A stretch of 64,000 nt of DNA from Cognatiyoonia koreensis. GTDB taxonomy: Bacteria > Pseudomonadota > Alphaproteobacteria > Rhodobacterales > Rhodobacteraceae. The stretch lies in assembly GCF_900109295.1 (NCBI RefSeq), contig NZ_FOIZ01000002.1, forward strand, positions 558,001-622,000, given 5' to 3'. Shown here piece after piece: positions 1-64,000 of the stretch (its first letter is position 1; each line of letters begins with the position of its first letter). The notes beneath the pieces were generated by a model. That model was not told the origin of the DNA. It did no database searches and was given only the letters and a program-made list of their open reading frames with translations. A program made the position numbers and the translations under genes.

Positions 1-279
1 GGATTTGTCTAACCGCTCTCGCCACGCCGCTTCGATCTCATCCGCAATGTCGTCATAGATCTCTTCTGGGTAGTCATTGAGCGAAGCTATATCATAAACA
101 TGAAGATGATTTAGAAGCCGCTCAATTTCATGCGGTGGCAGGCCTTCTTTGAACCAGCGGTCTATGTTCCGATCATCAGTGATGTCTGCGTTCAAAAATA
201 GTCCGCGGTACTCGCGGACACTGATATTTTTCGCCTTTTCGATATAAGTCTTGAAGACTTCGTCGAATGTCTCGGTCAT
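1..279 (-). CDS. Putative immunity protein for the adjacent Rhs toxin (partial, runs off left edge)
   Basis: About 93 codons of an acidic protein are visible and no stop codon is reached before the window edge. The product starts MTETFDEVF and is rich in Asp, Glu and aromatic residues, with no motif I recognise. The start is fixed by an ATGA overlap: its ATG (279-277) overlaps the TGA of the rhs gene (278-276), so the two are very likely translationally coupled. In Rhs and other polymorphic toxin loci the small gene directly after the toxin is normally its cognate immunity gene; that role is inferred here from position and acidity only. It could instead be an unrelated small protein. Confidence 0.6.
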   Translation of the reverse strand, partial: MTETFDEVFKTYIEKAKNISVREYRGLFLNADITDDRNIDRWFKEGLPPHEIERLLNHLHVYDIASLNDYPEEIYDDIADEIEAAWRERLDKS

Positions 280-3200
280 GGAAGCTCGCTTGGGAACGCT
301 GGTCGTACATCCGATCGCTTGTTTGCGAACACGTTCCCATTAGGTGCCGTATTCCTATCCCAGTGGACGACGTGAGGTGTGGAAACGCCACCGTGCGCGG
401 CACCTGTGATATCCACTCTATGCGATGGCAGACCATCGGTTCCCCAAACCTGATAGTGGGTGACGTTGCCGTTTGCATCAGCCCGATACATCACGGTATT
501 TGGTGCTTGTTGTGTCGTCGGGAAACGACCTTGGTGTTGCGTTCCGACTGTGGTGACATCCGCTCCGGCAACTGGTGGCTTTGCGAACCTTCCGCGCGTA
601 TCTCGCCATCTACCAGCGTTGTGATCAAACCGTACGCATCCAGCCAAGCCGAGCGGATCAATCCAGGTATTAGGGTCAGAGACATATCCCTGCGGTCTTG
701 TACCGCCTTCAAGTCCAATTGGATCAGGCGTCAGATACTGCGTCGCCTCTGGGTCGTAGTAACGGAACCGATTGTAATGCAGTCCGCTTTCCTCGTCGTA
801 CCACTGCCCTTGGAACCTGATATTGCAGGTCAACGGAGCGTGGTCATCGTTTGCGGCCTTGGGCGTTTTCCAGACTTGCTGATCCTGGATATCGCCCCAC
901 AGTCCGATCCGGGCGCGCCATGCTGCGCGCTTTCCGTCCTCGGTGACAAGCTCGCGTGGGGTGCCAATATGGTCGGTGACGACATAGTAAAGCTCGTCGC
1001 CTAAGATCTTTGCCACGGGCAGGAATGTACCAGGTTCATAAACCCATGACTCGGCCTGATCCCATGCGATAGTTCCGTCGGCGTAGACAGGCGCTTCGGC
1101 AGCGATCTGGTCACCATCCCACTGATAGGCACGGCCTGCTCCCGGCGGCAGATACCCCGGTGCGTCAGATTCTTCGGATGCACCAGCGACCAGCTTCAGG
1201 CGGCGGATCCGGCGACCAAGCGCGTCATAGCCATAGGCCCAAACAGCGCCATCTGGTGTGGTCAAGCGCACAAGCCTGCATTCGCCATCCCACTGCATTG
1301 CCCAGGTCTTGGGCCGAAAGCCGGGTTCCTCGACCCGTTTTTCAATGACGCGCCCACAGGCATCGTAGCGATAAAAGGCACGGCCCCGTGACAGCACACG
1401 GCCACCAGGGGACGACTTGACGTCATCCTGTCCTTTTGCCGTTTGAATGGCGGTGATGTTTTTGGTGGCGTCATAGGCAAAATGAGCCCGCGCAACTTCG
1501 TACCCGGATTTGTCAATGTGCTGCGTCGCGCTAACCTGACCGCGCGGATCATAGCCCATGCGCGTTTCACCCCAGCGGGCATCTGTAATCCCGACGGCAC
1601 GCCCCGCCTTGTCCCAGTCATAACTGCGATAGGCCCGAGCCACAGCACCATAGCTTGCGTCATAGCGCGTCGAGACCGAAACCATTCCCTGGCGTGCATC
1701 ATTGGGTAGTTGGTCGATATGCCCCACAATCTGCGTTTTGAGCTGCGCATTGGGCGTATAACCCTGCGCCATTGCAAAGCCTGCCGCGCTTTGGCGCAAC
1801 ACTTCAAGTCCGCGTTTGTCATACTGAAAACGCAAAGAGTCGTGCCCGGAAACCCGCAGGTCCTTCAGCAAGCCACCATTTGAATAGCTGCTTTCCAGGG
1901 GCAAAACATCACCTGAGCGTGCAATGCGAAGGCCTGATGATGCGGCATAGTCCGATTTGACCTCGCGCCCATTCAGCTTTTCCGATTTCACGCGGCCGAG
2001 GGCGTCGTAAACATATTCGACCTTGGCGTCCCGGTTTTCGGCCAGCGTCATGCGCCCGCAGGCGTCATATTCGAACCGCGTCACCGCATCAGCGATACGC
2101 ATTTCGATCAGGTCACCACGTTCGGAATAGCTGTAATCTGTCTTGATGCCATCGGGTGCGATCTTGCGGATCACGCGTGATGCCTTGTCCCGCTCGTATC
2201 GGGTGACGAGACCAGAGAAATCTCGCTCGACGATCAATGCACCGACTGCATCATATTTGTATTCGTAACGTTCACCCGCTGCGTTGATCACGGCGGTCAG
2301 ACGCATTTCGCGATCGTGCTCCAGCGTGATCGTTTTACCAGCGGCATCCGTGGCAGAGATCGGAAGGTCGAACGCACCAAAGTCATAGCGGCTTGTCTGA
2401 CCTTCGGCGTCGGCAAAAGATGCAAGCTGACCTTCGATGTCCCACTGATAATGCGACGTGCTGCCATCCGGCATCCTGATCTGTCGAACCGTGCCACGCG
2501 GATTCTGCGGACCACGTGTGACATCGTATTTGATAACCTGACCTTCACCGTCCTGCATCATGGTCAGGCGACCTTCGACGTCATATCGCATGCGGCTTTC
2601 GTGCCCGTCACCGGAAACAAACATGCGCGGGCGCATCATATGATCGTAATAGACACGTTCCTGCCCACCACCGGGCAATTCAACGCGCAAAATTTCGCCT
2701 TTTTCGCCGCGACGATAGGCAATTTCGCCCCCTAACGCGTCTGTAACGCTGCGCACATTTCCCTTGTCGTCGTAGTTGAACGTCTCGACCGACCCGTTCG
2801 CATCCTTGCGAGAAATCAGTAGACCTGCCTCGTCGTAGGTCCATTCGAGTTTGGCTCCGCTTGGATCCTCGGCTGAGGTCATGTTGCCGTAGTCGTCAAA
2901 ACTATAGGTTGACGTGTTCCCCAGTGGATCGACACGCTTTGTCACGCTGAACTGGTTGTTCCATTCAGTCAGCCATTCGCCACCCAAGGCGTCGATTTCG
3001 CGGGTGACAAGTCCGTCGGCATTATAGTGGAAGACCGTCTGGTGTCCGGCCGAATTGGTTGCAATCGTGAATCGTTCTTCTGGGTGGTGGTCCAGCAAAG
3101 CCCCCATGTGTCCGCTGCTTGACCATGATCGCTCAATCCGATTGCTATGATCGTATTCGTAGTAGACCTCGGTCGCTTTCGCGTCCGCCCAACGGACGAT

Positions 3201-4838
3201 ACGACCCTTTTCGTCATAGTTGTATTTCAGCGTGCCCTTCTGCGCTGACCGTACCTCTGTCAGCTGACCAGCACGGGAATAATCCCAGTTCACAACGCAA
3301 TCACCGTCAGGATGTTCGCGTACCGCGACTGTGCGCATGAGGCCATTTTCAGACATGACGTCCAACGCAAAACCGTCGGAATGAACGACCTCTTTTAGCC
3401 CGTGCTTGTCATAGCCAAAGCTGATGCGGTTCTTGTTGCGATCCTCGATCCCGGTGAGAAGGATGCGATCTCCATCGCGCCAGCCGAAGATATAGAATAG
3501 CTGCTCTCGACGATCATAAAGGAATATGTCTTTGCTCTTTTGCCCCATCATTTCCAGATGCGGCATCCGCAGGTTACTGGAATCGATGCGTTCGTCCGGG
3601 ACGTAGAAGGTTACGTTGACCCCATCGGGATCCTGATAAACAAAAGTCGGCCCATCAACGCGCAGATGCTGACCCCAACTACTTGCCCAGCCGCGCCCTA
3701 GAAGCCCCGTTGCCTTTGGGGCGTAGCTGCGGGTCAATTCGAGAGGGATCGTACCCGGAATACTGAAATCAGTGCGCACATCTGTCAGTTGGCCAGTCGC
3801 GACATCAATCGGATCAGCGTAAGTCGTGCGGGTCAGCGCAGGGGTCGAGTCCACCGCGTTCGCAACATTGCTTGTGCGTTTCGGACGCGGGAACTGGACA
3901 AAGTTCAGTGCGACAAGAAAGGTCCGCGTAATTCGCGTATCCCAGCCGCGATCAATGTCCAACGCGAAGGTGCTGATGTCGATGTCGATTGCAATATCGG
4001 GGCACCCGTCATTGATCGTCGCATCACAGGTCGTTTTATTCCCGATCCGGGCGATCGGCAGACTGTTAGCGAAGACGGTTTCTGCACCGGTCGCGCAGGC
4101 GTGCGGTGAGGACGAATGTCTCGTGCACGCCACAAGGTCGGTCACACGCGCGACCGGCTTGTTATTGAAAAAGACGTTTGTGGATCCTTTGGCAATCGTG
4201 CCGGCGTAGGACCCGTATTGACCTGCGGCACTGGCAAAACCCGCACCCAAACCTGCGAGGAAACCGCCCGCCAAGGCACCAAGGGCAATCATCGCCAAGC
4301 CGCCTGTCGCCGCGATCAAGCCACCAACAACAACTGCGGCGACAGCACCAACAACCAGTGCGCCCAAGGTTGCCCATCGGCTGGTATGCGCAATCTCCAT
4401 CCCCATCGTCGCGGGCATTTCCCCGTTTTCTGGCAAACGCTCAAAGCCAGGGATGCGGCTCATCACTGTGTGACCCAGTGCATCACCCGCCGCGACACCG
4501 ATTTTGGCACCGACCCAACCAGCGCCAACTGCAATAGCAATCGGGGCAGCTCCCATCAGCGCACCTGCCGCAACACCAGTGCCCGCTGCACTCGCGGCCA
4601 TACCACCAGCAACCGCGCTATATCCCAATACACCGCCCGCAATACCATAGTTGAAGACAGGGCTTTCCGCGACATTCAGGAGATTGTCGTAGTTGCGCTC
4701 AAAACCATTGCGGCCGAACTCCTGACTGTACTGGTTCTCGCCATCCCACGTTGGAAGAACGCTATCTTGTGTGACAGTTCCGCCAACACGCGAAGCGTTC
4801 AGACCGGGATCAGACAGTGCACCAGCGAGGATACCCAT
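276..4838 (-). CDS. Rhs-family T6SS effector with N-terminal membrane segments, PAAR domain and C-terminal toxin
   Basis: This 1520-residue protein has full Rhs layout. Two Gly/Ala-rich hydrophobic blocks (about residues 66-117 and 156-206) precede a PAAR-like domain (about 216-285, with NKPVARVTD and PIARIGN repeats) that would cap the T6SS spike. A DUF6531-like segment and many YD repeats follow, forming the toxin cocoon, and end at the hallmark core border RYYDPE...DPIGLEGG and DPLGLA near residue 1400. The last about 121 residues are the variable toxin tip; its HGG-x3-TPHVV motif resembles the polymorphic toxin type 24 group, an assignment from memory that is not certain. N-terminal membrane segments agree with the need for the EagR chaperone encoded 4 bases upstream. 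The 3' end overlaps a putative immunity gene. Confidence 0.93.
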   Translation of the reverse strand: MGILAGALSDPGLNASRVGGTVTQDSVLPTWDGENQYSQEFGRNGFERNYDNLLNVAESPVFNYGIAGGVLGYSAVAGGMAASAAGTGVAAGALMGAAPIAIAVGAGWVGAKIGVAAGDALGHTVMSRIPGFERLPENGEMPATMGMEIAHTSRWATLGALVVGAVAAVVVGGLIAATGGLAMIALGALAGGFLAGLGAGFASAAGQYGSYAGTIAKGSTNVFFNNKPVARVTDLVACTRHSSSPHACATGAETVFANSLPIARIGNKTTCDATINDGCPDIAIDIDISTFALDIDRGWDTRITRTFLVALNFVQFPRPKRTSNVANAVDSTPALTRTTYADPIDVATGQLTDVRTDFSIPGTIPLELTRSYAPKATGLLGRGWASSWGQHLRVDGPTFVYQDPDGVNVTFYVPDERIDSSNLRMPHLEMMGQKSKDIFLYDRREQLFYIFGWRDGDRILLTGIEDRNKNRISFGYDKHGLKEVVHSDGFALDVMSENGLMRTVAVREHPDGDCVVNWDYSRAGQLTEVRSAQKGTLKYNYDEKGRIVRWADAKATEVYYEYDHSNRIERSWSSSGHMGALLDHHPEERFTIATNSAGHQTVFHYNADGLVTREIDALGGEWLTEWNNQFSVTKRVDPLGNTSTYSFDDYGNMTSAEDPSGAKLEWTYDEAGLLISRKDANGSVETFNYDDKGNVRSVTDALGGEIAYRRGEKGEILRVELPGGGQERVYYDHMMRPRMFVSGDGHESRMRYDVEGRLTMMQDGEGQVIKYDVTRGPQNPRGTVRQIRMPDGSTSHYQWDIEGQLASFADAEGQTSRYDFGAFDLPISATDAAGKTITLEHDREMRLTAVINAAGERYEYKYDAVGALIVERDFSGLVTRYERDKASRVIRKIAPDGIKTDYSYSERGDLIEMRIADAVTRFEYDACGRMTLAENRDAKVEYVYDALGRVKSEKLNGREVKSDYAASSGLRIARSGDVLPLESSYSNGGLLKDLRVSGHDSLRFQYDKRGLEVLRQSAAGFAMAQGYTPNAQLKTQIVGHIDQLPNDARQGMVSVSTRYDASYGAVARAYRSYDWDKAGRAVGITDARWGETRMGYDPRGQVSATQHIDKSGYEVARAHFAYDATKNITAIQTAKGQDDVKSSPGGRVLSRGRAFYRYDACGRVIEKRVEEPGFRPKTWAMQWDGECRLVRLTTPDGAVWAYGYDALGRRIRRLKLVAGASEESDAPGYLPPGAGRAYQWDGDQIAAEAPVYADGTIAWDQAESWVYEPGTFLPVAKILGDELYYVVTDHIGTPRELVTEDGKRAAWRARIGLWGDIQDQQVWKTPKAANDDHAPLTCNIRFQGQWYDEESGLHYNRFRYYDPEATQYLTPDPIGLEGGTRPQGYVSDPNTWIDPLGLAGCVRFDHNAGRWRDTRGRFAKPPVAGADVTTVGTQHQGRFPTTQQAPNTVMYRADANGNVTHYQVWGTDGLPSHRVDITGAAHGGVSTPHVVHWDRNTAPNGNVFANKRSDVRPAFPSELP

Positions 4839-4842
4839 GGGA

Positions 4843-5271
4843 TCAGGCTACGTCCTCTTGCGGTTTGAAGTTCAAGGATGACGTGATTCGCCGCACTTCC
4901 GCCTTTTGCTTGTCGGACAACGGACCTTGTTGAGAAGCCGTCAGAACCATCGCGCCTGTCGGTGCGTTCACCGTCGTGATAATCTGGTTCATGTCACCCT
5001 GCTTGGCTTTCCATGTGCACTCGATCTCGACCGCATCGACACCGCAGATGGTCAGGGACTTCTTCGTCAGAACAGTAAACTTCGTCAGCGCCTCACCGGC
5101 TTGCTTCAGCTCGCCCTCGACATACTCAAAGAAATCCATGCCCCAGGGGATTTGGTCACGGGTGATCGTAAATGTCATGCCCGCACCGCCACCGTTTGCC
5201 GATACGACATTGATCGACTGGTCTTTCCACTCATCGGGGAGATCAATCGTGCCTTCGTTAATCGTATACAT
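4843..5271 (-). CDS. EagR-type T6SS chaperone (DcrB/DUF1795 family)
   Basis: A 142-residue protein without a signal peptide, of the usual size for DUF1795/Eag chaperones, with N-terminal MYTINEGTIDLPDEW and the internal GMTFTITRD strand. Eag proteins bind the hydrophobic N-terminal segments of Rhs and other PAAR effectors in the cytoplasm and help load them on VgrG. Its place between vgrG (2-base gap) and rhs (4-base gap) on the same strand is the typical arrangement, so the family and role are well supported, although partner specificity is inferred from position. Confidence 0.9.
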   Translation of the reverse strand: MYTINEGTIDLPDEWKDQSINVVSANGGGAGMTFTITRDQIPWGMDFFEYVEGELKQAGEALTKFTVLTKKSLTICGVDAVEIECTWKAKQGDMNQIITTVNAPTGAMVLTASQQGPLSDKQKAEVRRITSSLNFKPQEDVA

Positions 5272-5273
5272 GC

Positions 5274-7175
5274 TTATCCTGCGCTGTCTTTGTTAAGGTG
5301 GATCATCGCCGCGACCTGGTCGATGAAGTCGGCGTTCAAAAGGATCTGCGATCCGTTGGAATTGATCACAATGGCGTCGGGCGTCATGACGATATAACTG
5401 TCACCCGTCGCAAGCGTGATCATGTCGGTTGCCGTCAGCGTTGTCGTCCCCGCACCGCCTTCGCCTGCACTGGAATGGCTTTCGATATCCGATGCGGTGA
5501 TAAGATGCTTTTTGGCGACGTGCTGGCTCAGGTTCCCCGCGACAATCGTGTCTGTCATGTTGCCGGTGACGATATTCGTCGTCTGATCCCCAGTTTGAAC
5601 CGTGATCGTGCGGTCGCCCTGATCGACATATGTGGACTCGTTATCCAGAATGATGCGTTCCAGATCTTTCTGGGCATGAATAAAGATTTTTTCCTGACCG
5701 GCCTGATCTTCGAGGGTGAGTTCATTAAATCCTTCGCCCTCGTGGGTCTTTGTCTTGAATCCGCTCTTGGTCTTGGCCGCAGGTAAGCCTTCGGCCGGCA
5801 TGTTCTTTGAGTTATAAACACAGCCGACTATGATCGGTTTGTCCGGATCACCGTCCAGGAAGTCGACAATCACTTCCATGCCAATCCGCGGAATAACCAT
5901 GCCTCCCCAGCCGCCATGCGCCCAGTTCTGCGATACACGCACCCGCATGGAAACCGCACCGGCCAAATCCCAATGGAACCGAACAAGAACGCGGCCGAAC
6001 TCGTCACAGTCGATTTCACCTTCGCCAACAACAACCGCAGTCTGCGGACCTTGGACAACTGGCCGTTCAGTCTTGCGCGGCGGCGCGAGCGGGGACGTGA
6101 CTGGCATCATCTTGTAACTGCCCGAATAGGCGAAGCCATCGCTTTTTGTATCGCCGCTTCCGTATGCGTCAGAGACATAGGAATGAGTCGCGGACAGACA
6201 TAGGTACTCCTGACCGACTGCACCCGGCAGCGGGTCACCGGTCAACACAACACGCATCCCGGCACCCAGCGACGTGCAATCCCCGATGGCACGGTGGCGA
6301 TGGTCCCTTCCCCGCTCCTGATTTGTGCGCAGCGCGGCCAATGTCTTGCCAAAGGCTTGATCCAGATAATCGCCCGGATATTCGAAGCTTTCGAGCTGAC
6401 CGTTGGCAAATGCCGCGTCGCCGATCCGTTCAACTTCCATAGCCGCAAGCGGCGTTTTGAAGTTGTAGTCGATCATGCGGACCGCACCCGTGGTCATGTT
6501 GCGCTCAGGATGCCATTCCCAGAAGTGTTCTGAGCCGGCCTGCGGATTGCCGTCATGCGCTTTGTATTCCCGCGTGGTGCCGACGACATAAGGGTGGTCT
6601 TCGACGCCATCGGTCAGGACAAGTCTATGATTTCCGGCCACATGGCGGAAATGATAGCTGATGCCGAATTTTTCCATCAAACGGCATGCAAAATTGAAAT
6701 CACTCTCGCGATACTGAACTGTATACTCAAGCTCCGGATAGCTGTTGACGAGACTGACATCGAGGTGCGGCTTACCCAAACCCGAATAGTCGGCCAGCAA
6801 CTCTTCAATAATCTGCACGACCGTCTTGTTGTGAAAGATACGCTGGTTCCGGCGGCGCGTCGCTAGCCAGAACCAAGGACGCAGGATCAGCTTGTACTTG
6901 TTGCCGTTCTCACCAACGCCTGCCCAGCGGGCTTGAGTCACGATCCCGTCGAACACCCGTGGTTCATGGTCCTGCGATTCTATCGCAACTGATGCGTGTG
7001 TGCCTATCAGTTTGTCAAAATCTAGGTTCTGTTCGGTGCTAAGCGCATGGACTTCGTACTCAAAGCACTTATTGATGAAATCGTTACCCTCAAATCGCAA
7101 CAACACAAGGACATCCTTGCCAAGTGCAGTTGTCAGCCGGCCAGCGCGCTGGTCTTGAGTAAACAAAACATTCAT
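5274..7175 (-). CDS. vgrG: VgrG, type VI secretion spike protein
   Basis: This 633-residue protein has the VgrG core: a gp27/phage GPD-like N-terminal half (residues about 1-370, including the early RAGRLTTALG segment) and a gp5 OB-fold region (FGRVLVRFHWD, QNWAHGGWGGMVIPRIGMEVIVDFLDGD). A beta-helical needle with repeated short strands such as QTGDQTTNIVTGNMTDTIVAGN follows. The length matches a spike without a C-terminal effector extension, so cargo is probably carried by the Rhs/PAAR protein downstream. No tss core genes lie in the window, so this is a satellite vgrG locus that would depend on a secretion apparatus encoded elsewhere. The ATG follows a weak AGGGAA Shine-Dalgarno-like site. 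Confidence 0.95.
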   Translation of the reverse strand: MNVLFTQDQRAGRLTTALGKDVLVLLRFEGNDFINKCFEYEVHALSTEQNLDFDKLIGTHASVAIESQDHEPRVFDGIVTQARWAGVGENGNKYKLILRPWFWLATRRRNQRIFHNKTVVQIIEELLADYSGLGKPHLDVSLVNSYPELEYTVQYRESDFNFACRLMEKFGISYHFRHVAGNHRLVLTDGVEDHPYVVGTTREYKAHDGNPQAGSEHFWEWHPERNMTTGAVRMIDYNFKTPLAAMEVERIGDAAFANGQLESFEYPGDYLDQAFGKTLAALRTNQERGRDHRHRAIGDCTSLGAGMRVVLTGDPLPGAVGQEYLCLSATHSYVSDAYGSGDTKSDGFAYSGSYKMMPVTSPLAPPRKTERPVVQGPQTAVVVGEGEIDCDEFGRVLVRFHWDLAGAVSMRVRVSQNWAHGGWGGMVIPRIGMEVIVDFLDGDPDKPIIVGCVYNSKNMPAEGLPAAKTKSGFKTKTHEGEGFNELTLEDQAGQEKIFIHAQKDLERIILDNESTYVDQGDRTITVQTGDQTTNIVTGNMTDTIVAGNLSQHVAKKHLITASDIESHSSAGEGGAGTTTLTATDMITLATGDSYIVMTPDAIVINSNGSQILLNADFIDQVAAMIHLNKDSAG

Positions 7176-7429
7176 TGGGCTAATTCCCTGTCACAATTGG
7201 AAACGGCACGGCAAAAATCTTGGGCCTATTCGCGAAGAACGTGTGGGCACTCTACCGACTGCCCGAAGAACATCAAGCAAGGAGAACCTGACCTTTTCAA
7301 GTCGGCAACAGTGTTTCCATAAGGTGATATTCTGTTGTCAGATTAGGAACAGAGCAGGTGCAATGTTCAAAAGGAATAACCTCAAGTTTGGCAAGAGATT
7401 AGTTTTTGAGATTGAGCATCCCGCGCAAG

Positions 7430-7876
7430 TCACAGTTTAAAGACCATCGCTTTCCGCGTGAAATCATACTCTGTACCGCGCGTTCGTATCTCCGCGATCC
7501 CATTTCCGACTAAAACGTCGGCAATCTTTTTGACAGAGCGCGTAGTCACGGTAGATTGCCCTACAGTGTTGCGCTGGTTCCAGAATAAACCAAGCGCTCC
7601 GAGAAGTATCTGTGCCCGGCGAGCGTAGGCTGGTATATTGATAAAGCCTAAAACCGCGCTGGCAGAAAGTGGCGCAATTTCTAGTGCGCCATTGTTACCA
7701 GGGGCCGGTTGGTTGATTTCCGCCTTGCAGTGCGGCGCGATGTAAAGGTGGCCACATCGATCACAAGACAACCAGTTGTCCTTCGTGAGATCGCGTTCGT
7801 CGAAGACCTCTCCAACGTCGGCGCATGACCTTTGGCGATGAAACGGCCCGCGACGGTACTCATCCGACCAACGCAC
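7430..7876 (-). CDS. Doubtful small ORF, hypothetical
   Basis: An open frame of 148 codons from a GTG (7876) to TGA, between vgrG and the OmpA-type gene. It contains one CDRCGH motif with a nearby CK, which is a weak half of a zinc ribbon, and a C-terminal segment with plausible helices. The codons are less G/C-rich at third positions than the neighbours, which could mean a transferred or decaying gene. The frame stays open upstream into the adjacent gene in another frame, so openness alone is poor evidence. I recognise no family. The rest of 7176-7931 shows no other convincing gene; the 254 bases up to vgrG presumably hold its promoter or leader. Confidence 0.3.
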   Translation of the reverse strand: MRWSDEYRRGPFHRQRSCADVGEVFDERDLTKDNWLSCDRCGHLYIAPHCKAEINQPAPGNNGALEIAPLSASAVLGFINIPAYARRAQILLGALGLFWNQRNTVGQSTVTTRSVKKIADVLVGNGIAEIRTRGTEYDFTRKAMVFKL

Positions 7877-7931
7877 AGTAACGTTTGTCTTATGACGTCC
7901 GCCGCGACCTAAGGTAGAGGTGGCGAATAGG

Positions 7932-9527
7932 TCAGGTTTGGTCTGCGGCTGCAATCCAGACTTCAACACGGCGGTTGATAGCGCGGCCATCTTCGGCAGT
8001 GTTACACGCGGATGGCGCAACTTCACCGTAACCAGATGCGGTGAATTCGATCCCGGCAAGGCGGTCACCTGCAAACTGCTGCATCATGTTCATGACCTGT
8101 TCAGCACGTCCGATCGAAAGGGCGTGGTTGTTGTCAAATTCACCAACACCATCCGTGAAACCCACGAACATGATCTTTGAGCCCTCGGGCTGCGCTTCGA
8201 GGTAGTCCGCGAGCCGCGCCATATCGATCGCACCACGTTCATCCAACCTCGACGAGCCAGTGCGGAAACGGAATGTCGTGGACAGACGATCGTGATCGGC
8301 CATTTGGCTTAGCATTTCGCGCATGACGCTGCCTTCATAGGCATCAACAGACGGATCTAGCAGCATACGGGCACGATCACCGTTCATTGCCTGTTCGCGC
8401 CGCGTGATACTAAGGTCGATGAAGCCTGATTTAGCAATCACGCTGTCTGCTTCGTCAGACATCACGTAGTTGATGAATTCGTCAGCCGCCGCGTCCAGAT
8501 CGTCACCACGGTTATAGAGGTAAAGGCGATGCTGAAGCGCGTATTCTTCGGTTTTTGCCGAGAATTCGTCAGGTGTCATGTTAATTCCGCATTCGTTCAC
8601 GAGGGAAAGCGCCTTTGCTCCACGCTGGAACGCGTAACCGACATAACCTATTGCGTTGACATCAGCGTTTACTGACGCGGCAGTCAGACTGTTGTCGTTT
8701 TCTTCAATGGCAGATGCCGCAGTCTTTGCGCCGGAAGCACCAAAGACACGGTCCTCGAAAACGGAACGTATACCCGAGCCTTCTTGGCGGCTGATGATCG
8801 TTATAGGCGCATCGTTTCCACCCACATCGGACCAGTTCGTGATTTCGCCCGCATAAATTCCCGCCAGCTGTTCGATGCTCAGACTGTTCACCGGATTGTC
8901 GGGGTGCGCGATGACGACAAGGCTATCGACTGCGATTATGTGTTCCTGTTCAGGGCTGGTCATGTTGCCCGCCCCAGCATTACGCAGTTCGCGCGCTTCG
9001 GCAGGCAGGACCCGGCGTGTGGCCATACCAATCTGGGCCGATCCATTCAGCAACGTCTTAAACGCATCGTCGGAGGATGTGGAAGTCACAAGATACGTAC
9101 CGATCTTATCGCCAAATCCGCTATCACTCACGAGTTTGGCATGGATTTCGCCTTCTTTTCCTGTTGCGAAAACAGATGCTTCGGCGTCAAGGTATGACGC
9201 GTACCCAGAAATCAGCAGCGGCATCATATCCAGACCAACCGTATCGGACCCTGCAACCTGAACGTCTGCCGATGTCGTTTCAGGTTTTGGGCAGGCGTCC
9301 CCTTCGCAACGTACGCGGGACGCGGCGACATGCAGATCTCCCAAACCGGTGCGGATTATGTAGTTGTCGTTTGTGAATTCGATGACCTCACCTACGAGGT
9401 TCACCGTCCCGTCGGCTGACTTCAATATGACTTCATCAGCAAGAACGGACATTGGCAAAATGCCAGCGCCGAAGGCAACCAGTGCGATCGAAGCACGTTT
9501 CTTGAGATTAGCGCGACTGGAAGCCAT
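7932..9527 (-). CDS. Secreted phosphate-binding-like (PstS/PBP) and OmpA fusion protein
   Basis: The 531-residue product starts with a signal peptide (cleavage likely after VLA30). A 50-residue beta-rich module ends in CEGDACP (about 74-80). A type 2 periplasmic binding domain follows (about 88-370; VAGSDTVG, GIYAGEITNWSDVGG, SRQEGSGIRSVFE are PstS-like). A C-terminal OmpA peptidoglycan-binding domain (about 410-528) carries FRTGSSRLDERG, GFTDGVGEFDNN and the terminal INRRVEVW motif. A clear AAGGAG site sits 7 bases before the ATG. It should be periplasmic and hold on to the cell wall while binding a small ligand, perhaps an anion; the ligand is unknown. It is the last strong gene of the kinase-GTPase cluster and has a paralogue at 49295-50869. 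Confidence 0.88.
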   Translation of the reverse strand: MASSRANLKKRASIALVAFGAGILPMSVLADEVILKSADGTVNLVGEVIEFTNDNYIIRTGLGDLHVAASRVRCEGDACPKPETTSADVQVAGSDTVGLDMMPLLISGYASYLDAEASVFATGKEGEIHAKLVSDSGFGDKIGTYLVTSTSSDDAFKTLLNGSAQIGMATRRVLPAEARELRNAGAGNMTSPEQEHIIAVDSLVVIAHPDNPVNSLSIEQLAGIYAGEITNWSDVGGNDAPITIISRQEGSGIRSVFEDRVFGASGAKTAASAIEENDNSLTAASVNADVNAIGYVGYAFQRGAKALSLVNECGINMTPDEFSAKTEEYALQHRLYLYNRGDDLDAAADEFINYVMSDEADSVIAKSGFIDLSITRREQAMNGDRARMLLDPSVDAYEGSVMREMLSQMADHDRLSTTFRFRTGSSRLDERGAIDMARLADYLEAQPEGSKIMFVGFTDGVGEFDNNHALSIGRAEQVMNMMQQFAGDRLAGIEFTASGYGEVAPSACNTAEDGRAINRRVEVWIAAADQT

Positions 9528-9552
9528 TTTATTCTCCTTGAACCACTCAATA

Positions 9553-9627
9553 GCAGTCTTCGGAGACAGGCCAGATTCACCTCCCGTAAGACTGCATTAC
9601 TTAAGATCGCCCGGTACATCCGGGACG
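9553..9627 (-). promoter_or_regulatory. Inverted repeats in the leader of the PBP-OmpA gene
   Basis: The 201-base gap before the secreted PBP-OmpA gene holds an 8-base perfect inverted repeat (GCAGTCTT at 9553-9560 and AAGACTGC at 9588-9595). It also holds a compact hairpin at 9607-9627 with a CCCGG/CCGGG core and a TACAT loop. No U-run follows the hairpin on the minus strand, so it is not a standard terminator. The elements may form leader structure or an operator giving this gene its own control. This is seen in sequence; function is a guess. Confidence 0.3.
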
Positions 9628-9728
9628 AACAACGCAAGGTTAACGCGGACAATGTGCTGTAAATACGGCGTATGTTGGCTTATTTGCAGGTACCTCAGCA
9701 GACTGGTTTCGAGGCAAGGCGATATGAC

Positions 9729-10523
9729 CTAAGCGGCAGTGTTTGTCTCTCTCCAGTTCGCATAGACATTCCCGAGTTGGTCCGGGCTGAAGCAGAACAA
9801 GCTAACTTCATCGTCCCGTTTTGCCACTGCGAGCGACGATCCTTCCCCCAAGCCTGAGTTTAGGCATATAAGCGACGGTTCAGCATTACCGGCGCGCAGT
9901 TTAGCGTGTGCTTTTTCGAATGTAGACCACTGCTGGTTCGCGATATCCTGCAGTTTGTCCTGAATGGCTTTGTCGCCCTTGGCGCGAATGATTTCACCCT
10001 GCGCAATGACTAGGCTGGCGTTCACGGAGGCACCGCAATTGATAATAAACTGGCCGAGCGGTGTCGGCGGGCTCAATGCCATGTCTATACCCCATGCGTC
10101 GGACAGAATGCCAACGCCAACGCCGGTTTCCGTTGATGAACCGATTTTGTCGGTCATCGCGCTTTCGACGGTCAGTTCGCCTTCTTTCTCACCAACTTGC
10201 TTCATCACATGGGCGACAGCGTCCATAACTTCGGCATCATCGTGCGTGACGATCTTGCCCATCACCCGCAATGCTCCGTCGATGTCTCCGGACAGTTTCG
10301 TCATGCCTTGCAGTCTGCGGCCACCTGCAACAATCGTAACGTAGGATTTGCCAACCCGGAACGTCAGTTTGCGATTAAGCACAGTCGCATCAATTTCGTG
10401 CAGGATTGCGTTCAGGATCGGGGTACTTTCGCCGTCCGAAATAACGCGCGCGCCGTCCCGAAAGGATGTTGTGGACGATGCGAGTGCTGCAAGTTTGTGC
10501 GAGAGTGCCTTTTTATCGATCAC
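9729..10523 (-). CDS. Conserved-looking cytoplasmic protein of unknown function in the GTPase cluster
   Basis: A 264-residue protein beginning at a GTG codon, with an AAAGGCAGGG stretch upstream as possible ribosome site. It has no signal peptide or membrane segment. The pattern alternates helices and strands, with FRVGKSYVTIVAGGRRLQG near residue 60 and a Gly-rich LNSGLGEGSSLAVAKRDDEV near 230. I recognise no family. It follows the roadblock-like 124-residue gene by 44 bases in the same direction, so it probably belongs to the same transcription unit and works with the GTPases. A role as partner or regulator is inference from context only. Confidence 0.6.
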   Translation of the reverse strand: MIDKKALSHKLAALASSTTSFRDGARVISDGESTPILNAILHEIDATVLNRKLTFRVGKSYVTIVAGGRRLQGMTKLSGDIDGALRVMGKIVTHDDAEVMDAVAHVMKQVGEKEGELTVESAMTDKIGSSTETGVGVGILSDAWGIDMALSPPTPLGQFIINCGASVNASLVIAQGEIIRAKGDKAIQDKLQDIANQQWSTFEKAHAKLRAGNAEPSLICLNSGLGEGSSLAVAKRDDEVSLFCFSPDQLGNVYANWRETNTAA

Positions 10524-10567
10524 GATCTTGGCCCTGCCTTTATTAACGTTGATGGGACGCCGTGGCG

Positions 10568-10942
10568 TCAGCCGCCACCGCTAATCTTTTGCAGACATGG
10601 CCGCGCTTCTGAGAGAAACGCCGGGATGTCCAAGTCGGGTGCGCAGATGCAGCAAAGTACATCTGACGGTTCGTTTTCGGCCCGCAGAAAAATCTTGATC
10701 TGATCCTTAGTGGCAATGAATGCCGCATCACTTGTCGTGTCACCGATGGCGGGGGTGTCCGCCGGTCCCAGTGTCAGCGCGGCTTCGGCACAGAGCGTGT
10801 CGAGTGCTTCGCGCTTCTGAGGGCTTTTAGTATTCGTAACAAGGATCATGTTGGTCGAAAGATCCGCAAATGCCAGTGTTTCGCAGGCTGGAAACTTGCT
10901 ATGCAATGCATCCAAATCATCCGAAACCATAATTTGCCCCAC
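10568..10942 (-). CDS. Small protein, possible roadblock/LC7-like fold
   Basis: This 124-residue protein has the rough rhythm of a roadblock/LC7 domain: an early beta-hairpin (DLSTNMILVTNT), a long helix (REALDTLCAEAALTLG) and later strands (AAFIATKDQIKIFLRAE, VLCCICAP). Roadblock proteins are common regulators of prokaryotic small GTPases, for example MglB for MglA, and three GTPase genes lie immediately upstream. The fold call is by eye and tentative. No signal peptide is present. It is read after the 338-residue GTPase across a 75-base gap, before the unknown 264-residue protein. Confidence 0.5.
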   Translation of the reverse strand: MGQIMVSDDLDALHSKFPACETLAFADLSTNMILVTNTKSPQKREALDTLCAEAALTLGPADTPAIGDTTSDAAFIATKDQIKIFLRAENEPSDVLCCICAPDLDIPAFLSEARPCLQKISGGG

Positions 10943-11017
10943 GCTTTACGTTCTTACCCACCGTTTGATTACGCGAAATCATGGGGCGGGGGAAGCCTTA
11001 GCGGGGAACAGGCTGGT

Positions 11018-12034
11018 TTAAGATGCGATCTGCGTCGGTGTCTCCTCGTTCAGTGTCAGGTCATAGTCATCTGCCGCTACGTCGCAACGGTCTGCGGTCA
11101 TCGCGCTGCTGCGACCGAGCCGCTGTGACGGGTGATCCATTGCATCAGGGTCACGTACTGGGCGTTCACGTTCGACGCGATCTGCTGCTTGCACGCGCCG
11201 CGGCAGAACAACGGTTGCGTTCGGATCACCGTCTATCACGGGGTTTTCCAGCATAAACGGTTCAGCATCTGCATCGGAATTGATTTCCGGCACATCAGCC
11301 AGTTCAACTGGCGGGCGTGCGACGTAAAGCGTTTCGTCCATCATCGCGACAGTCTGTGTCAGTTCTTGCACAGAGGTGATCAGATGTTCGGTAAAGGCGG
11401 CAGCGCCACTTTTTTCCCACTTATCATAATCTTCACCAGCGGCGAGCGCCTGTGTCAACGAGATCGGGAATGTGCCACCGAATTGGCCTTCCGTCTCTTT
11501 CATGACCCGGCGCAGCACGCGGGCTTTGTCCTTGTCATTCGTCAGTTTGTCAAAGCGCGTGATCAGCAATGTGCTGCGTGCCTTTACCGCTTCGGGAAAG
11601 CGTTCCCACATTGCGGATTCGGACTGCCGCCAAGCCTGTGTCGCGTGCGTGCACCACAAAACAGCGTCGATTTCCTCAAGCATTCGCTCGATCACGTCAC
11701 TGGACATGTTCGGGTCGGAAATACCAGGAAAGTCGATTAGATCGCAGACTTCAAGAATGTCGCTTTCAAAGAACAGGCGGATGACACGTGTTTCTTCGAC
11801 CGGAATGCCTTCGAGCCGTTCGACCGAGACAAGTTCGATTCCACCGTCCATGTCGATCCGGTAAGGCGTATCGGTGCCTTGCGCCATCCAGACCGGCGAA
11901 AGCCGTGTCGCGGTGACTTTTTCAGGAAGCGGACGTGCGCCCAGCAACAGATTTGAAAGCGTGCTTTTGCCCGCACTGAACTCCCCCATGAGTGCGATGC
12001 GCGGCTTGCGCGGTGTTTCGATCTTGTCGGTCAT
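11018..12034 (-). CDS. Dynamin/Era-like P-loop GTPase with disordered tail
   Basis: The 338-residue protein has a Walker A motif GEFSAGKST (17-25), a G2-like TATR (41-44), a G3 DFPG (101-104) and a TRFDK (159-163) in place of NKxD. The SAGKST variant and flanking residues fit the dynamin_N group. The segment LWCT (126-129) followed by a Trp-rich stretch recurs in the third GTPase of this cluster, so the two are paralogues. Residues after about 235 are acidic and low in complexity, with RR clusters, and are probably disordered. Its ATG overlaps the TGA of the 706-residue dynamin gene (ATGA), indicating coupled synthesis and probably a physical partnership. Cellular role is unknown. Confidence 0.82.
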   Translation of the reverse strand: MTDKIETPRKPRIALMGEFSAGKSTLSNLLLGARPLPEKVTATRLSPVWMAQGTDTPYRIDMDGGIELVSVERLEGIPVEETRVIRLFFESDILEVCDLIDFPGISDPNMSSDVIERMLEEIDAVLWCTHATQAWRQSESAMWERFPEAVKARSTLLITRFDKLTNDKDKARVLRRVMKETEGQFGGTFPISLTQALAAGEDYDKWEKSGAAAFTEHLITSVQELTQTVAMMDETLYVARPPVELADVPEINSDADAEPFMLENPVIDGDPNATVVLPRRVQAADRVERERPVRDPDAMDHPSQRLGRSSAMTADRCDVAADDYDLTLNEETPTQIAS

Positions 12035-14151
12035 GCAGCGTGTCCTTCGGTTTGGGCAGCATCAGCCTCTTCTTCGCGTGCGACTTCGTCGTCTCCGTCA
12101 AGGCTGAGTTCTTCGAAAATGATATCGAACAGTTCTTCGCGTTCTTCCTGGGCCGTGATGCCGAATAGACCATTGAGGTCATCAAGGCTGATCTGCGCCT
12201 TTTCACAGACATCCATCAGAATCCCACGTTGTTCGGCAAGAAAGTCGGCCAGTTCTTCGAGTGCCATGTTCTTGATTTCGGCAGCCTGACGGACCTTGAG
12301 CTCATCAACAATCGGTGCGGTTTCTGCTTCGATCAATTCATAGAAGCCGCTAGCGAATGCGCGATAGCCCTTGCGACGCTGCCACCAGCCCTTCCACCAG
12401 GATGTCTGAAGGTCGAGCGCGATGGTCTGGCCAAGCGAAACCGGTGCAGGAACTTCGGGGCAAGATGGCGGCGCGATCCGGAAGTTTTCAACATTGACCG
12501 AAAACACCTGACTGTAGGTTTGCGTCAGATCGTGCGCCGATGCGGTGAACACCTTTTCGCAAGAGACGGTGAAGTTCTTCTTCATCACCTGATAGCTTGT
12601 GCGTAGCAACATCCGCAGCCCGTCGGGGCTATATTGCCAGACTTCGTTTTCACCATTCTGTTCAAGATGCTGCAAAAGCGATTCAAGCGCCCTATCCAGG
12701 AATCGTTTGTGCGACTGGTCTACTCGTGCGGAAAACTTCTCGAACACGGTATTCAATTCGGCATCAAGCGCCTGCATGCACTTCGCTTCGATCTGGCGGA
12801 GATGCTTGTCGAGCGACTCCGATTCCATGATTTCAAGGCTGCTGCCGTCGAGTCGCATTGACACGATCGAGGAAGACGCACGCAAACCCGACACGTGGTT
12901 CTTGGCACGCTTGCGCGTCGCGGCCAGCATTTCGGCACCTTGCCCTTCGGCAACGCGCGCCGACAGCGCATCAAAGAGGTGCGGCATACCAGACAGCTGC
13001 CAGACCATTTCGCGCACATCTAACTGACTGGCGTCTTCGTCAAAGACTGCCTCTGCGTAGTTGAACATCGCATCCGCACTGTCATCCACAATGTTGTGGA
13101 TTTCATTGGCCAGCGCGATATTCGCCCAATAGGCTGAACCGAACAGGATTTCGGGATTTGCTGGCCCATTGTTGTCAGCAAGTGTCTGAATGATGCTGTC
13201 GCGGATTTCCGGAATCTGATCAGCCGGGGCCGCCAATTCGTCGATCCGGTTCACAAAGATCACGACTTCGCGCGATTTCACGTTCGAGATGAGGCGGATC
13301 AGGCCCATATCCATGGATGACAAGGCCTGATGCGCCGATAAGACGACGACACAGATACGGCTGTCGCGCAGTGCTTTGATCGTAATCTGTTCGCGCATCA
13401 TGAATGTGTCGTTCACGCCCGGCGTGTCGCGGATGCACAGCGGCATCGGCAGACTTGGGGCCGACAAGTAGAGATCTGCGGACTTTGTAATGTCCGCGAA
13501 ACGGCCCTGCTGATCCTCGCTATCGGGATCATCGAAATCGTCGCCCATGCAAACGTAGCGTTGCACCAGCTCGTCATCGATATGGGCATAGTTGTGCTTT
13601 TGGCCCAGCAGCAACTCGAACTTGCGGCCAAGCCGGGCCTTCGTCTTTTCGCGCATCTCCGCGATCTGGTCGCGGACTTTCTGCAATTCTTCATCAGCGC
13701 CGGCGCGGCTTGAAAGTTCGCCAATGCGGCCGCCGTTTTCAACTAGATGGTCCCATTCGCCCTGATTGAAGAACTGGAAGGATGCGGCCGGCGCACCGTC
13801 GGGCAAGGGCGTGTTCAGGTGAAGCGAGGTTACAACCGATGTCCAAGGGTTCACGTCCGCTGGCAGCAGGTCGGGGCGACCGGCCATTGCGTTCACAAGC
13901 GACGTCTTGCCAGACTTGATCTGGCCAATCATCGTGATCGATGGTTCAAAGCTGCGCAAAGAGCGGACGAGCTTGCCAGCTTTCTTCGCGGCTTCTGGCC
14001 CACCGATCTTTTCGATGTCGTGCAACGTATCTTCGAGTTCGAGCACTTCGTCATGAAAGGAATCGAGCTTGTCGAGGCCGATCCGCATGAATGCAGGCTG
14101 GTCCGGCGCAACTGCCAGGCCGTTCTCTTCTTGCAGGTCTTCCATTTTCAT
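12031..14151 (-). CDS. Bacterial dynamin-like GTPase
   Basis: A 706-residue dynamin-family GTPase. Numbered from the chosen ATG, Walker A is GQIKSGKTS (76-84), G3 is DTPG (242-245) and G4 is NRID (301-304). Long helical segments follow (about 405-540 and 600-660), with an aromatic patch WWKGWW (585-590) next to QRRKGYR that could insert in or lie on membrane like a dynamin paddle. The C-terminus is strongly acidic. An in-frame TTG lies 15 bases further upstream, but AGGA is correctly spaced for the ATG at 14151. Bacterial dynamin-like proteins bend or fuse membranes; membrane action here is inferred. It is coupled by overlap to the next GTPase. Confidence 0.85.
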   Translation of the reverse strand: MKMEDLQEENGLAVAPDQPAFMRIGLDKLDSFHDEVLELEDTLHDIEKIGGPEAAKKAGKLVRSLRSFEPSITMIGQIKSGKTSLVNAMAGRPDLLPADVNPWTSVVTSLHLNTPLPDGAPAASFQFFNQGEWDHLVENGGRIGELSSRAGADEELQKVRDQIAEMREKTKARLGRKFELLLGQKHNYAHIDDELVQRYVCMGDDFDDPDSEDQQGRFADITKSADLYLSAPSLPMPLCIRDTPGVNDTFMMREQITIKALRDSRICVVVLSAHQALSSMDMGLIRLISNVKSREVVIFVNRIDELAAPADQIPEIRDSIIQTLADNNGPANPEILFGSAYWANIALANEIHNIVDDSADAMFNYAEAVFDEDASQLDVREMVWQLSGMPHLFDALSARVAEGQGAEMLAATRKRAKNHVSGLRASSSIVSMRLDGSSLEIMESESLDKHLRQIEAKCMQALDAELNTVFEKFSARVDQSHKRFLDRALESLLQHLEQNGENEVWQYSPDGLRMLLRTSYQVMKKNFTVSCEKVFTASAHDLTQTYSQVFSVNVENFRIAPPSCPEVPAPVSLGQTIALDLQTSWWKGWWQRRKGYRAFASGFYELIEAETAPIVDELKVRQAAEIKNMALEELADFLAEQRGILMDVCEKAQISLDDLNGLFGITAQEEREELFDIIFEELSLDGDDEVAREEEADAAQTEGHAA

Positions 14152-14286
14152 CGCTTTGATCCTCAATCAAATCTTTATCTTCACGTCGGTGCCTCTTGGC
14201 GGGCACATCGCGTTATTGTTTCCATATGGTCAGAGCAGGTCGGCGGAATTAAGGCACCAATTCGACTTAAATTTGATCGGCTGGGC

Positions 14287-15774
14287 TTAGTGCGCGAGGT
14301 CTGCTTCCAAATCGTATTTCAATTGGACAACGAGGCTGACGGCATCAAAAACCGCGCTGTCGTGTTTTTCCATCTGCATCAGCTGGATCAGGTCGGCAGC
14401 ATCGAGTGCGGTTTCACGAGCACGCTGCAAGATTGGGTCATCGTCCTCGCCATTGTCCTGCAAGTGATCTGCGAGCCACTGAACATTGTCGACAGACCGT
14501 GACATGATCTTGGCGACAGGCACTTTTTCAGAAGTTTCGACAGCGTTGGCGAGGGCGCGCCCTTCACGGGTCAGATACGAGATTGCATCCTCATACGCCT
14601 TTCGCGATCCGTCTTTCAGCGTTGGCTTGGGTGGCGGTGCTTTCTTCTTGACCGGGATCGGTTCAGGAAATTCGTCCTCTGACGCGACTTTCGTAGGCTT
14701 CGTGCTTGCCTTCTCGACCTCGGCTTCGGGTTCGATTGGTTCTGCCTTGGGCACCGCTTGCTTCGCTGCGGGCTGTGCATTTTGCCGTTTGGGGTGTGCT
14801 GATGGTTCGATCCTTGTCGGTGTAACATCTGCCCTGATTGCCGTAGGTGTCGGTGCTGCAACAGTCGGTTCGTCGATATTTGCTGCGGCAACCGTTTCGA
14901 CGATGGTCTTTTCCTGAACCGGTGGTTTGATCTTGGCGGGTGTGGAAGTGGCGACTTGTTCAGTCTGCCGCAGGATCATTGCGGCCTGGTCGATCGTAGC
15001 TTGTTGGCCAAGATCAACCTGTCGCAAGATCGCCGAGATCAGCGCAAGGCCACCCGATCTGCGCATCGCTTCCTTATCAACCGACCCGTCGGAGAGGCGC
15101 GCATCAATCGCAGATAGCGTCGCGACGGGCAGAATCTGGTTGAACTCATGCTCGCCCACTGTCCGCACATTGGACAGCGTTGCCTGCAACAACTCGTTGC
15201 GTGACAACACATCGGCCTTTGTCACGACCATGAAGCCGTGGTCCTTGATAATGTCGGGCATTGCGCCCCACAGAGTTTGTTCGGGAATGTTGAAAGATTG
15301 CGTGCACCACAACGCCACGTCCGTGCGTTTAGCCGCCCAGAACATCGCTCGCTGCTGATCGATGTTATCGTCGCGTGCAACGACTTCGAGAACTGAAATC
15401 CGGCGAAGCGCAGGAAGTGGCAATGCGAGTTGGACAAAAACCGGATGCAACGCCGCAATCTCTGCAACATCGCAATGATCGAGGACCTCGACCGATCCGT
15501 CCGGCATTGTGCATTTGCTTTTGGCGACCTCGCCATAGACAAGCTGTGTCGTAGGCAGGTGCATTCCGTTAGGAACCACATCCGCGCCCGCAAGCAGGTT
15601 CATCAGCTGGGACTTGCCGGTGCCGGGCAGACCCATCAGCGTTAGCCGAACGGGTTTATCCAAAGCCGCCAAGAGCGCTTCGGCTTTAGGCAGAAGGTTG
15701 CCGGGCAGATTGCCGGACGCGAGAGCGTCGGCTAATCCGGTCCTGACCTTTGCAACTGTTGCCTGCAGAGACAT
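14287..15774 (-). CDS. P-loop GTPase-like protein with Pro/Ala linker and C-terminal helical domain
   Basis: Of 495 residues, the first about 250 form a GTPase-like domain: Walker A GLPGTGKS (48-55), LWCT (155-158), and TKAD (185-188) as G4. A canonical DxxG switch II is not visible; the equivalent region reads LEVVARDD, so hydrolysis may be weak. Residues about 275-385 are a Pro/Ala/Lys/Glu linker, and a helical tail follows (about 390-495). The domain is paralogous to the 338-residue GTPase (shared LWCT block and following Trp). The gene starts 3 bases after the PP2C stop codon, so both are probably one transcript, and dynamin follows across 135 bases. Confidence 0.75.
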   Translation of the reverse strand: MSLQATVAKVRTGLADALASGNLPGNLLPKAEALLAALDKPVRLTLMGLPGTGKSQLMNLLAGADVVPNGMHLPTTQLVYGEVAKSKCTMPDGSVEVLDHCDVAEIAALHPVFVQLALPLPALRRISVLEVVARDDNIDQQRAMFWAAKRTDVALWCTQSFNIPEQTLWGAMPDIIKDHGFMVVTKADVLSRNELLQATLSNVRTVGEHEFNQILPVATLSAIDARLSDGSVDKEAMRRSGGLALISAILRQVDLGQQATIDQAAMILRQTEQVATSTPAKIKPPVQEKTIVETVAAANIDEPTVAAPTPTAIRADVTPTRIEPSAHPKRQNAQPAAKQAVPKAEPIEPEAEVEKASTKPTKVASEDEFPEPIPVKKKAPPPKPTLKDGSRKAYEDAISYLTREGRALANAVETSEKVPVAKIMSRSVDNVQWLADHLQDNGEDDDPILQRARETALDAADLIQLMQMEKHDSAVFDAVSLVVQLKYDLEADLAH

Positions 15775-15777
15775 GGC

Positions 15778-16842
15778 TTACTTTCCTCCCGCCGCCAGCT
15801 TCATCGGCTGATCATCCTTGCCAATATCTTTGTCGTCGTCAGAAACAGCGTGACCGCCTTCATCCGAGCCGCCAGGCCTTGCCTTACGCGTTGGAGCATT
15901 CCGTCCGGCAGGCTTGGATCCTTCATCTCCTTGCATGCCTGACGTCAGATTCGTTGCGATGACATCGTTGATCGGGACAAGCCGCGTGATATTCCGCACA
16001 TTGGTATCTACCACATCCAATGGCTTTGGTGCGATTGCACGCTCCATGGGTTTGTTGTGGTTTAGTTTGATGACCGAGAACGAAATGTTGTCCTGATCCG
16101 GATCAGCGAGTTTCTCGATCGCCTCCAAAAGGTGGCCGGCAATTTCAGAACTTTTGCGGCGACGATATCGGTTGAGAATCTTTTGGATTTGCGGTTCATC
16201 AAGATACTGCAAACCATCGGACGATACGACAACGATATCGCCGACCTGCATTTCAAATGGTCTGATCGGGCAATCCGACTTGGCCACACGATCCCCGAGG
16301 ATCACGGATGTCAAACAGTTCCTGTCAGGATGATTGCGACCCGCTTCGGCGTCCAGAATTCCCGACTGCACCATGAAGTCGATCTGTGGAGCCATCGAAT
16401 GGTCTTCGTTCAGCTGCTGCATGTTCCCACCACGAAAATGGTACAAGGGGCTGTCACCAATCGACATCCAATAGAAACGGTTTTCCACAAAGACAGTCGC
16501 AATCAGTGTCGCGCCCATGCCACGTGTCGCCGGGTTGTCCATAACATGCTCTCGCACGCTCTGGTTTGCGCCGGCTGCGGCTTTTGTCAGCATCTCGGGA
16601 ATATGCGCTTCTTTCTGGGAAAACTCCGCAGAGAGGAACTTCAGATCACTGTAGACTTCTGTCACGACAATTTTCGACGCCACGTCGCCGGCGGCGTGTC
16701 CACCCATGCCATCGGCAAGGACAACAAGCCCCGTATCCGCACCGAATGGAAAGTCGGTGACAATCGCGTCTTCTTGGTAATCGCGCCCGCCCTGGCAAAG
16801 TGCCGAGGCAACATCAAAGCGCGGTTCAGGCGATCGCCACAT
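15778..16842 (-). CDS. PP2C-type serine/threonine protein phosphatase
   Basis: A 354-residue protein with bacterial PP2C (PPM) signatures: QEDA near residue 23, ADGMGGHAAGD (43-53), SSDGLQYL in the second half and DPDQDNISF before a C-terminal low-complexity tail. These Asp residues bind the two metal ions. Start choice: GAGGAG lies eight bases before ATG 16842 (MWRSPEP), and this start overlaps the FHA gene end by 17 bases; an earlier ATG at 16872 lacks such a site. PP2C enzymes remove phosphates from Ser/Thr, here most simply those added by the kinase encoded two genes upstream. Its position between FHA and GTPase genes suggests that the GTPases or FHA partners are targets. Confidence 0.9.
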   Translation of the reverse strand: MWRSPEPRFDVASALCQGGRDYQEDAIVTDFPFGADTGLVVLADGMGGHAAGDVASKIVVTEVYSDLKFLSAEFSQKEAHIPEMLTKAAAGANQSVREHVMDNPATRGMGATLIATVFVENRFYWMSIGDSPLYHFRGGNMQQLNEDHSMAPQIDFMVQSGILDAEAGRNHPDRNCLTSVILGDRVAKSDCPIRPFEMQVGDIVVVSSDGLQYLDEPQIQKILNRYRRRKSSEIAGHLLEAIEKLADPDQDNISFSVIKLNHNKPMERAIAPKPLDVVDTNVRNITRLVPINDVIATNLTSGMQGDEGSKPAGRNAPTRKARPGGSDEGGHAVSDDDKDIGKDDQPMKLAAGGK

Positions 16843-17725
16843 CTTCTGACTCCTCGTCACCAGGTGTATCAACCCAGTTGAATTCGGCGGTGCAAAGCGC
16901 CTTGAACATCAGGGTTGTTTCGCCCAGACGGATTTCATCACCATCCTTGAGAGGCACGTTGCTGATGAGCGGTTCGTTGTTGAGCCGTACGATGTTGGAC
17001 TTGCCGCCGTGGCCCGCCATGAACGTATGGGTTTCGGTATCATAGACGATAGCCGCATGGTTCGTCCGCGAAATGGCGTTGTCGCCAAAATCAAGCTGAA
17101 TGGACTGATCTTCTGCACGACCGATCTGGTTCATGCCTGCTTCGAGCGAGAAGCATTCACCGCGACCGGGGCCGGATACCACGATCGCCCAGCCAACCGG
17201 GAACTGCGAGCGTTGGCGTGGTGCCGTCGCATTCGAACCGTCAAACAGATCAACAACATCGCCCTGCGACGTATCAAAACCGATCAGACGCGTCTTTGTA
17301 CGCCGCTTGCGCGATGATGCAGCCGGGGCGGCAGGTGCCGCATGTGAATCATCATCGTCCATATCCCAGATATTGACCGCAGCCCCCGAAGTAGCTTTCG
17401 GTGCATCCTTGCTCGCAGGTGCCCTGTCCCCCAATAGTTGCGAGAGCTTTGCCGCGTCTTCTTCGGCCTGCTTTGCTGCGGCAGAGTCATCGGCAAGTTT
17501 CTTGTCGAGGTTAAGCTGTGTGATTTCGCCGCGCACGGGCGGATGCTTGACTGGCGCATCCTCAACGTCGACTATCTTGCGGCCCGCATCAGCGGCAGCC
17601 TTGGCCACATTTGCCGTCAGATCTTTGGTCGCGAGAGCAGTCTCAAAGTCGTCAACCTTTTGCGATGCTTCGGGCGCAGGAGCGGACCGCTTTCGTCCGC
17701 TGATGAGATTACGAATGAACTTCAT
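16826..17725 (-). CDS. FHA-domain phospho-threonine binding protein
   Basis: A 299-residue cytoplasmic protein with a long charged, Ala-rich N-terminal half and a C-terminal FHA domain (about 178-276). The FHA phosphate-binding signature is intact: IGRAED (201-206), ISRTNH (218-223) and NIVRLN (244-249). The linker contains a basic KTRLIGF segment (144-150) with a Thr that might be a kinase site; this is inference. FHA domains read pThr marks, so this is the likely adaptor between the kinase upstream (40-base gap) and downstream GTPases. Fha proteins in T6SS work in the same way with PpkA and PppA, but no other T6SS core component is encoded nearby. Confidence 0.9.
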   Translation of the reverse strand: MKFIRNLISGRKRSAPAPEASQKVDDFETALATKDLTANVAKAAADAGRKIVDVEDAPVKHPPVRGEITQLNLDKKLADDSAAAKQAEEDAAKLSQLLGDRAPASKDAPKATSGAAVNIWDMDDDDSHAAPAAPAASSRKRRTKTRLIGFDTSQGDVVDLFDGSNATAPRQRSQFPVGWAIVVSGPGRGECFSLEAGMNQIGRAEDQSIQLDFGDNAISRTNHAAIVYDTETHTFMAGHGGKSNIVRLNNEPLISNVPLKDGDEIRLGETTLMFKALCTAEFNWVDTPGDEESEDVAIA

Positions 17726-17765
17726 TGTATCTACCTCTTACTTTTTTCGAAGGGCCTTTGCCCGG

Positions 17766-19922
17766 TTAGTCTTCTTGGCCGTTGGCCTTGAATTCGAGAC
17801 CAGCAACCCACTTTGAGTCGCCACGATTGACAACAAAACTAAAACGCGTGGTTCCTGCTGCGATTTCACTTTCGAGAATGTCCATCAGCGTTGTTCGCGC
17901 GTCGATTTTGGCGGAATTTGGGATGTAGGCGACCAGTGCATCGCCGACCTCCATGTCAGTTGCCACGCCTACTGGAAGTGCGGACACAACTGTTTCCCAG
18001 CCATTTTCGGTAGGGTTGGATGTAAAACCCACACCATTAAGAAGCTCATAATCGTGGCGGATTGGAATCGGCAAATCATGAACTGTTGCGACGCCATCCG
18101 TCTCAATGCCGAATGCAACGGTGATTTCGACCGCATCGCCCGGGCGAACGTTTTCGCGGAGTATCTCTTGAATGTCGGCGATCCGGTCAACCGGCAAGTC
18201 GTTCACGCTTGTAACGGTAGCGCCTAGTTCGGCCCAATCTGGTGCACCGGCAACCGTTTCGCCAATTGTAGCGGGTGCCTCTGCCGATGCCGTGAATGGC
18301 AGGTCAACGGACCATGCCGGCAGCACGAACTTTGGCACAGCTGGTGTCGGTTCAGGGACGACTTCGTTTCCCGGCACAAGCGCCGGTATTTCGATTTGCA
18401 TTGCGGTTGCGTTTTCGCTCACGGAATCCGGTGCGAATGGCAGCGCGAGTACTGGTGTTGGTGAACCTTGGGGGACAGGCACGTTCGCAAGAAAGCCCGG
18501 CAGGCTCGCGATAGATACTGCATCGCGCAATATCTCGGGGGTGATAACGGGTTCCGGAAGCGGTTGTTCAACGACAGCCACCACCTCGGGTTCTTCAACC
18601 GGGGATACCGTTTCTTGCGTTACAGCAACTGTTTCTTCGGATACGGGTGCTGCGATTGCCAGATCATCAGGACGCGTGCTTGGGCGCACCACAGGTGCGA
18701 TCGTCGCGGCGACCTCGGCAGGTTCGTCCGTCACAATCGGATCAGGCGATACGACCGGCGCGAATGCCGGGCTTTCAGCAACGGCTGTTGTCGTTTCCAG
18801 AACCTGCGGATCAGTGCCTACGATCGCGGCAGCTGCTTCGGAGGCTCTTGGCACAAGATCCGTTTGCGTAACGACACCCACTCCAAAAAGAGCAACCACG
18901 GCAACTGAAGCCATCAAGAGCGGCATTTTCGATTTTTTCGTGTCAGATCCGTTTGCTATAGGTCGTGTCGACTTGGCACGCCGTTGGATCGTCTTGCCGT
19001 TGATTGCATCGATCCACTCCGCGGCTGACTGCAGGCGATCCTTTGGAAGGATTTCCAGCGACATGTCGATTGCTGCAAGAAAGTTACGATCATAGCCTTT
19101 GATCTTGTCGACCAATGGCACGTAAGGATCCGCGTCGCCCGTTGCCACTGCAGCAAGGCGGGCCTGTGAATTCGGCGGGGTCTCGTCCGCGATCAAGTGA
19201 TAGAAGCTCGCGCCCAATGCATAAAGATCGGACGATGGGTTCTGTTCACTTCCGGCGATATAGAATTCCTGCGGCGAGTAACCGTCCTTAACGACCCGCA
19301 ATGCGGAGAGAACACGCGACTGCTTGGTCGCCTGTTCGCGCGCTGCACCGAAATCGATGAGTACTGGGCGCAAATCGCCATCGATCAGAATATTGTCGGG
19401 CGAGATGTCACGATGCAGGATGTTCTGATCGTGGATAAAACCGACAGCACCAAGAATGTCAGTCAGGATCGATTTGATGTTGTCGGGCGTCAGTCCATGG
19501 TTCGGGTCTTCAAGCGTATCCAGAAGATCACGACCTTCAACGAAATCAAGCGCCATGTAGGCGGTTTCGTTATCTTCGAAAACCTGATGCACGCCGACGA
19601 TATTTGGATGGTCCAGCTTTGCAAGCGACCGGGCCTCCTGCACGAAAAGACGCACAATCGACTTTAGCTCAGCTTGGTGTGCACGTGAACGGGCCTGAAC
19701 GATGGCACGGCTCCGGCGGCAAAACGCACCGGGAAAACATTCCTTGATGACAATCTTCCGATCAAGGCTGTCTTTTGCAAGATAGGTTATTCCGAAACCG
19801 CCTGCGTTCAGGAACTTCTCAATCTCGTACTGGCCATGCATCAACTTCGTGCCTGGCTTCAACTCGTCGACGAAGGCGTCCTCGCCATCATCATCAAAGT
19901 CTTTCAGTTGTGCATTGCCCAT
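17766..19922 (-). CDS. Transmembrane Ser/Thr protein kinase with periplasmic PDZ-like region
   Basis: A 718-residue protein with an N-terminal Hanks-type kinase domain (about 31-310): glycine loop NAGGFGITY (39-47), ATP-binding Lys60 (IVIKE), Glu96, HRDISPDN (170-177) and DFG (190-192), so it should be active. One transmembrane helix (about 333-353) leads to a Pro/Ala/Val-rich linker (about 360-530), presumably crossing the cell wall. A C-terminal region with two PDZ-like modules follows (VTSVNDLPVDRIADIQEIL and VGDALVAYIPNSAKI). It probably senses a periplasmic cue and phosphorylates the FHA protein or GTPases. It is the first gene of the minus-strand cluster; the promoter must lie between 19923 and 20192. 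Confidence 0.93.
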   Translation of the reverse strand: MGNAQLKDFDDDGEDAFVDELKPGTKLMHGQYEIEKFLNAGGFGITYLAKDSLDRKIVIKECFPGAFCRRSRAIVQARSRAHQAELKSIVRLFVQEARSLAKLDHPNIVGVHQVFEDNETAYMALDFVEGRDLLDTLEDPNHGLTPDNIKSILTDILGAVGFIHDQNILHRDISPDNILIDGDLRPVLIDFGAAREQATKQSRVLSALRVVKDGYSPQEFYIAGSEQNPSSDLYALGASFYHLIADETPPNSQARLAAVATGDADPYVPLVDKIKGYDRNFLAAIDMSLEILPKDRLQSAAEWIDAINGKTIQRRAKSTRPIANGSDTKKSKMPLLMASVAVVALFGVGVVTQTDLVPRASEAAAAIVGTDPQVLETTTAVAESPAFAPVVSPDPIVTDEPAEVAATIAPVVRPSTRPDDLAIAAPVSEETVAVTQETVSPVEEPEVVAVVEQPLPEPVITPEILRDAVSIASLPGFLANVPVPQGSPTPVLALPFAPDSVSENATAMQIEIPALVPGNEVVPEPTPAVPKFVLPAWSVDLPFTASAEAPATIGETVAGAPDWAELGATVTSVNDLPVDRIADIQEILRENVRPGDAVEITVAFGIETDGVATVHDLPIPIRHDYELLNGVGFTSNPTENGWETVVSALPVGVATDMEVGDALVAYIPNSAKIDARTTLMDILESEIAAGTTRFSFVVNRGDSKWVAGLEFKANGQED

Positions 19923-20052
19923 ATCGCTTCAGCTCTCAAAAATAATCCGTAGACGAATATTCCACCCGTGTTGCCAAAGCTTTTTCCATTCAAATTGGGC
20001 CAAAACGTGACGCGACCTTGTTGTTTACGCGTCATTAATCATGCTGAGATTC

Positions 20053-20073
20053 ACGGATTACCCCCGAATCCGT
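20053..20073. promoter_or_regulatory. Perfect 7-base inverted repeat in divergent promoter region
   Basis: ACGGATT (20053-20059) and AATCCGT (20067-20073) face each other around a C-rich 7-base centre, in the 270-base region between the kinase gene (minus) and the DUF302 gene (plus). Such a site could be an operator for one or both divergent promoters. No known regulator site matches, and no clear -35/-10 pair was identified in this gap. Confidence 0.35.
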
Positions 20074-20192
20074 AAACAGTGCACGTTCGGTCAGCCCAGT
20101 CCGTCCGGACCCTGCACGGCGCTGACAGCCATGTGATCCCCTGCAATGTGATAATGCGCTATCGCTCGGTCCATCACTCGAGGGTCACGACC

Positions 20193-20660
20193 ATGTACAA
20201 AATTCTTGCCGTGTTTTTCATTTTCATTGCGGGCTTGGCGTCGGCCGAAAACCTGCAGTCACGCGACGGCTGGGTCGTCCTTCCTAGCGACAAAAGCTTT
20301 GACATTCTGCTGGAGGATTTGAAATCGCAAATCGGCGATAGCCCATTTGCAATCGTGACTCAGGCAAGCCCGACCGTTGCAGCGGCCAGTCGTGGCATCA
20401 CGATACCGAACAATCGTGTCATCGGCGTCTTCAACAACGTCTATGCCGTTCGAATCCTTGATCTTTCAACAGCCGCAATGATCGAGGCCCCAATACGTTT
20501 CTATGTCACCGAGAACATGGACAGCACTGCAACTCTTTCATACAAATCCCCAACATTTGTCTTTGGGCCCTACATGGACGAAGCCGGCCAAGACCTTGCA
20601 GCCGCCGCAGCCGAGCTTGACGCAGCGTTCGAAATGATTGCAAACGCAGCCGTGGAATAA
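20193..20660 (+). CDS. Secreted DUF302-like protein
   Basis: A 155-residue protein with a signal peptide (MYKILAVFFIFIAGLASA, cleavage before ENL). The mature part resembles DUF302: SFDILLEDLKSQIGD, TIPNNRVIGVFNN, ILDLSTAAMIEAPIRFYVTE and a closing TFVF strand. The ATG at 20193 is chosen because it begins the signal peptide, although the frame is open for 38 codons upstream. The biochemical function of DUF302 is unknown. It is divergent from the kinase cluster and lies 10 bases before the thiamine-diphosphate enzyme, so it might be cotranscribed with either metabolic gene or be a neighbour by chance. Confidence 0.8.
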   Translation: MYKILAVFFIFIAGLASAENLQSRDGWVVLPSDKSFDILLEDLKSQIGDSPFAIVTQASPTVAAASRGITIPNNRVIGVFNNVYAVRILDLSTAAMIEAPIRFYVTENMDSTATLSYKSPTFVFGPYMDEAGQDLAAAAAELDAAFEMIANAAVE

Positions 20661-20670
20661 AGGACGACCT

Positions 20671-22278
20671 ATGACTTTGCGTGCCGCTGATATCCTTGCC
20701 CAGCGCCTGTTTGCAGCAGGGTGCCGCCATGCATTCGGCATGCCGGGCGGCGAGGTTCTGACCCTGATCGATGCGCTCGAAAAAGCGGGGATTACCTTCA
20801 TCTTAGCAAAACATGAAAACGCTGCCGGCTTCATGGCAGAGGGTGTGCACCACATGAACGGCGCCCCCGCGATACTTGTGGCCACCGTGGGACCCGGCGC
20901 GATGAACGGTGTCAACGTCGTGGCAAATGCAGATCAGGATCGTGTTCCGCTGATTGTTCTGACCGGTTGCGTTGATGCCGCAGAGGCGCAAACCTACACG
21001 CATCAAGTTCTAGATCACCGCAAGGTCTTCGAGCCGATGACCAAGGCCACGTTCACGCTGGTGGCCGACGCTGCGGGGACCATCGCGGAAAAGGCCATTG
21101 GAATCGCAACCGAAGGTCGTTCCGGACCTGTGCATATCGATGTGCCAATTTCTGTCGCGGACGCCGAGGGCGTCGACATGGATGGTGCCCGTGCAAAGGC
21201 AAGTCCTGTCGCCCCTGCCGGCGCTGACCTCGAAACGGCCCGCGCATGGCTGGCCGATGCAAAGCGCCCTGTAATCGTTGCAGGACTGGACATCCTGAAG
21301 GACAATGCCATCGCAGAGCTGCGCCGTTTTGCAGAAACCTTTAATGTGCCTGTGATTACAACCTACAAGGCCAAAGGCGTCATCCCCGAAGATCATCCAC
21401 TGTGTCTAGGTGGTGCCGGGCTTTCGCCAAAGGCCGACAAGTTGTTCATGCCGTTTCTGGCAGACGCCGACCTGATCTTATCCGTGGGTTACGATCCGAT
21501 CGAGATGCGAACCGGTTGGCGCAACCCGTGGGATCCGTCGCACCAGAAGGTTGTCGACATCCACGCCATGCCAAATCACCATTTCATGCACCAAACCACG
21601 TTAAGTTTCATCGCGGATACCGGGGCCACGCTTGCGTCTTTATCCGAAGGTGTCGCCGCATGCGAAACATGGGAAAACGGAGCAGTTTCGAATTTGAAGG
21701 CGGATTTGGCTGCGGCATTTCCAGCGGATGATGTCTGGGGGCCTGCTGGTGTCATCGCAGAATGCCGCGCAGTCCTGCCTCCGCAAACAGTTGCGACAGT
21801 CGATTCAGGTGCGCACCGCATTCTTTTGTCGCAGATGTGGACATGTCCGGCACCCCGCACGTTGCTGCAGTCATCAGGATTGTGCACAATGGGGTGCGCA
21901 GTCCCCTTGGCAATGGGTGCGAAATTGGCCAACCCTCATACGCCGGTTGTTAGCTTTTCCGGAGACGCGGGCCTGTTGATGGTTGGAGGAGAGTTGGCGA
22001 CTGCTGCGGAAATGGGTTTGAACACCATCTTCGTCGTCTTTGTTGACAGATCACTTGCCCTGATCGAATTGAAGCAGCGCCAGCGCCAGATGGCGAACAG
22101 GGGTGTGGATTTTGATCACCATGATTATGCTGCAATTGCGCGGGCGTTCGGCGGACACGGTGTGACGGTCGACAACAGGGCTGATCTGCGCAGTGCATTG
22201 GAAGACGGAATGAGAGCAGACCGGTTCACGCTGATCGCCGCAGAGATCGACCGCAAATCCTATGACGGACGCATCTGA
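20671..22278 (+). CDS. Thiamine-diphosphate-dependent enzyme, acetolactate synthase-like
   Basis: A 535-residue enzyme with the three-domain acetolactate synthase/decarboxylase plan. The N-terminal Pyr domain has FGMPGGEVL, the catalytic-type Glu in AKHENAAGFMAEG and ATVGPGAMN; a central domain (about 185-330) and a C-terminal PP domain follow. The ThDP-motif is unusual: GDA followed by VD rather than GDG followed by NN, although Asp is kept for metal binding. It therefore cannot be called true IlvB. The stop overlaps the start of the CoA-transferase gene (TGATG), so the two enzymes act together, perhaps on a 2-oxoacid or acyl-CoA substrate. Oxalyl-CoA decarboxylase or 2-hydroxyacyl-CoA lyase are alternatives; substrate unknown. 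Confidence 0.8.
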   Translation: MTLRAADILAQRLFAAGCRHAFGMPGGEVLTLIDALEKAGITFILAKHENAAGFMAEGVHHMNGAPAILVATVGPGAMNGVNVVANADQDRVPLIVLTGCVDAAEAQTYTHQVLDHRKVFEPMTKATFTLVADAAGTIAEKAIGIATEGRSGPVHIDVPISVADAEGVDMDGARAKASPVAPAGADLETARAWLADAKRPVIVAGLDILKDNAIAELRRFAETFNVPVITTYKAKGVIPEDHPLCLGGAGLSPKADKLFMPFLADADLILSVGYDPIEMRTGWRNPWDPSHQKVVDIHAMPNHHFMHQTTLSFIADTGATLASLSEGVAACETWENGAVSNLKADLAAAFPADDVWGPAGVIAECRAVLPPQTVATVDSGAHRILLSQMWTCPAPRTLLQSSGLCTMGCAVPLAMGAKLANPHTPVVSFSGDAGLLMVGGELATAAEMGLNTIFVVFVDRSLALIELKQRQRQMANRGVDFDHHDYAAIARAFGGHGVTVDNRADLRSALEDGMRADRFTLIAAEIDRKSYDGRI

Positions 22279-23450
22279 TGGGCGCGCTATCCGGTCTTCG
22301 CATTCTTGATCTGACACGGATCCTTGCAGGTCCGACCTGCACACAGTTGTTGGGTGATCTCGGTGCCGAGGTGATCAAGATCGAGAACCCCAAGACAGGC
22401 GATGATACCCGCACTTGGGGGCCGCCTTTCATCAACGACAAAGACGGACAACACACCGACCTATCGGCATATTTCATGTGCACCAATCGCAACAAACTGT
22501 CAGTAACGGTCGATATCTCTACATCCGAAGGACAAGATACGATCAGGGCGCTTGCTGCACAATCGGACGTGCTGATCGAGAATTTCAAACCCGGCAGTCT
22601 GATGAAATACGGGCTGGACGCTGGTGCGCTCTGTGCCGCTGATCCGGCGCTGATTTATTGTTCGATCTCGGGCTATGGTCAGACCGGACCAAACGCCACC
22701 AAACCGGGATATGACCTGATGGCCCAAGGATATGGCGGGATAATGTCGCTGACCGGGGAAACTGATGGTGAACCGATGAAGGTCGGTGTCGGCATCGCAG
22801 ATGTCATGTGCGGGATGTACGCGACCGTCGGTATTCTTGCGGCGCTCCGTCATCGGGACCAGACGGGCGAAGGTCAACAGATCGACGTGGCCCTTGTTGA
22901 CTCGCAAGTCGCGTGGCTCATTAACGAAGGTGTCAACTACCTGACGACAGGCCAGAATCCGATCCGCCGCGGCAACGGTCACCCGAACATCGTACCGTAT
23001 CAGGTTTTTGCGACCCGTGACGGGCACGTCATCATCGCAGTGGGGAACGATGCGCAGTTTCAGCGATACTGCGAATTTCTGAACATCGATCTGGCCAACG
23101 ATCCCCGCTTCGCGACAAATCCGGGACGTCTCGAAAACCGCGACGCATTGCTTGACCAGCTTGTGGTGGAAATGGCTAAGCACACGACCGCAGACGTCAT
23201 TGCCGGACTAGAAGCGCGGAAGGTGCCTGTCGGCCCCGTACAGACGCTAGATCAGGTGTTTGGCAGCGATCAGGTGAAAGCGCGCGACATGATTGCGACA
23301 GTGCCGGCAGACGGCACTGCAGAGGGTGCCGTGAAACTGATCGGGAATCCGTTGAAGCTGTCAAAAACGCCGGTGACCTATCGTAAGGCACCGCCGCGGC
23401 TTGGGCAGGATAACGCCGAAATAGACAGGCTGACCAGATCAAGTAGTTGA
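22278..23450 (+). CDS. CaiB/BaiF family (class III) CoA-transferase
   Basis: A 390-residue class III CoA-transferase of normal length. It has DLTRILAGPTCTQLLGDLGAEVIK at the N-terminus (family hallmark), YDLMAQGYGGIMSLTG with the catalytic-type Asp, IENFKPG, and the C-terminal PVGPVQTLDQVF segment. These enzymes move CoA from one carboxylic acid thioester to another (formyl-CoA, carnitine, succinyl-CoA types). The start codon overlaps the ThDP enzyme stop by one base, implying coupled translation and a common pathway. The donor and acceptor acids cannot be read from sequence. Confidence 0.9.
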   Translation: MGALSGLRILDLTRILAGPTCTQLLGDLGAEVIKIENPKTGDDTRTWGPPFINDKDGQHTDLSAYFMCTNRNKLSVTVDISTSEGQDTIRALAAQSDVLIENFKPGSLMKYGLDAGALCAADPALIYCSISGYGQTGPNATKPGYDLMAQGYGGIMSLTGETDGEPMKVGVGIADVMCGMYATVGILAALRHRDQTGEGQQIDVALVDSQVAWLINEGVNYLTTGQNPIRRGNGHPNIVPYQVFATRDGHVIIAVGNDAQFQRYCEFLNIDLANDPRFATNPGRLENRDALLDQLVVEMAKHTTADVIAGLEARKVPVGPVQTLDQVFGSDQVKARDMIATVPADGTAEGAVKLIGNPLKLSKTPVTYRKAPPRLGQDNAEIDRLTRSSS

Positions 23451-23576
23451 TTTTAAATAGGATTCCATCGAATGAAACAAAATGCACAGGTCTGTCATTC
23501 ACGGACGTGTGAGGTGGATAGTGTTCGCAACTTCGCTATCCCCTTCGGGTAGACCTTTTTGACGATCGGATGAAAC

Positions 23577-24947
23577 ATGCAAGACGTATTTGGGCAGACC
23601 ACCACCCTTTCCAACCATACGGCTTTGGAAGACTGGAACAAAACCCAACTCGCCTTTCTTGCGCACAGTGCGTCAACGCCGATTCATCTGGGGGCGACCT
23701 TGGACGCAGCACCAGATTTCGCACTTGGCCACGCTGTCAAAGCGATGTTCTATTTACTTCTCGGCAGATCAGAATTGATAGCAACCGCGCAGGACGCGCG
23801 GGCCGCTGCTTTGAAAAGCATTTTGTCCAACCCTGTCAGTAAGCGCGAGCAGCATTTTATTGACGCTCTCATCGTCTGGATGAATGGCCAGCCGCGAGCG
23901 GCACTGGCTCACTTTGAAATGATACTCGACGCCAATCCCGAAGACGCATTGGCAATGAAACTTGACCACGCGGTGCGTTTTGTTCTTGGCGACGCCACAG
24001 GTATGCGCCGGATGATCGAAAAGGTCATGCCAGCGTATTCGACTGACCATAAGGCGCTTGGGTACCTGAAGGGGTGCCATGCCTTCACGCTTGAAGAAAC
24101 CGGCGACTACGCCCGCGCGCAGTCGGTTGGTTGCGAAGGCATGTTTCTTGCGCCTGACGACGCATGGGGCCTGCATGCCGTTGCCCATGTTCACGATATG
24201 ACAGCGGATGCCGCTGGCGGGATCAAATGGCTGACTGGCCGCGAAAGCGCATGGGCGCACTGCAATAACTTTCGCTATCACGTCTGGTGGCACAAGGCGC
24301 TGATGCACCTTGACCTCGGCGAAATCGAAGTGGTGCTTGATCTTTACGACCAGCAGATCCGCGCGGATAAGACCGATGACTATCGTGATATTTCCAATGC
24401 GACCTCACTTTTGTCCCGCTTGGAACTGGACGGCGTGAATGTGGGCGACCGCTGGGAAGAACTGGCCGCGTTTTCCGCCAACCGGACCGAAGACGGTTGC
24501 CTGATCTTCGCCGACCTGCATTACATGCTGGCCCTTGTTTGCGGTCAGCGGGACGCTGCGATCACATCCATGATGGGTCGTCTTCACCGAGATGCCCGCG
24601 AAAGCCGCACCGATCCCCAGAAAGCGATGGCAAAACCGGGACTGGCCGCGGCGACCGGCCTCGCCGCGTTTGGCGAAGCGGAATATGACAAGGCGTTTTT
24701 GAACCTCGCCTCTGCGCGCCAATACATGCAAGGTGCCGGCGGCAGCCATGCCCAGCGCGATATTTTCGAGCGACTGACGATCGATAGCGGGATCCGCGCA
24801 GGATATCTTGATGAAGCGGAAGACATCCTTGCACAACGCACGCTACAGCGCGACGGCAAGGTCGATGGGTACGCCGCTGCACGGCAGCAATTGATTGCCG
24901 ATGGACGCAAGGCAGCGGGTTTCGCCTCCGCTGTTCCTGCGCAATAA
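23577..24947 (+). CDS. TTC38-like tetratricopeptide repeat protein
   Basis: A 456-residue cytoplasmic protein made of helical repeats, with the conserved features of the tetratricopeptide repeat 38 family: LHAVAHVHDM and FRYHVWWHKALMHLDLG motifs holding invariant His and Trp residues. The biochemical role in bacteria is not established. It stands 126 bases after the CoA-transferase and 30 bases before opgC, so it may be the first gene of the opg operon or an independent unit. A weak hairpin (GGATAG/CTATCC, 23516-23541) lies in the upstream gap. Confidence 0.85.
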   Translation: MQDVFGQTTTLSNHTALEDWNKTQLAFLAHSASTPIHLGATLDAAPDFALGHAVKAMFYLLLGRSELIATAQDARAAALKSILSNPVSKREQHFIDALIVWMNGQPRAALAHFEMILDANPEDALAMKLDHAVRFVLGDATGMRRMIEKVMPAYSTDHKALGYLKGCHAFTLEETGDYARAQSVGCEGMFLAPDDAWGLHAVAHVHDMTADAAGGIKWLTGRESAWAHCNNFRYHVWWHKALMHLDLGEIEVVLDLYDQQIRADKTDDYRDISNATSLLSRLELDGVNVGDRWEELAAFSANRTEDGCLIFADLHYMLALVCGQRDAAITSMMGRLHRDARESRTDPQKAMAKPGLAAATGLAAFGEAEYDKAFLNLASARQYMQGAGGSHAQRDIFERLTIDSGIRAGYLDEAEDILAQRTLQRDGKVDGYAAARQQLIADGRKAAGFASAVPAQ

Positions 24948-24977
24948 GAGCCCGAACTCAAACGGGTTTTCCGAATC

Positions 24978-26195
24978 ATGGCAATCGCCGCAACTGCAAA
25001 CTCCCCCGCAACCCAATTGCCCTCCGGCGTGCGTGATCCGCGCTTGGATTTCTATCGCGGTATTGCAATGTTCATCATCTATATATCGCACACGCCGAAC
25101 AACTGGTGGGGCGATTGGATTCCGGGCCGGTTCGGTTTTTCGGACGCGACAGAAATCTTCGTTTTCTGTTCTGGCATGGCCTCTGCAATCGCCTTTGGGC
25201 GCTCTTTTGACAACCGCGGCTGGTGGCTTGGCACTGCGCGCGTCGGATATCGCGTTTGGCAAATTTATTGGGCGCATCTGGCCCTTTTCTTCTTTTGCGC
25301 GATGCTGCTTGTCAGCGCTGATACCTTTGGCAATTTCGAGAACAACTACGTCAACGGACTGAACCTCGGGCGGTTCTTCACGGATACAGGTCCGTTACTT
25401 ATCGGGTTGTTCACACTGACCTATGTCCCGAACTTTTTCGACATTCTGCCGATGTACATGGTGCTCTTGTTATTGATGCCGCTGGTGATGTTGCTGGCAC
25501 GTATCAACCTATGGATCGTCGCTGCATTCTGCCTGACCATTTGGTTTCTTGCCCAATCTCGCCTTCTGGACATGCTGGGCCTTGATATCCTGCACATTTC
25601 GCTTCCGGCAGAGCCGTGGTCGGACCGACCGTGGTTCTTCAATCCGTTCGCATGGCAGTTGGTATTCTTTACCGGATTTGCCTTCATGCGCGGATGGCTG
25701 CCCAAGCCGCCAATAAACGCCCTGTGGATCACGGTGGCAAGCGGCCTACTGATCGCTATGTTTTTTGTCAGCCATATCGCAATACGCGAATTTAGCTGGT
25801 CTTGGTCAAGCGATTGGCGGACCGCAAATCAGGCGTGGATCAGCAAAACGGAGATCGGTGCAATCCGTTTTCTTCATTTCCTGTCACTCGCCTACATCGC
25901 TTGGGTTGTCGCAGGTGAAAACGGGCGTCGTTTAATCGTTACCGGGACAACTACATTGCACAAAGCTTGGGCATGGATCATCCGACAATGCACGAAAGTC
26001 GGCCAACAATCGCTTGCTGTATTTCTTGTTTCGATTGCACTCTCGCGTTTCAGCGGATTTGTCCTAGATCTTGCCGGGAACGGCGCATGGCCCGTAGCTG
26101 CCGTGAACGTTCTTGGCTGCGCATTCTTGTTGGGTATCGCCTACATGGCCGCGTGGTTCAAAAGCCAACCTTGGAGAAAGTCTGCAACCGGATGA
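24978..26195 (+). CDS. opgC: OpgC-like membrane protein, periplasmic glucan modification
   Basis: A 405-residue polytopic protein with about ten hydrophobic segments and the OpgC start RDPRLDFYRGIAMFIIYISH with NNWWGDW and GFSDATEIFVFCSGM. OpgC is an inner-membrane acyltransferase-3-like protein that adds succinyl groups to osmoregulated periplasmic glucans. The stop overlaps the opgG start (ATGATGG), so the products are made together with the glucan synthesis genes downstream. Confidence 0.9.
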   Translation: MAIAATANSPATQLPSGVRDPRLDFYRGIAMFIIYISHTPNNWWGDWIPGRFGFSDATEIFVFCSGMASAIAFGRSFDNRGWWLGTARVGYRVWQIYWAHLALFFFCAMLLVSADTFGNFENNYVNGLNLGRFFTDTGPLLIGLFTLTYVPNFFDILPMYMVLLLLMPLVMLLARINLWIVAAFCLTIWFLAQSRLLDMLGLDILHISLPAEPWSDRPWFFNPFAWQLVFFTGFAFMRGWLPKPPINALWITVASGLLIAMFFVSHIAIREFSWSWSSDWRTANQAWISKTEIGAIRFLHFLSLAYIAWVVAGENGRRLIVTGTTTLHKAWAWIIRQCTKVGQQSLAVFLVSIALSRFSGFVLDLAGNGAWPVAAVNVLGCAFLLGIAYMAAWFKSQPWRKSATG

Positions 26196-27730
26196 TGGAC
26201 CGTCGCACATTCATGGCCGCTATTGCTGCGCTTGCCGCTTCTCCTGTTGCTGCACGCGGTGAACTAGTCGTAGACCAAGCCCCTTTCAGCCGGGAATGGC
26301 TGATCGGCGAAGCAGAACGGCTGTCCAAGCAGAAGCACCAACCGATGGCGCAAATTCCCGATGAATGGCTGAACCTCAGCTATGACGACTTCCAGCACAT
26401 CTGGTTCGATCCGAGAAACGCAATCTGGTCGGACGAAGACCGCCCGATGCAACTCGACCTGTTCACTGCGGGGCTGTATTTCGATCGCGCCGTGAAGGTT
26501 GCTATCGTGGACAACGGCACTGCCAAAACACTTGGCTATGATTTCTCGCTGTTTGCCACAACTGACGATTTTCCTGAAATGCCACTTGGCGACAACATGG
26601 GGTATGCCGGTATCCGGTTGCGCGCTGACGTTGAAGGCACCGGAAATTTTTCGGAGTTCGCTGTTTTTCAGGGTGCCAGCTATTTTCGCGCCATCGCAAC
26701 GGGCCAAAACTACGGGCTGTCTGCACGTGGTCTGGCGCTTCGCACGGGCGATCCAAATGGCGAAGAATTTCCGGACTTCACCCATTTCTATGTTGAAGCT
26801 GCGGAACCCGGCACGGAAAGTTTCATTGTCCACGCCTTGCTCGACAGTCCCTCTGTGACGGGGGCCTACACATTCGAGATCATGCACGGCCAACCTACGA
26901 CAATGACTGTTGCCGCTACGCTTTTTCCACGGGTTGATCTGACCCATGTCGGCATTGCGGCGTTGACGTCGATGTTCCTGTTCGACGAGACCAACCGAAA
27001 CCGGTTTGACGATTTTCGCCCTGCGGTTCATGACAGCGAAGGGCTTTTGATCCACAACGGGAATGGCGAACAAATCTGGCGGCCATTGGCCAATCACCAG
27101 ACGCTACAGATCAGCAGTTTCGCAGATACGAATCCGCAGGGGTTCGGGTTGATACAGCGAACCCGTGATTCCGAACGCTATGCCGACCTTGAAGCACATT
27201 ATGAAAACCGTCCGTCACTTTGGATCACTCCGGATTCTCAGTGGGGCGAAGGTGTCGTAGAATTGGTCGAGATTCCTGCCGACAAGGAAATCTATGACAA
27301 CATCGTCGCCTACTGGCGGCCGCGCGCCGTTCTGGAAGCCGGCACACGTCACGATCTGGGGTATAATATGGCCTGGGGCGAAGAACCCAATCTGCCAGAC
27401 GTCGCCCATGTGCTAAATACCCGCATTGGCAAAGGTTTCGATCAGGTAAAGACAGTGATCGCTATCGACTTTGATGATCATGTTGCTTTCGGTGCGGCTC
27501 CGGTTGAAGGGGGTGCAGAGGATACGGACCTCGCTTCTCTCACCGTTTTGGTGCGTGGGTCGCATGGCGAGATTTCTGAAGGCATCCTCCAGAGGAATCC
27601 AGGGACAGGCGGCGTGCGGCTTGCCTTCAGTATTGTGCCCGGCGAAGCAAGTTATAGCGAGTTGCGCGCGCAGATATTCAAGGACAGCACGCCCGTCACC
27701 GAAGTTTGGCTTTACAGATGGACAGCGTAG
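26192..27730 (+). CDS. opgG: OpgG/OpgD periplasmic glucan biosynthesis protein
   Basis: A 512-residue exported protein of the MdoG/OpgG family (usual length about 500). The N-terminus MMDRRTFMAAIAALAAS has an Arg pair before the hydrophobic stretch, which would permit Tat export as known for the OpgD branch, so OpgD is possible. Family motifs include DRPMQLDLFTAGLYFDRAV, TSMFLFDETNRNRFDDFRPAVHDSEGL and QGFGLIQRTRDSERYADLEA. The protein processes or branches glucan chains in the periplasm. The start overlaps opgC and its end overlaps opgH by 13 bases. Confidence 0.92.
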   Translation: MMDRRTFMAAIAALAASPVAARGELVVDQAPFSREWLIGEAERLSKQKHQPMAQIPDEWLNLSYDDFQHIWFDPRNAIWSDEDRPMQLDLFTAGLYFDRAVKVAIVDNGTAKTLGYDFSLFATTDDFPEMPLGDNMGYAGIRLRADVEGTGNFSEFAVFQGASYFRAIATGQNYGLSARGLALRTGDPNGEEFPDFTHFYVEAAEPGTESFIVHALLDSPSVTGAYTFEIMHGQPTTMTVAATLFPRVDLTHVGIAALTSMFLFDETNRNRFDDFRPAVHDSEGLLIHNGNGEQIWRPLANHQTLQISSFADTNPQGFGLIQRTRDSERYADLEAHYENRPSLWITPDSQWGEGVVELVEIPADKEIYDNIVAYWRPRAVLEAGTRHDLGYNMAWGEEPNLPDVAHVLNTRIGKGFDQVKTVIAIDFDDHVAFGAAPVEGGAEDTDLASLTVLVRGSHGEISEGILQRNPGTGGVRLAFSIVPGEASYSELRAQIFKDSTPVTEVWLYRWTA

Positions 27731-29622
27731 AGCAAACCCATGTGGCGGCGTTGATGCCGCCGCAGTCCCCGCTTGCGCGGCCCATCCAGGCGCTTGATCG
27801 CCCATATTCCGGCGCGTCCGCTCCACGCGTCTCTGGCGAGAAGCGTACGGTTTGGTGGCGAGCGCTCGCCTTCGTTCCTGCAGTCAGTCTGACCGTCGCG
27901 ATCGCCGCCGCCCTCACCGATTGGTTTGCGATGGACGGATTTTCCCTGTTCGAGGGTGCAATCGTCGCGCTGATCGTATTCACATTCTTCTGGATTTCCC
28001 TGTCGCTTTCAACATCGCTGCTAGGGGTTTTCAGTCTGATTTGGTCACGCCCAAAGAAGCAGGTTCAGGGACCCGTTCAACCACTGGACGTTGCTTTGTT
28101 GATGCCAGTATACAACGAGGTACCCGCGGACGTTTTCGGGAATGCGGCAGCGATGTTGACCGCCTTGAACGCACGTAAAACTACCCATCACTACGCGCTG
28201 TTCATCTTGTCAGACACACGCTGCGATACCACGGCAGAACTTGAGCTGCGGGCTTTTCATGCGCTGCGTGCATCGGCCCCTGCCGGGATCAACGTATATT
28301 ACCGTCGCCGCGCCGATAACATCGATCGCAAAGTCGGTAATCTGGCCGATTGGGTAGAACGTTGGGGTGGCGCGTTTGAGGCGATGCTGGTTCTTGATGC
28401 CGATAGCCTGATGAGCGGCGATGCTATCGATGAGTTGTCGGACGCGCTGTCTGCTGATCCATGTGCAGGGTTGATCCAGTCATTCCCGACCCTCTTCGGT
28501 GCCAGGTCTGTCTTTGCCCGGATGCAGCAGTTTTCCAACCGCGTCTACGGGGCCGCACTTGCGGAAGGTTTAGCCAAATGGACGGACCGCGAAGGAAATT
28601 ATTGGGGCCACAACGCGATTATTCGATCAACCGCATTTGCGGCCTGCGCTGGTCTGCCGAAGGTGCGCGCGGGACTTTCGCGGCGCAAGTCACCTGCCCG
28701 CCTGATCCTGTCGCATGACTTTATCGAAGCTGGGCTCTTGCGGCGTGCAGGATGGTCTGTCCGCTTCCTTCCCCAAATCAAGGGCAGCTACGAAGAAGTG
28801 CCAGCGACCCTGATTGATTATGTGCTTCGCGACCGACGCTGGTGTCAGGGTAACCTACAGCACCTTGGCTTGGTTCATTCGCGGGGCTTTCATGCGGTTT
28901 CACGGTTTCACCTGATCTCTGGTGCAATGGGTTACCTAATGTCGCCTGCCTGGTTCGTGTTGCTAATCGTCTGGGCGCTGGTCGGGAATGGCGAGGATAC
29001 CAATGTCGTGAGGTATTTCGCCGGGTTCAATCCGCAGGTCAGCTGGCCGACGATGTCGGTCGGAAATAGTTTCGCGATACTTGGCGCAATGTACGGCATG
29101 CTGCTGGCACCAAAGATACTGGGGGCTTTCGCGATCCCGCGCACGGGAATGGCAATCCGCGACCTCGGGGGGCATTTTCAGTTCCTTACGTCCCTGACAA
29201 CCGAAATCGCACTGTCCATTGCCTATGCTCCCATCCTCATGATCCAGCAATCCATCGCGGTTATGCGCACAACGTTGGGCTGGCGCGAAACATGGGTGCC
29301 GCAGAACAGGCGGGGCGGGACCTATTCTTTTCTCACAATGCTGAAGTTCCACATCGTTGAAACGGCAATTGGAATCTTGTTGATCGCAGGGATGTCGCAA
29401 GGGATCGTCACGCTATGGCTCATTCCCATCGCGCTGAGTCTTGCATTTGCTGTTCCATTATCTGCGCTCAGTGGTGTCAAGCTCGACAGTCGCCGCTGGT
29501 CCGCAAACCAGCTTGGCACACCCGAGATCATCAACGCACCTTCGATCATCAAGGATGCGATGGCAGAGCGGAAACGCTTTGCCAGCTACCTGGATTCAAC
29601 CGACAAAGTCGCTGCGGAATAG
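27718..29622 (+). CDS. opgH: OpgH glucosyltransferase, osmoregulated periplasmic glucan synthase
   Basis: A 634-residue GT2-family membrane enzyme that polymerises beta-glucose from UDP-glucose and extrudes the chain. Two N-terminal membrane helices, the catalytic domain with LVLDADSLMSG (DxD), and a Q/RxxRW-type RRWCQGN precede several C-terminal helices. The ATG at 27718 is preferred; the TTG 12 bases upstream lies inside opgG and is less likely. The length is shorter than enterobacterial OpgH (about 850), as is common in alphaproteobacteria. GalU in this window (40274) makes the UDP-glucose substrate. Its end abuts the convergent rhodanese gene. Confidence 0.92.
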   Translation: MDSVEQTHVAALMPPQSPLARPIQALDRPYSGASAPRVSGEKRTVWWRALAFVPAVSLTVAIAAALTDWFAMDGFSLFEGAIVALIVFTFFWISLSLSTSLLGVFSLIWSRPKKQVQGPVQPLDVALLMPVYNEVPADVFGNAAAMLTALNARKTTHHYALFILSDTRCDTTAELELRAFHALRASAPAGINVYYRRRADNIDRKVGNLADWVERWGGAFEAMLVLDADSLMSGDAIDELSDALSADPCAGLIQSFPTLFGARSVFARMQQFSNRVYGAALAEGLAKWTDREGNYWGHNAIIRSTAFAACAGLPKVRAGLSRRKSPARLILSHDFIEAGLLRRAGWSVRFLPQIKGSYEEVPATLIDYVLRDRRWCQGNLQHLGLVHSRGFHAVSRFHLISGAMGYLMSPAWFVLLIVWALVGNGEDTNVVRYFAGFNPQVSWPTMSVGNSFAILGAMYGMLLAPKILGAFAIPRTGMAIRDLGGHFQFLTSLTTEIALSIAYAPILMIQQSIAVMRTTLGWRETWVPQNRRGGTYSFLTMLKFHIVETAIGILLIAGMSQGIVTLWLIPIALSLAFAVPLSALSGVKLDSRRWSANQLGTPEIINAPSIIKDAMAERKRFASYLDSTDKVAAE

Positions 29623-30081
29623 TCAGCTATGATCAAGTGGCAACTCGCGTCGTATCCAGCCCGGACCGGCGGGCGAGCCCAACATTCCTTCGGGCACATC
29701 GATGATATTGGTAAAGCCCGCCTCAAGCAGCATATTCGACGTGCGTGCCGATCTCACGCCGCGCGCGCAAATCAGAGCGATGGGAGCGTCCTTGTTTCCA
29801 TCTACAAGCATAGCAAGAGTCTGGGCAAAATCAGCAGTCCGTAAATCAACCCGATGCCCGCCTTCAGGTGAACCCGTGCTGGCCCACTCGTCTGGCCGGC
29901 GGATATCGACCAGAATTATCTGACCAGCTTTTGCAGCATCGTAGGCCTCTGGCGGGGTCAACGTTCTGGCTTCGGATGTCGGCGTAATGGCTGCGTAAAA
30001 GAGGTCTGGTCCAACAAAAGCGGCCACGCCGATAGCACCAAGACCGACAAGACCCTGCAATGCTCTGCGTCTTGAAATCAT
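29623..30081 (-). CDS. Rhodanese-like domain protein with N-terminal signal-anchor
   Basis: A 152-residue protein: N-terminal MISRRRALQG plus a hydrophobic segment (twin-Arg-like, so Tat export or anchoring is possible), then one rhodanese domain with active-site loop CARGVRS holding catalytic Cys, and a final ELPLDHS. Sulfurtransferases of this kind move sulfane sulfur or act as redox proteins in the periplasm; the exact substrate is unknown. The ATG at 30081 is used because it begins the export signal; the frame stays open upstream without a good start site. It is divergent from the RNase D gene. Confidence 0.88.
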   Translation of the reverse strand: MISRRRALQGLVGLGAIGVAAFVGPDLFYAAITPTSEARTLTPPEAYDAAKAGQIILVDIRRPDEWASTGSPEGGHRVDLRTADFAQTLAMLVDGNKDAPIALICARGVRSARTSNMLLEAGFTNIIDVPEGMLGSPAGPGWIRRELPLDHS

Positions 30082-30213
30082 GCGCGTCCTCCGTCGTGGG
30101 TGACTATCTCTGGCGTGGTTTGTTGAAACAAGACACGTTGGGGTGAGTGTGGCCATATTGCTTCTGAAGCACGCAGGCTCTATCTGAACAGGAACATAAC
30201 GAAAGACTGTATC

Positions 30214-30828
30214 ATGGCCAATCACCTGTATCAAAACGACCTTCCAGATGGTCTGGACCTAGGGCCGATGGTGGCGATTGACTGCGAGACGATGGGCCTT
30301 AATCCGCACCGGGACAGACTGTGTCTGATCCAGATGTCCGGGGGCGACGGAGATTGCCATCTAGTGCAAGTTGCCAAGGGTCAGGCGACCGCCCCGAACC
30401 TCTTCAAGATGCTGGAAGATCCGAATGTGTTGAAGCTCTTCCATTTCGGGCGGTTTGACATTGCCGCGCTTTATCATGCGTTTGGGGCGACGACTGCGCC
30501 AGTATACTGCACAAAGATCGCAAGTCGCCTTGTGCGCACATTCACTGACCGGCATGGGTTAAAAATTCTTTTGCAGGACATGTGCGGCATCGATATTTCC
30601 AAACACCAGCAGCAAAGTGACTGGGGTGCCGAAACGCTGACAGACGCCCAGCTTGATTACGCAGCATCCGACGTTCTTTACCTGCACAAATTGAAGGAAA
30701 AATTTGATGCGATGCTAGCCCGTGAAGGGCGCACCGAGGTTGCGCAGGCGTGTTTCGATTTCCTTCCAACCCGCGCGAAACTTGACCTCGCAGGCTGGCC
30801 GGACACTGACATTTTTGCGCACTCATGA
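30214..30828 (+). CDS. rnd: RNase D-like 3'-5' exoribonuclease
   Basis: A 204-residue protein with a complete DEDDy exonuclease domain: VAIDCETMGL (D-x-E), LKLFHFGRFDIAAL (Asp), and the C-terminal DAQLDYAASDVLYL holding Tyr and Asp. It lacks the HRDC domains of long RNase D, which is usual for the short alphaproteobacterial form. It trims tRNA or other structured RNA 3' ends. The stop overlaps the kdsD start by 4 bases (ATGA). Confidence 0.9.
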   Translation: MANHLYQNDLPDGLDLGPMVAIDCETMGLNPHRDRLCLIQMSGGDGDCHLVQVAKGQATAPNLFKMLEDPNVLKLFHFGRFDIAALYHAFGATTAPVYCTKIASRLVRTFTDRHGLKILLQDMCGIDISKHQQQSDWGAETLTDAQLDYAASDVLYLHKLKEKFDAMLAREGRTEVAQACFDFLPTRAKLDLAGWPDTDIFAHS

Positions 30829-31778
30829 CCAGGCATCTTGAAATTGCGCGTCGTGTGATCCTCGAGGAAGCAGCGGGTTTGCAAGCGCTTTCCGAAAGTA
30901 TTGGGAAGGGGTTTGATGACGCGGTCGAGCTGATCCTGAATGCCAAAGGACGAATTATCGTATCAGGCATCGGAAAATCTGGCCACATCGCGCGCAAGAT
31001 CGCTGCAACACTTGCATCTACCGGCACACCTGCTCAATTCGTGCATCCGGCAGAAGCTAGTCACGGCGATTTGGGAATGGTTACGTCAGACGACATCGTT
31101 CTCGCGCTGTCCAATTCTGGAGAGGCCCCGGAACTTGCCAATCTGGTCGCCTACACCCGACGCTACAGCATCCCACTAATCGCCCTTTCATCGCGGGAAG
31201 GAAGCACGCTGGCAACGCAGGCCGATATTCGGATCAATATTCCGCAATTGGGCGAAGCTTGCGGGCATGGCGTTGTGCCAACCACGTCGACGACCATGTC
31301 GCTTGCTGTGGGCGATGCATTGGCGATCGCCTTGATGGAGGCCCGGCAATTCACACCGTCGGATTTCCGTGCATTTCATCCGGGCGGAAAACTGGGTGCC
31401 CAATTGGCCCGCGTCGCGGACCTCATGCATGCCGGCGATGCGTTGCCGCTTGTGCAGCGCCACACCCCGATGAGCGACACACTGCTGATGATGTCCCAGA
31501 AAGGTCTGGGCGTTGTTGGTGTTACGGACGCTGATGGCTATCTTAGTGGCATTATCACAGACGGCGATTTGCGCCGCCATATGAACGGGCTGCTTGAAAT
31601 GAACGCAGGCGATGTCATGACCCCAAACCCAAAGACGACAGCCCCCAATGTTTTGGCGGCGGAAGCCGTGGGACTCATGAACGAGAAGAACATCACGTGT
31701 TTATTTGCCCTCAATGCAGACAAGACGATCGCGGGTATTCTGAAGATTCACGACTGTCTGCGTGCGGGCGTGGTTTAG
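30825..31778 (+). CDS. kdsD: Arabinose-5-phosphate isomerase, SIS and CBS domains
   Basis: A 317-residue KdsD/KpsF protein. The SIS domain holds GIGKSGHIARKIAATL and ASHGDLGM; a pair of CBS domains follows (about 200-317; LVQRHTPMSDTLLMM and EAVGLMNEKNITCLF). It converts ribulose-5-phosphate to arabinose-5-phosphate, the first committed step to Kdo in lipopolysaccharide. It is overlapped with rnd and followed 4 bases later by lptC, so it belongs to the lipopolysaccharide export operon. kdsB at 42512 makes CMP-Kdo in the same pathway. Confidence 0.93.
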   Translation: MTRHLEIARRVILEEAAGLQALSESIGKGFDDAVELILNAKGRIIVSGIGKSGHIARKIAATLASTGTPAQFVHPAEASHGDLGMVTSDDIVLALSNSGEAPELANLVAYTRRYSIPLIALSSREGSTLATQADIRINIPQLGEACGHGVVPTTSTTMSLAVGDALAIALMEARQFTPSDFRAFHPGGKLGAQLARVADLMHAGDALPLVQRHTPMSDTLLMMSQKGLGVVGVTDADGYLSGIITDGDLRRHMNGLLEMNAGDVMTPNPKTTAPNVLAAEAVGLMNEKNITCLFALNADKTIAGILKIHDCLRAGVV

Positions 31779-31782
31779 GCCG

Positions 31783-32394
31783 ATGGCCGTCTATGAAAAC
31801 TTTCACACTCAACTAGTGATCTGGAGCAAGATCATTTTGCCAATCTGCGCGATTGCGCTCTTGTCGACCCTATTTATGTTCGCCCGCAAGAGCGGAACAG
31901 CCAACGACTTGCCCATAGCGCAGATTGACGAGCTTGCGCGCGAACAACAGATCACGGCACCGCAGTTTTCGGGCATGACCGCTGATGGGTCCATTGTCGA
32001 GCTGACGGCAAAATCAGCCAAGCCGGATCAGGGATCGCTTGAAACGCTGAAAATTACAGAGCCGCGGCTGACATTCGAAGCGCCAGATGGCGGCAAGGTC
32101 ACGATTCTTGCCGGTGAAGGCATCCTTGACAACACAAATCAGGCAGCAAGTCTTTCGGGGCTGGCACGGCTTGAAACGTCGACTGGATATTCAATGGAAA
32201 CCGGTGGTCTGACTGCGCAACTGGATACCGGCGAAGTGACGTCGACCGGACCACTTGCGATCCGCGCACCCTTTGGGGCGGTCGATGCTGGTCGGGTCAG
32301 CATTACCGTAACAAGGGACGGTATTGGCCAGCAGTTACGATTTACCGAAGGGGTCAAACTGGTATACACCCCGGATCAGGTGGCAGAGGATTAA
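31783..32394 (+). CDS. lptC: LptC, lipopolysaccharide transport periplasmic protein
   Basis: A 203-residue protein with one N-terminal transmembrane segment (KIILPICAIALLSTLFMFA) and an LptC beta-jellyroll (IAQIDELAREQQITAPQFSG, LETSTGYSMETG). LptC relays lipopolysaccharide from LptB2FG to LptA. The ATG at 31783 is chosen; an in-frame GTG lies upstream inside kdsD. The LptB and LptA genes follow, so the functional assignment is strongly supported by context. Confidence 0.9.
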   Translation: MAVYENFHTQLVIWSKIILPICAIALLSTLFMFARKSGTANDLPIAQIDELAREQQITAPQFSGMTADGSIVELTAKSAKPDQGSLETLKITEPRLTFEAPDGGKVTILAGEGILDNTNQAASLSGLARLETSTGYSMETGGLTAQLDTGEVTSTGPLAIRAPFGAVDAGRVSITVTRDGIGQQLRFTEGVKLVYTPDQVAED

Positions 32395-32397
32395 CCC

Positions 32398-32877
32398 GTG
32401 GTCAGAGTGCTTTCAGTTCTTGCGATTCTTTGTCTGGCTTCTCCGATTCTGGCGCAGACCAATATTAACCTCGGCGGGATTTCCGCCGATCCGAGCGCCC
32501 CGGTCGAAGTCGCCGCTGATAGTCTAACGGTCGATCAGGATACCGGAACAGCCATCTTTACCGGTAACGTGCGGATCGGGCAAGGCGACTTGCGTCTGTC
32601 CGCTGCATCGGTCGAGGTTGTCTACGGTGCAGAAACGGGTGAAATCACGCGTCTGAAGGCAAGCGGCGGCGTGACATTCGCGACTGCAACTGAAGCTGCA
32701 GAGGCGCAAAGCGCGGACTATGACATAGCCGGAGGCACGCTGGTCCTCACGGGTGACGTGTTGCTGAGCCAGGGGGCCAGTGCAATTACCGCAGAGCAGA
32801 TGACCGTTAACTTGACCACAGGCAACGCGCAGATGTCGGGTCGGGTCAGAACCGTATTTCAGCAGGGCGACAACTGA
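32398..32877 (+). CDS. lptA: LptA, periplasmic lipopolysaccharide carrier
   Basis: A 159-residue protein beginning at a GTG, with a signal peptide (MVRVLSVLAILCLASPILA) and an OstA-like beta-jellyroll: VEVAADSLTVDQDTGTAIF, GNVRIGQGDLRLSAASVEVVY, GDVLLSQGASAITAE. LptA forms the bridge between inner and outer membranes. The gene starts 3 bases after lptC and its stop overlaps lptB by one base. Confidence 0.9.
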   Translation: MVRVLSVLAILCLASPILAQTNINLGGISADPSAPVEVAADSLTVDQDTGTAIFTGNVRIGQGDLRLSAASVEVVYGAETGEITRLKASGGVTFATATEAAEAQSADYDIAGGTLVLTGDVLLSQGASAITAEQMTVNLTTGNAQMSGRVRTVFQQGDN

Positions 32878-33629
32878 TGCCGGATCTTGTTGTGCAAGAA
32901 GGCGACGTCGGGCTGAAAGTCATCAATTTGCGCAAAAGCTATCGCAAACGACTTGTTATTCGTGATGTCAGTCTGGAGTTGGGGCGGGGTGAGGTTGTCG
33001 CGTTGCTCGGTCCGAACGGTTCGGGTAAAACGACCTGCTTTTATTCCATTGCGGGCCTTGTGACGCCAGAGGGCGGACACGTCATTCTAGACGGGCGCGA
33101 GGTGACAACACTGCCGATGTATCGCCGCGCACGGCTTGGAATTGGGTATCTGCCACAGGAAATGTCGATCTTCCGTGGCATGTCCGTTGAAGACAACATC
33201 AAGGCCATTCTTGAAATCGCGGAACCAAGCCGGCGCAAGCGTGAGAAACGGCTTGAAGAACTGCTTGCCGAGTTTTCAATTGAACATCTACGCCGCGCGC
33301 CCGCGATGGCCTTGTCAGGTGGTGAGCGGCGGCGCGCGGAAATCGCGCGTTGTCTAGCTGCGGGACCAAAGTATGTGCTGTTGGATGAGCCATTTGCCGG
33401 TGTCGACCCGATTGCAGTCGGTGAAATCAGGCACCTTGTCGCCGACCTGAAGAACCGGGGCATCGGGGTCCTCATCACCGACCACAATGTCCAGGAAACC
33501 CTTCAGATCGTAGACCGGGCCTATATCCTACATGATGGCAAAGTTCTGATGAGCGGAACCACCGAAGAGGTTGTCCGGGATGAGAATGTGCAGCGCGTTT
33601 ATCTGGGCAAAGGATTCCGCGTTAACTAA
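32877..33629 (+). CDS. lptB: LptB, ATPase of the lipopolysaccharide exporter
   Basis: A 250-residue ABC ATPase with Walker A GPNGSGKT, signature LSGGERRRAEIAR, Walker B YVLLDEPFAGVDP and the switch His in LITDHN. The conserved VGLKVINLRKSYRKR N-terminus and MSIFRGMSVEDN match LptB. It drives lipopolysaccharide extraction with the LptFG permease, which lies elsewhere. The 215-base gap to hpf has a short CGGGC/GCCCG stem (33706-33721) but no strong terminator. Confidence 0.95.
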   Translation: MPDLVVQEGDVGLKVINLRKSYRKRLVIRDVSLELGRGEVVALLGPNGSGKTTCFYSIAGLVTPEGGHVILDGREVTTLPMYRRARLGIGYLPQEMSIFRGMSVEDNIKAILEIAEPSRRKREKRLEELLAEFSIEHLRRAPAMALSGGERRRAEIARCLAAGPKYVLLDEPFAGVDPIAVGEIRHLVADLKNRGIGVLITDHNVQETLQIVDRAYILHDGKVLMSGTTEEVVRDENVQRVYLGKGFRVN

Positions 33630-33844
33630 ACCGCCATTGACTCCGCATAGGTTTACGCGCTCAATAGTCGGGATGACTGCGTTGGTTTCATTTGCAATTG
33701 GGTCACGGGCGGTTCAGCCCGCCTACCTCTTAAAATCCTATGAATCCCGCGTGTTATCGTTTTCCCCATCGACAGATTAATGTCCCTCGCACAGTATGGT
33801 TGCGACGGACAATTGATGTGTCACCATCGAAGACAGGAGAAACG

Positions 33845-34414
33845 ATGCGGTATCAAATTAGCGGCAAACAGATCGACATTGGCGAAGCACTTCAGACGCA
33901 CGTGAAGACGGAGCTGGACGAAATCCTTGGTAAGTATGCCGGCCGCCCGACCGAGGCTTCTGTCACATTTAGCAAATCAGGACATGAATTCGTCAGCGAA
34001 GCAATTGTGCATCTTTCGACAGGTCTGACCGTGCAGGCAAAAGGTCAGCAGCATGAAATCTACTCTGCCTTCGACGCTGCGACGGAAAAAATGGACAAAC
34101 AGTTGCGCCGCTACAAGCGCAGGTTGAAGGATCACCATAAAGAACGTTCACAACCTGTTGAACTTTCAGACGCTGGCTCCTATATCCTCGCCGCAAGAGA
34201 AGAATCGGACGAGGCCGAGCAAACAGAAGACGCGCCAGTCATTATTGCAGAAATGGAATCAAAGATTCCTTCGATTTCGGTAGGCGAAGCGGTCATGCAG
34301 ATGGAACTTTCTCACGCACCAGTGGTCGTGTTCCGCAACGAGAAACACAACAGAGTTAACGTCGTGTATCGGCGCGATGACGGAAATATCGGCTGGATCG
34401 ACCCGAAATCCTAA
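33845..34414 (+). CDS. hpf: Long-form ribosome hibernation promoting factor
   Basis: A 189-residue HPF of the long type: N-terminal sigma-54 modulation/S30EA domain (MRYQISGKQIDIGEALQTHV, ending YKRRLKDHH) and a C-terminal dimerisation domain (SVGEAVMQMELSHAPVVVFRNEKHN...). Long HPF joins two 70S ribosomes into inactive 100S dimers during starvation. The start with AGGAG 6 bases upstream is at 33845; an upstream open stretch is not needed. In enterobacteria hpf follows rpoN; here lptB precedes it directly and rpoN is absent. Confidence 0.92.
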   Translation: MRYQISGKQIDIGEALQTHVKTELDEILGKYAGRPTEASVTFSKSGHEFVSEAIVHLSTGLTVQAKGQQHEIYSAFDAATEKMDKQLRRYKRRLKDHHKERSQPVELSDAGSYILAAREESDEAEQTEDAPVIIAEMESKIPSISVGEAVMQMELSHAPVVVFRNEKHNRVNVVYRRDDGNIGWIDPKS

Positions 34415-34450
34415 GTCGGATTCCTTTGGACATGCCAGAAAGCAAAGCAA

Positions 34451-34915
34451 ATGCAGTTGTCGGACATATTGGACGTCTCAGCGGTTAAGGTCATCAGTGG
34501 TTGCACAAGCAAGAAGCGCTTGTTTCACGACCTTGGTGAGATGGCTGAGTCTGCTTACGGCCTTGACCAAACAAAGGTCATTGATGCGCTGATCGAGCGT
34601 GAAGGTCTGGGTCCGACAGGTGTCGGCAAAGGCATTGCTTTGCCGCACGCACGTCTTGCCGATGTTGGAAAGGTCGCAGGTTTGTTTCTGCGCCTTGAAA
34701 AACCGCTTTACTTCGATTCCGTCGATCGTCAGCCGGTTGACCTGATATTTGCTTTGCTTGCGCCTGAAAATGCAGGTGTCGATCATTTGAAGGCGCTGGC
34801 CCTTGTGTCGCGCACGATGCGTGATGCCGACACCTGCAACAAACTACGGGCGAATTCAGATGTAAATACGCTGCACACACTGCTGACAGAGGTTGAATCG
34901 ACCCAAGCCGCCTAA
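34451..34915 (+). CDS. ptsN: PtsN, nitrogen PTS EIIA protein
   Basis: A 154-residue EIIA-type protein with active-site His in GIALPHARL, preceded by REGLGPTGVG, and the DLIFALLAPENAGVDHLKALA segment. It takes phosphate from the Npr protein and regulates nitrogen, potassium or stress responses rather than sugar transport. The hpf-ptsN order is typical of the rpoN region. Its stop overlaps the stop of the convergent sulfotransferase gene by 2-3 bases. Confidence 0.93.
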   Translation: MQLSDILDVSAVKVISGCTSKKRLFHDLGEMAESAYGLDQTKVIDALIEREGLGPTGVGKGIALPHARLADVGKVAGLFLRLEKPLYFDSVDRQPVDLIFALLAPENAGVDHLKALALVSRTMRDADTCNKLRANSDVNTLHTLLTEVESTQAA

Positions 34916-36330
34916 GCGTCCCAGTCACTGAACCCGAAGCTTACATAGTCTCGGGCATAGGCGTCTCTAGCTGCTGTCTCCAGCTCTCGATCATAGATCG
35001 ACAGAAGTTTTTGGTCCGCTTCCCAGGGTGCTTCTGGCGTGTCGACACGTCCGATACACGCCCCAAGGATACGCAGGTCACGGTCCAGCGTCATTTCGCG
35101 AAAAATATGGTCCGGCATAGCAAACTGCGACATACCTTGCAAAAGCATCAGCTGCGTTGCCCACGTCGGATCAACACGCGTGCTGGTCTGGCCCGACAGA
35201 TTATTTTTGAGAAACTTCAGGAATCCAAGGAATGCAGCGCGGTAGGCTTTTTCGTCAAAGCTGACATGTGAAGGATCATCCGGCAGCGGCACTTGATGCA
35301 TCTTGCGCAGCGTCGCGCGAATTTCTGCATAATTTTCGCCACCCACGGGTAGGATTCGTTCGCGGAAGACAGCATGTGCACGGGCCAGCGGGTGTCGTAG
35401 CACCGTGAACGAAACGTGTCCGGGTTTGGATCGCTTCCAATCCCGCAAGGTTTTCTGGCTGAAATTCACCAGCAGATCGGACCCGCCCTTTCCATCCAGC
35501 TGCGCCATCCATTTGCGGATGGTGCGGTCTGGGCCGGATCGCAATGGCATAAACAAAATCGGGCTATCTGCTGCGGCGACATATGTCGGGATCATTGGCC
35601 CACGCCGCGGTTCAAGATTAGGCGTGCGGTTCAGATTGAACCGGTCCATTCTCACGAGCGCCTCGCTTAATTCTGTAAAGTTTTCCACTTTGAGCGACAT
35701 CGGCGCAGGGTTCTGTTTCTTCAGCTTCTTGTTCAGATGTTTGATCCGCGCATCGCTTCCAAGGAAAGCCGCAAGTCCGTTCATGACTTCAACGTCCTGC
35801 AAGTCTTCGTAAGCGACGTAGAATGCTGTCTGTCCCGATTTCTGCAAACGGCTCAGCAGTGTGACCTGAAAGGACTGTATCGCTTCGAGATGCTGTTCGA
35901 ATTCTGTAATATCGACCTTCACCCGTACTGATTTTGCGTGGGTCGCGTTTGTCAGTTTCCACTGACCCGTAGCCTGCGCAATTTTCCAACTGACATAGCT
36001 TTCAATCGGATTGCGGGTCAGAATGATCTTAGCGCAGCGTGGATCATCAAGAATCAGGTCTAGAACGCGCGGGTCGTGGTCATTAAAAAAGCGGAAGCCT
36101 GACAACCCCTCGTCGAACCGTATGACATTCAGAAGCGCTTTGGGATTCGCTTCCCGCTCTTCTTGAGTCACGCCAAGAATATCGGATTTTTCCGGATAAC
36201 CGATGAAAGCAGGATTGAACGCCTCTCCGTAGCACGAAAGCCCATCAAACATGTTGATATTGGTTTCGAGAAAGTTCGACCCTGTGCGCATTTCTGCAAA
36301 CACGACGAAGTAATCGAAACGGCCCTGCAT
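34912..36330 (-). CDS. Two-lobed sulfotransferase-family protein (NodH-like)
   Basis: A 472-residue cytoplasmic protein. The N-terminal half is a PAPS-dependent sulfotransferase (5' PAPS loop EMRTGSNFLE, 3' site KIILTRNPIESYVSWK); the C-terminal half seems to be a second sulfotransferase-like domain (ILFMPLRSGPDRTIRKW and VLRHPLARAHAVFRE). It probably sulfates a surface carbohydrate made by the glycosyltransferases upstream. The start immediately follows the GT14 stop. A possible recycling enzyme for its PAP by-product, CysQ, is encoded 7 kb away. The substrate cannot be read from sequence. Confidence 0.82.
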   Translation of the reverse strand: MQGRFDYFVVFAEMRTGSNFLETNINMFDGLSCYGEAFNPAFIGYPEKSDILGVTQEEREANPKALLNVIRFDEGLSGFRFFNDHDPRVLDLILDDPRCAKIILTRNPIESYVSWKIAQATGQWKLTNATHAKSVRVKVDITEFEQHLEAIQSFQVTLLSRLQKSGQTAFYVAYEDLQDVEVMNGLAAFLGSDARIKHLNKKLKKQNPAPMSLKVENFTELSEALVRMDRFNLNRTPNLEPRRGPMIPTYVAAADSPILFMPLRSGPDRTIRKWMAQLDGKGGSDLLVNFSQKTLRDWKRSKPGHVSFTVLRHPLARAHAVFRERILPVGGENYAEIRATLRKMHQVPLPDDPSHVSFDEKAYRAAFLGFLKFLKNNLSGQTSTRVDPTWATQLMLLQGMSQFAMPDHIFREMTLDRDLRILGACIGRVDTPEAPWEADQKLLSIYDRELETAARDAYARDYVSFGFSDWDA

Positions 36331-38028
36331 CTAGCGCACCAAGTACGGCTTGCGCGGTTTCGGAGCCTGGTTTAGCGGCGCAGGTTCAACCGGGAAATCA
36401 CCCATAAGGTAGGGATGCATACCCTGGTTCTTGAGGTTCTGAAGGAACTGCCCAAAACCCGTCAGGTCATGCATTTTTGGGGCTTCGGTCAGGCGACGCA
36501 TCGCCGTTCCTGTCATTTCGTCAACGATGCTTTGCAGGGCTTCCATCGGCGTTTCAATAAACTCCGCCATCGTCCAGATCTTAACGCGCGCCTTTACGTA
36601 GGGCGAGCGTAGGGCAGTAATATGCTCGTTTTCGATCTTCTGAAGTCTTGCCGCAGCGACCCGCAGGTCGGCAAAATTCTTGTTGGACTGAAACAGCTCG
36701 ACAGCCCACGCGCCTGATACGACGGAAACATGGGCATTCGGATCTTTCGCGATCATCCAACTGATGTCTTGCGTGTCTTTGGGACCGAACTGAAAGCACT
36801 GACGCTCACCCCGCGTGTTCCAGATCAGGTTGGTCAGAAACATCTGCGTGTTGTAATCTCGCAGCTTTGCCGAAGCCGACAGTGCGCCACTGAAATGGCT
36901 TTGCCGGCCATCAAATTCAGCCCCATCTGCTGCATAAAGGTGACCATGTACCCGCGCGCCCGTGTTTTTGGCAAGCCAGCTTTCAAAATCCTCAAATAGT
37001 TCTGCAAATCCCTGAAACACAGAATAGGGCTGGCAGGTGATCCCGTTTTCCCAATCGCGGTTCGGCCACCGGCTTTGCATGTAGAGCCCCGGTCGGCCAC
37101 GCGTACGCCGATCCACGGCTTTGGCGAAAATCCGGTCAATCTTACCCGGGTTAGGTTCCGCACCCTTCATTACGGTCGCGTCGTCGTTCAGAAATGTCTC
37201 GTACAGCCGGTTGGCATGTGGCCAAATCTTGCGCGCAACAAAGCAGTCGGATCGGCGCAATAGCTGCAGATGGTCGTCGTAGAAGATATGAGGTTTACCT
37301 TGAAAATCGAATTTCGACAGCGTTAGTGAGCGGCTTTCAATGTTGCCGGAATAGAGTCTGACAAGCGTCTGGAAATAGCTTTCGTCGGGTATCCAGACCC
37401 GCCTAAAAAACTTGTCGTATTGGTCCCGCGCAGGATCCTGGAGCAGCGCACTGAGCGTCTGGCGCGTCAGGCACCACCATTGCGAGCCCATATGCGGAAC
37501 CAGCTCGTCTGGAATGTGCCGTTTGAAACGTAACAATCGCTGCAAAGCAACATAGCGGTCGAACAGAAAACGCTGCCTTTTCCATGAGAAAGGAAAACGT
37601 AATGTAAATCGTTCCCGATCGAGCCCACCCACCGTCCACGGCACATCTGCAGTTGTTGCGCTTTCGATGAAATCCGTACGCGGCCGACTATCAAGATAGC
37701 GACGCAACTCCTTCACCGGTCGCAACGGCATGCAGGAACCGGACGCAAGATAGATGTGCGTTACGTTCGGAAATTCCTGCAGCATCACCTCGGATGCGGA
37801 GAGTGTGCCTGCAACGATACCCCACGTGCCCCACTCGCATGGGTGGCGTTTGGAGAACCGAACATCTTTGAGATCCGAAAGCGCTTGGACAAACGCATCG
37901 TAGTCGGGTTTTCGCACGGTCTTGTCCACGTGAATGACGACTGGACAGCCACCTTTTATCCAGTGACGTACAACCTGTTCGGCGCGCTCAAAAGCTGTAT
38001 GGACAAGCATGACAATCCCAACCGTCAT
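36331..38028 (-). CDS. GT14-like beta-1,6-N-acetylglucosaminyltransferase family protein
   Basis: A 565-residue protein. Residues about 1-260 fit the GT14 (Branch/core-2) family: GIVMLVHTAFERAEQVVRHW, PVVIHVDKTVR, VTHIYLASGSCMPLRPV and GSQWWCLTRQTLSALL. The C-terminal about 280 residues form a separate domain, probably the DUF5928 type that accompanies such enzymes in Rhodobacteraceae. It should add a beta-1,6 branch sugar to a surface glycan. The ATG at 38028 overlaps the GT2 stop (ATGA). A TTG two codons upstream is less likely. It abuts the sulfotransferase gene. Confidence 0.83.
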   Translation of the reverse strand: MTVGIVMLVHTAFERAEQVVRHWIKGGCPVVIHVDKTVRKPDYDAFVQALSDLKDVRFSKRHPCEWGTWGIVAGTLSASEVMLQEFPNVTHIYLASGSCMPLRPVKELRRYLDSRPRTDFIESATTADVPWTVGGLDRERFTLRFPFSWKRQRFLFDRYVALQRLLRFKRHIPDELVPHMGSQWWCLTRQTLSALLQDPARDQYDKFFRRVWIPDESYFQTLVRLYSGNIESRSLTLSKFDFQGKPHIFYDDHLQLLRRSDCFVARKIWPHANRLYETFLNDDATVMKGAEPNPGKIDRIFAKAVDRRTRGRPGLYMQSRWPNRDWENGITCQPYSVFQGFAELFEDFESWLAKNTGARVHGHLYAADGAEFDGRQSHFSGALSASAKLRDYNTQMFLTNLIWNTRGERQCFQFGPKDTQDISWMIAKDPNAHVSVVSGAWAVELFQSNKNFADLRVAAARLQKIENEHITALRSPYVKARVKIWTMAEFIETPMEALQSIVDEMTGTAMRRLTEAPKMHDLTGFGQFLQNLKNQGMHPYLMGDFPVEPAPLNQAPKPRKPYLVR

Positions 38029-39035
38029 GCCCAATTCCCTTTCGACATGATCCCGAGTATTTCAAGCTGGCGCCAGTTGATATATTTTTCCGACCATTTG
38101 CACCACAGGTCAGGATTTGCTTCCACTCCTGCAGCATATGCCCTGTATTCGTGGCTATTTGCGTAGTGTTGCCTGCGTTCGAGCTCTTCGCGTGCCTTGT
38201 CTGTAAAGGTATTGAGAAATTTCGTGTGCAACAACACGCCGGATGCCTTTTCCCCACCCCATTCGTCATAGACAAGGTTCAGCCCCCGCGGCAAGAGCAT
38301 GTGGGTCGAGCTGACGTAGGTATAATGCCGTTCCCATTTCACGAGCGGAATCTTGTTCAAGGCCGGTGCCCGTTCAGGTCTGTCCTGAAAGAATGTTCGC
38401 GCGCGCGGCCCGCCCTGAATCCAGAGATTTCCAAAGCGTTTGTTGCGTTCAATCAGGTAATTTCCACTGTCGAACCATTCCGTGATTTCAAGTGGGTCAG
38501 CACCGCGACGGTACGGCGTATTATCGACAGGGCCCTTGGGATACATATCCAGCAGCATCGCCCCGAACGATTTGATGGACGACGCATCCAGCCAGTCTGT
38601 CAACGCACGTAACGGACGGGTATCACAAAACGGATAAACCAGCAGTTCATCCGGATCGACCGTCAGGCACCAATGCCCGTGCGCATATTTGCGTTGCAGC
38701 CAATTCATCCAATCGACACCAAAACGCGCCCGCTTATAACTGCCTTTCGCCTTGAACAGCGTCACATCAGGCTGATCTTTGAGGAAGGCAGGGCCGTCAT
38801 CCGTACTTTCGTTATCGACAAGGACAAAGTGGTTTACCCCGAGGCTACGATAGTATTCAAGGAAGAACGGGAGCCGCAAATCTTCATTGCGTAAGGTCGA
38901 AAAGACAAGAATATCGTTTGGTTTGATCTGGGCCGTTCGGTCCACGACAGCCGACAACTGGCGACGTTTGCGAAACGCACGGATGCGCCATCGCTTACGC
39001 TGAAGCCTAAGCCCATATGACCGGATGAACTTCAA
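38025..39035 (-). CDS. Glycosyltransferase family 2-like protein
   Basis: A 336-residue protein with a basic N-terminus and a GT-A catalytic domain: LVFSTLRNEDLRLPFFLEYYRSLG and FVLVDNESTDDGPAFL (nucleotide site), TVDPDELLVYPF (acid cluster). It resembles the glyco_tranf_2_4 group. The best start appears to be TTG at 39035 with AGGAAAGGGG upstream; no nearby ATG fits, so the start is less sure. It is coupled to the GT14 gene by ATGA overlap and acts in the same glycan pathway. Confidence 0.82.
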   Translation of the reverse strand: MKFIRSYGLRLQRKRWRIRAFRKRRQLSAVVDRTAQIKPNDILVFSTLRNEDLRLPFFLEYYRSLGVNHFVLVDNESTDDGPAFLKDQPDVTLFKAKGSYKRARFGVDWMNWLQRKYAHGHWCLTVDPDELLVYPFCDTRPLRALTDWLDASSIKSFGAMLLDMYPKGPVDNTPYRRGADPLEITEWFDSGNYLIERNKRFGNLWIQGGPRARTFFQDRPERAPALNKIPLVKWERHYTYVSSTHMLLPRGLNLVYDEWGGEKASGVLLHTKFLNTFTDKAREELERRQHYANSHEYRAYAAGVEANPDLWCKWSEKYINWRQLEILGIMSKGNWA

Positions 39036-39071
39036 AATGCCCCTTTCCTACGCCGCGTCAGGTCGCAGCTA

Positions 39072-40256
39072 TCATGTCATGGTAAACACAATCTTGAAAT
39101 GCGCGTCCCAAGTCGGTGGAGCGAAATCTATTTCTTCCGGTGACCCGTCAACGCTTGCCAGCCTCAACACCTCTTTTTTCCACTGATAAACATCCGTCGG
39201 ATCAAGGTAAACGGCCTTCTGGTCGAGTATTTCTTTCAAAACCGGCAAATCAGAGCAGAGTACCGGAGTACCGAGCGACAATGCTTCTGCCGGTGGCAGG
39301 CCGAACCCTTCTGCACGTGTTGGAAAAAGAAGCGCGCGCGCCCCTGCTACAAGCGAGGCAAGTGCACCGTCGGACAGGCCGGCGAACTCAGTGACATCCG
39401 CAACGCCGTTGTCCAGCCTCCGAAAGACATCCGCGTTATTCCATCCACGCGGACCGCACACGAACAGGCGCGGAGCAGGCGCGTCGAGTTGCTCCCAAAG
39501 ATCGAGGAGTAGAGCGTGGTTCTTACGAGGTTCGATGGTGCCCACTGTCACGAAATAGGGTCTATCCAAAGGAATATCGCGCGGTAGCGATGTTTTTTCC
39601 GGCATATCAATTCCGATGTGTGCGTACGTCATCGGCGGCACGCGCCCAGCGATTTTCAAGTGCGGCCGGATATCTGCTTGCCCCGCTTGAGAGACACAAA
39701 TTACCTGATCGGCGTAGCGCGACACGCGTCTGATCTTTCCGGCAAAGGTTTCGACCGTGCCAAGGCGTTGAAATTCAGGGAACGCTAGTGGAATGGCATC
39801 GTGGAGTAGTACTGTAACCCGCGCGTCTGCTTGTTCTTTGATTGCGGACAGCATGCCTTCTGTCAGATTGCTATGCCCCACGTTCAGGTAAGCAAAACCA
39901 GCAGGCAGACTGTCTGACAACATCGCGGAGAGCTTGCGACGGGCACACCGTTTCATCGCGTTCCGCCGTAAAATAGTCTGTCCGATCTTGGCGGAATGAC
40001 TCAGCCGCCGGTTGATCCGAGAGATGAAATCAGGTCGCGGCAATTTTTTCGCGCCAATCAGAGACAGCGCAGCGGCGATTCCCTCATGGTTCAGCAGCAC
40101 ATAGCCCAACGCCGTCCGCGCAATCGCGAAATCGGGAACCTCGTCAGCGTGGATGGCCTTCAGATAGGCAAGTTCGACCCGATCAACACCTGTAAAAACG
40201 CGCCCGATCCGACTGGACAGGCGCGTAATATCAAGTAGCCGTGCGGTTGGGGCCAT
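39072..40256 (-). CDS. Glycosyltransferase group 1 (GT4-like)
   Basis: A 394-residue GT-B enzyme: RPYFVTVGTIEPRKNHALLLDLW in the hinge, LFVCGPRGW, and the donor-binding block PTRAEGFGLPPAEALSLGTPVLCSDLPVL. ATG 40256 (MAPTARLLDITRL) is preferred to the GTG three codons earlier. The acceptor and donor sugars are unknown; UDP-sugars supplied by GalU 17 bases upstream are plausible. Read in one direction with the four following surface-glycan genes. Confidence 0.88.
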   Translation of the reverse strand: MAPTARLLDITRLSSRIGRVFTGVDRVELAYLKAIHADEVPDFAIARTALGYVLLNHEGIAAALSLIGAKKLPRPDFISRINRRLSHSAKIGQTILRRNAMKRCARRKLSAMLSDSLPAGFAYLNVGHSNLTEGMLSAIKEQADARVTVLLHDAIPLAFPEFQRLGTVETFAGKIRRVSRYADQVICVSQAGQADIRPHLKIAGRVPPMTYAHIGIDMPEKTSLPRDIPLDRPYFVTVGTIEPRKNHALLLDLWEQLDAPAPRLFVCGPRGWNNADVFRRLDNGVADVTEFAGLSDGALASLVAGARALLFPTRAEGFGLPPAEALSLGTPVLCSDLPVLKEILDQKAVYLDPTDVYQWKKEVLRLASVDGSPEEIDFAPPTWDAHFKIVFTMT

Positions 40257-40273
40257 TTCACCCACTTACCCGC

Positions 40274-41167
40274 TTATTGGGCTGCGTTGCGCAGTGCGAC
40301 CATCTCTTGCAGATAGCCGGAAAACTCATCCTTAAGTTCGGGATGTGCAAGCGCGAATGCCACTGTAGCCTGCAGATATCCTGCTTTTGAACCGCAATCA
40401 TAACGATGGCCTTCGAAGAGATACCCAAACACATCACGGCCTTCGGTAATTTCGCGGGCAATCGCGTCGGTTAGCTGGATTTCGTTCCCGGCACCACGTT
40501 CAACCTTGTTCATGTTCTGGAGCACCTTCGGTGTCAGAATATAGCGGCCGATCACAGCAAGGTTCGATGGAGCGGTACCCACGGCTGGCTTTTCGACCAT
40601 CCCTTTTGCGGTGATGACGCGCCCCGATTCCGACGCGACATCAAGGACGCCGTAGGATGACGTTTTTTGCGGAGCCACCTCCATCGCGGCGACCATGCAT
40701 CCGCCCGTATCTTCGTAGGCTTCGACCATCTGCTGCAGGCACGGCTTTTCAGCAGCGATAACGTCGTCCGGCAGGATAACGGCGAAAGGTTCGTTTCCGA
40801 TCAGCTTGCGCGCACATGAAACCGCATGGCCAAGGCCCATTGCCTTGTGCTGACGGATATAGGCAATTGCGCCACTGTCCATGTTCGTATGCTTTAGTAT
40901 CGCGAGCAGTTCATGTTTTCCCGCCTTGCGCAGCGAGTTTTCGAGATCAGGCGCAAGGTCGAAATAATCCTCGAGCGCGGATTTTCCGCGCGAGGTCACA
41001 AAAATGAAATCCTTGATACCTGCAGCCCGCGCTTCATCAATCGCGTATTGGATCAATGGACGATCAACGAGCGTCATAATCTCCTTGGGGACCGATTTTG
41101 TCGCCGGCAAAAATCGGGTGCCGAGACCTGCGACCGGAAAGATCGCCTTGGTAACTTTTCTCTTCAT
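40274..41167 (-). CDS. galU: UTP-glucose-1-phosphate uridylyltransferase
   Basis: A 297-residue GalU with the complete N-terminal signature FPVAGLGTRFLPATKSVPKE, VDRPLIQYAIDEA, ILPDDVI and MVEKPAVGTAP. It makes UDP-glucose from UTP and glucose-1-phosphate, the substrate for OpgH and probably for glycosyltransferases of this cluster. It is the first gene of the GT4-GT2-GT14-sulfotransferase series; a 139-base gap (41168-41306) upstream should hold its promoter. Confidence 0.95.
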   Translation of the reverse strand: MKRKVTKAIFPVAGLGTRFLPATKSVPKEIMTLVDRPLIQYAIDEARAAGIKDFIFVTSRGKSALEDYFDLAPDLENSLRKAGKHELLAILKHTNMDSGAIAYIRQHKAMGLGHAVSCARKLIGNEPFAVILPDDVIAAEKPCLQQMVEAYEDTGGCMVAAMEVAPQKTSSYGVLDVASESGRVITAKGMVEKPAVGTAPSNLAVIGRYILTPKVLQNMNKVERGAGNEIQLTDAIAREITEGRDVFGYLFEGHRYDCGSKAGYLQATVAFALAHPELKDEFSGYLQEMVALRNAAQ

Positions 41168-41306
41168 CTCAAACTCTGCCTTATCACGCTGTTAGCGCTT
41201 TTTGTTGCCTTCAACGTTATCAGATTTCAGCGAACCACTAAACTGAATACGTCAATTATTATCATATGCTGCATTCATGCCTAAAAAAATGGCGATGTCG
41301 TGGCGT

Positions 41307-42515
41307 TCAGATGTTCCTTACGGTCGAGACACGCAATCTTTCAGCATCAATGCGTCTTTTCGCACGCCAGAATTGAATTAGCCGCCCACTGCGATCCGAC
41401 TTGCCGAACTGTCCGCCCTGTTGCACCCAGAATCCACGTGAATCGAAGTGAACGGCGTGAAACCGCGTGGTGAACGATAGCATTATGACGAAAACTCGCC
41501 GACCTTCCGCGATCCGTGCTTCGGCTTCGGCGAATAGCTTTGACTTTTGCCAGAACCGTCCCGCGATAACGACTGTCGGCGCTGAGGAGAAGTGACTTGT
41601 AAAGCGCATGAAAGGTCTCTCGCAGGGTTCAACAGATTGCACCATTTCCACCGGTTCCTGATTCCAACCCCTGTCGAAACTGTGCAGGATGCGACCAACA
41701 TCGCCGGGCATCAATGTGCCAGCACACATATGTTGGATTAACCGCCTGCGCTGCGAGTCGCGTTCTGACTGTCGCGCCGTCAGCGGATTTAGCGTTGCAT
41801 TATGTTTTTGAACAAACGCACGGAGAGACTTACCGATGGCTGTCAGGTCTCGCGGGACGCGTCCGGCAGTGCGACGGGGGCTTTCCGCAAAGCCATGATG
41901 GACCAGTGCGAATGGCGTAATTGCAGTTCTACCCCCCATCGCGGCCAAACGCATGTTCAGGTCGGTTTCGTCCAGAAAGAAGGCGAAGGCAGTATCAAAG
42001 CCATTCATATCGCGCAGCACTCGCGCGCGAAATGCCATGTTCGTTCCTTCCGTCTTGATGGCACGCCCCGGTTCGCCTTGCAGCACAGTGGATTCGTTTT
42101 CCGAAACAGCCATCGTAACAGCTGATCCGTCAGGAAAAGCCATTCGTGCTTTCCACTGAAACGAAATGCCGTTTCTGCCAATGACAAAGCCTCCGCTTGC
42201 CGCAACTTCGGGATCTGAAAAGGGCTGAACGAGGTATTTCAACCATGTCGGTTCAGGCACAGCGTCGTCGTCGATAAATGCAATGATATCGCCCGCCGCA
42301 TTGGAAATGCCCAGGTTGCGGGCTGCCGATATGTTTGGTTGGTCAAATGGCACGGCCAGCATCCCGTCTGGCACGACCGCACAGCCCGCAAGATCTGCGA
42401 CGACAACGACTTCGAAGTTTCCATAGTCCAGTTGCGCAATGCCTGACAGGCACCGAGAGAGCATTTTCGGCCGGTTCCGGCTCACGACGATCACGCTGAC
42501 CGTCGGGTTGGTCAC
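41307..42515 (-). CDS. Glycosyltransferase family 2
   Basis: A 402-residue GT2 enzyme: TVSVIVVSRNRPKMLSRCLSG N-terminus, ISAARNLGISNAAGDIIAFIDDDAVP (DxD), and DGFDTAFAFFLDETDLNMRL. The last 130 residues are a less familiar extension. The start is GTG 42515, overlapping the kdsB stop (GTGA), which is far more plausible than the open frame further upstream inside kdsB. It probably adds a sugar to a surface glycan; the product is unknown. Confidence 0.85.
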   Translation of the reverse strand: MTNPTVSVIVVSRNRPKMLSRCLSGIAQLDYGNFEVVVVADLAGCAVVPDGMLAVPFDQPNISAARNLGISNAAGDIIAFIDDDAVPEPTWLKYLVQPFSDPEVAASGGFVIGRNGISFQWKARMAFPDGSAVTMAVSENESTVLQGEPGRAIKTEGTNMAFRARVLRDMNGFDTAFAFFLDETDLNMRLAAMGGRTAITPFALVHHGFAESPRRTAGRVPRDLTAIGKSLRAFVQKHNATLNPLTARQSERDSQRRRLIQHMCAGTLMPGDVGRILHSFDRGWNQEPVEMVQSVEPCERPFMRFTSHFSSAPTVVIAGRFWQKSKLFAEAEARIAEGRRVFVIMLSFTTRFHAVHFDSRGFWVQQGGQFGKSDRSGRLIQFWRAKRRIDAERLRVSTVRNI

Positions 42516-43312
42516 GCCACGTCCATCTCGGCCAGCATCGTTTCGATGCGTGCGACGTCTTCGGGGTTGTTTAATTCCCAGAACTGACGACCGCGTGCAG
42601 CCACCTCGACGCACAGCACATGCGCACCTTGCTCGAGAAACCGTAACTGTTCCAGACCCTCTAATTGCTCTAGCGGGCCGATTGGCCAACGCGGATATGC
42701 GCCCAAGGCGGACGGGCGATAGGCGTAAACTCCGACATGGTGGAAAACGGGCGTATCCGCATCATCGGCGTAGTCTTTGCCGGTGTAGGGAATGACCTCT
42801 TTGGAGAAGTAGAGTGCGTTGTGATTGGCACCAAAGACAGCCGTTGTACCGCCGACGCGACCTGCTTTGCGATCTTCCAGAAAACCACGCAGCGCGCGGC
42901 CTTCGGTCTTCAGCACTGGCGTCGCAACCTCGGCAACTGGATTTGCCAGCAGTCCCGCTACGAGATCTTCGATAAACCACGCCGGTGTCAGTGGCGCATC
43001 GCCCTGCAAGTTCACGACGACATCAAAAGTGCCGCCCAGCACATCGAAAGCTTCCGCGCACCGTTCAGTTCCGTTCTTGCAGGTTTCGGACGTCATTACG
43101 ACCTCTGCCCCAAAGCTTTCTGCGTGATCCTTGATCCGCGGATCGTCAGTTGCAACAACGACCTTGTCCGCACCGGAAACAGCCATGGAGGCGTTCCATG
43201 ACCGCTTGATCAGACTTTGTTTCTTCCCCGTTGCCCCGGTCAATTCAACAAGCGGCTTGCCAGGGTAACGCGTGGAGGCATACCGCGCCGGTATAACGAT
43301 CAGGACTGACAT
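42512..43312 (-). CDS. kdsB: CMP-Kdo synthetase, KdsB
   Basis: A 266-residue KdsB: VIPARYASTRYPGKPL at the N-terminus, VVNLQGDAPLTPAWF (catalytic Asp) and HVGVYAYR near the end. It activates Kdo as CMP-Kdo for lipopolysaccharide or capsule. Its start overlaps the end of the cysQ gene by 13 bases and its stop overlaps the GT2 start, so cysQ-kdsB-GT2 is one unit. Confidence 0.92.
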   Translation of the reverse strand: MSVLIVIPARYASTRYPGKPLVELTGATGKKQSLIKRSWNASMAVSGADKVVVATDDPRIKDHAESFGAEVVMTSETCKNGTERCAEAFDVLGGTFDVVVNLQGDAPLTPAWFIEDLVAGLLANPVAEVATPVLKTEGRALRGFLEDRKAGRVGGTTAVFGANHNALYFSKEVIPYTGKDYADDADTPVFHHVGVYAYRPSALGAYPRWPIGPLEQLEGLEQLRFLEQGAHVLCVEVAARGRQFWELNNPEDVARIETMLAEMDVA

Positions 43313-44109
43313 CTGGGAAACTTCAATTCGACGCCGGGGGCGTAAGCGATAAAAAACGGGTTTTCAAAGATGTTCTTGCCGTAGGTCAGGGGTGTATGGT
43401 CATCGAACCGCACCACCGCCCCTCCGGCACCTTTGAGAACAGCATGACCTGCAGCCGTGTCCCATTCCATCGTGCGCCCTACACGCGGGTAGAGATCCGC
43501 CTCACCAGTGGCGACTAAACAGAATTTTAGCGAGGAACCGGCCGATTTCATATACGCCACTTTATATCGCGCGATGTAGTTATCAGTCGCAGCGTCGCGG
43601 TGCGATTTGGATGCGACAACCAAAAGTGCGCTATTGTCTGGTTCAGACACTGCAATTGGTGATTTCATGCCCGTTTCATTGGCTGCAAACGGCCCCGTTT
43701 CTTCAACGGACTGCCCATCCGCATCGGTGTAGAAGAGACGGCCCTTGGCAGGCGCATACACGATACCGCGCACGGGTTCGCCATCGACGACATAGGCGAT
43801 ATTGACTGTGAAATCACCGCGGCGCTTGATGAATTCCTTCGTGCCATCAAGTGGATCGACGATCAGGAAAGTCTTGGCCGTTTCACCGTGTGAGTCTGCC
43901 TGTTCTTCCGTGACAAGCGCGACATCGGGAAATGCTGCGCGCAGACCGGCGCTGATGATATCATCCGCAGCCTGATCAGCGATCGTCACGGGGCTGTCAT
44001 CGCTCTTTAGCTGCACTTCAAAGTCAGGACCGTCGTAGATTTCCATGATCTTGTCACCGGCCTGCAGAGCGAGGCGACGCATGATGTCCGTGAGTTTCTG
44101 AAAATCCAT
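43300..44109 (-). CDS. cysQ: 3'(2'),5'-bisphosphate nucleotidase, CysQ
   Basis: A 269-residue Mg-dependent phosphatase with inositol monophosphatase fold. The motifs VTEEQADSH, DPLDGTKEF and WDTAAGHAVL hold the metal ligands. CysQ removes the 3' phosphate of PAP, the product of PAPS-dependent sulfation, and prevents its build-up. The ATG at 44109 (MDFQKLTDIM) has AAGGA upstream and is preferred to an upstream TTG/ATG. It heads the cysQ-kdsB-GT2 series; the link with the sulfotransferase 7 kb away is inference. Confidence 0.93.
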   Translation of the reverse strand: MDFQKLTDIMRRLALQAGDKIMEIYDGPDFEVQLKSDDSPVTIADQAADDIISAGLRAAFPDVALVTEEQADSHGETAKTFLIVDPLDGTKEFIKRRGDFTVNIAYVVDGEPVRGIVYAPAKGRLFYTDADGQSVEETGPFAANETGMKSPIAVSEPDNSALLVVASKSHRDAATDNYIARYKVAYMKSAGSSLKFCLVATGEADLYPRVGRTMEWDTAAGHAVLKGAGGAVVRFDDHTPLTYGKNIFENPFFIAYAPGVELKFPRCQS

Positions 44110-44246
44110 GTCACATCCTTTTCGATGTTCAAGCAACCCTTGCGCATTCCGTTGAAAAGGCGCAGCGACGTTCTTATGCTTGCCCGTAAAGCGAACGGCA
44201 ATAGTTTCGTGAAATAGTTGGCCAGTCTCTGGTCAGGCAGGAAAAG

Positions 44247-45068
44247 ATGTTCGAAGCCAATATGCGCCAAAGCCGGGCCCGCGGGGCCTTTGCCATGCTG
44301 GAGCTGATTTATCACAGCACCGTGCGGGATGTGCGCAAGACCCATCGCAACGCCTTTGTCGGGCTATTGATGAACATGATGCAGACGATTGTCTTCGTAC
44401 TGGCGTTTTATGCGATGTTTTCGATCCTTGGCATGCGGGGAAGCGCGATCCGGGGTGATTTCCTTCTTTATATCATGTCCGGCATCTTTCTGTTCATGAC
44501 CCATACCAAAGCGATGGCCGCTGTCGTGCGATCTGAAGGGCCAGCGTCACCTATGATGCAGCATGCCCCGATGACGACATTTATCGCTATCACGGCAGCA
44601 GCACTTTCGTCGCTCTATCTCCAGCTCTTGTCCTTGCTGACGGTTCTATTCATTTATCATGTCCTCGTTACACCCGTCGTCATCGACGATCCGTTCGGCG
44701 CGATGGGCATGTTGTTGGCAGCATGGTTTTCAGGGTGTGGCGTCGGAATGATCTTTCTGGCGATCAAGCCTTGGGCACCTGATGTCGTCACGGTGGCAAC
44801 CAACGTTTATGCGCGGGTGAATATGGTCGCATCGGGCAAGATGTTCGTTGCCAATTCCTTGCCAAGCTCCATGCTGGCACTTTTTGACTGGAATCCGTTG
44901 TTTCATACGATCGATCAAGCGCGCGGTTACATATTCCTACATTACAACCCCCACTTTAGTTCAGCCATTTATCCTGTCTACATTGGACTGGGACTATTGA
45001 TGATCGGAATGATGGGCGAATTCTACACCCGCAGAAACGCATCGATTTCCTGGAACGCAGGACGCTAG
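44247..45068 (+). CDS. ABC-2 type permease, capsule/polysaccharide exporter-like (KpsM family)
   Basis: A 273-residue membrane protein with six hydrophobic segments and an N-terminal cytoplasmic amphipathic region (MLELIYHSTVRDVRKTHRNAF), as in KpsM/Wzm permeases. These export capsule or O-antigen with a separate ATPase (KpsT/Wzt), but no such ATPase gene is next to it; only lptB is present in the window. It is divergent from cysQ across a 137-base gap. The ATPase partner must be elsewhere, or this copy is an orphan. Confidence 0.88.
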   Translation: MFEANMRQSRARGAFAMLELIYHSTVRDVRKTHRNAFVGLLMNMMQTIVFVLAFYAMFSILGMRGSAIRGDFLLYIMSGIFLFMTHTKAMAAVVRSEGPASPMMQHAPMTTFIAITAAALSSLYLQLLSLLTVLFIYHVLVTPVVIDDPFGAMGMLLAAWFSGCGVGMIFLAIKPWAPDVVTVATNVYARVNMVASGKMFVANSLPSSMLALFDWNPLFHTIDQARGYIFLHYNPHFSSAIYPVYIGLGLLMIGMMGEFYTRRNASISWNAGR

Positions 45069-45244
45069 ATCGAACATTTACAGCATACGACATACGGAAA
45101 ACTCTGACCGCCTTTCAAAAAGTTTGCGCGGTCAGGGCCTGCCTTCGGGTGTCGCAAAGGACCGATCCGGGAAAAGATCAGTTCGGTGGGGGATATCGGC
45201 GCAACATAACCGTGGTTTTTGAGTCATTTCCACGACTTCAACCG

Positions 45245-45273
45245 CTTGCAGCCCTCAAGACCCGCACCTATAT
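45245..45273 (+). promoter_or_regulatory. Sigma-32 (RpoH) heat-shock promoter for dnaK-dnaJ
   Basis: CTTG (45245-45248), an 18-base spacer and CCTATAT (45267-45273) exactly match the alphaproteobacterial RpoH consensus CTTG-N17/18-CYTATNT. It sits about 100 bases before the dnaK ATG in a 305-base gap that otherwise shows no gene. Matching the class by eye is strong; transcription start is not shown. Confidence 0.75.
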
Positions 45274-45373
45274 ACCGTTCGATCACGGGCCAACCGGCTC
45301 AACTACAGAACTGGCGCGGGTGCCGAAACGGGTTCGCGTCGCTCAAACCGCTTAAATCATGAGGGATTTGAAA

Positions 45374-47290
45374 ATGGCTAAAGTCATCGGTATCGACCTT
45401 GGTACGACAAACTCCTGCGTTGCCATCATGGATGGTTCTAAACCGCGGGTAATTGAAAATGCAGAAGGCGCGCGGACGACACCGTCTATCGTTGCTTTCA
45501 CAGACGACGAACGCCTCGTTGGCCAGCCGGCCAAGCGTCAGGCCGTCACCAATCCAGAAAACACAATCTTTGCTGTGAAGCGTCTGATCGGCCGCCGGTT
45601 CGACGACAAGCATCTTGCGAAAGACAAGAAGAACATGCCGTTCCAGGTCGTCGATGGCGGCAATGGTGATGCATGGGTTGAATCCAAGGGTGAGAAGTAC
45701 TCCCCTTCGCAGATTTCTGCATTCATTCTTGGCAAGATGAAAGAAACAGCCGAGTCATATCTTGGCGAAGACGTAACGCAGGCTGTCATTACCGTGCCTG
45801 CTTACTTCAACGACGCCCAGCGTCAGGCGACGAAGGATGCCGGCAAGATCGCCGGTCTCGAAGTGCTGCGCATCATCAACGAACCAACAGCAGCCGCACT
45901 TGCCTATGGTTTGGACAAGACCGAAACAAAAACCATCGCAGTCTACGACCTTGGTGGTGGTACTTTCGATGTCACCATCCTCGAAATCGATGACGGCCTG
46001 TTTGAAGTGAAATCAACCAACGGTGACACGTTCCTTGGTGGTGAAGACTTCGACATGCGGATCGTCAATTACCTCGCTGACGAGTTTAAGAAAGAGCACT
46101 CCGTCGATCTGACCAAGGACAAGATGGCGCTGCAGCGTCTGAAGGAAGCTGCCGAAAAGGCAAAGATCGAACTGTCTTCCTCTTCGTCTACTGAAATCAA
46201 CCAACCGTTTATCTCGATGGGTTCTAACGGCGCGCCATTGCACATGGTGATGAAACTGACACGCGCAAAGCTGGAAAGCCTTGTTTCCGATCTGATCAAA
46301 TCGTCGATGAAACCTTGCCAAGCCGCATTGAAGGACGCCGGTCTTTCAGCATCCGACATCGACGAAGTCGTCCTTGTCGGGGGTATGACACGTATGCCCC
46401 GCGTGCAGGAAGAAGTTGAAAAATTCTTTGGCAAGAAGCCGCACCAGGGCGTGAACCCTGATGAGGTCGTTGCCATGGGTGCCGCCATTCAGGCCGGTGT
46501 TCTGCAGGGCGACGTCAAAGACGTTGTTCTGCTGGACGTCACACCATTGTCGTTGGGTATTGAAACGCTGGGCGGTGTCTTCACTCGTCTGATCGACCGG
46601 AACACGACGATCCCGACAAAGAAATCGCAGACATTCTCAACCGCTGAGGACAACCAGAATGCCGTGACATTGCGCGTATTCCAAGGTGAGCGTGAGATGG
46701 CTGCCGACAACAAGATGCTCGGTCAATTCAATCTCGAGGACATTCCTCCTGCACCACGCGGCATGCCACAGATTGAAGTGACATTCGACATCGACGCCAA
46801 CGGCATCGTATCGGTCGCAGCCAAAGACAAGGGCACTGGCAAAGAGCAGTCCATCACCATTCAGGCCTCTGGTGGTCTGTCTGATGAAGACATCGAAAAG
46901 ATGGTCAAGGACGCAGAAGAGAACGCGGAAGCCGATAAAGAACGCCGTGAACTGGTCGACGCCCGCAACCAGGCGGAAAGCCTCATTCACTCGACCGAGA
47001 AGTCGCTGGAAGAGCATGGCGAGAAGGTTGATCCATCAACCGTTGAAGCCATCGAACTGGCCATCGCCGCACTCAAGGACGATCTTGAGAAGGACGATGT
47101 GGCGGCCGACAAGCTGAAGTCTGGCGTCCAGAATGTGACCGAAGCCGCGATGAAGCTGGGCGAAGCGATCTACAAGGCCTCGCAGGAAGCCGAAGACGGT
47201 GTCGAGAACCCTGATCAAGCGCGCGCTGCCGACGAAGACGACATCGTTGATGCCGACTTCGAAGATCTTGGCGACGAAAAGCGCGACTAA
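45374..47290 (+). CDS. dnaK: Molecular chaperone DnaK (Hsp70)
   Basis: A 638-residue Hsp70 with all hallmarks: [12 protein letters not shown] at the N-terminus, [24 protein letters not shown] and the terminal [10 protein letters not shown]. It binds unfolded proteins in an ATP cycle with DnaJ and GrpE. The ATG at 45374 has GAGGG upstream; five codons before it (MRDLK) are open but unlikely. dnaJ follows across a hairpin-containing 76-base gap. Confidence 0.97.
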
Positions 47291-47309
47291 GGCACCGACC
47301 TGAAGAGTG

Positions 47310-47338
47310 AAGACCGGCCCCCGCACCGGGCCGGTCTT
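47310..47338 (+). terminator. dnaK-dnaJ intergenic hairpin (terminator or attenuator)
   Basis: A perfect 11-base stem AAGACCGGCCC/GGGCCGGTCTT with a 7-base loop, 20 bases after the dnaK stop, followed by T-rich sequence. It would reduce read-through to dnaJ so that DnaK is made in excess, as known in other bacteria. Confidence 0.7.
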
Positions 47339-47366
47339 TCCACTTTCCCCAAAGGGAAATCACGAC

Positions 47367-48515
47367 ATGGCAAAACGCGACTACTACGAAACGCTCGGGG
47401 TCTCGAAAGGCGCAAGCGCGGACGAGATCAAGAAAGCCTATCGCCAAAAGGCGAAAGAGCTGCACCCAGACCGCAACGCAGACAATCCCAAAGCCGAGGC
47501 CCAGTTCAAGGAAGCGAACGAGGCCTACGAAGTGCTGAAGGACGCCGATAAAAAAGCGGCCTACGACCGCTTTGGACATGCCGCATTCGAAGGTGGCATG
47601 GGCGGCGGCGGTGGTCCACGCGGTGGCGGCATGGGTCAGGGCGATTTCGCTTCTGCTTTCTCTGACGTATTCGATGACCTATTCGGCGATATGATGGGTG
47701 GCCGTCGTGGCGGTGCCGGTTCACGTGCGCAACGCGGCAATGATCTGCGCTACAATCTGCGCATCAACCTCGAAGACGCTTATGCTGGCATGTCCAAGAC
47801 CATAAATGTTCCGACGGCCGTTAGCTGTAGCAGCTGTAAAGGGACCGGTGCCGAGGGTGGCAGCGAACCACAGACCTGCCCGACCTGTTCTGGCATGGGT
47901 AAAGTGCGTGCGCAGCAAGGTTTCTTCACAGTCGAGCGGACATGCCCGACCTGTAACGGCCTTGGCCAGACGATAAAAGATCCGTGCAAGTCCTGTCACG
48001 GTGCGGGTCGCATTGAGAAAGAGAAATCGCTTTCGGTAAATATCCCGGCCGGCGTCGAGACCGGCACTCGTATTCGCCTTGCTGGCGAGGGTGAGGCCGG
48101 TATGCGCGGCGGGCCAACAGGCGATTTGTATATCTTCATTGAGGTTAACGAACACGCGCTTTTTGAACGTGAGTCGACGAACCTGTTTTGCCGCGTTCCT
48201 GTCAGCATCGCCTCTGCCGCTTTGGGCGGAGAGATCGAAGTGCCGACAATCGACGGGGGGCGATCACGCGTAAAAATCCCTGAAGGCTCACAGACGGGAC
48301 GCCAGATGCGCCTGCGCGGCAAGGGCATGCCTGCCCTGCGTGGTGGCGGACGTGGCGACATGTTCATCGAACTGCAGGTTGAGACGCCTGTGAACTTGAC
48401 GGCGCGGCAAAAAGAAATTCTCAAGGAATTTGACACGATCAAGGCGGACAACAACCCGCAGGGGTCGAGCTTCTTTTCAAGTGTGAAGAGCTTCTGGGAC
48501 TCGATGAAAGGGTAA
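47367..48515 (+). CDS. dnaJ: Chaperone DnaJ (Hsp40)
   Basis: A 382-residue type I DnaJ: J domain with HPDRN, Gly-rich segment (GGGMGQGDF), four CxxCxGxG zinc motifs ([32 protein letters not shown]) and the C-terminal substrate-binding domain. It delivers clients to DnaK and stimulates ATP hydrolysis. ATG at 47367 (MAKRDYY) follows AAAGGGAAA; the frame further upstream crosses the hairpin and is not coding. Confidence 0.96.
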
Positions 48516-48557
48516 TTCCTTAACCATCCGGTAACTGATCTTCGGCAATGTGGGGAA

Positions 48558-49298
48558 ATGCCCCATTTCGCCGAAGCTCCCTCTCTTTTTGAACACGACG
48601 AAACCCCAATACCCGTGGGTAAGGCGCCTTCCTACATCAAGGATCATCGCAAACGACTTCGCGAACGGTTCTTGAATGGCGGGGCTTCCGCTGTACCCGA
48701 TTACGAACTACTTGAACTTGTTCTGTTTCGTGCGATCCCCCGGCAGGACGTGAAACCACTGGCACGCGCGTTGATAGACCAATTTGGTGACTTTAATCGT
48801 GTTCTTGCTGCTGCGCCCAGCGCATTGCGCAAAGTGAACGGCGTTGGTGATGCAGTGGCACTGGAATTGAAAATCGTAGAGGCTGCGGCTCACCGTCTTG
48901 CCCGTTCAAAAGTGATGAAACGGCATGTCATTTCGTCTTGGCAGTCGCTGATTGATTACTGCCATACGGTCATGGCGCACCGGGATACGGAACAGTTCCG
49001 TGTCCTGTTTCTGGACACTAAGAACGTACTGATTGCAGACGAGGAACAGGCGCAAGGGACCGTCGATCATGTGCCAGTCTATCCACGAGAAGTTGTTAAA
49101 CGTGCCCTTGAACTGAACGCGGCAAGTATCCTGCTCGTGCACAACCATCCGTCGGGCGATCCGACCCCGTCACAATCCGACATCGAAATGACAAATCTGA
49201 TCGCCAACGCGGCGCAGGCTTTAAACATTACCGTGCACGATCATCTGATCATTGGCAAAAGCGCTGAGTTGAGTTTTCGGGCGGAAGGATTGCTTTAA
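48558..49298 (+). CDS. radC: RadC-family JAB domain protein
   Basis: A 246-residue RadC/DUF2466 protein: helix-hairpin-helix-like N-terminus (VNGVGDAVALELKIVE) and a C-terminal JAB/MPN domain with the metal signature LVHNHPSGDPTPSQSD. Its role in DNA repair is uncertain. It starts 42 bases after dnaJ. The stop codon overlaps that of the convergent OmpA gene by 2-3 bases. Confidence 0.92.
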   Translation: MPHFAEAPSLFEHDETPIPVGKAPSYIKDHRKRLRERFLNGGASAVPDYELLELVLFRAIPRQDVKPLARALIDQFGDFNRVLAAAPSALRKVNGVGDAVALELKIVEAAAHRLARSKVMKRHVISSWQSLIDYCHTVMAHRDTEQFRVLFLDTKNVLIADEEQAQGTVDHVPVYPREVVKRALELNAASILLVHNHPSGDPTPSQSDIEMTNLIANAAQALNITVHDHLIIGKSAELSFRAEGLL

Positions 49299-50869
49299 TC
49301 AACCCAAAGCTCGACTCGACGGTTCAGCTCGCGTCCCCAGGACGTATCATCGCAGCCCATGGGCAAAGCCTCGCCAAAGGCTTCTGTATCAATCGTTACA
49401 GTGTCACGCACATCTCCGATCAGGGTCACCAGTGCACGTTTTACAGACTCCGCTCTCTCTTCGGACAGTAATCTATTGGCATTTGCATCACCCCGCCCGT
49501 CGCTGAAACCGATCAGCATGATGGATCGCCCCTCGTAACGACCCTTTCGCAGAGACTGGGCTAGATCAAGCAAGCCAGACCGGGATTGTGCGTCCAATCG
49601 CGAGGAACCTGCTTCGAAGCGGAACGTAGTGGACAAACGCGTGCGCGGCTTCATGATCGCGACCATACGCTGCAATTCCTCAAGCGGAATCTCGTCTCCT
49701 GCAAGCGTGATGGCCGTCGCAAACCTTTGTCCCTGATCTGCAAGCGGTATTGGAACAGGACCGGGATCGACAAACCCACTCCGCCGCACAACGAGTTGCG
49801 ACTCTGGCGTGCGCAGCCACGTCAAAAACTCGCGCAAGATCGGAGCCTGTCGGCGCTGCGGCAAATATAGGAAAAGCGGCATGGTTAACGGGTAATCCTC
49901 TGCCTTTAACGTTTCGGCGCGCGGCAACAAAGAGAAACCGCATTGATCCGTCAAGGCGAGTTGCTGGGCGAAAACAGCTTTTCCCCAAGGCACAATTCCC
50001 AGCGCATTCGGATCTTCGGCGACGGCAGCGACAAGATCAGCTAGCGTTGCGTGATAGCGTACATCTTCAGTCAGGGGCCGGTTCATCCTTGCAACCACCG
50101 AGTCGAGAAAGCCCTGTGCCAGACCCGATGATGGATCCATCAGATTCACTGTGATCCTGCCCGGTGCGCCGCCGACTTCGGTCCAATCGCGAATTCCACC
50201 TGTGTAGACACGAGACAGATCACGCAATGAAATACCGGGAACATTACGTCCTGGCGCGACGATCGGGACAAGCCCGTCCAGCGCCACAATGCGACTCTGT
50301 CGTCCATCATCAAGTCGCCCGATCCCGAGACCATCAGCAACGGCGACCTCGCTTTCGCGGACTTCACGGACAGACATGACAAGATCAGCTTCATGCGCAA
50401 TAAGGTCGGCAAATCCTTCATCGGTCGTGCTGCTGCGAATTGTAAAATCCGCCACATGATCGTCGTCTTGAAAAAGAGACAGAGTCGCGTGTGTTGAATC
50501 GATCTGCGCGAACGCGACACGATATCCCATACTACGTCCGAACCCTTCGATCAGGCCCGGCAGCAAGATTTCTGCCATACGTGATGCACCGGACAACCGG
50601 ATTGTCGGAACAAAGCTGTCGGGATCAGGACAATCATCACCGGTACAGGTCATGTCGCCATAGCGAACCGTCAATGGACCGTAAGGACTTTCCATCTGCA
50701 AATAGGTGCCGTCATACCCTATGAAACGACCCGTCAGGGTCAGATTCCCGTTAGCCGAGGTCACGGTAATTTCTGCCGCGGCCGATAGAGTGGGCCACAG
50801 AAAAAGGGCGGCGCAAAGCACTGCACGTTTGAATTTCTGAATGTGGTAGCGCTGGAATCGCCAAATCAT
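49295..50869 (-). CDS. Second phosphate-binding-like (PBP) and OmpA fusion protein
   Basis: A 524-residue paralogue of the protein at 7932-9527 with the same order: signal peptide (cleavage near LSAAA), beta-rich module ending CTGDDCP (about 75-81), PBP domain (about 90-365, VYTGGIRDWTEVGG) and OmpA domain (FEAGSSRLDAQS, GFSDGRGDANAN, LNRRVELW). Export and cell-wall anchoring are expected; ligand unknown. The start overlaps the stop of the upstream 314-residue gene (ATGA), so the pair is translated together. Unlike the first copy, no kinase or GTPase gene is adjacent. Confidence 0.87.
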   Translation of the reverse strand: MIWRFQRYHIQKFKRAVLCAALFLWPTLSAAAEITVTSANGNLTLTGRFIGYDGTYLQMESPYGPLTVRYGDMTCTGDDCPDPDSFVPTIRLSGASRMAEILLPGLIEGFGRSMGYRVAFAQIDSTHATLSLFQDDDHVADFTIRSSTTDEGFADLIAHEADLVMSVREVRESEVAVADGLGIGRLDDGRQSRIVALDGLVPIVAPGRNVPGISLRDLSRVYTGGIRDWTEVGGAPGRITVNLMDPSSGLAQGFLDSVVARMNRPLTEDVRYHATLADLVAAVAEDPNALGIVPWGKAVFAQQLALTDQCGFSLLPRAETLKAEDYPLTMPLFLYLPQRRQAPILREFLTWLRTPESQLVVRRSGFVDPGPVPIPLADQGQRFATAITLAGDEIPLEELQRMVAIMKPRTRLSTTFRFEAGSSRLDAQSRSGLLDLAQSLRKGRYEGRSIMLIGFSDGRGDANANRLLSEERAESVKRALVTLIGDVRDTVTIDTEAFGEALPMGCDDTSWGRELNRRVELWVD

Positions 50870-51810
50870 CTTGCGGCGAGTGTCAGGTCCTCGAACAGGT
50901 TTTTCAACTGAAGAAATTCACCAACATTGTCGCAGCCCGGAACCCGCATCGAGATGTTACGCGCTGCGGGTGGGTGATCAGGGCTGAGTTGGATACTTTG
51001 TGCCGCAACGTTGCGGCCACAATTGTCTGCCGTGATCTCCGCTTTGACGCTCAGGGCGACATCGCCGTCATGTAAGCTCATACCGGATGGAAAGGTGTAA
51101 ACCTGAACGCGCATTGGCGCTGCATCCTGGAGTGTACCAAGTTGGGTCAGAAATCCGCCAACGCCGTCGATTGTGACTTCTGGTGAGCGACTTGCTGCTG
51201 CCCAGACGTGTCCTTCGCCACCGACGTCTGATCCGAATTCGAGTGCATGAAGTTGGAATTCCGTTGTTCCACTCCACTGCAGTACTGCACGATCATACTT
51301 GGAAAGGTCCGGGACTCCTGTAATCGCGACGACGCCTGTCCCCTGTTCTAACGTGGCAAGAAAGAAAGCCTCCTTGGATAGCGCTGGCACCGCGACGTCA
51401 AGATGGCCAGTCGCATCCGTGTATGTCTGAAATTTTAGGCCCTGATGTTGGATAAGTACGAGGGACTCTGAATGGCAAGGTGCCTCGAGAACGAGGTTGA
51501 CCATTGCGGCTACACTTGGTGCCGCTTCAAACGTGATTTCGCAGCCTGCGTCTGCACCGTCTTCTGAGAGTGGTGCCATCATGTCAGGAAAAACCGAACC
51601 TTCGTCGGTAATCGAATGCGGCAAGCCCGTTGCACGCACGGGTATGTAAGTGTCAAATTCTTGGAGCGCCATTTCTGGCTTTGGCGCATCAACGCCCAGC
51701 CGCGATGCAACCGCATCGCCGTTCTGCATCACGAAACCGATCCCCAGAGCAACACCAAAAGTCGCCACGATCGTGGCGTACCGTCTGGCACGAGTCCGTT
51801 GCATAGCCAC
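50866..51810 (-). CDS. Membrane-anchored protein of unknown function, partner of PBP-OmpA
   Basis: A 314-residue protein with a short basic N-terminus and one hydrophobic segment (YATIVATFGVALGIGFVM), then a large periplasmic part with a paired-Cys pattern and beta-rich sequence (ITFEAAPSVAAMVNLVLEAPC, FFLATLEQGTGVVAITG). I recognise no domain; related Rhodobacteraceae proteins are sometimes named translocase, but this is not functional evidence. An AAGGAG-like site precedes the ATG. It is coupled by overlap to the PBP-OmpA gene, suggesting a shared envelope function, and stands 94 bases from the secA 3' end. Confidence 0.7.
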   Translation of the reverse strand: MAMQRTRARRYATIVATFGVALGIGFVMQNGDAVASRLGVDAPKPEMALQEFDTYIPVRATGLPHSITDEGSVFPDMMAPLSEDGADAGCEITFEAAPSVAAMVNLVLEAPCHSESLVLIQHQGLKFQTYTDATGHLDVAVPALSKEAFFLATLEQGTGVVAITGVPDLSKYDRAVLQWSGTTEFQLHALEFGSDVGGEGHVWAAASRSPEVTIDGVGGFLTQLGTLQDAAPMRVQVYTFPSGMSLHDGDVALSVKAEITADNCGRNVAAQSIQLSPDHPPAARNISMRVPGCDNVGEFLQLKNLFEDLTLAAR

Positions 51811-51904
51811 TCCTTCCCAAGTGAGTTCTTGGCAAAGATGCGCTTTTGCCGTGGCAACAGCGCGACCGACTCAAGGTATTAACAGGACGTTAATGTGGCA
51901 GGAC

Positions 51905-54619
51905 TTAGGCGATCTTGCCGTGGCAATGCTTGAATTTCTTGCCGGACCCACAAGGGCATGCATCGTTGCGACCGGGCGAACCCCAGGTCTTGGGGTCGCC
52001 CTCAACAAACCCTTCGCGCGCTGTCGAGCCTTGACCCGTTGCATCTTCGGTTGCACGTGCTTTCGCATCCGACTGCGCTTTGATGGCGGCTTCTTGCTGC
52101 GCGCGCATCTGTGCGACAAGTTGTTCCTGCTCTTCCTTGCTCATGGGGCGAATTTGACCCAGCTTCTGCGTCACATCGGTACGCAGTGTATCAAGGAGTT
52201 TTTCAAAAAGCTGAAAGCCTTCGGTCTTATACTCGTTCAGCGGATCACGCTGTGCGTAGCCCCGGAAACCAACAACTGAACGCAGGTGTTCAAGCGTTAG
52301 CAAATGCTCGCGCCATTTCGCATCAATCGTTTGTAGCAATATCTGCTTTTCAACGCTGCGCATTGTGTCTTCGCCAAAGGCCGCGGTCTTCTCGTCCATG
52401 TGCTTTTGCGCGGCTTCTTCAAGGCGTTCGATGATCGTGTCATCATCGACACCTTCTTCCTCGGCCCATTTCATGACGGGAACATCAATGCCCAGATTCT
52501 GAATTACGGCAGCATAAAGCCCTTCAGTGTCCCACTGGTCGGCATAAGAGTTCGCCGGCATGTATTGAGTCACGATATCTTCGATCACCTGATTGCGCAT
52601 ATCGGTGGTGATTTCGGACACGTCTTTGGCTTCCATGATTTCCAGACGTTGCGAAAAAATTACCTTCCGCTGCTCGTTCATCACGTCATCGAATTTCAGC
52701 AGTTGCTTGCGGATATCGAAGTTCCGACCCTCGACCTTGGCCTGCGCACGTTCCAGCGATTTGTTCACCCACGGATGAATGATGGCTTCGCCTTCTTTCA
52801 TACCCAGTGTGGACAGGACCTTGTCGAGCCGTTCGGACCCGAAAATTCGCATCAGGTCGTCATCAAGTGACAGGAAGAACGAAGACCGCCCAGGGTCACC
52901 TTGCCGTCCGGAACGGCCGCGCAACTGGTTGTCGATCCGGCGGCTTTCGTGACGCTCAGTCGCTAGAACATAAAGCCCTCCGGCATCTTTGACCTTTTGT
53001 TCGTCATCTGCGTGTGCAGCTTCGATGCGGGTGCGGATAATATCCGGGTCGGTGTCCGGTTCTGCGGCAATGGCTGCTTGAATTTCGATTTCGACATTAC
53101 CGCCCAGCTTGATGTCTGTGCCACGACCGGCCATGTTCGTAGCAATCGTGACAGCACCCAGTTTGCCCGCATCTGCAATGATCTGAGCTTCTTTTTCGTG
53201 TTCGCGCGCGTTCAGAACGTTGTGGGTGATCTCCGCTTCGGTCAGAAGCTTTGACAGATAGTCGGACTTTTCGATCGAGGTTGTTCCGACCAGCGTTGGC
53301 TGACCCTTGGCATTCGCTTTCTTGATCTGTTCAAGCACACCATCAAACTTTTCCTTTGACGTACGATAGACCTGATCGTTTTCGTCGATCCGTGCGATGG
53401 GTTTGTTTGTTGGAATTTCTACAACCCCAAGGCCATAAATCTCCTGGAATTCTTCGGCTTCCGTCAAAGCGGTGCCCGTCATCCCCGACAATTTCTCATA
53501 AAGTCGGAAATAGTTTTGGAAAGTCACGGACGCGAGAGTCACGTTCTCTGGCTTGATATCGACACCTTCTTTGGCTTCGATGGCTTGATGCAAGCCATCT
53601 GACAGGCGCCGACCCACCATCATGCGTCCTGTAAACTCGTCGATCAGAACCACCTCACCGTCGCGCACGATGTAGTCTTTGTCTTTTGTGAAAAGCTTGT
53701 GCGCCCGCAAACCCTGGCTGACATGGTGCACCAGTGTCGCGCTTTCAGGATCGTAGAGTGTCTGGCCTTCAGGCAGCAAGCCCATCGCGGACAGTTGCGT
53801 TTCAAGGTAGTCGTTGCCTTCGTCAGTGAAGGACGCTTGCCGGGTCTTTTCGTCAAGTTCGAAGTGCAGTGCCTCGATCCCCGGAATGACCTTGTCGATC
53901 TGGCGATACATCTCAGAACGGTCCTGCGCGGGCCCGGAGATAATAAGTGGCGTGCGTGCTTCATCGATAAGGATCGAGTCGACCTCGTCCACGATGGCAT
54001 AGTGGTGAGCGCGCTGATACATCTGGTCCAGTTCGGACTTCATGTTGTCGCGCAGATAGTCGAAACCCAGTTCGTTGTTCGTCGCGTAGGTGACGTCACA
54101 CTTATACGCTGCCTTCTTTTCATCGTCGGGTTGCTGGGGCACCACAACGCCGGTTGTCAGACCGAGCGCACTATAGACCTTGCTCATCCAATCCGCATCG
54201 CGACGCGCAAGATAGTCGTTGACCGTGACGATGTGAACGCCCTTCCCCGTCAATGCATTCAAATATGCAGGGAAAGTCGCGACAAGGGTTTTGCCCTCGC
54301 CCGTCTTCATTTCTGAAATATTGCCCTGATGCAGAAATATCCCGCCAATCAACTGCGTATCGAATGCGCGCAGACCCAGCGCGCGTTTGGCAGCCTCGCG
54401 GCAGTTGGCAAAAGCCTCTGGAAGAACGGCGTCCAAACTTTCTCCACCCATGACGCGTTTGGCTAGCGCCTCGGTCTTTTCCTTGATCTGCTCGTCCGTC
54501 TGCGCTGCGAACTCTTCCTCGAGCGCATTGATCTGAGCCACGATTCCGCGCACCGATTTTATCTTGCGGTCGTTTGACGTCCCAAAGACCTTTTTCGTTA
54601 TCGTACCAAGACCGAGCAT
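51905..54619 (-). CDS. secA: Preprotein translocase ATPase SecA
   Basis: A 904-residue SecA: N-terminal Walker [32 protein letters not shown], helicase motif [10 protein letters not shown] and a C-terminal zinc tail [14 protein letters not shown]. It pushes preproteins through SecYEG. Length is typical for the group. Expression starts in the 187-base region shared with the divergent parvulin gene. Confidence 0.97.
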
Positions 54620-54770
54620 TTTCTCTCCGCGCAGCGCATTCGCGCTTGTCTAACATCTATTTGAGAGGAGGTTGCTTGTAGGCCACTGGACTGCAGCCTA
54701 AACAGGGTCAAATGACAGCCCCCTCATGGGACATCCATCGCATGTAAGGGGCCTGTAATACGGTGTCAAC

Positions 54771-54788
54771 GTCGCGCCCTGTCGCGAC
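54771..54788. promoter_or_regulatory. Inverted repeat between secA and parvulin genes
   Basis: GTCGCG-CCCTGT-CGCGAC, a perfect 6-base inverted repeat with 6-base spacer, ends about 18 bases before the parvulin ATG in the divergent 187-base region. It may be an operator or leader structure; no factor can be named. Confidence 0.3.
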
Positions 54789-54806
54789 CTATCAAGGGAA
54801 CGATTT

Positions 54807-55655
54807 ATGTTGAAACAAACCACACTTTGGGCCTCTGCAGCGTGCTTTCTGACATTCGGTTCAGGAGCGATTGCGCAGGACGCAAATACCGTGGTCGCGA
54901 CTGTTGGCGACACTGAGATCACATTGGGCGAAATGATCATTACGCGCGCCCAGTTGCCCGCACAGTACGAGCAGTTTCCAGCAGAAATCATTTTTCAAGG
55001 TATTCTGGATCAATTGGTGCAGCAGCAGCTGCTGGCCGACAGCGTGGGCGACGAGCCTGATCGCGTGAAATATGCGCTGGTCAACGAACGCCGCGCTCTG
55101 ATGGCTGGCGAAACGATCAATGCAATAACAACAGAGGCCGTTACAGATGCAGCTGTTCAAGCAGCATACGACGCCCGCTTTGACGGTGTAGAACCTGCGA
55201 CTGAATACAACGCATCGCACCTGCTTGTGGAAACCGAAGAAGAGGCACTGGCCGCAAAAGCACGGATAGATGGTGGTGAAGAGTTTGCCGACGTGGCGCG
55301 CGACGTTTCGACCGGACCGACAGGGCCAAATGGGGGAAACCTTGGCTGGTTTGGCGCAGGCAGCATGGTGCCCGAATTTGAAGCCGCAGTAATGGCGCTT
55401 GAGGTGGGCGCAGTTTCCGACCCTGTGCAGACCCAATTTGGCTGGCATGTTGTGACGCTGAACGAAACACGACTGGAAGAGCAGCCAGAGCTTGACGCAC
55501 TTCGTCAGCAACTTTCCTCGGAAATCCAGGAAGCCGCGATTCAGGAAGTTCTTGAAGAACTAAGAGCTGAAACCGAGATCACCTTACCGGAAGAAGGCGC
55601 ATTCGATCCTGCATTGCTGCTGAATCTCGATCTTTTGGAGCCCGACGCAGAATGA
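54807..55655 (+). CDS. Periplasmic parvulin-type peptidyl-prolyl isomerase
   Basis: A 282-residue protein with a signal peptide (ends GAIAQ), an N-terminal SurA-like helical region, and a PpiC/parvulin domain (about 120-225): ASHLLVETEEEALAAKARI, GGNLGWFGAGSMVPEFE and FGWHVVTL. It helps fold secreted proteins by prolyl isomerisation. Its position beside secA fits export. The stop overlaps the argJ start (ATGA). Confidence 0.92.
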   Translation: MLKQTTLWASAACFLTFGSGAIAQDANTVVATVGDTEITLGEMIITRAQLPAQYEQFPAEIIFQGILDQLVQQQLLADSVGDEPDRVKYALVNERRALMAGETINAITTEAVTDAAVQAAYDARFDGVEPATEYNASHLLVETEEEALAAKARIDGGEEFADVARDVSTGPTGPNGGNLGWFGAGSMVPEFEAAVMALEVGAVSDPVQTQFGWHVVTLNETRLEEQPELDALRQQLSSEIQEAAIQEVLEELRAETEITLPEEGAFDPALLLNLDLLEPDAE

Positions 55656-56866
55656 GCATATCACCCCTTGCCCCTGCAACATTCCCGGACCTTCCGGCTA
55701 TCGAAGGAGTGACATTCGCCGCAGCATCAGCGGGCATCAAGAAGGCAGATCGCACAGATGTCATGCTGGCGTTATTGGCACCCGGCACTTCGGTAGCCGG
55801 AGTATTCACACGATCTGCCACACGGTCTGCAAACGTTCGTGACTGTCAGGCCAAGCTTGCCATCGTCAGTGAAGGCCCGGCCGCGATCCTTGTGAATTCA
55901 GGCAATTCTAACGCCTTTACCGGAAAACGTGGTGACGACTCTGTTGACGCGCTTTGCAAGGCGGTGACAGAAATTTGCGGGATTGACCCTGCCCGCGTTT
56001 TCACCGCGTCTACCGGTGTGATTGGCCAGCGCTTGCCGCACGAAAAAATCATCGCCAAGCTGGAAGAGCTTCACGCAAATCAAGGTGCGGCGAACATCGG
56101 GATAGCAGCCAAAGCCATCATGACCACGGACACTTTTCCTAAGGCCGCAGGGGAAACCATCATGATTGACGGCGCGCCGGTCAAGATCGCGGGGATTGCC
56201 AAAGGTAGCGGCATGATCGCACCAGACATGGCGACAATGCTTGTCTACATCTTTACTGACGCTCAGATCGGCCAGTCTGATTTACAGGCATTGGTTACTG
56301 CCCACACCGACAGAACATTTAACTGCATCACGGTCGACAGCGATACATCCACCTCTGATACCCTCATGATTGCCGCGACTGGTGCGACCGGTGTCGATGT
56401 AACAGATAACGCCGATTTCACCGATGCATTGCATTCCGTCATGCTGGATTTGGCACATCAGGTCGTCAAAGACGGCGAAGGCGCGACAAAGTTCGTCACG
56501 GTGAAGGTCACAGGCGCGTCAACTGACGCTGACGCAAAAACTGTCGGTCTTGCCATTGCAAATTCACCGCTTGTAAAAACAGCTATTGCCGGAGAAGATC
56601 CGAATTGGGGCCGTGTCGTCATGGCGGTAGGCAAATCCGGCGCGGCCGCTGATCGCGATAAACTGACAATTCACTTTGGCGAAACACTTGTGGCCGAAGA
56701 AGGATGGGTCGCCCCAAGCTACACCGAAGAAGCTGGTGCCGCATACATGAAACAGGAAAACATCGACATAAACGTCGATTTGGGACTTGGCAGCGGGTCA
56801 AGTACCATCTGGACCTGTGATCTGACCCACCAGTACATCACCATCAACGCAGATTACCGGTCGTGA
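55652..56866 (+). CDS. argJ: Bifunctional ornithine acetyltransferase / N-acetylglutamate synthase
   Basis: A 404-residue ArgJ. The self-cleavage site lies in KGSGMIAPDMATMLVYIF (Thr of the ATML motif becomes the N-terminus of the beta chain). Other motifs: VNSGNSNAFTG, TASTGVIG and the glycine-rich end. It recycles the acetyl group in arginine synthesis. Coupled upstream to parvulin and downstream to Nudix by GTGA overlap. Confidence 0.95.
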   Translation: MSISPLAPATFPDLPAIEGVTFAAASAGIKKADRTDVMLALLAPGTSVAGVFTRSATRSANVRDCQAKLAIVSEGPAAILVNSGNSNAFTGKRGDDSVDALCKAVTEICGIDPARVFTASTGVIGQRLPHEKIIAKLEELHANQGAANIGIAAKAIMTTDTFPKAAGETIMIDGAPVKIAGIAKGSGMIAPDMATMLVYIFTDAQIGQSDLQALVTAHTDRTFNCITVDSDTSTSDTLMIAATGATGVDVTDNADFTDALHSVMLDLAHQVVKDGEGATKFVTVKVTGASTDADAKTVGLAIANSPLVKTAIAGEDPNWGRVVMAVGKSGAAADRDKLTIHFGETLVAEEGWVAPSYTEEAGAAYMKQENIDINVDLGLGSGSSTIWTCDLTHQYITINADYRS

Positions 56867-57261
56867 AAACGGTTCTAGTTTCTGCAGTTGCGCTCATCGA
56901 TATTGATGGGCGAATCCTTTTGGCACAGCGACCCGAAGGCAAATCCATGGCCGGTCTATGGGAGTTCCCTGGTGGTAAGGTCGAGGACGGAGAAACCCCG
57001 GAAGTCGCACTAATCCGAGAGCTGCAGGAAGAACTGGGGATCGATACCTGGGCGTCTTGCCTTGCCCCGCTGACGTTTGCATCGCACAGCTACCATAATT
57101 TTCATTTGCTCATGCCGCTATTTGCCTGTCGGAAATGGGAAGGCACACCGCAGTCGCGAGAGAACCAGACCCTGAAATGGGTCAAGGCAAATGACTTAAA
57201 GTCCTATCCGATGCCTCAAGCAGACGTGCCACTTATTCCAATTCTGCGAGATTGGCTTTAG
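56863..57261 (+). CDS. mutT: Nudix hydrolase, MutT-like
   Basis: A 132-residue Nudix protein with the complete box GKVEDGETPEVALIRELQEELGI-type pattern (GX5EX7REUXEEXGU, about residues 37-59). RPEGKSMAGLWEFPGGKVE is the MutT-like context, so 8-oxo-dGTP cleanup is likely. GTG start at 56863 overlaps the argJ TGA (GTGA). A different Nudix substrate cannot be excluded. Confidence 0.9.
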   Translation: MKTVLVSAVALIDIDGRILLAQRPEGKSMAGLWEFPGGKVEDGETPEVALIRELQEELGIDTWASCLAPLTFASHSYHNFHLLMPLFACRKWEGTPQSRENQTLKWVKANDLKSYPMPQADVPLIPILRDWL

Positions 57262-57309
57262 TCTGGTTCACATGACACGACAACAAAAAGCGGCACAGAA
57301 CTGCCCGAT

Positions 57310-57759
57310 ATGAGTATCAGGAAAGCTACGAAACAGGATGCAGCACGTATCGCCGAGATTCATCAGATTTCGCGTGAGACTGCTATGCCGTGGCTCCCTG
57401 TTCTGCACACACCTGCCGAAGATCTATGGTTCTATGAAAATCTGGTAATCCCAGATCAGGATGTTGAAGTTCACGAAATCGACGGTGTCATCACGGGCTT
57501 CAGCGCAACTGGCGAAGGTTGGCTCCACCATCTCTATGTTGACCCGGCGTACTGGAAGAAAGGTGTCGGTGCACTGCTTCTTCTTTCAGCCCAAGCGCGC
57601 AACAAGGAATTGTACCTCTGGGTCTTCCAACAGAACCAGAACGCACGTGACTTCTATTCGGCACATGGGTTTAAAGAAGTTGAGTTCACTGACGGGCAAG
57701 CGAACGAAGAGCAGATGGCCGACTTGAAAATGCACTGGACTCTTTCGCCTGGCTCATAG
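57310..57759 (+). CDS. GNAT-family N-acetyltransferase
   Basis: A 149-residue GNAT: MSIRKATKQDAARIAEIHQ N-terminus and acetyl-CoA motif LYVDPAYWKKGVGALLLLSA, then a conserved NARDFYSAHGFKEVEF. It moves an acetyl group to an unknown amine. The gene starts 49 bases after the Nudix gene. Confidence 0.88.
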   Translation: MSIRKATKQDAARIAEIHQISRETAMPWLPVLHTPAEDLWFYENLVIPDQDVEVHEIDGVITGFSATGEGWLHHLYVDPAYWKKGVGALLLLSAQARNKELYLWVFQQNQNARDFYSAHGFKEVEFTDGQANEEQMADLKMHWTLSPGS

Positions 57760-57915
57760 CCAAGCGCAATTTTGTTCCATCCTCACAAGAATTTGATATC
57801 GCTATAGTTTTTCAGATTCGTCCGGAACAAGTCTGGCAGTGACTGGTTCTTCATGCATATCCGCGGCGGAAATCTAACATGCCGTCGTGATGCAATGAGA
57901 CCGAAAGGAAATAAA

Positions 57916-58263
57916 ATGACAAATCTTATGAAAACAGCAGCTTTCGCAGCCGTACTGGGCATGAGCGCAACCGCCGCAACAGCAGCCGGTTTTGGCTTCC
58001 AGACAACCGTCAACGATGACTCCGCAATCACACTGGACCTCGTCCGTGCAGATGAAGCAGGCGTTGTCGTGATCTATGATTACACAGGCGGCGAGTTTGG
58101 CGACGTGTTGGGTTCAGCTGACATCAATGCTGGTGCGAACACCGATGTGATTATCCCGCTGGACAACAACATCGCGCAGGAACTGGCAGCTGTAATCTAT
58201 GCAGGCCCGATGTCAGAGCCATCGATGGCAGCAAACTGGATTGAGCTTGACGTCACCGAGTAA
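57916..58263 (+). CDS. Small secreted protein, DUF7282-like
   Basis: A 115-residue protein with signal peptide (MTNLMKTAAFAAVLGMSATAATAA) and a beta-rich acidic mature part (VVVIYDYTGGEFGDVLGSADI...). It resembles small DUF7282-type secreted proteins, but this is tentative. A GAAAGGAAATAAA site precedes the ATG. A terminator follows the stop. Function is unknown. Confidence 0.75.
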   Translation: MTNLMKTAAFAAVLGMSATAATAAGFGFQTTVNDDSAITLDLVRADEAGVVVIYDYTGGEFGDVLGSADINAGANTDVIIPLDNNIAQELAAVIYAGPMSEPSMAANWIELDVTE

Positions 58264-58280
58264 TTTCAACGACGACTAAC

Positions 58281-58316
58281 AAAAAAGGGCGGCCCTTTCG
58301 GGTCGCCCTTTTTCTT
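58281..58316. terminator. Bidirectional intrinsic terminator
   Basis: A GGGCGGCCC/GGGTCGCCC stem (one G-U pair) with TTTC loop, A-run on one side and T-run on the other, lies between the small secreted protein gene (plus) and infB (minus). It can end transcripts in both directions. Confidence 0.85.
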
Positions 58317-58331
58317 TGTCCTGATCCGCGG

Positions 58332-60803
58332 TCAGAGGTTCCGTTCAACCTCTTCCCGCTCGAAGATTTCGATCACATCGTCGGGACGGATATCATCGTA
58401 GTTCTCGAACGCCATTCCGCATTCCTGGCCCGATTGTACTTCTGGCACTTCGTCCTTGAAACGCTTCAGCGTTTTCAATGTACCCTCGTGAATAACTACA
58501 TTGTCACGCAACAGACGCACGCCGGCTGAACGCCGGGCAACACCTTCGGTGACGAGACATCCGGCGACCTTGCCGACGCCCGTAACCTTGAAGACTTCCT
58601 TGATCGTAGCGTAACCAATGAAGTTTTCCTTGATCTCGGCAGAAAGAAGTCCGGACGCGGCCGCTTTGACGTCATCCACAAGATCATAGATGACAGAATA
58701 ATAGCGAATTTCTACACCCTTCTGATTTGCGGTGTTGCGTGCCGACGCATTTGCCCGGACGTTAAAGCCGAAAACAGGCGCTCCGGAAGCTTCAGCGAGG
58801 CCAATATCCGTTTCCGTGATTGCACCTACACCAGAGTGGAGAACGCGAACGCGAACTTCATCGTTGCCGATTTTTTCCATCGCCTGAACAATTGCTTCCG
58901 CAGAACCCTGCACGTCAGCTTTGACAAGGATCGGTAGCTCGCTGACGTTTTCGTCAGCTTTTGCATTTGCCATCAACTGTTCAAGAGTCGTCGCAGCACC
59001 TGCTGCAGCACGCTTGTCCTTTGCGGCCTGCGCACGGTAATTCGCGATTTCACGCGCCTGTGCTTCGGTATCCACGACGTTCAGAACATCACCTGCCTCC
59101 GGCGTGCCGTTCAAGCCAAGCACTTCGACAGGGACCGATGGGCCAGCTTCCGGTACCCGGTCACCTTTGTCATCGACAAGAGCGCGGACCTTACCCCACT
59201 GTTCACCCACGACAAAAATATCGCCTTGGCGCAGCGTGCCGTTCTGAACAAGAACCGTAGCGACGGGGCCGCGGCCCACGTCAAGTTGGGCTTCGATTAC
59301 AGCACCAGATGCAGCGCGGTCGGGATTGGCTTTCAATTCAAGGATTTCTGCTTGCAACGCGATCGCTTCAAGCAATTCCGGCAAGCCCTGACCTGTAATC
59401 GCCGAAACCTCGACGTCCTGCACATCACCGGACATCTTTTCTACGATGACTTCATGCTGCAACAAATCGGTCCGCACTTTGTCAGGGTTAGCTGCCTCGC
59501 GGTCGATCTTGTTGATCGCGATGATCATTGGCACTTTCGCCGCTTTGGCGTGATTGATCGCTTCGACGGTCTGCGGCATCACCGCGTCGTCGGCAGCAAC
59601 AACAAGCACGACAATATCGGTGACTTGTGCACCACGCGAACGCATGGACGTAAACGCAGCGTGACCTGGTGTGTCCAAGAACGAAAGTACCTGACCGCTA
59701 TCAGTAGTGACCTGATAGGCACCGATATGCTGTGTAATGCCACCTGCTTCACCGGCAACAACGCGCGCATTTCGGATAGCGTCGAGCAGCGACGTTTTGC
59801 CGTGGTCGACGTGCCCCATGATCGTGATGATCGGTGCGCGTGGTTTCAGATCAGTTGCGTCATCTTCGACGGCGTCGATCACGTCCTCGACGTCCGCATC
59901 GGACACACGGACGACTTTGTGGCCAAACTCTTCGATGATGAGTTCGGCTGTATCGGCGTCAATCGTTTGCGTTTGCGTCGCCATAATTCCGTTGGTCATG
60001 AGCGACTTGACGACGTCTGCGACCTTTTCGGACATACGATTTGCCAATTCACCGACGGTGATGGCTTCTGGCAGCTGCACATCGCGCACGACCTTTTCGC
60101 GCTCGACATTGCCACCCATCGCTTTCTGGCGTGCACGCTCTTGCTTGCGCTTCATCGCGGCCATAGATTTTTGGTGGCCACCGCCGCCACGCAGCGCGTC
60201 GTTCAATGTTAGCTTGCCGGAACGACGACCATCGTCCTGACGGCCCTTGCCAGACTTGGAAGGTCCATCGTTATCGCGCGAATTGCGATCTGGCGCTTTG
60301 CTGCGAGGTGCACCGCGCGAAACGACTGCCTCGCCCGGGATATCGGCAGGGCTTGGCGCGGCCGGCTTCGGCTTGGCAGCCTCGACACGCTTGCGCTCTT
60401 CTTCGGCCTCTTTCGCTTTCAGGGCCTCCTCGCGCTCTTTTTCTTCGCGCTCCTTGGCTTCCTGATCGGCACGCCGCTGCTCGCGCTCTTCTGCACGTGC
60501 TTTCTCTTCGGCTTGGCGCTTTGCAGCATCATCCGCTTCGCGCGCTTTCGCAGCAGCGAGCGCCTTCATGCGGCGTTCAAGTTCCGCATCGGAAATGCCA
60601 GCAGGCCGCTTGGACGGGTCACCCCCGACGGGAGCCTTGCCACCAGCTGCAGGCTTGGCCGCACCCGGCTTGGGAACCACAACGCGCTTGCGTTTGGTTT
60701 CGACCACAACATTCTTCGTGCGCCCGTGGCTAAAGCTCTGCTTCACATTGCTTGGACGCGAACCGCCCAAACCGAGTGTCTTTTTGCCGTCGTTATCGCT
60801 CAT
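58332..60803 (-). CDS. infB: Translation initiation factor IF-2
   Basis: An 823-residue IF-2. The N-terminal half is Ala/Lys/Glu-rich with a coiled-coil (about 60-190), followed by the IF-2 N domain and the GTPase ([22 protein letters not shown]) and C-terminal domains. It positions initiator tRNA on the 30S subunit. Its start overlaps the ylxR stop (ATGA); the order rimP-nusA-ylxR-infB is the ancestral operon. Confidence 0.97.
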
Positions 60804-61435
60804 TTAGCTTCTTTATCCTTCCCGGCAGACGAATCGTCGCCGTCAATCTCTCGTAAGCCGCGTAGCTTTGTGGCTTCCTCTACAACACGATTGCCGAGTC
60901 CGCCAGTCGAGAGAGCGCCATGTATCACACTTCCTCGTCCGAATGCCAAACCCAATTCAGCCGAAGTCAAACAGCCGAAGTATCGCGCCCCTTCCGGGGT
61001 CCATAATTTCGCCTTGCCGCGCTCTGATCCGTCAGAGGCTTGCAGCAAAACGCGGACACGCTCACCACCAGCAAGCCAGCCCTTAACTTTCTCGAATCCG
61101 CAGACCGCTCGTCCGGCCTTACGTGCCATAGCGATCAGATCAACTGTGCGGCGGGCCAACTGTCTTTCGACTTCGTTTACCAAGTCCTCAGGCACCGTCA
61201 CGGGTTGTTTCGCAGAGCGCGAAAACTGACCCTTGCCCGCCTTTTCCAACGCACCCCGATCAGCGGTCACGTACATGCCGCGTCCCGGCAGTTTCTCCAG
61301 AATATCTGGGTAAACCACTATGTCCGGGCCGACGACAAACCGGATCAGACCAGCTTTTGGCTGAACCTCACCGGTAACGATGCACTTGCGCTCCGTTACG
61401 TCGTCCTGCGTTTTCTTTTGGCCGCCCCGCGTCAT
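60800..61435 (-). CDS. ylxR: YlxR-like RNA-binding protein with L7Ae-like domain
   Basis: A 211-residue protein: an N-terminal DUF448/YlxR domain ([22 protein letters not shown], about 10-85) and a C-terminal L7Ae-like fold ([19 protein letters not shown], about 95-190). The fusion is typical of alphaproteobacteria. It lies 24 bases after nusA and overlaps infB, so a role in transcription-translation is implied. Confidence 0.92.
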
Positions 61436-61459
61436 CCGCGTAACTCCTGAGGTCTGGGA

Positions 61460-63079
61460 TCAGACCTCAGCCTCCTCAGCAGTTTCACCTTCTTCATCTT
61501 CGGCTGCATCAGCTTCCAGATCTGCAGGATCAACCCAACCAAGCATCACGCGAGCGGTCATGACCATATTCTGCGCCTCTTCCAGCGAGACGTCAAATGG
61601 CTCCAGCACACCATCGTCCTTGGTGCGCTCGCCGTCTGTGATGGTCCAGCCACCAGCAAGCTCCCAGTCCGCACATGTTGCGAAGTCTTCGAGCGTTTTG
61701 ACACCATCCTTGCCGAGCGCTTCCAGCATTTGGGGTGTCAGACCTTCAAAATCAATAAGGGACTGTTCCACACCCGTTGCAATCGCTGCTTCCATCGCCT
61801 TTTTCGCTTGGGCATCAAGATAATCGCGCGCACGGGCCTGCAATTCATTTGCAGTATCTTCGTCGACACCTTCAATCACCAACAGTTCGTCGACCTCGAC
61901 GTAGGCGACTTCTTCCAGGGACGTGAAGCCTTCGGAAACGATCAGCTGTGCAAAGAATTCGTCCAGATCGAGTGTGTCCATAAACATCTTCGTGCGCAGT
62001 TCGAATTCGGCCTGACGACGCTTGGATTCTTCTTCTTCAGTTAGAATGTCGATATCAAGACCGGTAAGCTGCGATGCCAGACGCACGTTTTGACCACGGC
62101 GACCGATGGCAAGCGAGAGCTGCTCTTCGGGAACGACGACCTCGATCTTGCCAGCCTCTTCGTCCAGAACGACCTTGGACACCTCGGCAGGCTGAAGCGC
62201 GTTCACAAGGAACGTTGGCATGTCCTCGTTCCAAGGGATAATGTCGATCTTTTCGCCTTGCAGTTCGTTAACAACAGCCTGAACGCGGGAACCACGCATA
62301 CCAACGCAAGCACCGACAGGATCGATGGAGTTGTCATAGGAAATCACGGCAATCTTCGCGCGTGAACCGGGATCACGTGCAACGGCTTTGATTTCGATGA
62401 TCCCTTCGTATATTTCAGGCACTTCCATCTTGAAAAGCTCTGCCATGAATTCCGGTGCCGTGCGCGACAGGAAGATCTGGGGCCCACGCTGCTCGCGGCG
62501 AACTTCTTTGATGTAGCAACGGATACGATCGTTTGGGCGATAGGCCTCGCGACCGATCTTTTCGTTGCGGCGCAGGATTGCCTCTCCGGCACCGACATCG
62601 ACGATGACGTTGCCGTATTCTTCGCGTTTGACCTGTGCGTTGATGATCGTACCGGCGCGATCCTTGAATTCTTCGTACTGCTTGTCACGCTCTGCTTCGC
62701 GAACCTTCTGGAGGATAACCTGCTTTGCAGATTGGGCGGCAATCCGGCCAAGTTCGACAGGTGGCACTTCTTCGACATAAGTGTCACCGATCTGCGGATC
62801 ATCAAGATACTGCTTGGCCTGCTCGATGGTCATTTCCGCCTGATAGTTCTCAAGCTCTTCTTCATCGACGACTGTGCGCACGCGCGTAAATGTGGCGCGA
62901 CCTGTCTTGCGATCGATCGACACGCGAATATCCATTTCCGCGCCGTAACGGGATTTGGCAGCACGGGCGAGCGATTCTTCCATCGCTTCGACAACAAGAC
63001 CAGCTTCAATGTTCTTTTCGCGGGCAACAGCTTCGGCTGTCTGCAAAAGCTCAAGCTGGTTGGCAGAGGTAATCGCCAT
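61460..63079 (-). CDS. nusA: Transcription termination/antitermination factor NusA
   Basis: A 539-residue NusA: N-terminal RNA-polymerase-binding domain, S1 and two KH domains (PVGACVGMRGSRVQAVVNELQGEK is the KH signature), and an acidic C-terminus with two helical repeats. It modulates pausing, termination and antitermination. The start overlaps the rimP stop (TGATG). Confidence 0.96.
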   Translation of the reverse strand: MAITSANQLELLQTAEAVAREKNIEAGLVVEAMEESLARAAKSRYGAEMDIRVSIDRKTGRATFTRVRTVVDEEELENYQAEMTIEQAKQYLDDPQIGDTYVEEVPPVELGRIAAQSAKQVILQKVREAERDKQYEEFKDRAGTIINAQVKREEYGNVIVDVGAGEAILRRNEKIGREAYRPNDRIRCYIKEVRREQRGPQIFLSRTAPEFMAELFKMEVPEIYEGIIEIKAVARDPGSRAKIAVISYDNSIDPVGACVGMRGSRVQAVVNELQGEKIDIIPWNEDMPTFLVNALQPAEVSKVVLDEEAGKIEVVVPEEQLSLAIGRRGQNVRLASQLTGLDIDILTEEEESKRRQAEFELRTKMFMDTLDLDEFFAQLIVSEGFTSLEEVAYVEVDELLVIEGVDEDTANELQARARDYLDAQAKKAMEAAIATGVEQSLIDFEGLTPQMLEALGKDGVKTLEDFATCADWELAGGWTITDGERTKDDGVLEPFDVSLEEAQNMVMTARVMLGWVDPADLEADAAEDEEGETAEEAEV

Positions 63080-63714
63080 CAGTTCTTCTCCTTTTTCGCC
63101 TTGCTGGGGCGCTTTTTCGATTTGCCTGTTTTGGCAGGGGCAACGTTTTCGTCACTGTCGATGATCGTTTCGATCTCATCGAACTGGGATTCATCAATCT
63201 GGCCGGCGTCCTTGCGGCCCTTCAATACATCGCGGATCAGCTCGTCTGTCAGGATCAGCTTTGCATCGGTCAACCATTCGAACTTGAGGCCGATTGTACC
63301 TTCTTCGATCTCGATCAGCACTTCGTCGCCATCCACACCAGCTAGTTGGCCTTTGAAACGACGGCGGCCATCAATAAGTTGTTCAGTTTCAATCTTGGCT
63401 TCAAACCCTTCCCACTGCGCAAAGTCTTTCAGACGGGTCAGGGGTCGGTCGATACCGGGAGAGGAAACCTCGAGGTTATAAGCATCAAGAATGGGGTCTT
63501 CGACATCGAGCACTGCACTTACCGCGGTCGAGATCTGGCCGCATTCATCGACTTCAATCGTACCATCCGGTTTTTGCGCCATGATCTGAAGGATCGTATC
63601 CTTGCCTGACATCAACCGGATCCGCACGACTTCGAAACCCATGTCTTCGATGACCGGGGTGATGATTTCGGCGATGCGGCGATCAATGGCCGCTTTGGCG
63701 ATCATGTCGTTCAT
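63079..63714 (-). CDS. rimP: Ribosome maturation factor RimP
   Basis: A 211-residue RimP with the family N-terminus ([29 protein letters not shown]) and [16 protein letters not shown] near the middle; a Lys/Ala-rich tail of about 40 residues is added. It helps assemble the 30S subunit. ATG 63714 ([13 protein letters not shown]) is chosen over the GTG at 63729 and the ATG at 63705. It heads the nusA-infB operon. Confidence 0.92.
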
Positions 63715-63727
63715 ATCAAGTCCAAGC

Positions 63728-63753
63728 ACAAAAAAACGGGCGCGCGGCCCGTT
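63728..63753 (-). terminator. Intrinsic terminator upstream of rimP
   Basis: Minus-strand hairpin with AACGGGC/GCCCGTT arms, GC-rich 5-base loop and a run of T residues. It ends transcripts of the gene at the right edge before rimP. The remaining bases to 63860 show no gene. Confidence 0.7.
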
Positions 63754-63860
63754 GCGATTTCGGTGGTGCAGGGGGTGGAAGCCTGCGCCGCTGTGACGTC
63801 TACATACGCATCAGGAACTGAGTCTGCAAGGGGCAGTGTCCGCCAGCGTCAGACTTGGGC

Positions 63861-64000
63861 TTATTCGCCCATCGCCTCTTCCAATACCATCTCCCCCCGC
63901 TTCAGCGTCGTTACGCGTTCAGCACTAGGTGCAAAGAACGCGCGCAATACAGCTAGGCTCTTGAGTGGCTCCGCATCACCGCACATGAATATATCGACGG
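63861..64000 (-). CDS. C-terminal fragment of an unidentified protein (partial)
   Basis: The minus frame ending in TAA at 63861 is open to the window edge (46 codons): VDIFMCGDAEPLK...AEERVT-type sequence with the end RGEMVLEEAMGE. The product is too short to assign. It is read toward rimP and is followed by the terminator at 63728-63753, which supports a real gene. Confidence 0.6.
   Translation of the reverse strand, partial: VDIFMCGDAEPLKSLAVLRAFFAPSAERVTTLKRGEMVLEEAMGE

Follow-up and report, generated by a model that had tools for sequence, protein, structure and literature searches.

The nine adjacent minus-strand genes of this locus raise the question of whether a kinase/FHA/phosphatase switch and a bacterial dynamin belong to one signalling system and whether such a system has been described. 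The window, a stretch of 64,000 nucleotides from Cognatiyoonia koreensis, was therefore compared with related loci, protein families and known systems. The reading favoured here, with a probability of roughly one half, is that eight of the genes form a Rhodobacteraceae-specific signalling module which would gate a bacterial dynamin by protein phosphorylation via a Roadblock–GTPase relay.

Gene organization of the locus

The open reading frame list and a Pfam search located all nine genes within positions 7932–19922 of the window, so the gene block of the preliminary description is real. All nine lie on the minus strand. A Hanks-type, PpkA-like Ser/Thr kinase of 718 aa (17766–19922; Pkinase, 108 bits) is followed by an FHA adaptor of 299 aa (16826–17725; FHA, 33 bits) and a PP2C-type protein phosphatase (15778–16872; PP2C_2, 54 bits), which comprises 364 aa when read from the listed TTG. 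The next three genes encode a putative pseudo-GTPase of 495 aa with a conserved C-terminus (14287–15774), a dynamin-like GTPase of 711 aa (12031–14166; Dynamin_N, 48.5 bits) and a GTPase of 338 aa with a Dynamin_N/Era-like G domain (11018–12034; Dynamin_N, 41.7 bits). A protein of 124 aa (10568–10942) and one of 264 aa (9729–10523) precede the last gene, which encodes a 531 aa protein (PBP-OmpA) with a PstS-like periplasmic binding domain and an OmpA peptidoglycan-binding domain (7932–9527; PBP_like_2, 109 bits; OmpA, 43 bits). From the kinase to PBP-OmpA, the intergenic gaps are 40, −47, 3, 120, −4, 75, 44 and 201 bases. As the conservation of the PP2C family begins only at residue 11 of the listed frame, the true start is probably an ATG about 30 bases downstream of the TTG, and the FHA/PP2C overlap would then be about 17 bases. 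A promoter and terminator scan left the operon ends unfixed (2 promoter-like sites versus 7.1 in shuffled sequences; 19 terminator-like sites versus 14.8).

Conservation of the eight-gene unit

The loci for comparison comprised 39 stretches and the best 80 of 543 relatives listed, all picked via the dynamin, so that the presence of the dynamin follows from selection and distant types are under-sampled; one further stretch was the T6SS cluster of the organism itself. After removal of 12 duplicates from these 120 stretches, 20 of the remaining 108 were excluded for short flanks, leaving 88 non-redundant loci, in which a gene was counted as present anywhere in the fetched stretch on either strand. 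All eight core genes (kinase, FHA, PP2C, 495 aa GTPase-like, dynamin-like, 338 aa GTPase, 124 aa and 264 aa) were present in 71 of the 88 loci, exceeding what the preliminary description had required as support, a conserved co-occurrence of kinase, FHA, PP2C and two GTPases. The gene order recurs beside dynamins that are only 38–74% identical, which indicates that the set is not a product of chance. The core families also diverge together, with distance correlations over 77 loci of r 0.80–0.96, values that include the effect of shared ancestry. In G276 and G052, the two genomes whose copies were both compared, the type I copies are closer to each other than to the second copy of the same genome for all eight genes, and the type II copies are no nearer one another than to the type I copies. 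Judged by these comparisons, all eight genes have been passed on together as a single unit.

The taxonomic range is narrow. When the best three candidates per genome were scored (genome searches scored top candidates alone), the dynamin family was found in 97 of 292 Rhodobacterales genomes and in none of 380 other alphaproteobacterial genomes sampled. Conservation in other phyla, to which the suggested comparison extended, did not emerge; among the genomes sampled and the matches listed, every occurrence of the set falls within Rhodobacteraceae in a wide sense. The module is sometimes plasmid-borne (18 records). Incomplete forms also occur. Loss is coupled in G236, which speaks for the favoured module: neither kinase nor FHA nor PP2C is present at its locus, the 495 aa homologue is shortened to 247 aa, and no kinase of the module subfamily was found in that genome. 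The locus kinase is missing in G174 and G154, both of which encode a kinase of the same subfamily elsewhere, as do the genomes of their congeners G170 and G242. Four variant loci (L071–L074) carry the dynamin–GTPase genes in stretches from which kinase, FHA and PP2C are all absent, implying that the switch is not essential for the dynamin to work. Conversely, G008 and G009 contain members of the kinase subfamily without the dynamin.

Kinase, FHA adaptor and PP2C phosphatase

Catalytic or binding residues are intact in the kinase, the FHA adaptor, PP2C, the dynamin and the 338 aa GTPase. For the phosphorylation switch, these are the HRD and DFG motifs of the kinase family, the phosphothreonine-binding residues of the FHA adaptor and the DGMGGH, GDS, SDG and DN motifs of PP2C. 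A TR..GF motif precedes the FHA domain in 93 of 94 adaptors (KTRLIGF in the window), with Leu or Ile at position +3 of the threonine in twelve examples. The best match of the kinase to a solved structure is PpkA (5hnv, 143 bits; the next scores 78 bits). A T6SS origin of the kinase was considered on this basis and dropped: among 16 kinase loci outside the family, 13 have no FHA or PP2C match beside the kinase, only two (L224 and L226) adjoin a T6SS-type FHA gene, and one (L216) has an FHA–PP2C pair, so the PpkA match marks a subfamily, not an origin.

Dynamin and companion GTPases

The large GTPase contains a dynamin-type G domain with G1, G3 and G4 and thus qualifies as bacterial dynamin-like; its best PDB matches are 5owv and BDLP (2j68). 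Within the family, the DTPG and N[RK].D motifs are present in all 103 sequences and the P-loop in 101. The Trp-rich basic motif WW..WW.[RK][RK] (SWW..WW in the window) occurs in 89 of 103, suggesting membrane contact of the dynamin, and hydropathy gave a transmembrane segment in just 3 of 114 family members. In the 338 aa family (104 sequences), G1 and DxPG are each found in 103, [NT][RK]xD in 98 and ATQAWRQSE in 95; its tail bears P[RK]R in 96, against 12 in shuffled tails. This GTPase and the 495 aa protein are paralogous (profile–profile E 2.5e-38), as the preliminary description had supposed of the two smaller GTPases. Its count of three GTPases holds for the dynamin and the 338 aa protein, which keep their motifs, but the third, the 495 aa protein, has degenerated. 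The MMR_HSR1 match of the latter is below the cut-off; its family keeps the P-loop in 91 of 102 sequences and a G4-like [NT][KR]xD, including that of the window, in 64 of 102, and DxPG in only 4. Because the G3 motif is mostly lost, the 495 aa paralogue is probably hydrolysis-deficient (a pseudo-GTPase). Given the P-loop, the frequent G4-like motif and the DxPG retained in Ruegeria forms, this designation may not hold for all members.

Predicted Roadblock-fold proteins

Roadblock/LC7 folds are predicted for two proteins, the one of 124 aa throughout and the one of 264 aa in its C-terminal half (about residues 149–264), the latter with a Z of 8.2, rated borderline by the tool. Thus, the predicted fold agrees with the earlier label of one protein as roadblock-like, and the second protein, labelled unknown, gains a predicted Roadblock domain. 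Their identity rests on predicted folds and some UniRef labels. Neither window protein had a Pfam match, and nothing convincing for Roadblock was found by Pfam across 27 and 20 members of the two families; a PDB sequence search with the 124 aa family returned matches at chance level alone, and profile comparison detected no sequence similarity between the two proteins (probability under 1%). As far as is known, Roadblock proteins of established function partner Ras-like GTPases, those of conservons included. The GTPases of the module are not Ras-like, which counts against Roadblock–GTPase pairing.

Possible envelope sensing

The kinase of the window has one predicted transmembrane segment (residues 332–354), placing its C-terminal part outside the cytoplasm. 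By hydropathy, used here in place of a trained predictor, such a segment is found in 60 of 62 kinases longer than 600 aa and in 2 of 23 shorter kinases, a few of which (e.g., L058 and L040) are truncated at a contig end or by the reading frame. Hence the transmembrane kinase proposed earlier describes the window, but about one quarter of the family has no such segment. Likewise, PBP-OmpA belongs to the set in the window and lies within 14 of 88 loci; it is an optional partner outside the constant set. Other secreted or binding proteins recur next to genes of the set: PilJ-domain proteins (f10) in five loci, two binding proteins in Ruegeria (an SBP and one with a LysM wall-binding domain) and, in G008, a TAXI/NMT1-type binding protein adjoining the dynamin-less kinase–PP2C pair. 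The recurrence of apparently extracytoplasmic, sensor-type proteins of several unrelated forms speaks in favour of envelope sensing by the kinase, as does the membrane segment of the long kinases; the short kinases and the rarity of PBP-OmpA restrict this claim of the preliminary description.

Relationship to known systems

Searches of Pfam, NCBIfam and PADLOC matched the set as a whole to no named system, and no paper on the gene set was found among open-licence PMC articles, in agreement with the preliminary description, which knew of no described system with this exact combination. Conservons, MglA/MglB and the T6SS threonine phosphorylation pathway are the closest in logic, and the module departs from the first and from the last in a tested defining feature of each. 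Conservons (CvnA-D, also called actinobacterial G protein systems) are operons in which a sensor kinase is encoded with a Roadblock protein of the MglB type and a Ras-like GTPase, with accessory sensor genes in some copies, and they offer a precedent for a Roadblock protein acting as GAP (PMC13343842). The module resembles them in its operon of kinase, predicted Roadblock fold and GTPase and in its accessory sensor-type proteins. It differs from them in its Pkinase/Hanks-type kinase instead of a CvnA-like sensor histidine kinase, in its dynamin/Era-like GTPases (Pfam matches of the 338 aa and 711 aa proteins are to Dynamin_N and MMR_HSR1 and, at E 0.01, do not include Ras), in the addition of FHA, PP2C and dynamin, and in its occurrence in Alphaproteobacteria rather than Actinomycetota. 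MglA/MglB likewise have a Roadblock-fold partner next to a GTPase, whereas here the GTPase is dynamin/Era-like with a degenerate paralogue, the two predicted Roadblock-fold proteins differ from each other, and a phospho-switch is present. Bacterial dynamin-like proteins (BDLP 2j68, 5owv and LeoABC) share the Dynamin_N GTPase of about 700 aa; the dynamin of the module differs in being encoded with a kinase/FHA/PP2C set and predicted Roadblock-fold proteins, a setting that is not known for any studied bacterial dynamin.

Alternative roles were weighed against this background. Rather than remodel membranes, the dynamin-like protein could regulate output in soluble form by docking on an enzyme, in the manner of RdcA/RdcB (YjdA/YjcZ) and the diguanylate cyclase DgcE in Escherichia coli. 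RdcA, which is dynamin-like and soluble, requires its GTPase activity to bind and activate DgcE, and the passages on it describe no kinase, FHA or Roadblock partner (PMC6510439). Here too, a dynamin-like GTPase lies among signalling genes, and the scarcity of transmembrane segments fits a soluble protein. However, the Trp-rich basic motif points to the membrane, and no output enzyme was recognized among the families recurring in at least three loci, of which a part was identified (f7 ABC ATPases and the PilJ proteins); we regard this role as rather unlikely. Anti-phage or stress defence, in which the kinase would sense infection and the dynamin would seal or disrupt the membrane, would account for the patchy presence, the occasional plasmid location and the absence of the module from a congener (G010) despite a syntenic adjacent operon. 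In PADLOC, the kinase domain matches the PD-T4-6 kinase model over almost the full model length (146 bits, 5–279 of 292) and MAD6 (139 bits), and the GTPases weakly match LeoA and LeoBC. Yet these kinase matches cover the catalytic domain common to many kinases, with PpkA and PknB types matched as well; the NCBIfam MADS6 match, at 128 of 460, is well under the cut-off; the set includes no nuclease or other killing effector; and, in the plasmid records examined, most of the annotated genes nearby have metabolic functions. Five of the nine proteins (264 aa, 124 aa, 495 aa, PP2C and FHA) have no PADLOC match. A named defence system was given lower weight, and a defence role in general appears improbable.

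A second PpkA–Fha–PppA set controlling T6SS firing, with the GTPases as accessories, is suggested by the wide margin of the PpkA match, by the T6SS in the genome of the window and by VgrG, DcrB-type and RHS-PAAR genes directly downstream of the set. Kinase, PP2C and FHA are also encoded together in the T6SS threonine phosphorylation pathway (PMC5995506). VgrG, however, adjoins the set in 1 of 88 loci, that of the window, which makes a T6SS regulator improbable. TssA, B, C, E, F, G, ClpV and Hcp references from the organism's own cluster gave no match in any of the 120 stretches, and the same references do detect other T6SS clusters of the order. That cluster, about 270 kb away, carries its own kinase, PP2C, FHA and TagF. 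Of the 292 genomes, 79 contain TssC; among the 97 with the module, 33 have it (odds ratio 1.67, p 0.07) and 64 do not. The module is therefore neither located in a T6SS cluster nor confined to T6SS genomes, and it differs from that pathway in its GTPase and predicted Roadblock-fold partners; this role was accordingly lowered to a quite improbable one. Service to photosynthetic or other internal membranes is highly improbable. Reaction-centre genes (PF00124) are commoner in module genomes (53 of 97) than in the rest (65 of 195), with an odds ratio of 2.4 (p 6e-4) that becomes 3.8 without the 16 hits of genus g21, an exclusion chosen post hoc, but this association ignores phylogeny, 44 of the 97 module genomes have no such genes, and the congener G010 is phototrophic yet devoid of the module; the link was thus downgraded.

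Proposed mechanism and significance

In the favoured module for gating a dynamin, the kinase would phosphorylate, and PP2C dephosphorylate, a threonine, for example the one within TR..GF of the FHA adaptor, and the phosphothreonine would then be bound by the adaptor's own FHA domain or by a partner. The signal may pass to the GTPase pair, on which the two predicted Roadblock proteins would act as GAP or scaffold, by analogy with MglB for MglA, and the GTPase pair would license or localize the dynamin. Assuming membrane action, the Trp-rich basic patch of the dynamin would meet the membrane; we infer that the GTPases act on membranes, as the preliminary description had proposed. In the subtype of the window, the kinase is membrane-spanning, and the wall-anchored binding protein may supply the signal. 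A more tentative idea is that the module is a convergent bacterial counterpart of the eukaryotic Rag–Ragulator, in which an active GTPase and a hydrolysis-deficient paralogue, held by two different Roadblock-fold proteins, would read out the switch of kinase, phosphatase and FHA and commit the dynamin to membrane remodelling. If true, this would be, to our knowledge, the first bacterial example of Hanks-kinase control of a dynamin through a Roadblock–GTPase relay.

Enzymes of the dynamin type often have a membrane-shaping role, and in bacteria few physiological controls over them are known. The module would allow one to ask whether regulation by Roadblock domains extends beyond Ras-like GTPases, and the operon would provide a genetically accessible case, in Yoonia, Leisingera, Ruegeria and Rhodobacter relatives, for studying the timing of membrane remodelling.

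Gene content and conservation

The preliminary description placed nine closely spaced minus-strand genes at 7932..19922, and all nine ORFs were recovered there on that strand, with the claimed domains and with genes lying near each other or overlapping. The window occupies 558001-622000 of contig C2 in a 3.65 Mb assembly of four contigs. Eight core genes encode a kinase, an FHA protein, a PP2C phosphatase, GTPase495, a 711 aa dynamin, GTPase338 and two proteins of 124 and 264 aa with predicted Roadblock/LC7 folds; the ninth (7932..9527) encodes a PBP-OmpA protein. Among the matches listed, the closest named relatives of the dynamin belong to Yoonia, Loktanella and related Rhodobacteraceae.

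A search of the order revealed the dynamin family in 97/292 genomes and 40/112 genera. Approximately 20 kb was fetched around each of 39 dynamin matches from this search, and 80 further loci were taken from named genomes as the best 80 of 543 dynamin relatives. Including the window, this gave 120 stretches, 108 once duplicates were dropped, 88 of which had sufficient flank. The neighborhood is conserved, with all eight core genes in 71/88 loci. The dynamin is present in 88/88 by selection, as the loci were picked through it; GTPase338 is likewise found in 88/88, GTPase495 and the 124 aa protein each in 84/88, the 264 aa protein in 83/88, FHA in 82/88, PP2C in 81/88 and the kinase in 74/88. The order kinase-FHA-PP2C-GTPase495-dynamin-GTPase338-124-264 is retained in most loci; in L128-L130 and L132 (mostly Leisingera) it is split and partly divergent, and Ruegeria carries a rearranged version that includes two dynamins. 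The eight families show correlated pairwise distances across 77 loci (r 0.80-0.96, uncorrected for shared ancestry). In the two genomes where both copies of the module were read (G276 and G052), type I copies are closer across genomes than the copies within either genome for 8/8 genes, implying that the eight genes diverge together. The type II copies resemble one another no more than they resemble type I, and a single type II lineage therefore lacks support from the distances.

Distribution, loss and variant loci

In a class-wide sample, 380/385 genomes of which came, going by their numbering, from outside the order, the dynamin family occurred in 2/385 genomes (E 1e-15), both from the same bacterial family as the window. 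Among 72,556 plasmid records it was found in 18, all from Leisingera, Ruegeria or Rhodobacter. The kinase subfamily is broader, with 107/299 genomes at E 1e-30 (own family counted). In G881, a genome of another alphaproteobacterial family, kinase, FHA and PP2C occur together with no dynamin match. At this locus (L216, 7749-12430) the kinase gene is divergent from the FHA-PP2C pair, and the arrangement is possibly a relative of an ancestral triad.

The dynamin was not found in G010, the one listed congener, though the operon flanking the module (20638-30234) is syntenic there, indicating that the module is accessory. The locus of G236 lacks kinase, FHA and PP2C and carries a shortened GTPase495 homolog, and no module-type kinase was found in that genome. 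Same-family dynamin and GTPase genes, often as tandem pairs, also occur without kinase, FHA or PP2C in L071-L074 and L180, and on a plasmid of Rhodobacter sp. CZR27 such genes are followed by a sensor histidine kinase in place of the triad. In G174 and G154 (L046 and L047), no kinase lies beside the FHA gene; both genomes carry same-subfamily kinases at other sites, and so do two congeners. Three to five module-subfamily kinases per genome were observed in G174, G154, G170 and G242 (L237-L242), which suggests that several inputs may feed a single FHA/PP2C/GTPase set.

Kinase, FHA adaptor and phosphatase

The kinase has canonical catalytic motifs, and its best match among solved structures is PpkA (143 bits; runner-up, 78). 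The genome's own type VI secretion system (T6SS) cluster encodes a different kinase, the top structure matches of which are 9ymt/4eqm (106 bits), then PknE, PknA and PknB; PpkA is absent among the 60 matches listed for it. The kinase had been described as transmembrane, which holds for the long subtype (hydropathy predicts a TM segment in 60/62 proteins above 600 aa) and fails for the shorter one (2/23). FHA proteins exceed 360 aa in 18/94 cases, and those compared all come from short-kinase loci. The FHA binding residues and the PP2C metal-binding motifs are conserved, and a TR..GF motif precedes the FHA domain in 93/94 proteins.

Dynamin and the smaller GTPases

The dynamin contains the full set of G motifs, and 89/103 dynamins carry WW..WW.[RK][RK]. 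GTPase338 retains G1 and DxPG (103/104 each) and [NT][RK]xD (98/104), together with an ATQAWRQSE signature (95/104) and a tail P[RK]R motif in 96/104 proteins, against 12 expected from shuffled tails. The claim of paralogous GTPases proved correct as to the relationship, with GTPase495 being a degenerate paralog: DxPG is mostly missing (4/102, two of these being Ruegeria forms). As the P-loop is retained in 91/102 and a G4-like motif in 64/102, this sequence pattern suggests that GTPase495 may bind GTP yet is mostly unable to hydrolyze it.

Possible signal input

The PBP-OmpA protein, proposed as a member of the set, lies beside the core genes in the window and is optional overall (14/88 loci). 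Other sensor-type proteins recur. In L041-L045, secreted-looking proteins encoded close to the module or to its PBP-OmpA gene each contain two PilJ-domain stretches (five of eight copies were scanned, and all match); sometimes two such proteins stand in tandem. Ruegeria has two other binding proteins after PP2C, one with a LysM domain barely above the cut-off (21.9 vs 20.9 bits) and one with a sub-threshold SBP_bac_3 match, and G008 carries a dynamin-less kinase-PP2C pair with a TAXI/NMT1-type binding protein ahead of it. This recurrence suggests a periplasmic input to the module. A second PBP-OmpA fusion, 29% identical to that of the module, lies at 49295-50869 on the minus strand near secA (51905-54619), separated from it by a 314 aa protein with no Pfam match (50866-51810).

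Relationship to known systems and proposed mechanism

VgrG, DcrB-type (PF08786) and RHS-PAAR (1520 aa) genes with a small ORF at the start of the window (276-7175, minus strand) follow the module after a gap of 756 bases, forming a T6SS cargo island. The core cluster of the system lies approximately 270 kb away (approximately C2:263-294 kb) and has its own kinase, PP2C, FHA and TagF; TagF, TssK, TssL and TssM were identified by eye. VgrG accompanies the module in 1/88 loci. As T6SS core proteins used as probes matched none of the 120 stretches, and TssC co-occurs only weakly with the module (33/97 module genomes vs 46/195 others, p 0.07), the cargo genes are probably chance neighbors.

No Pfam, NCBIfam or PADLOC model names the gene set, and no description of it was found in the open-licence PMC literature, in agreement with the initial view that this exact combination is not known as a described system. 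In plasmid annotations, the products are given as 'dynamin family protein', 'zeta toxin family protein' or 'hypothetical protein'; the triad is named by domain. On the tested features, the module belongs neither to the T6SS threonine-phosphorylation pathway nor to the conservons. By analogy, its first half would work like the former (PMC5995506), and its second half like conservons and MglA/MglB (PMC13343842). The kinase and PP2C would control threonine phosphorylation of the FHA adaptor, with the TR..GF residue as a candidate site, and the adaptor would pass the signal to GTPase338 and its degenerate paralog. This pair would be regulated by the two predicted Roadblock proteins and would in turn gate the dynamin. 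The best reading of the gene and fold assignments is that the module may couple a phospho-switch through a Roadblock/GTPase relay to a dynamin.
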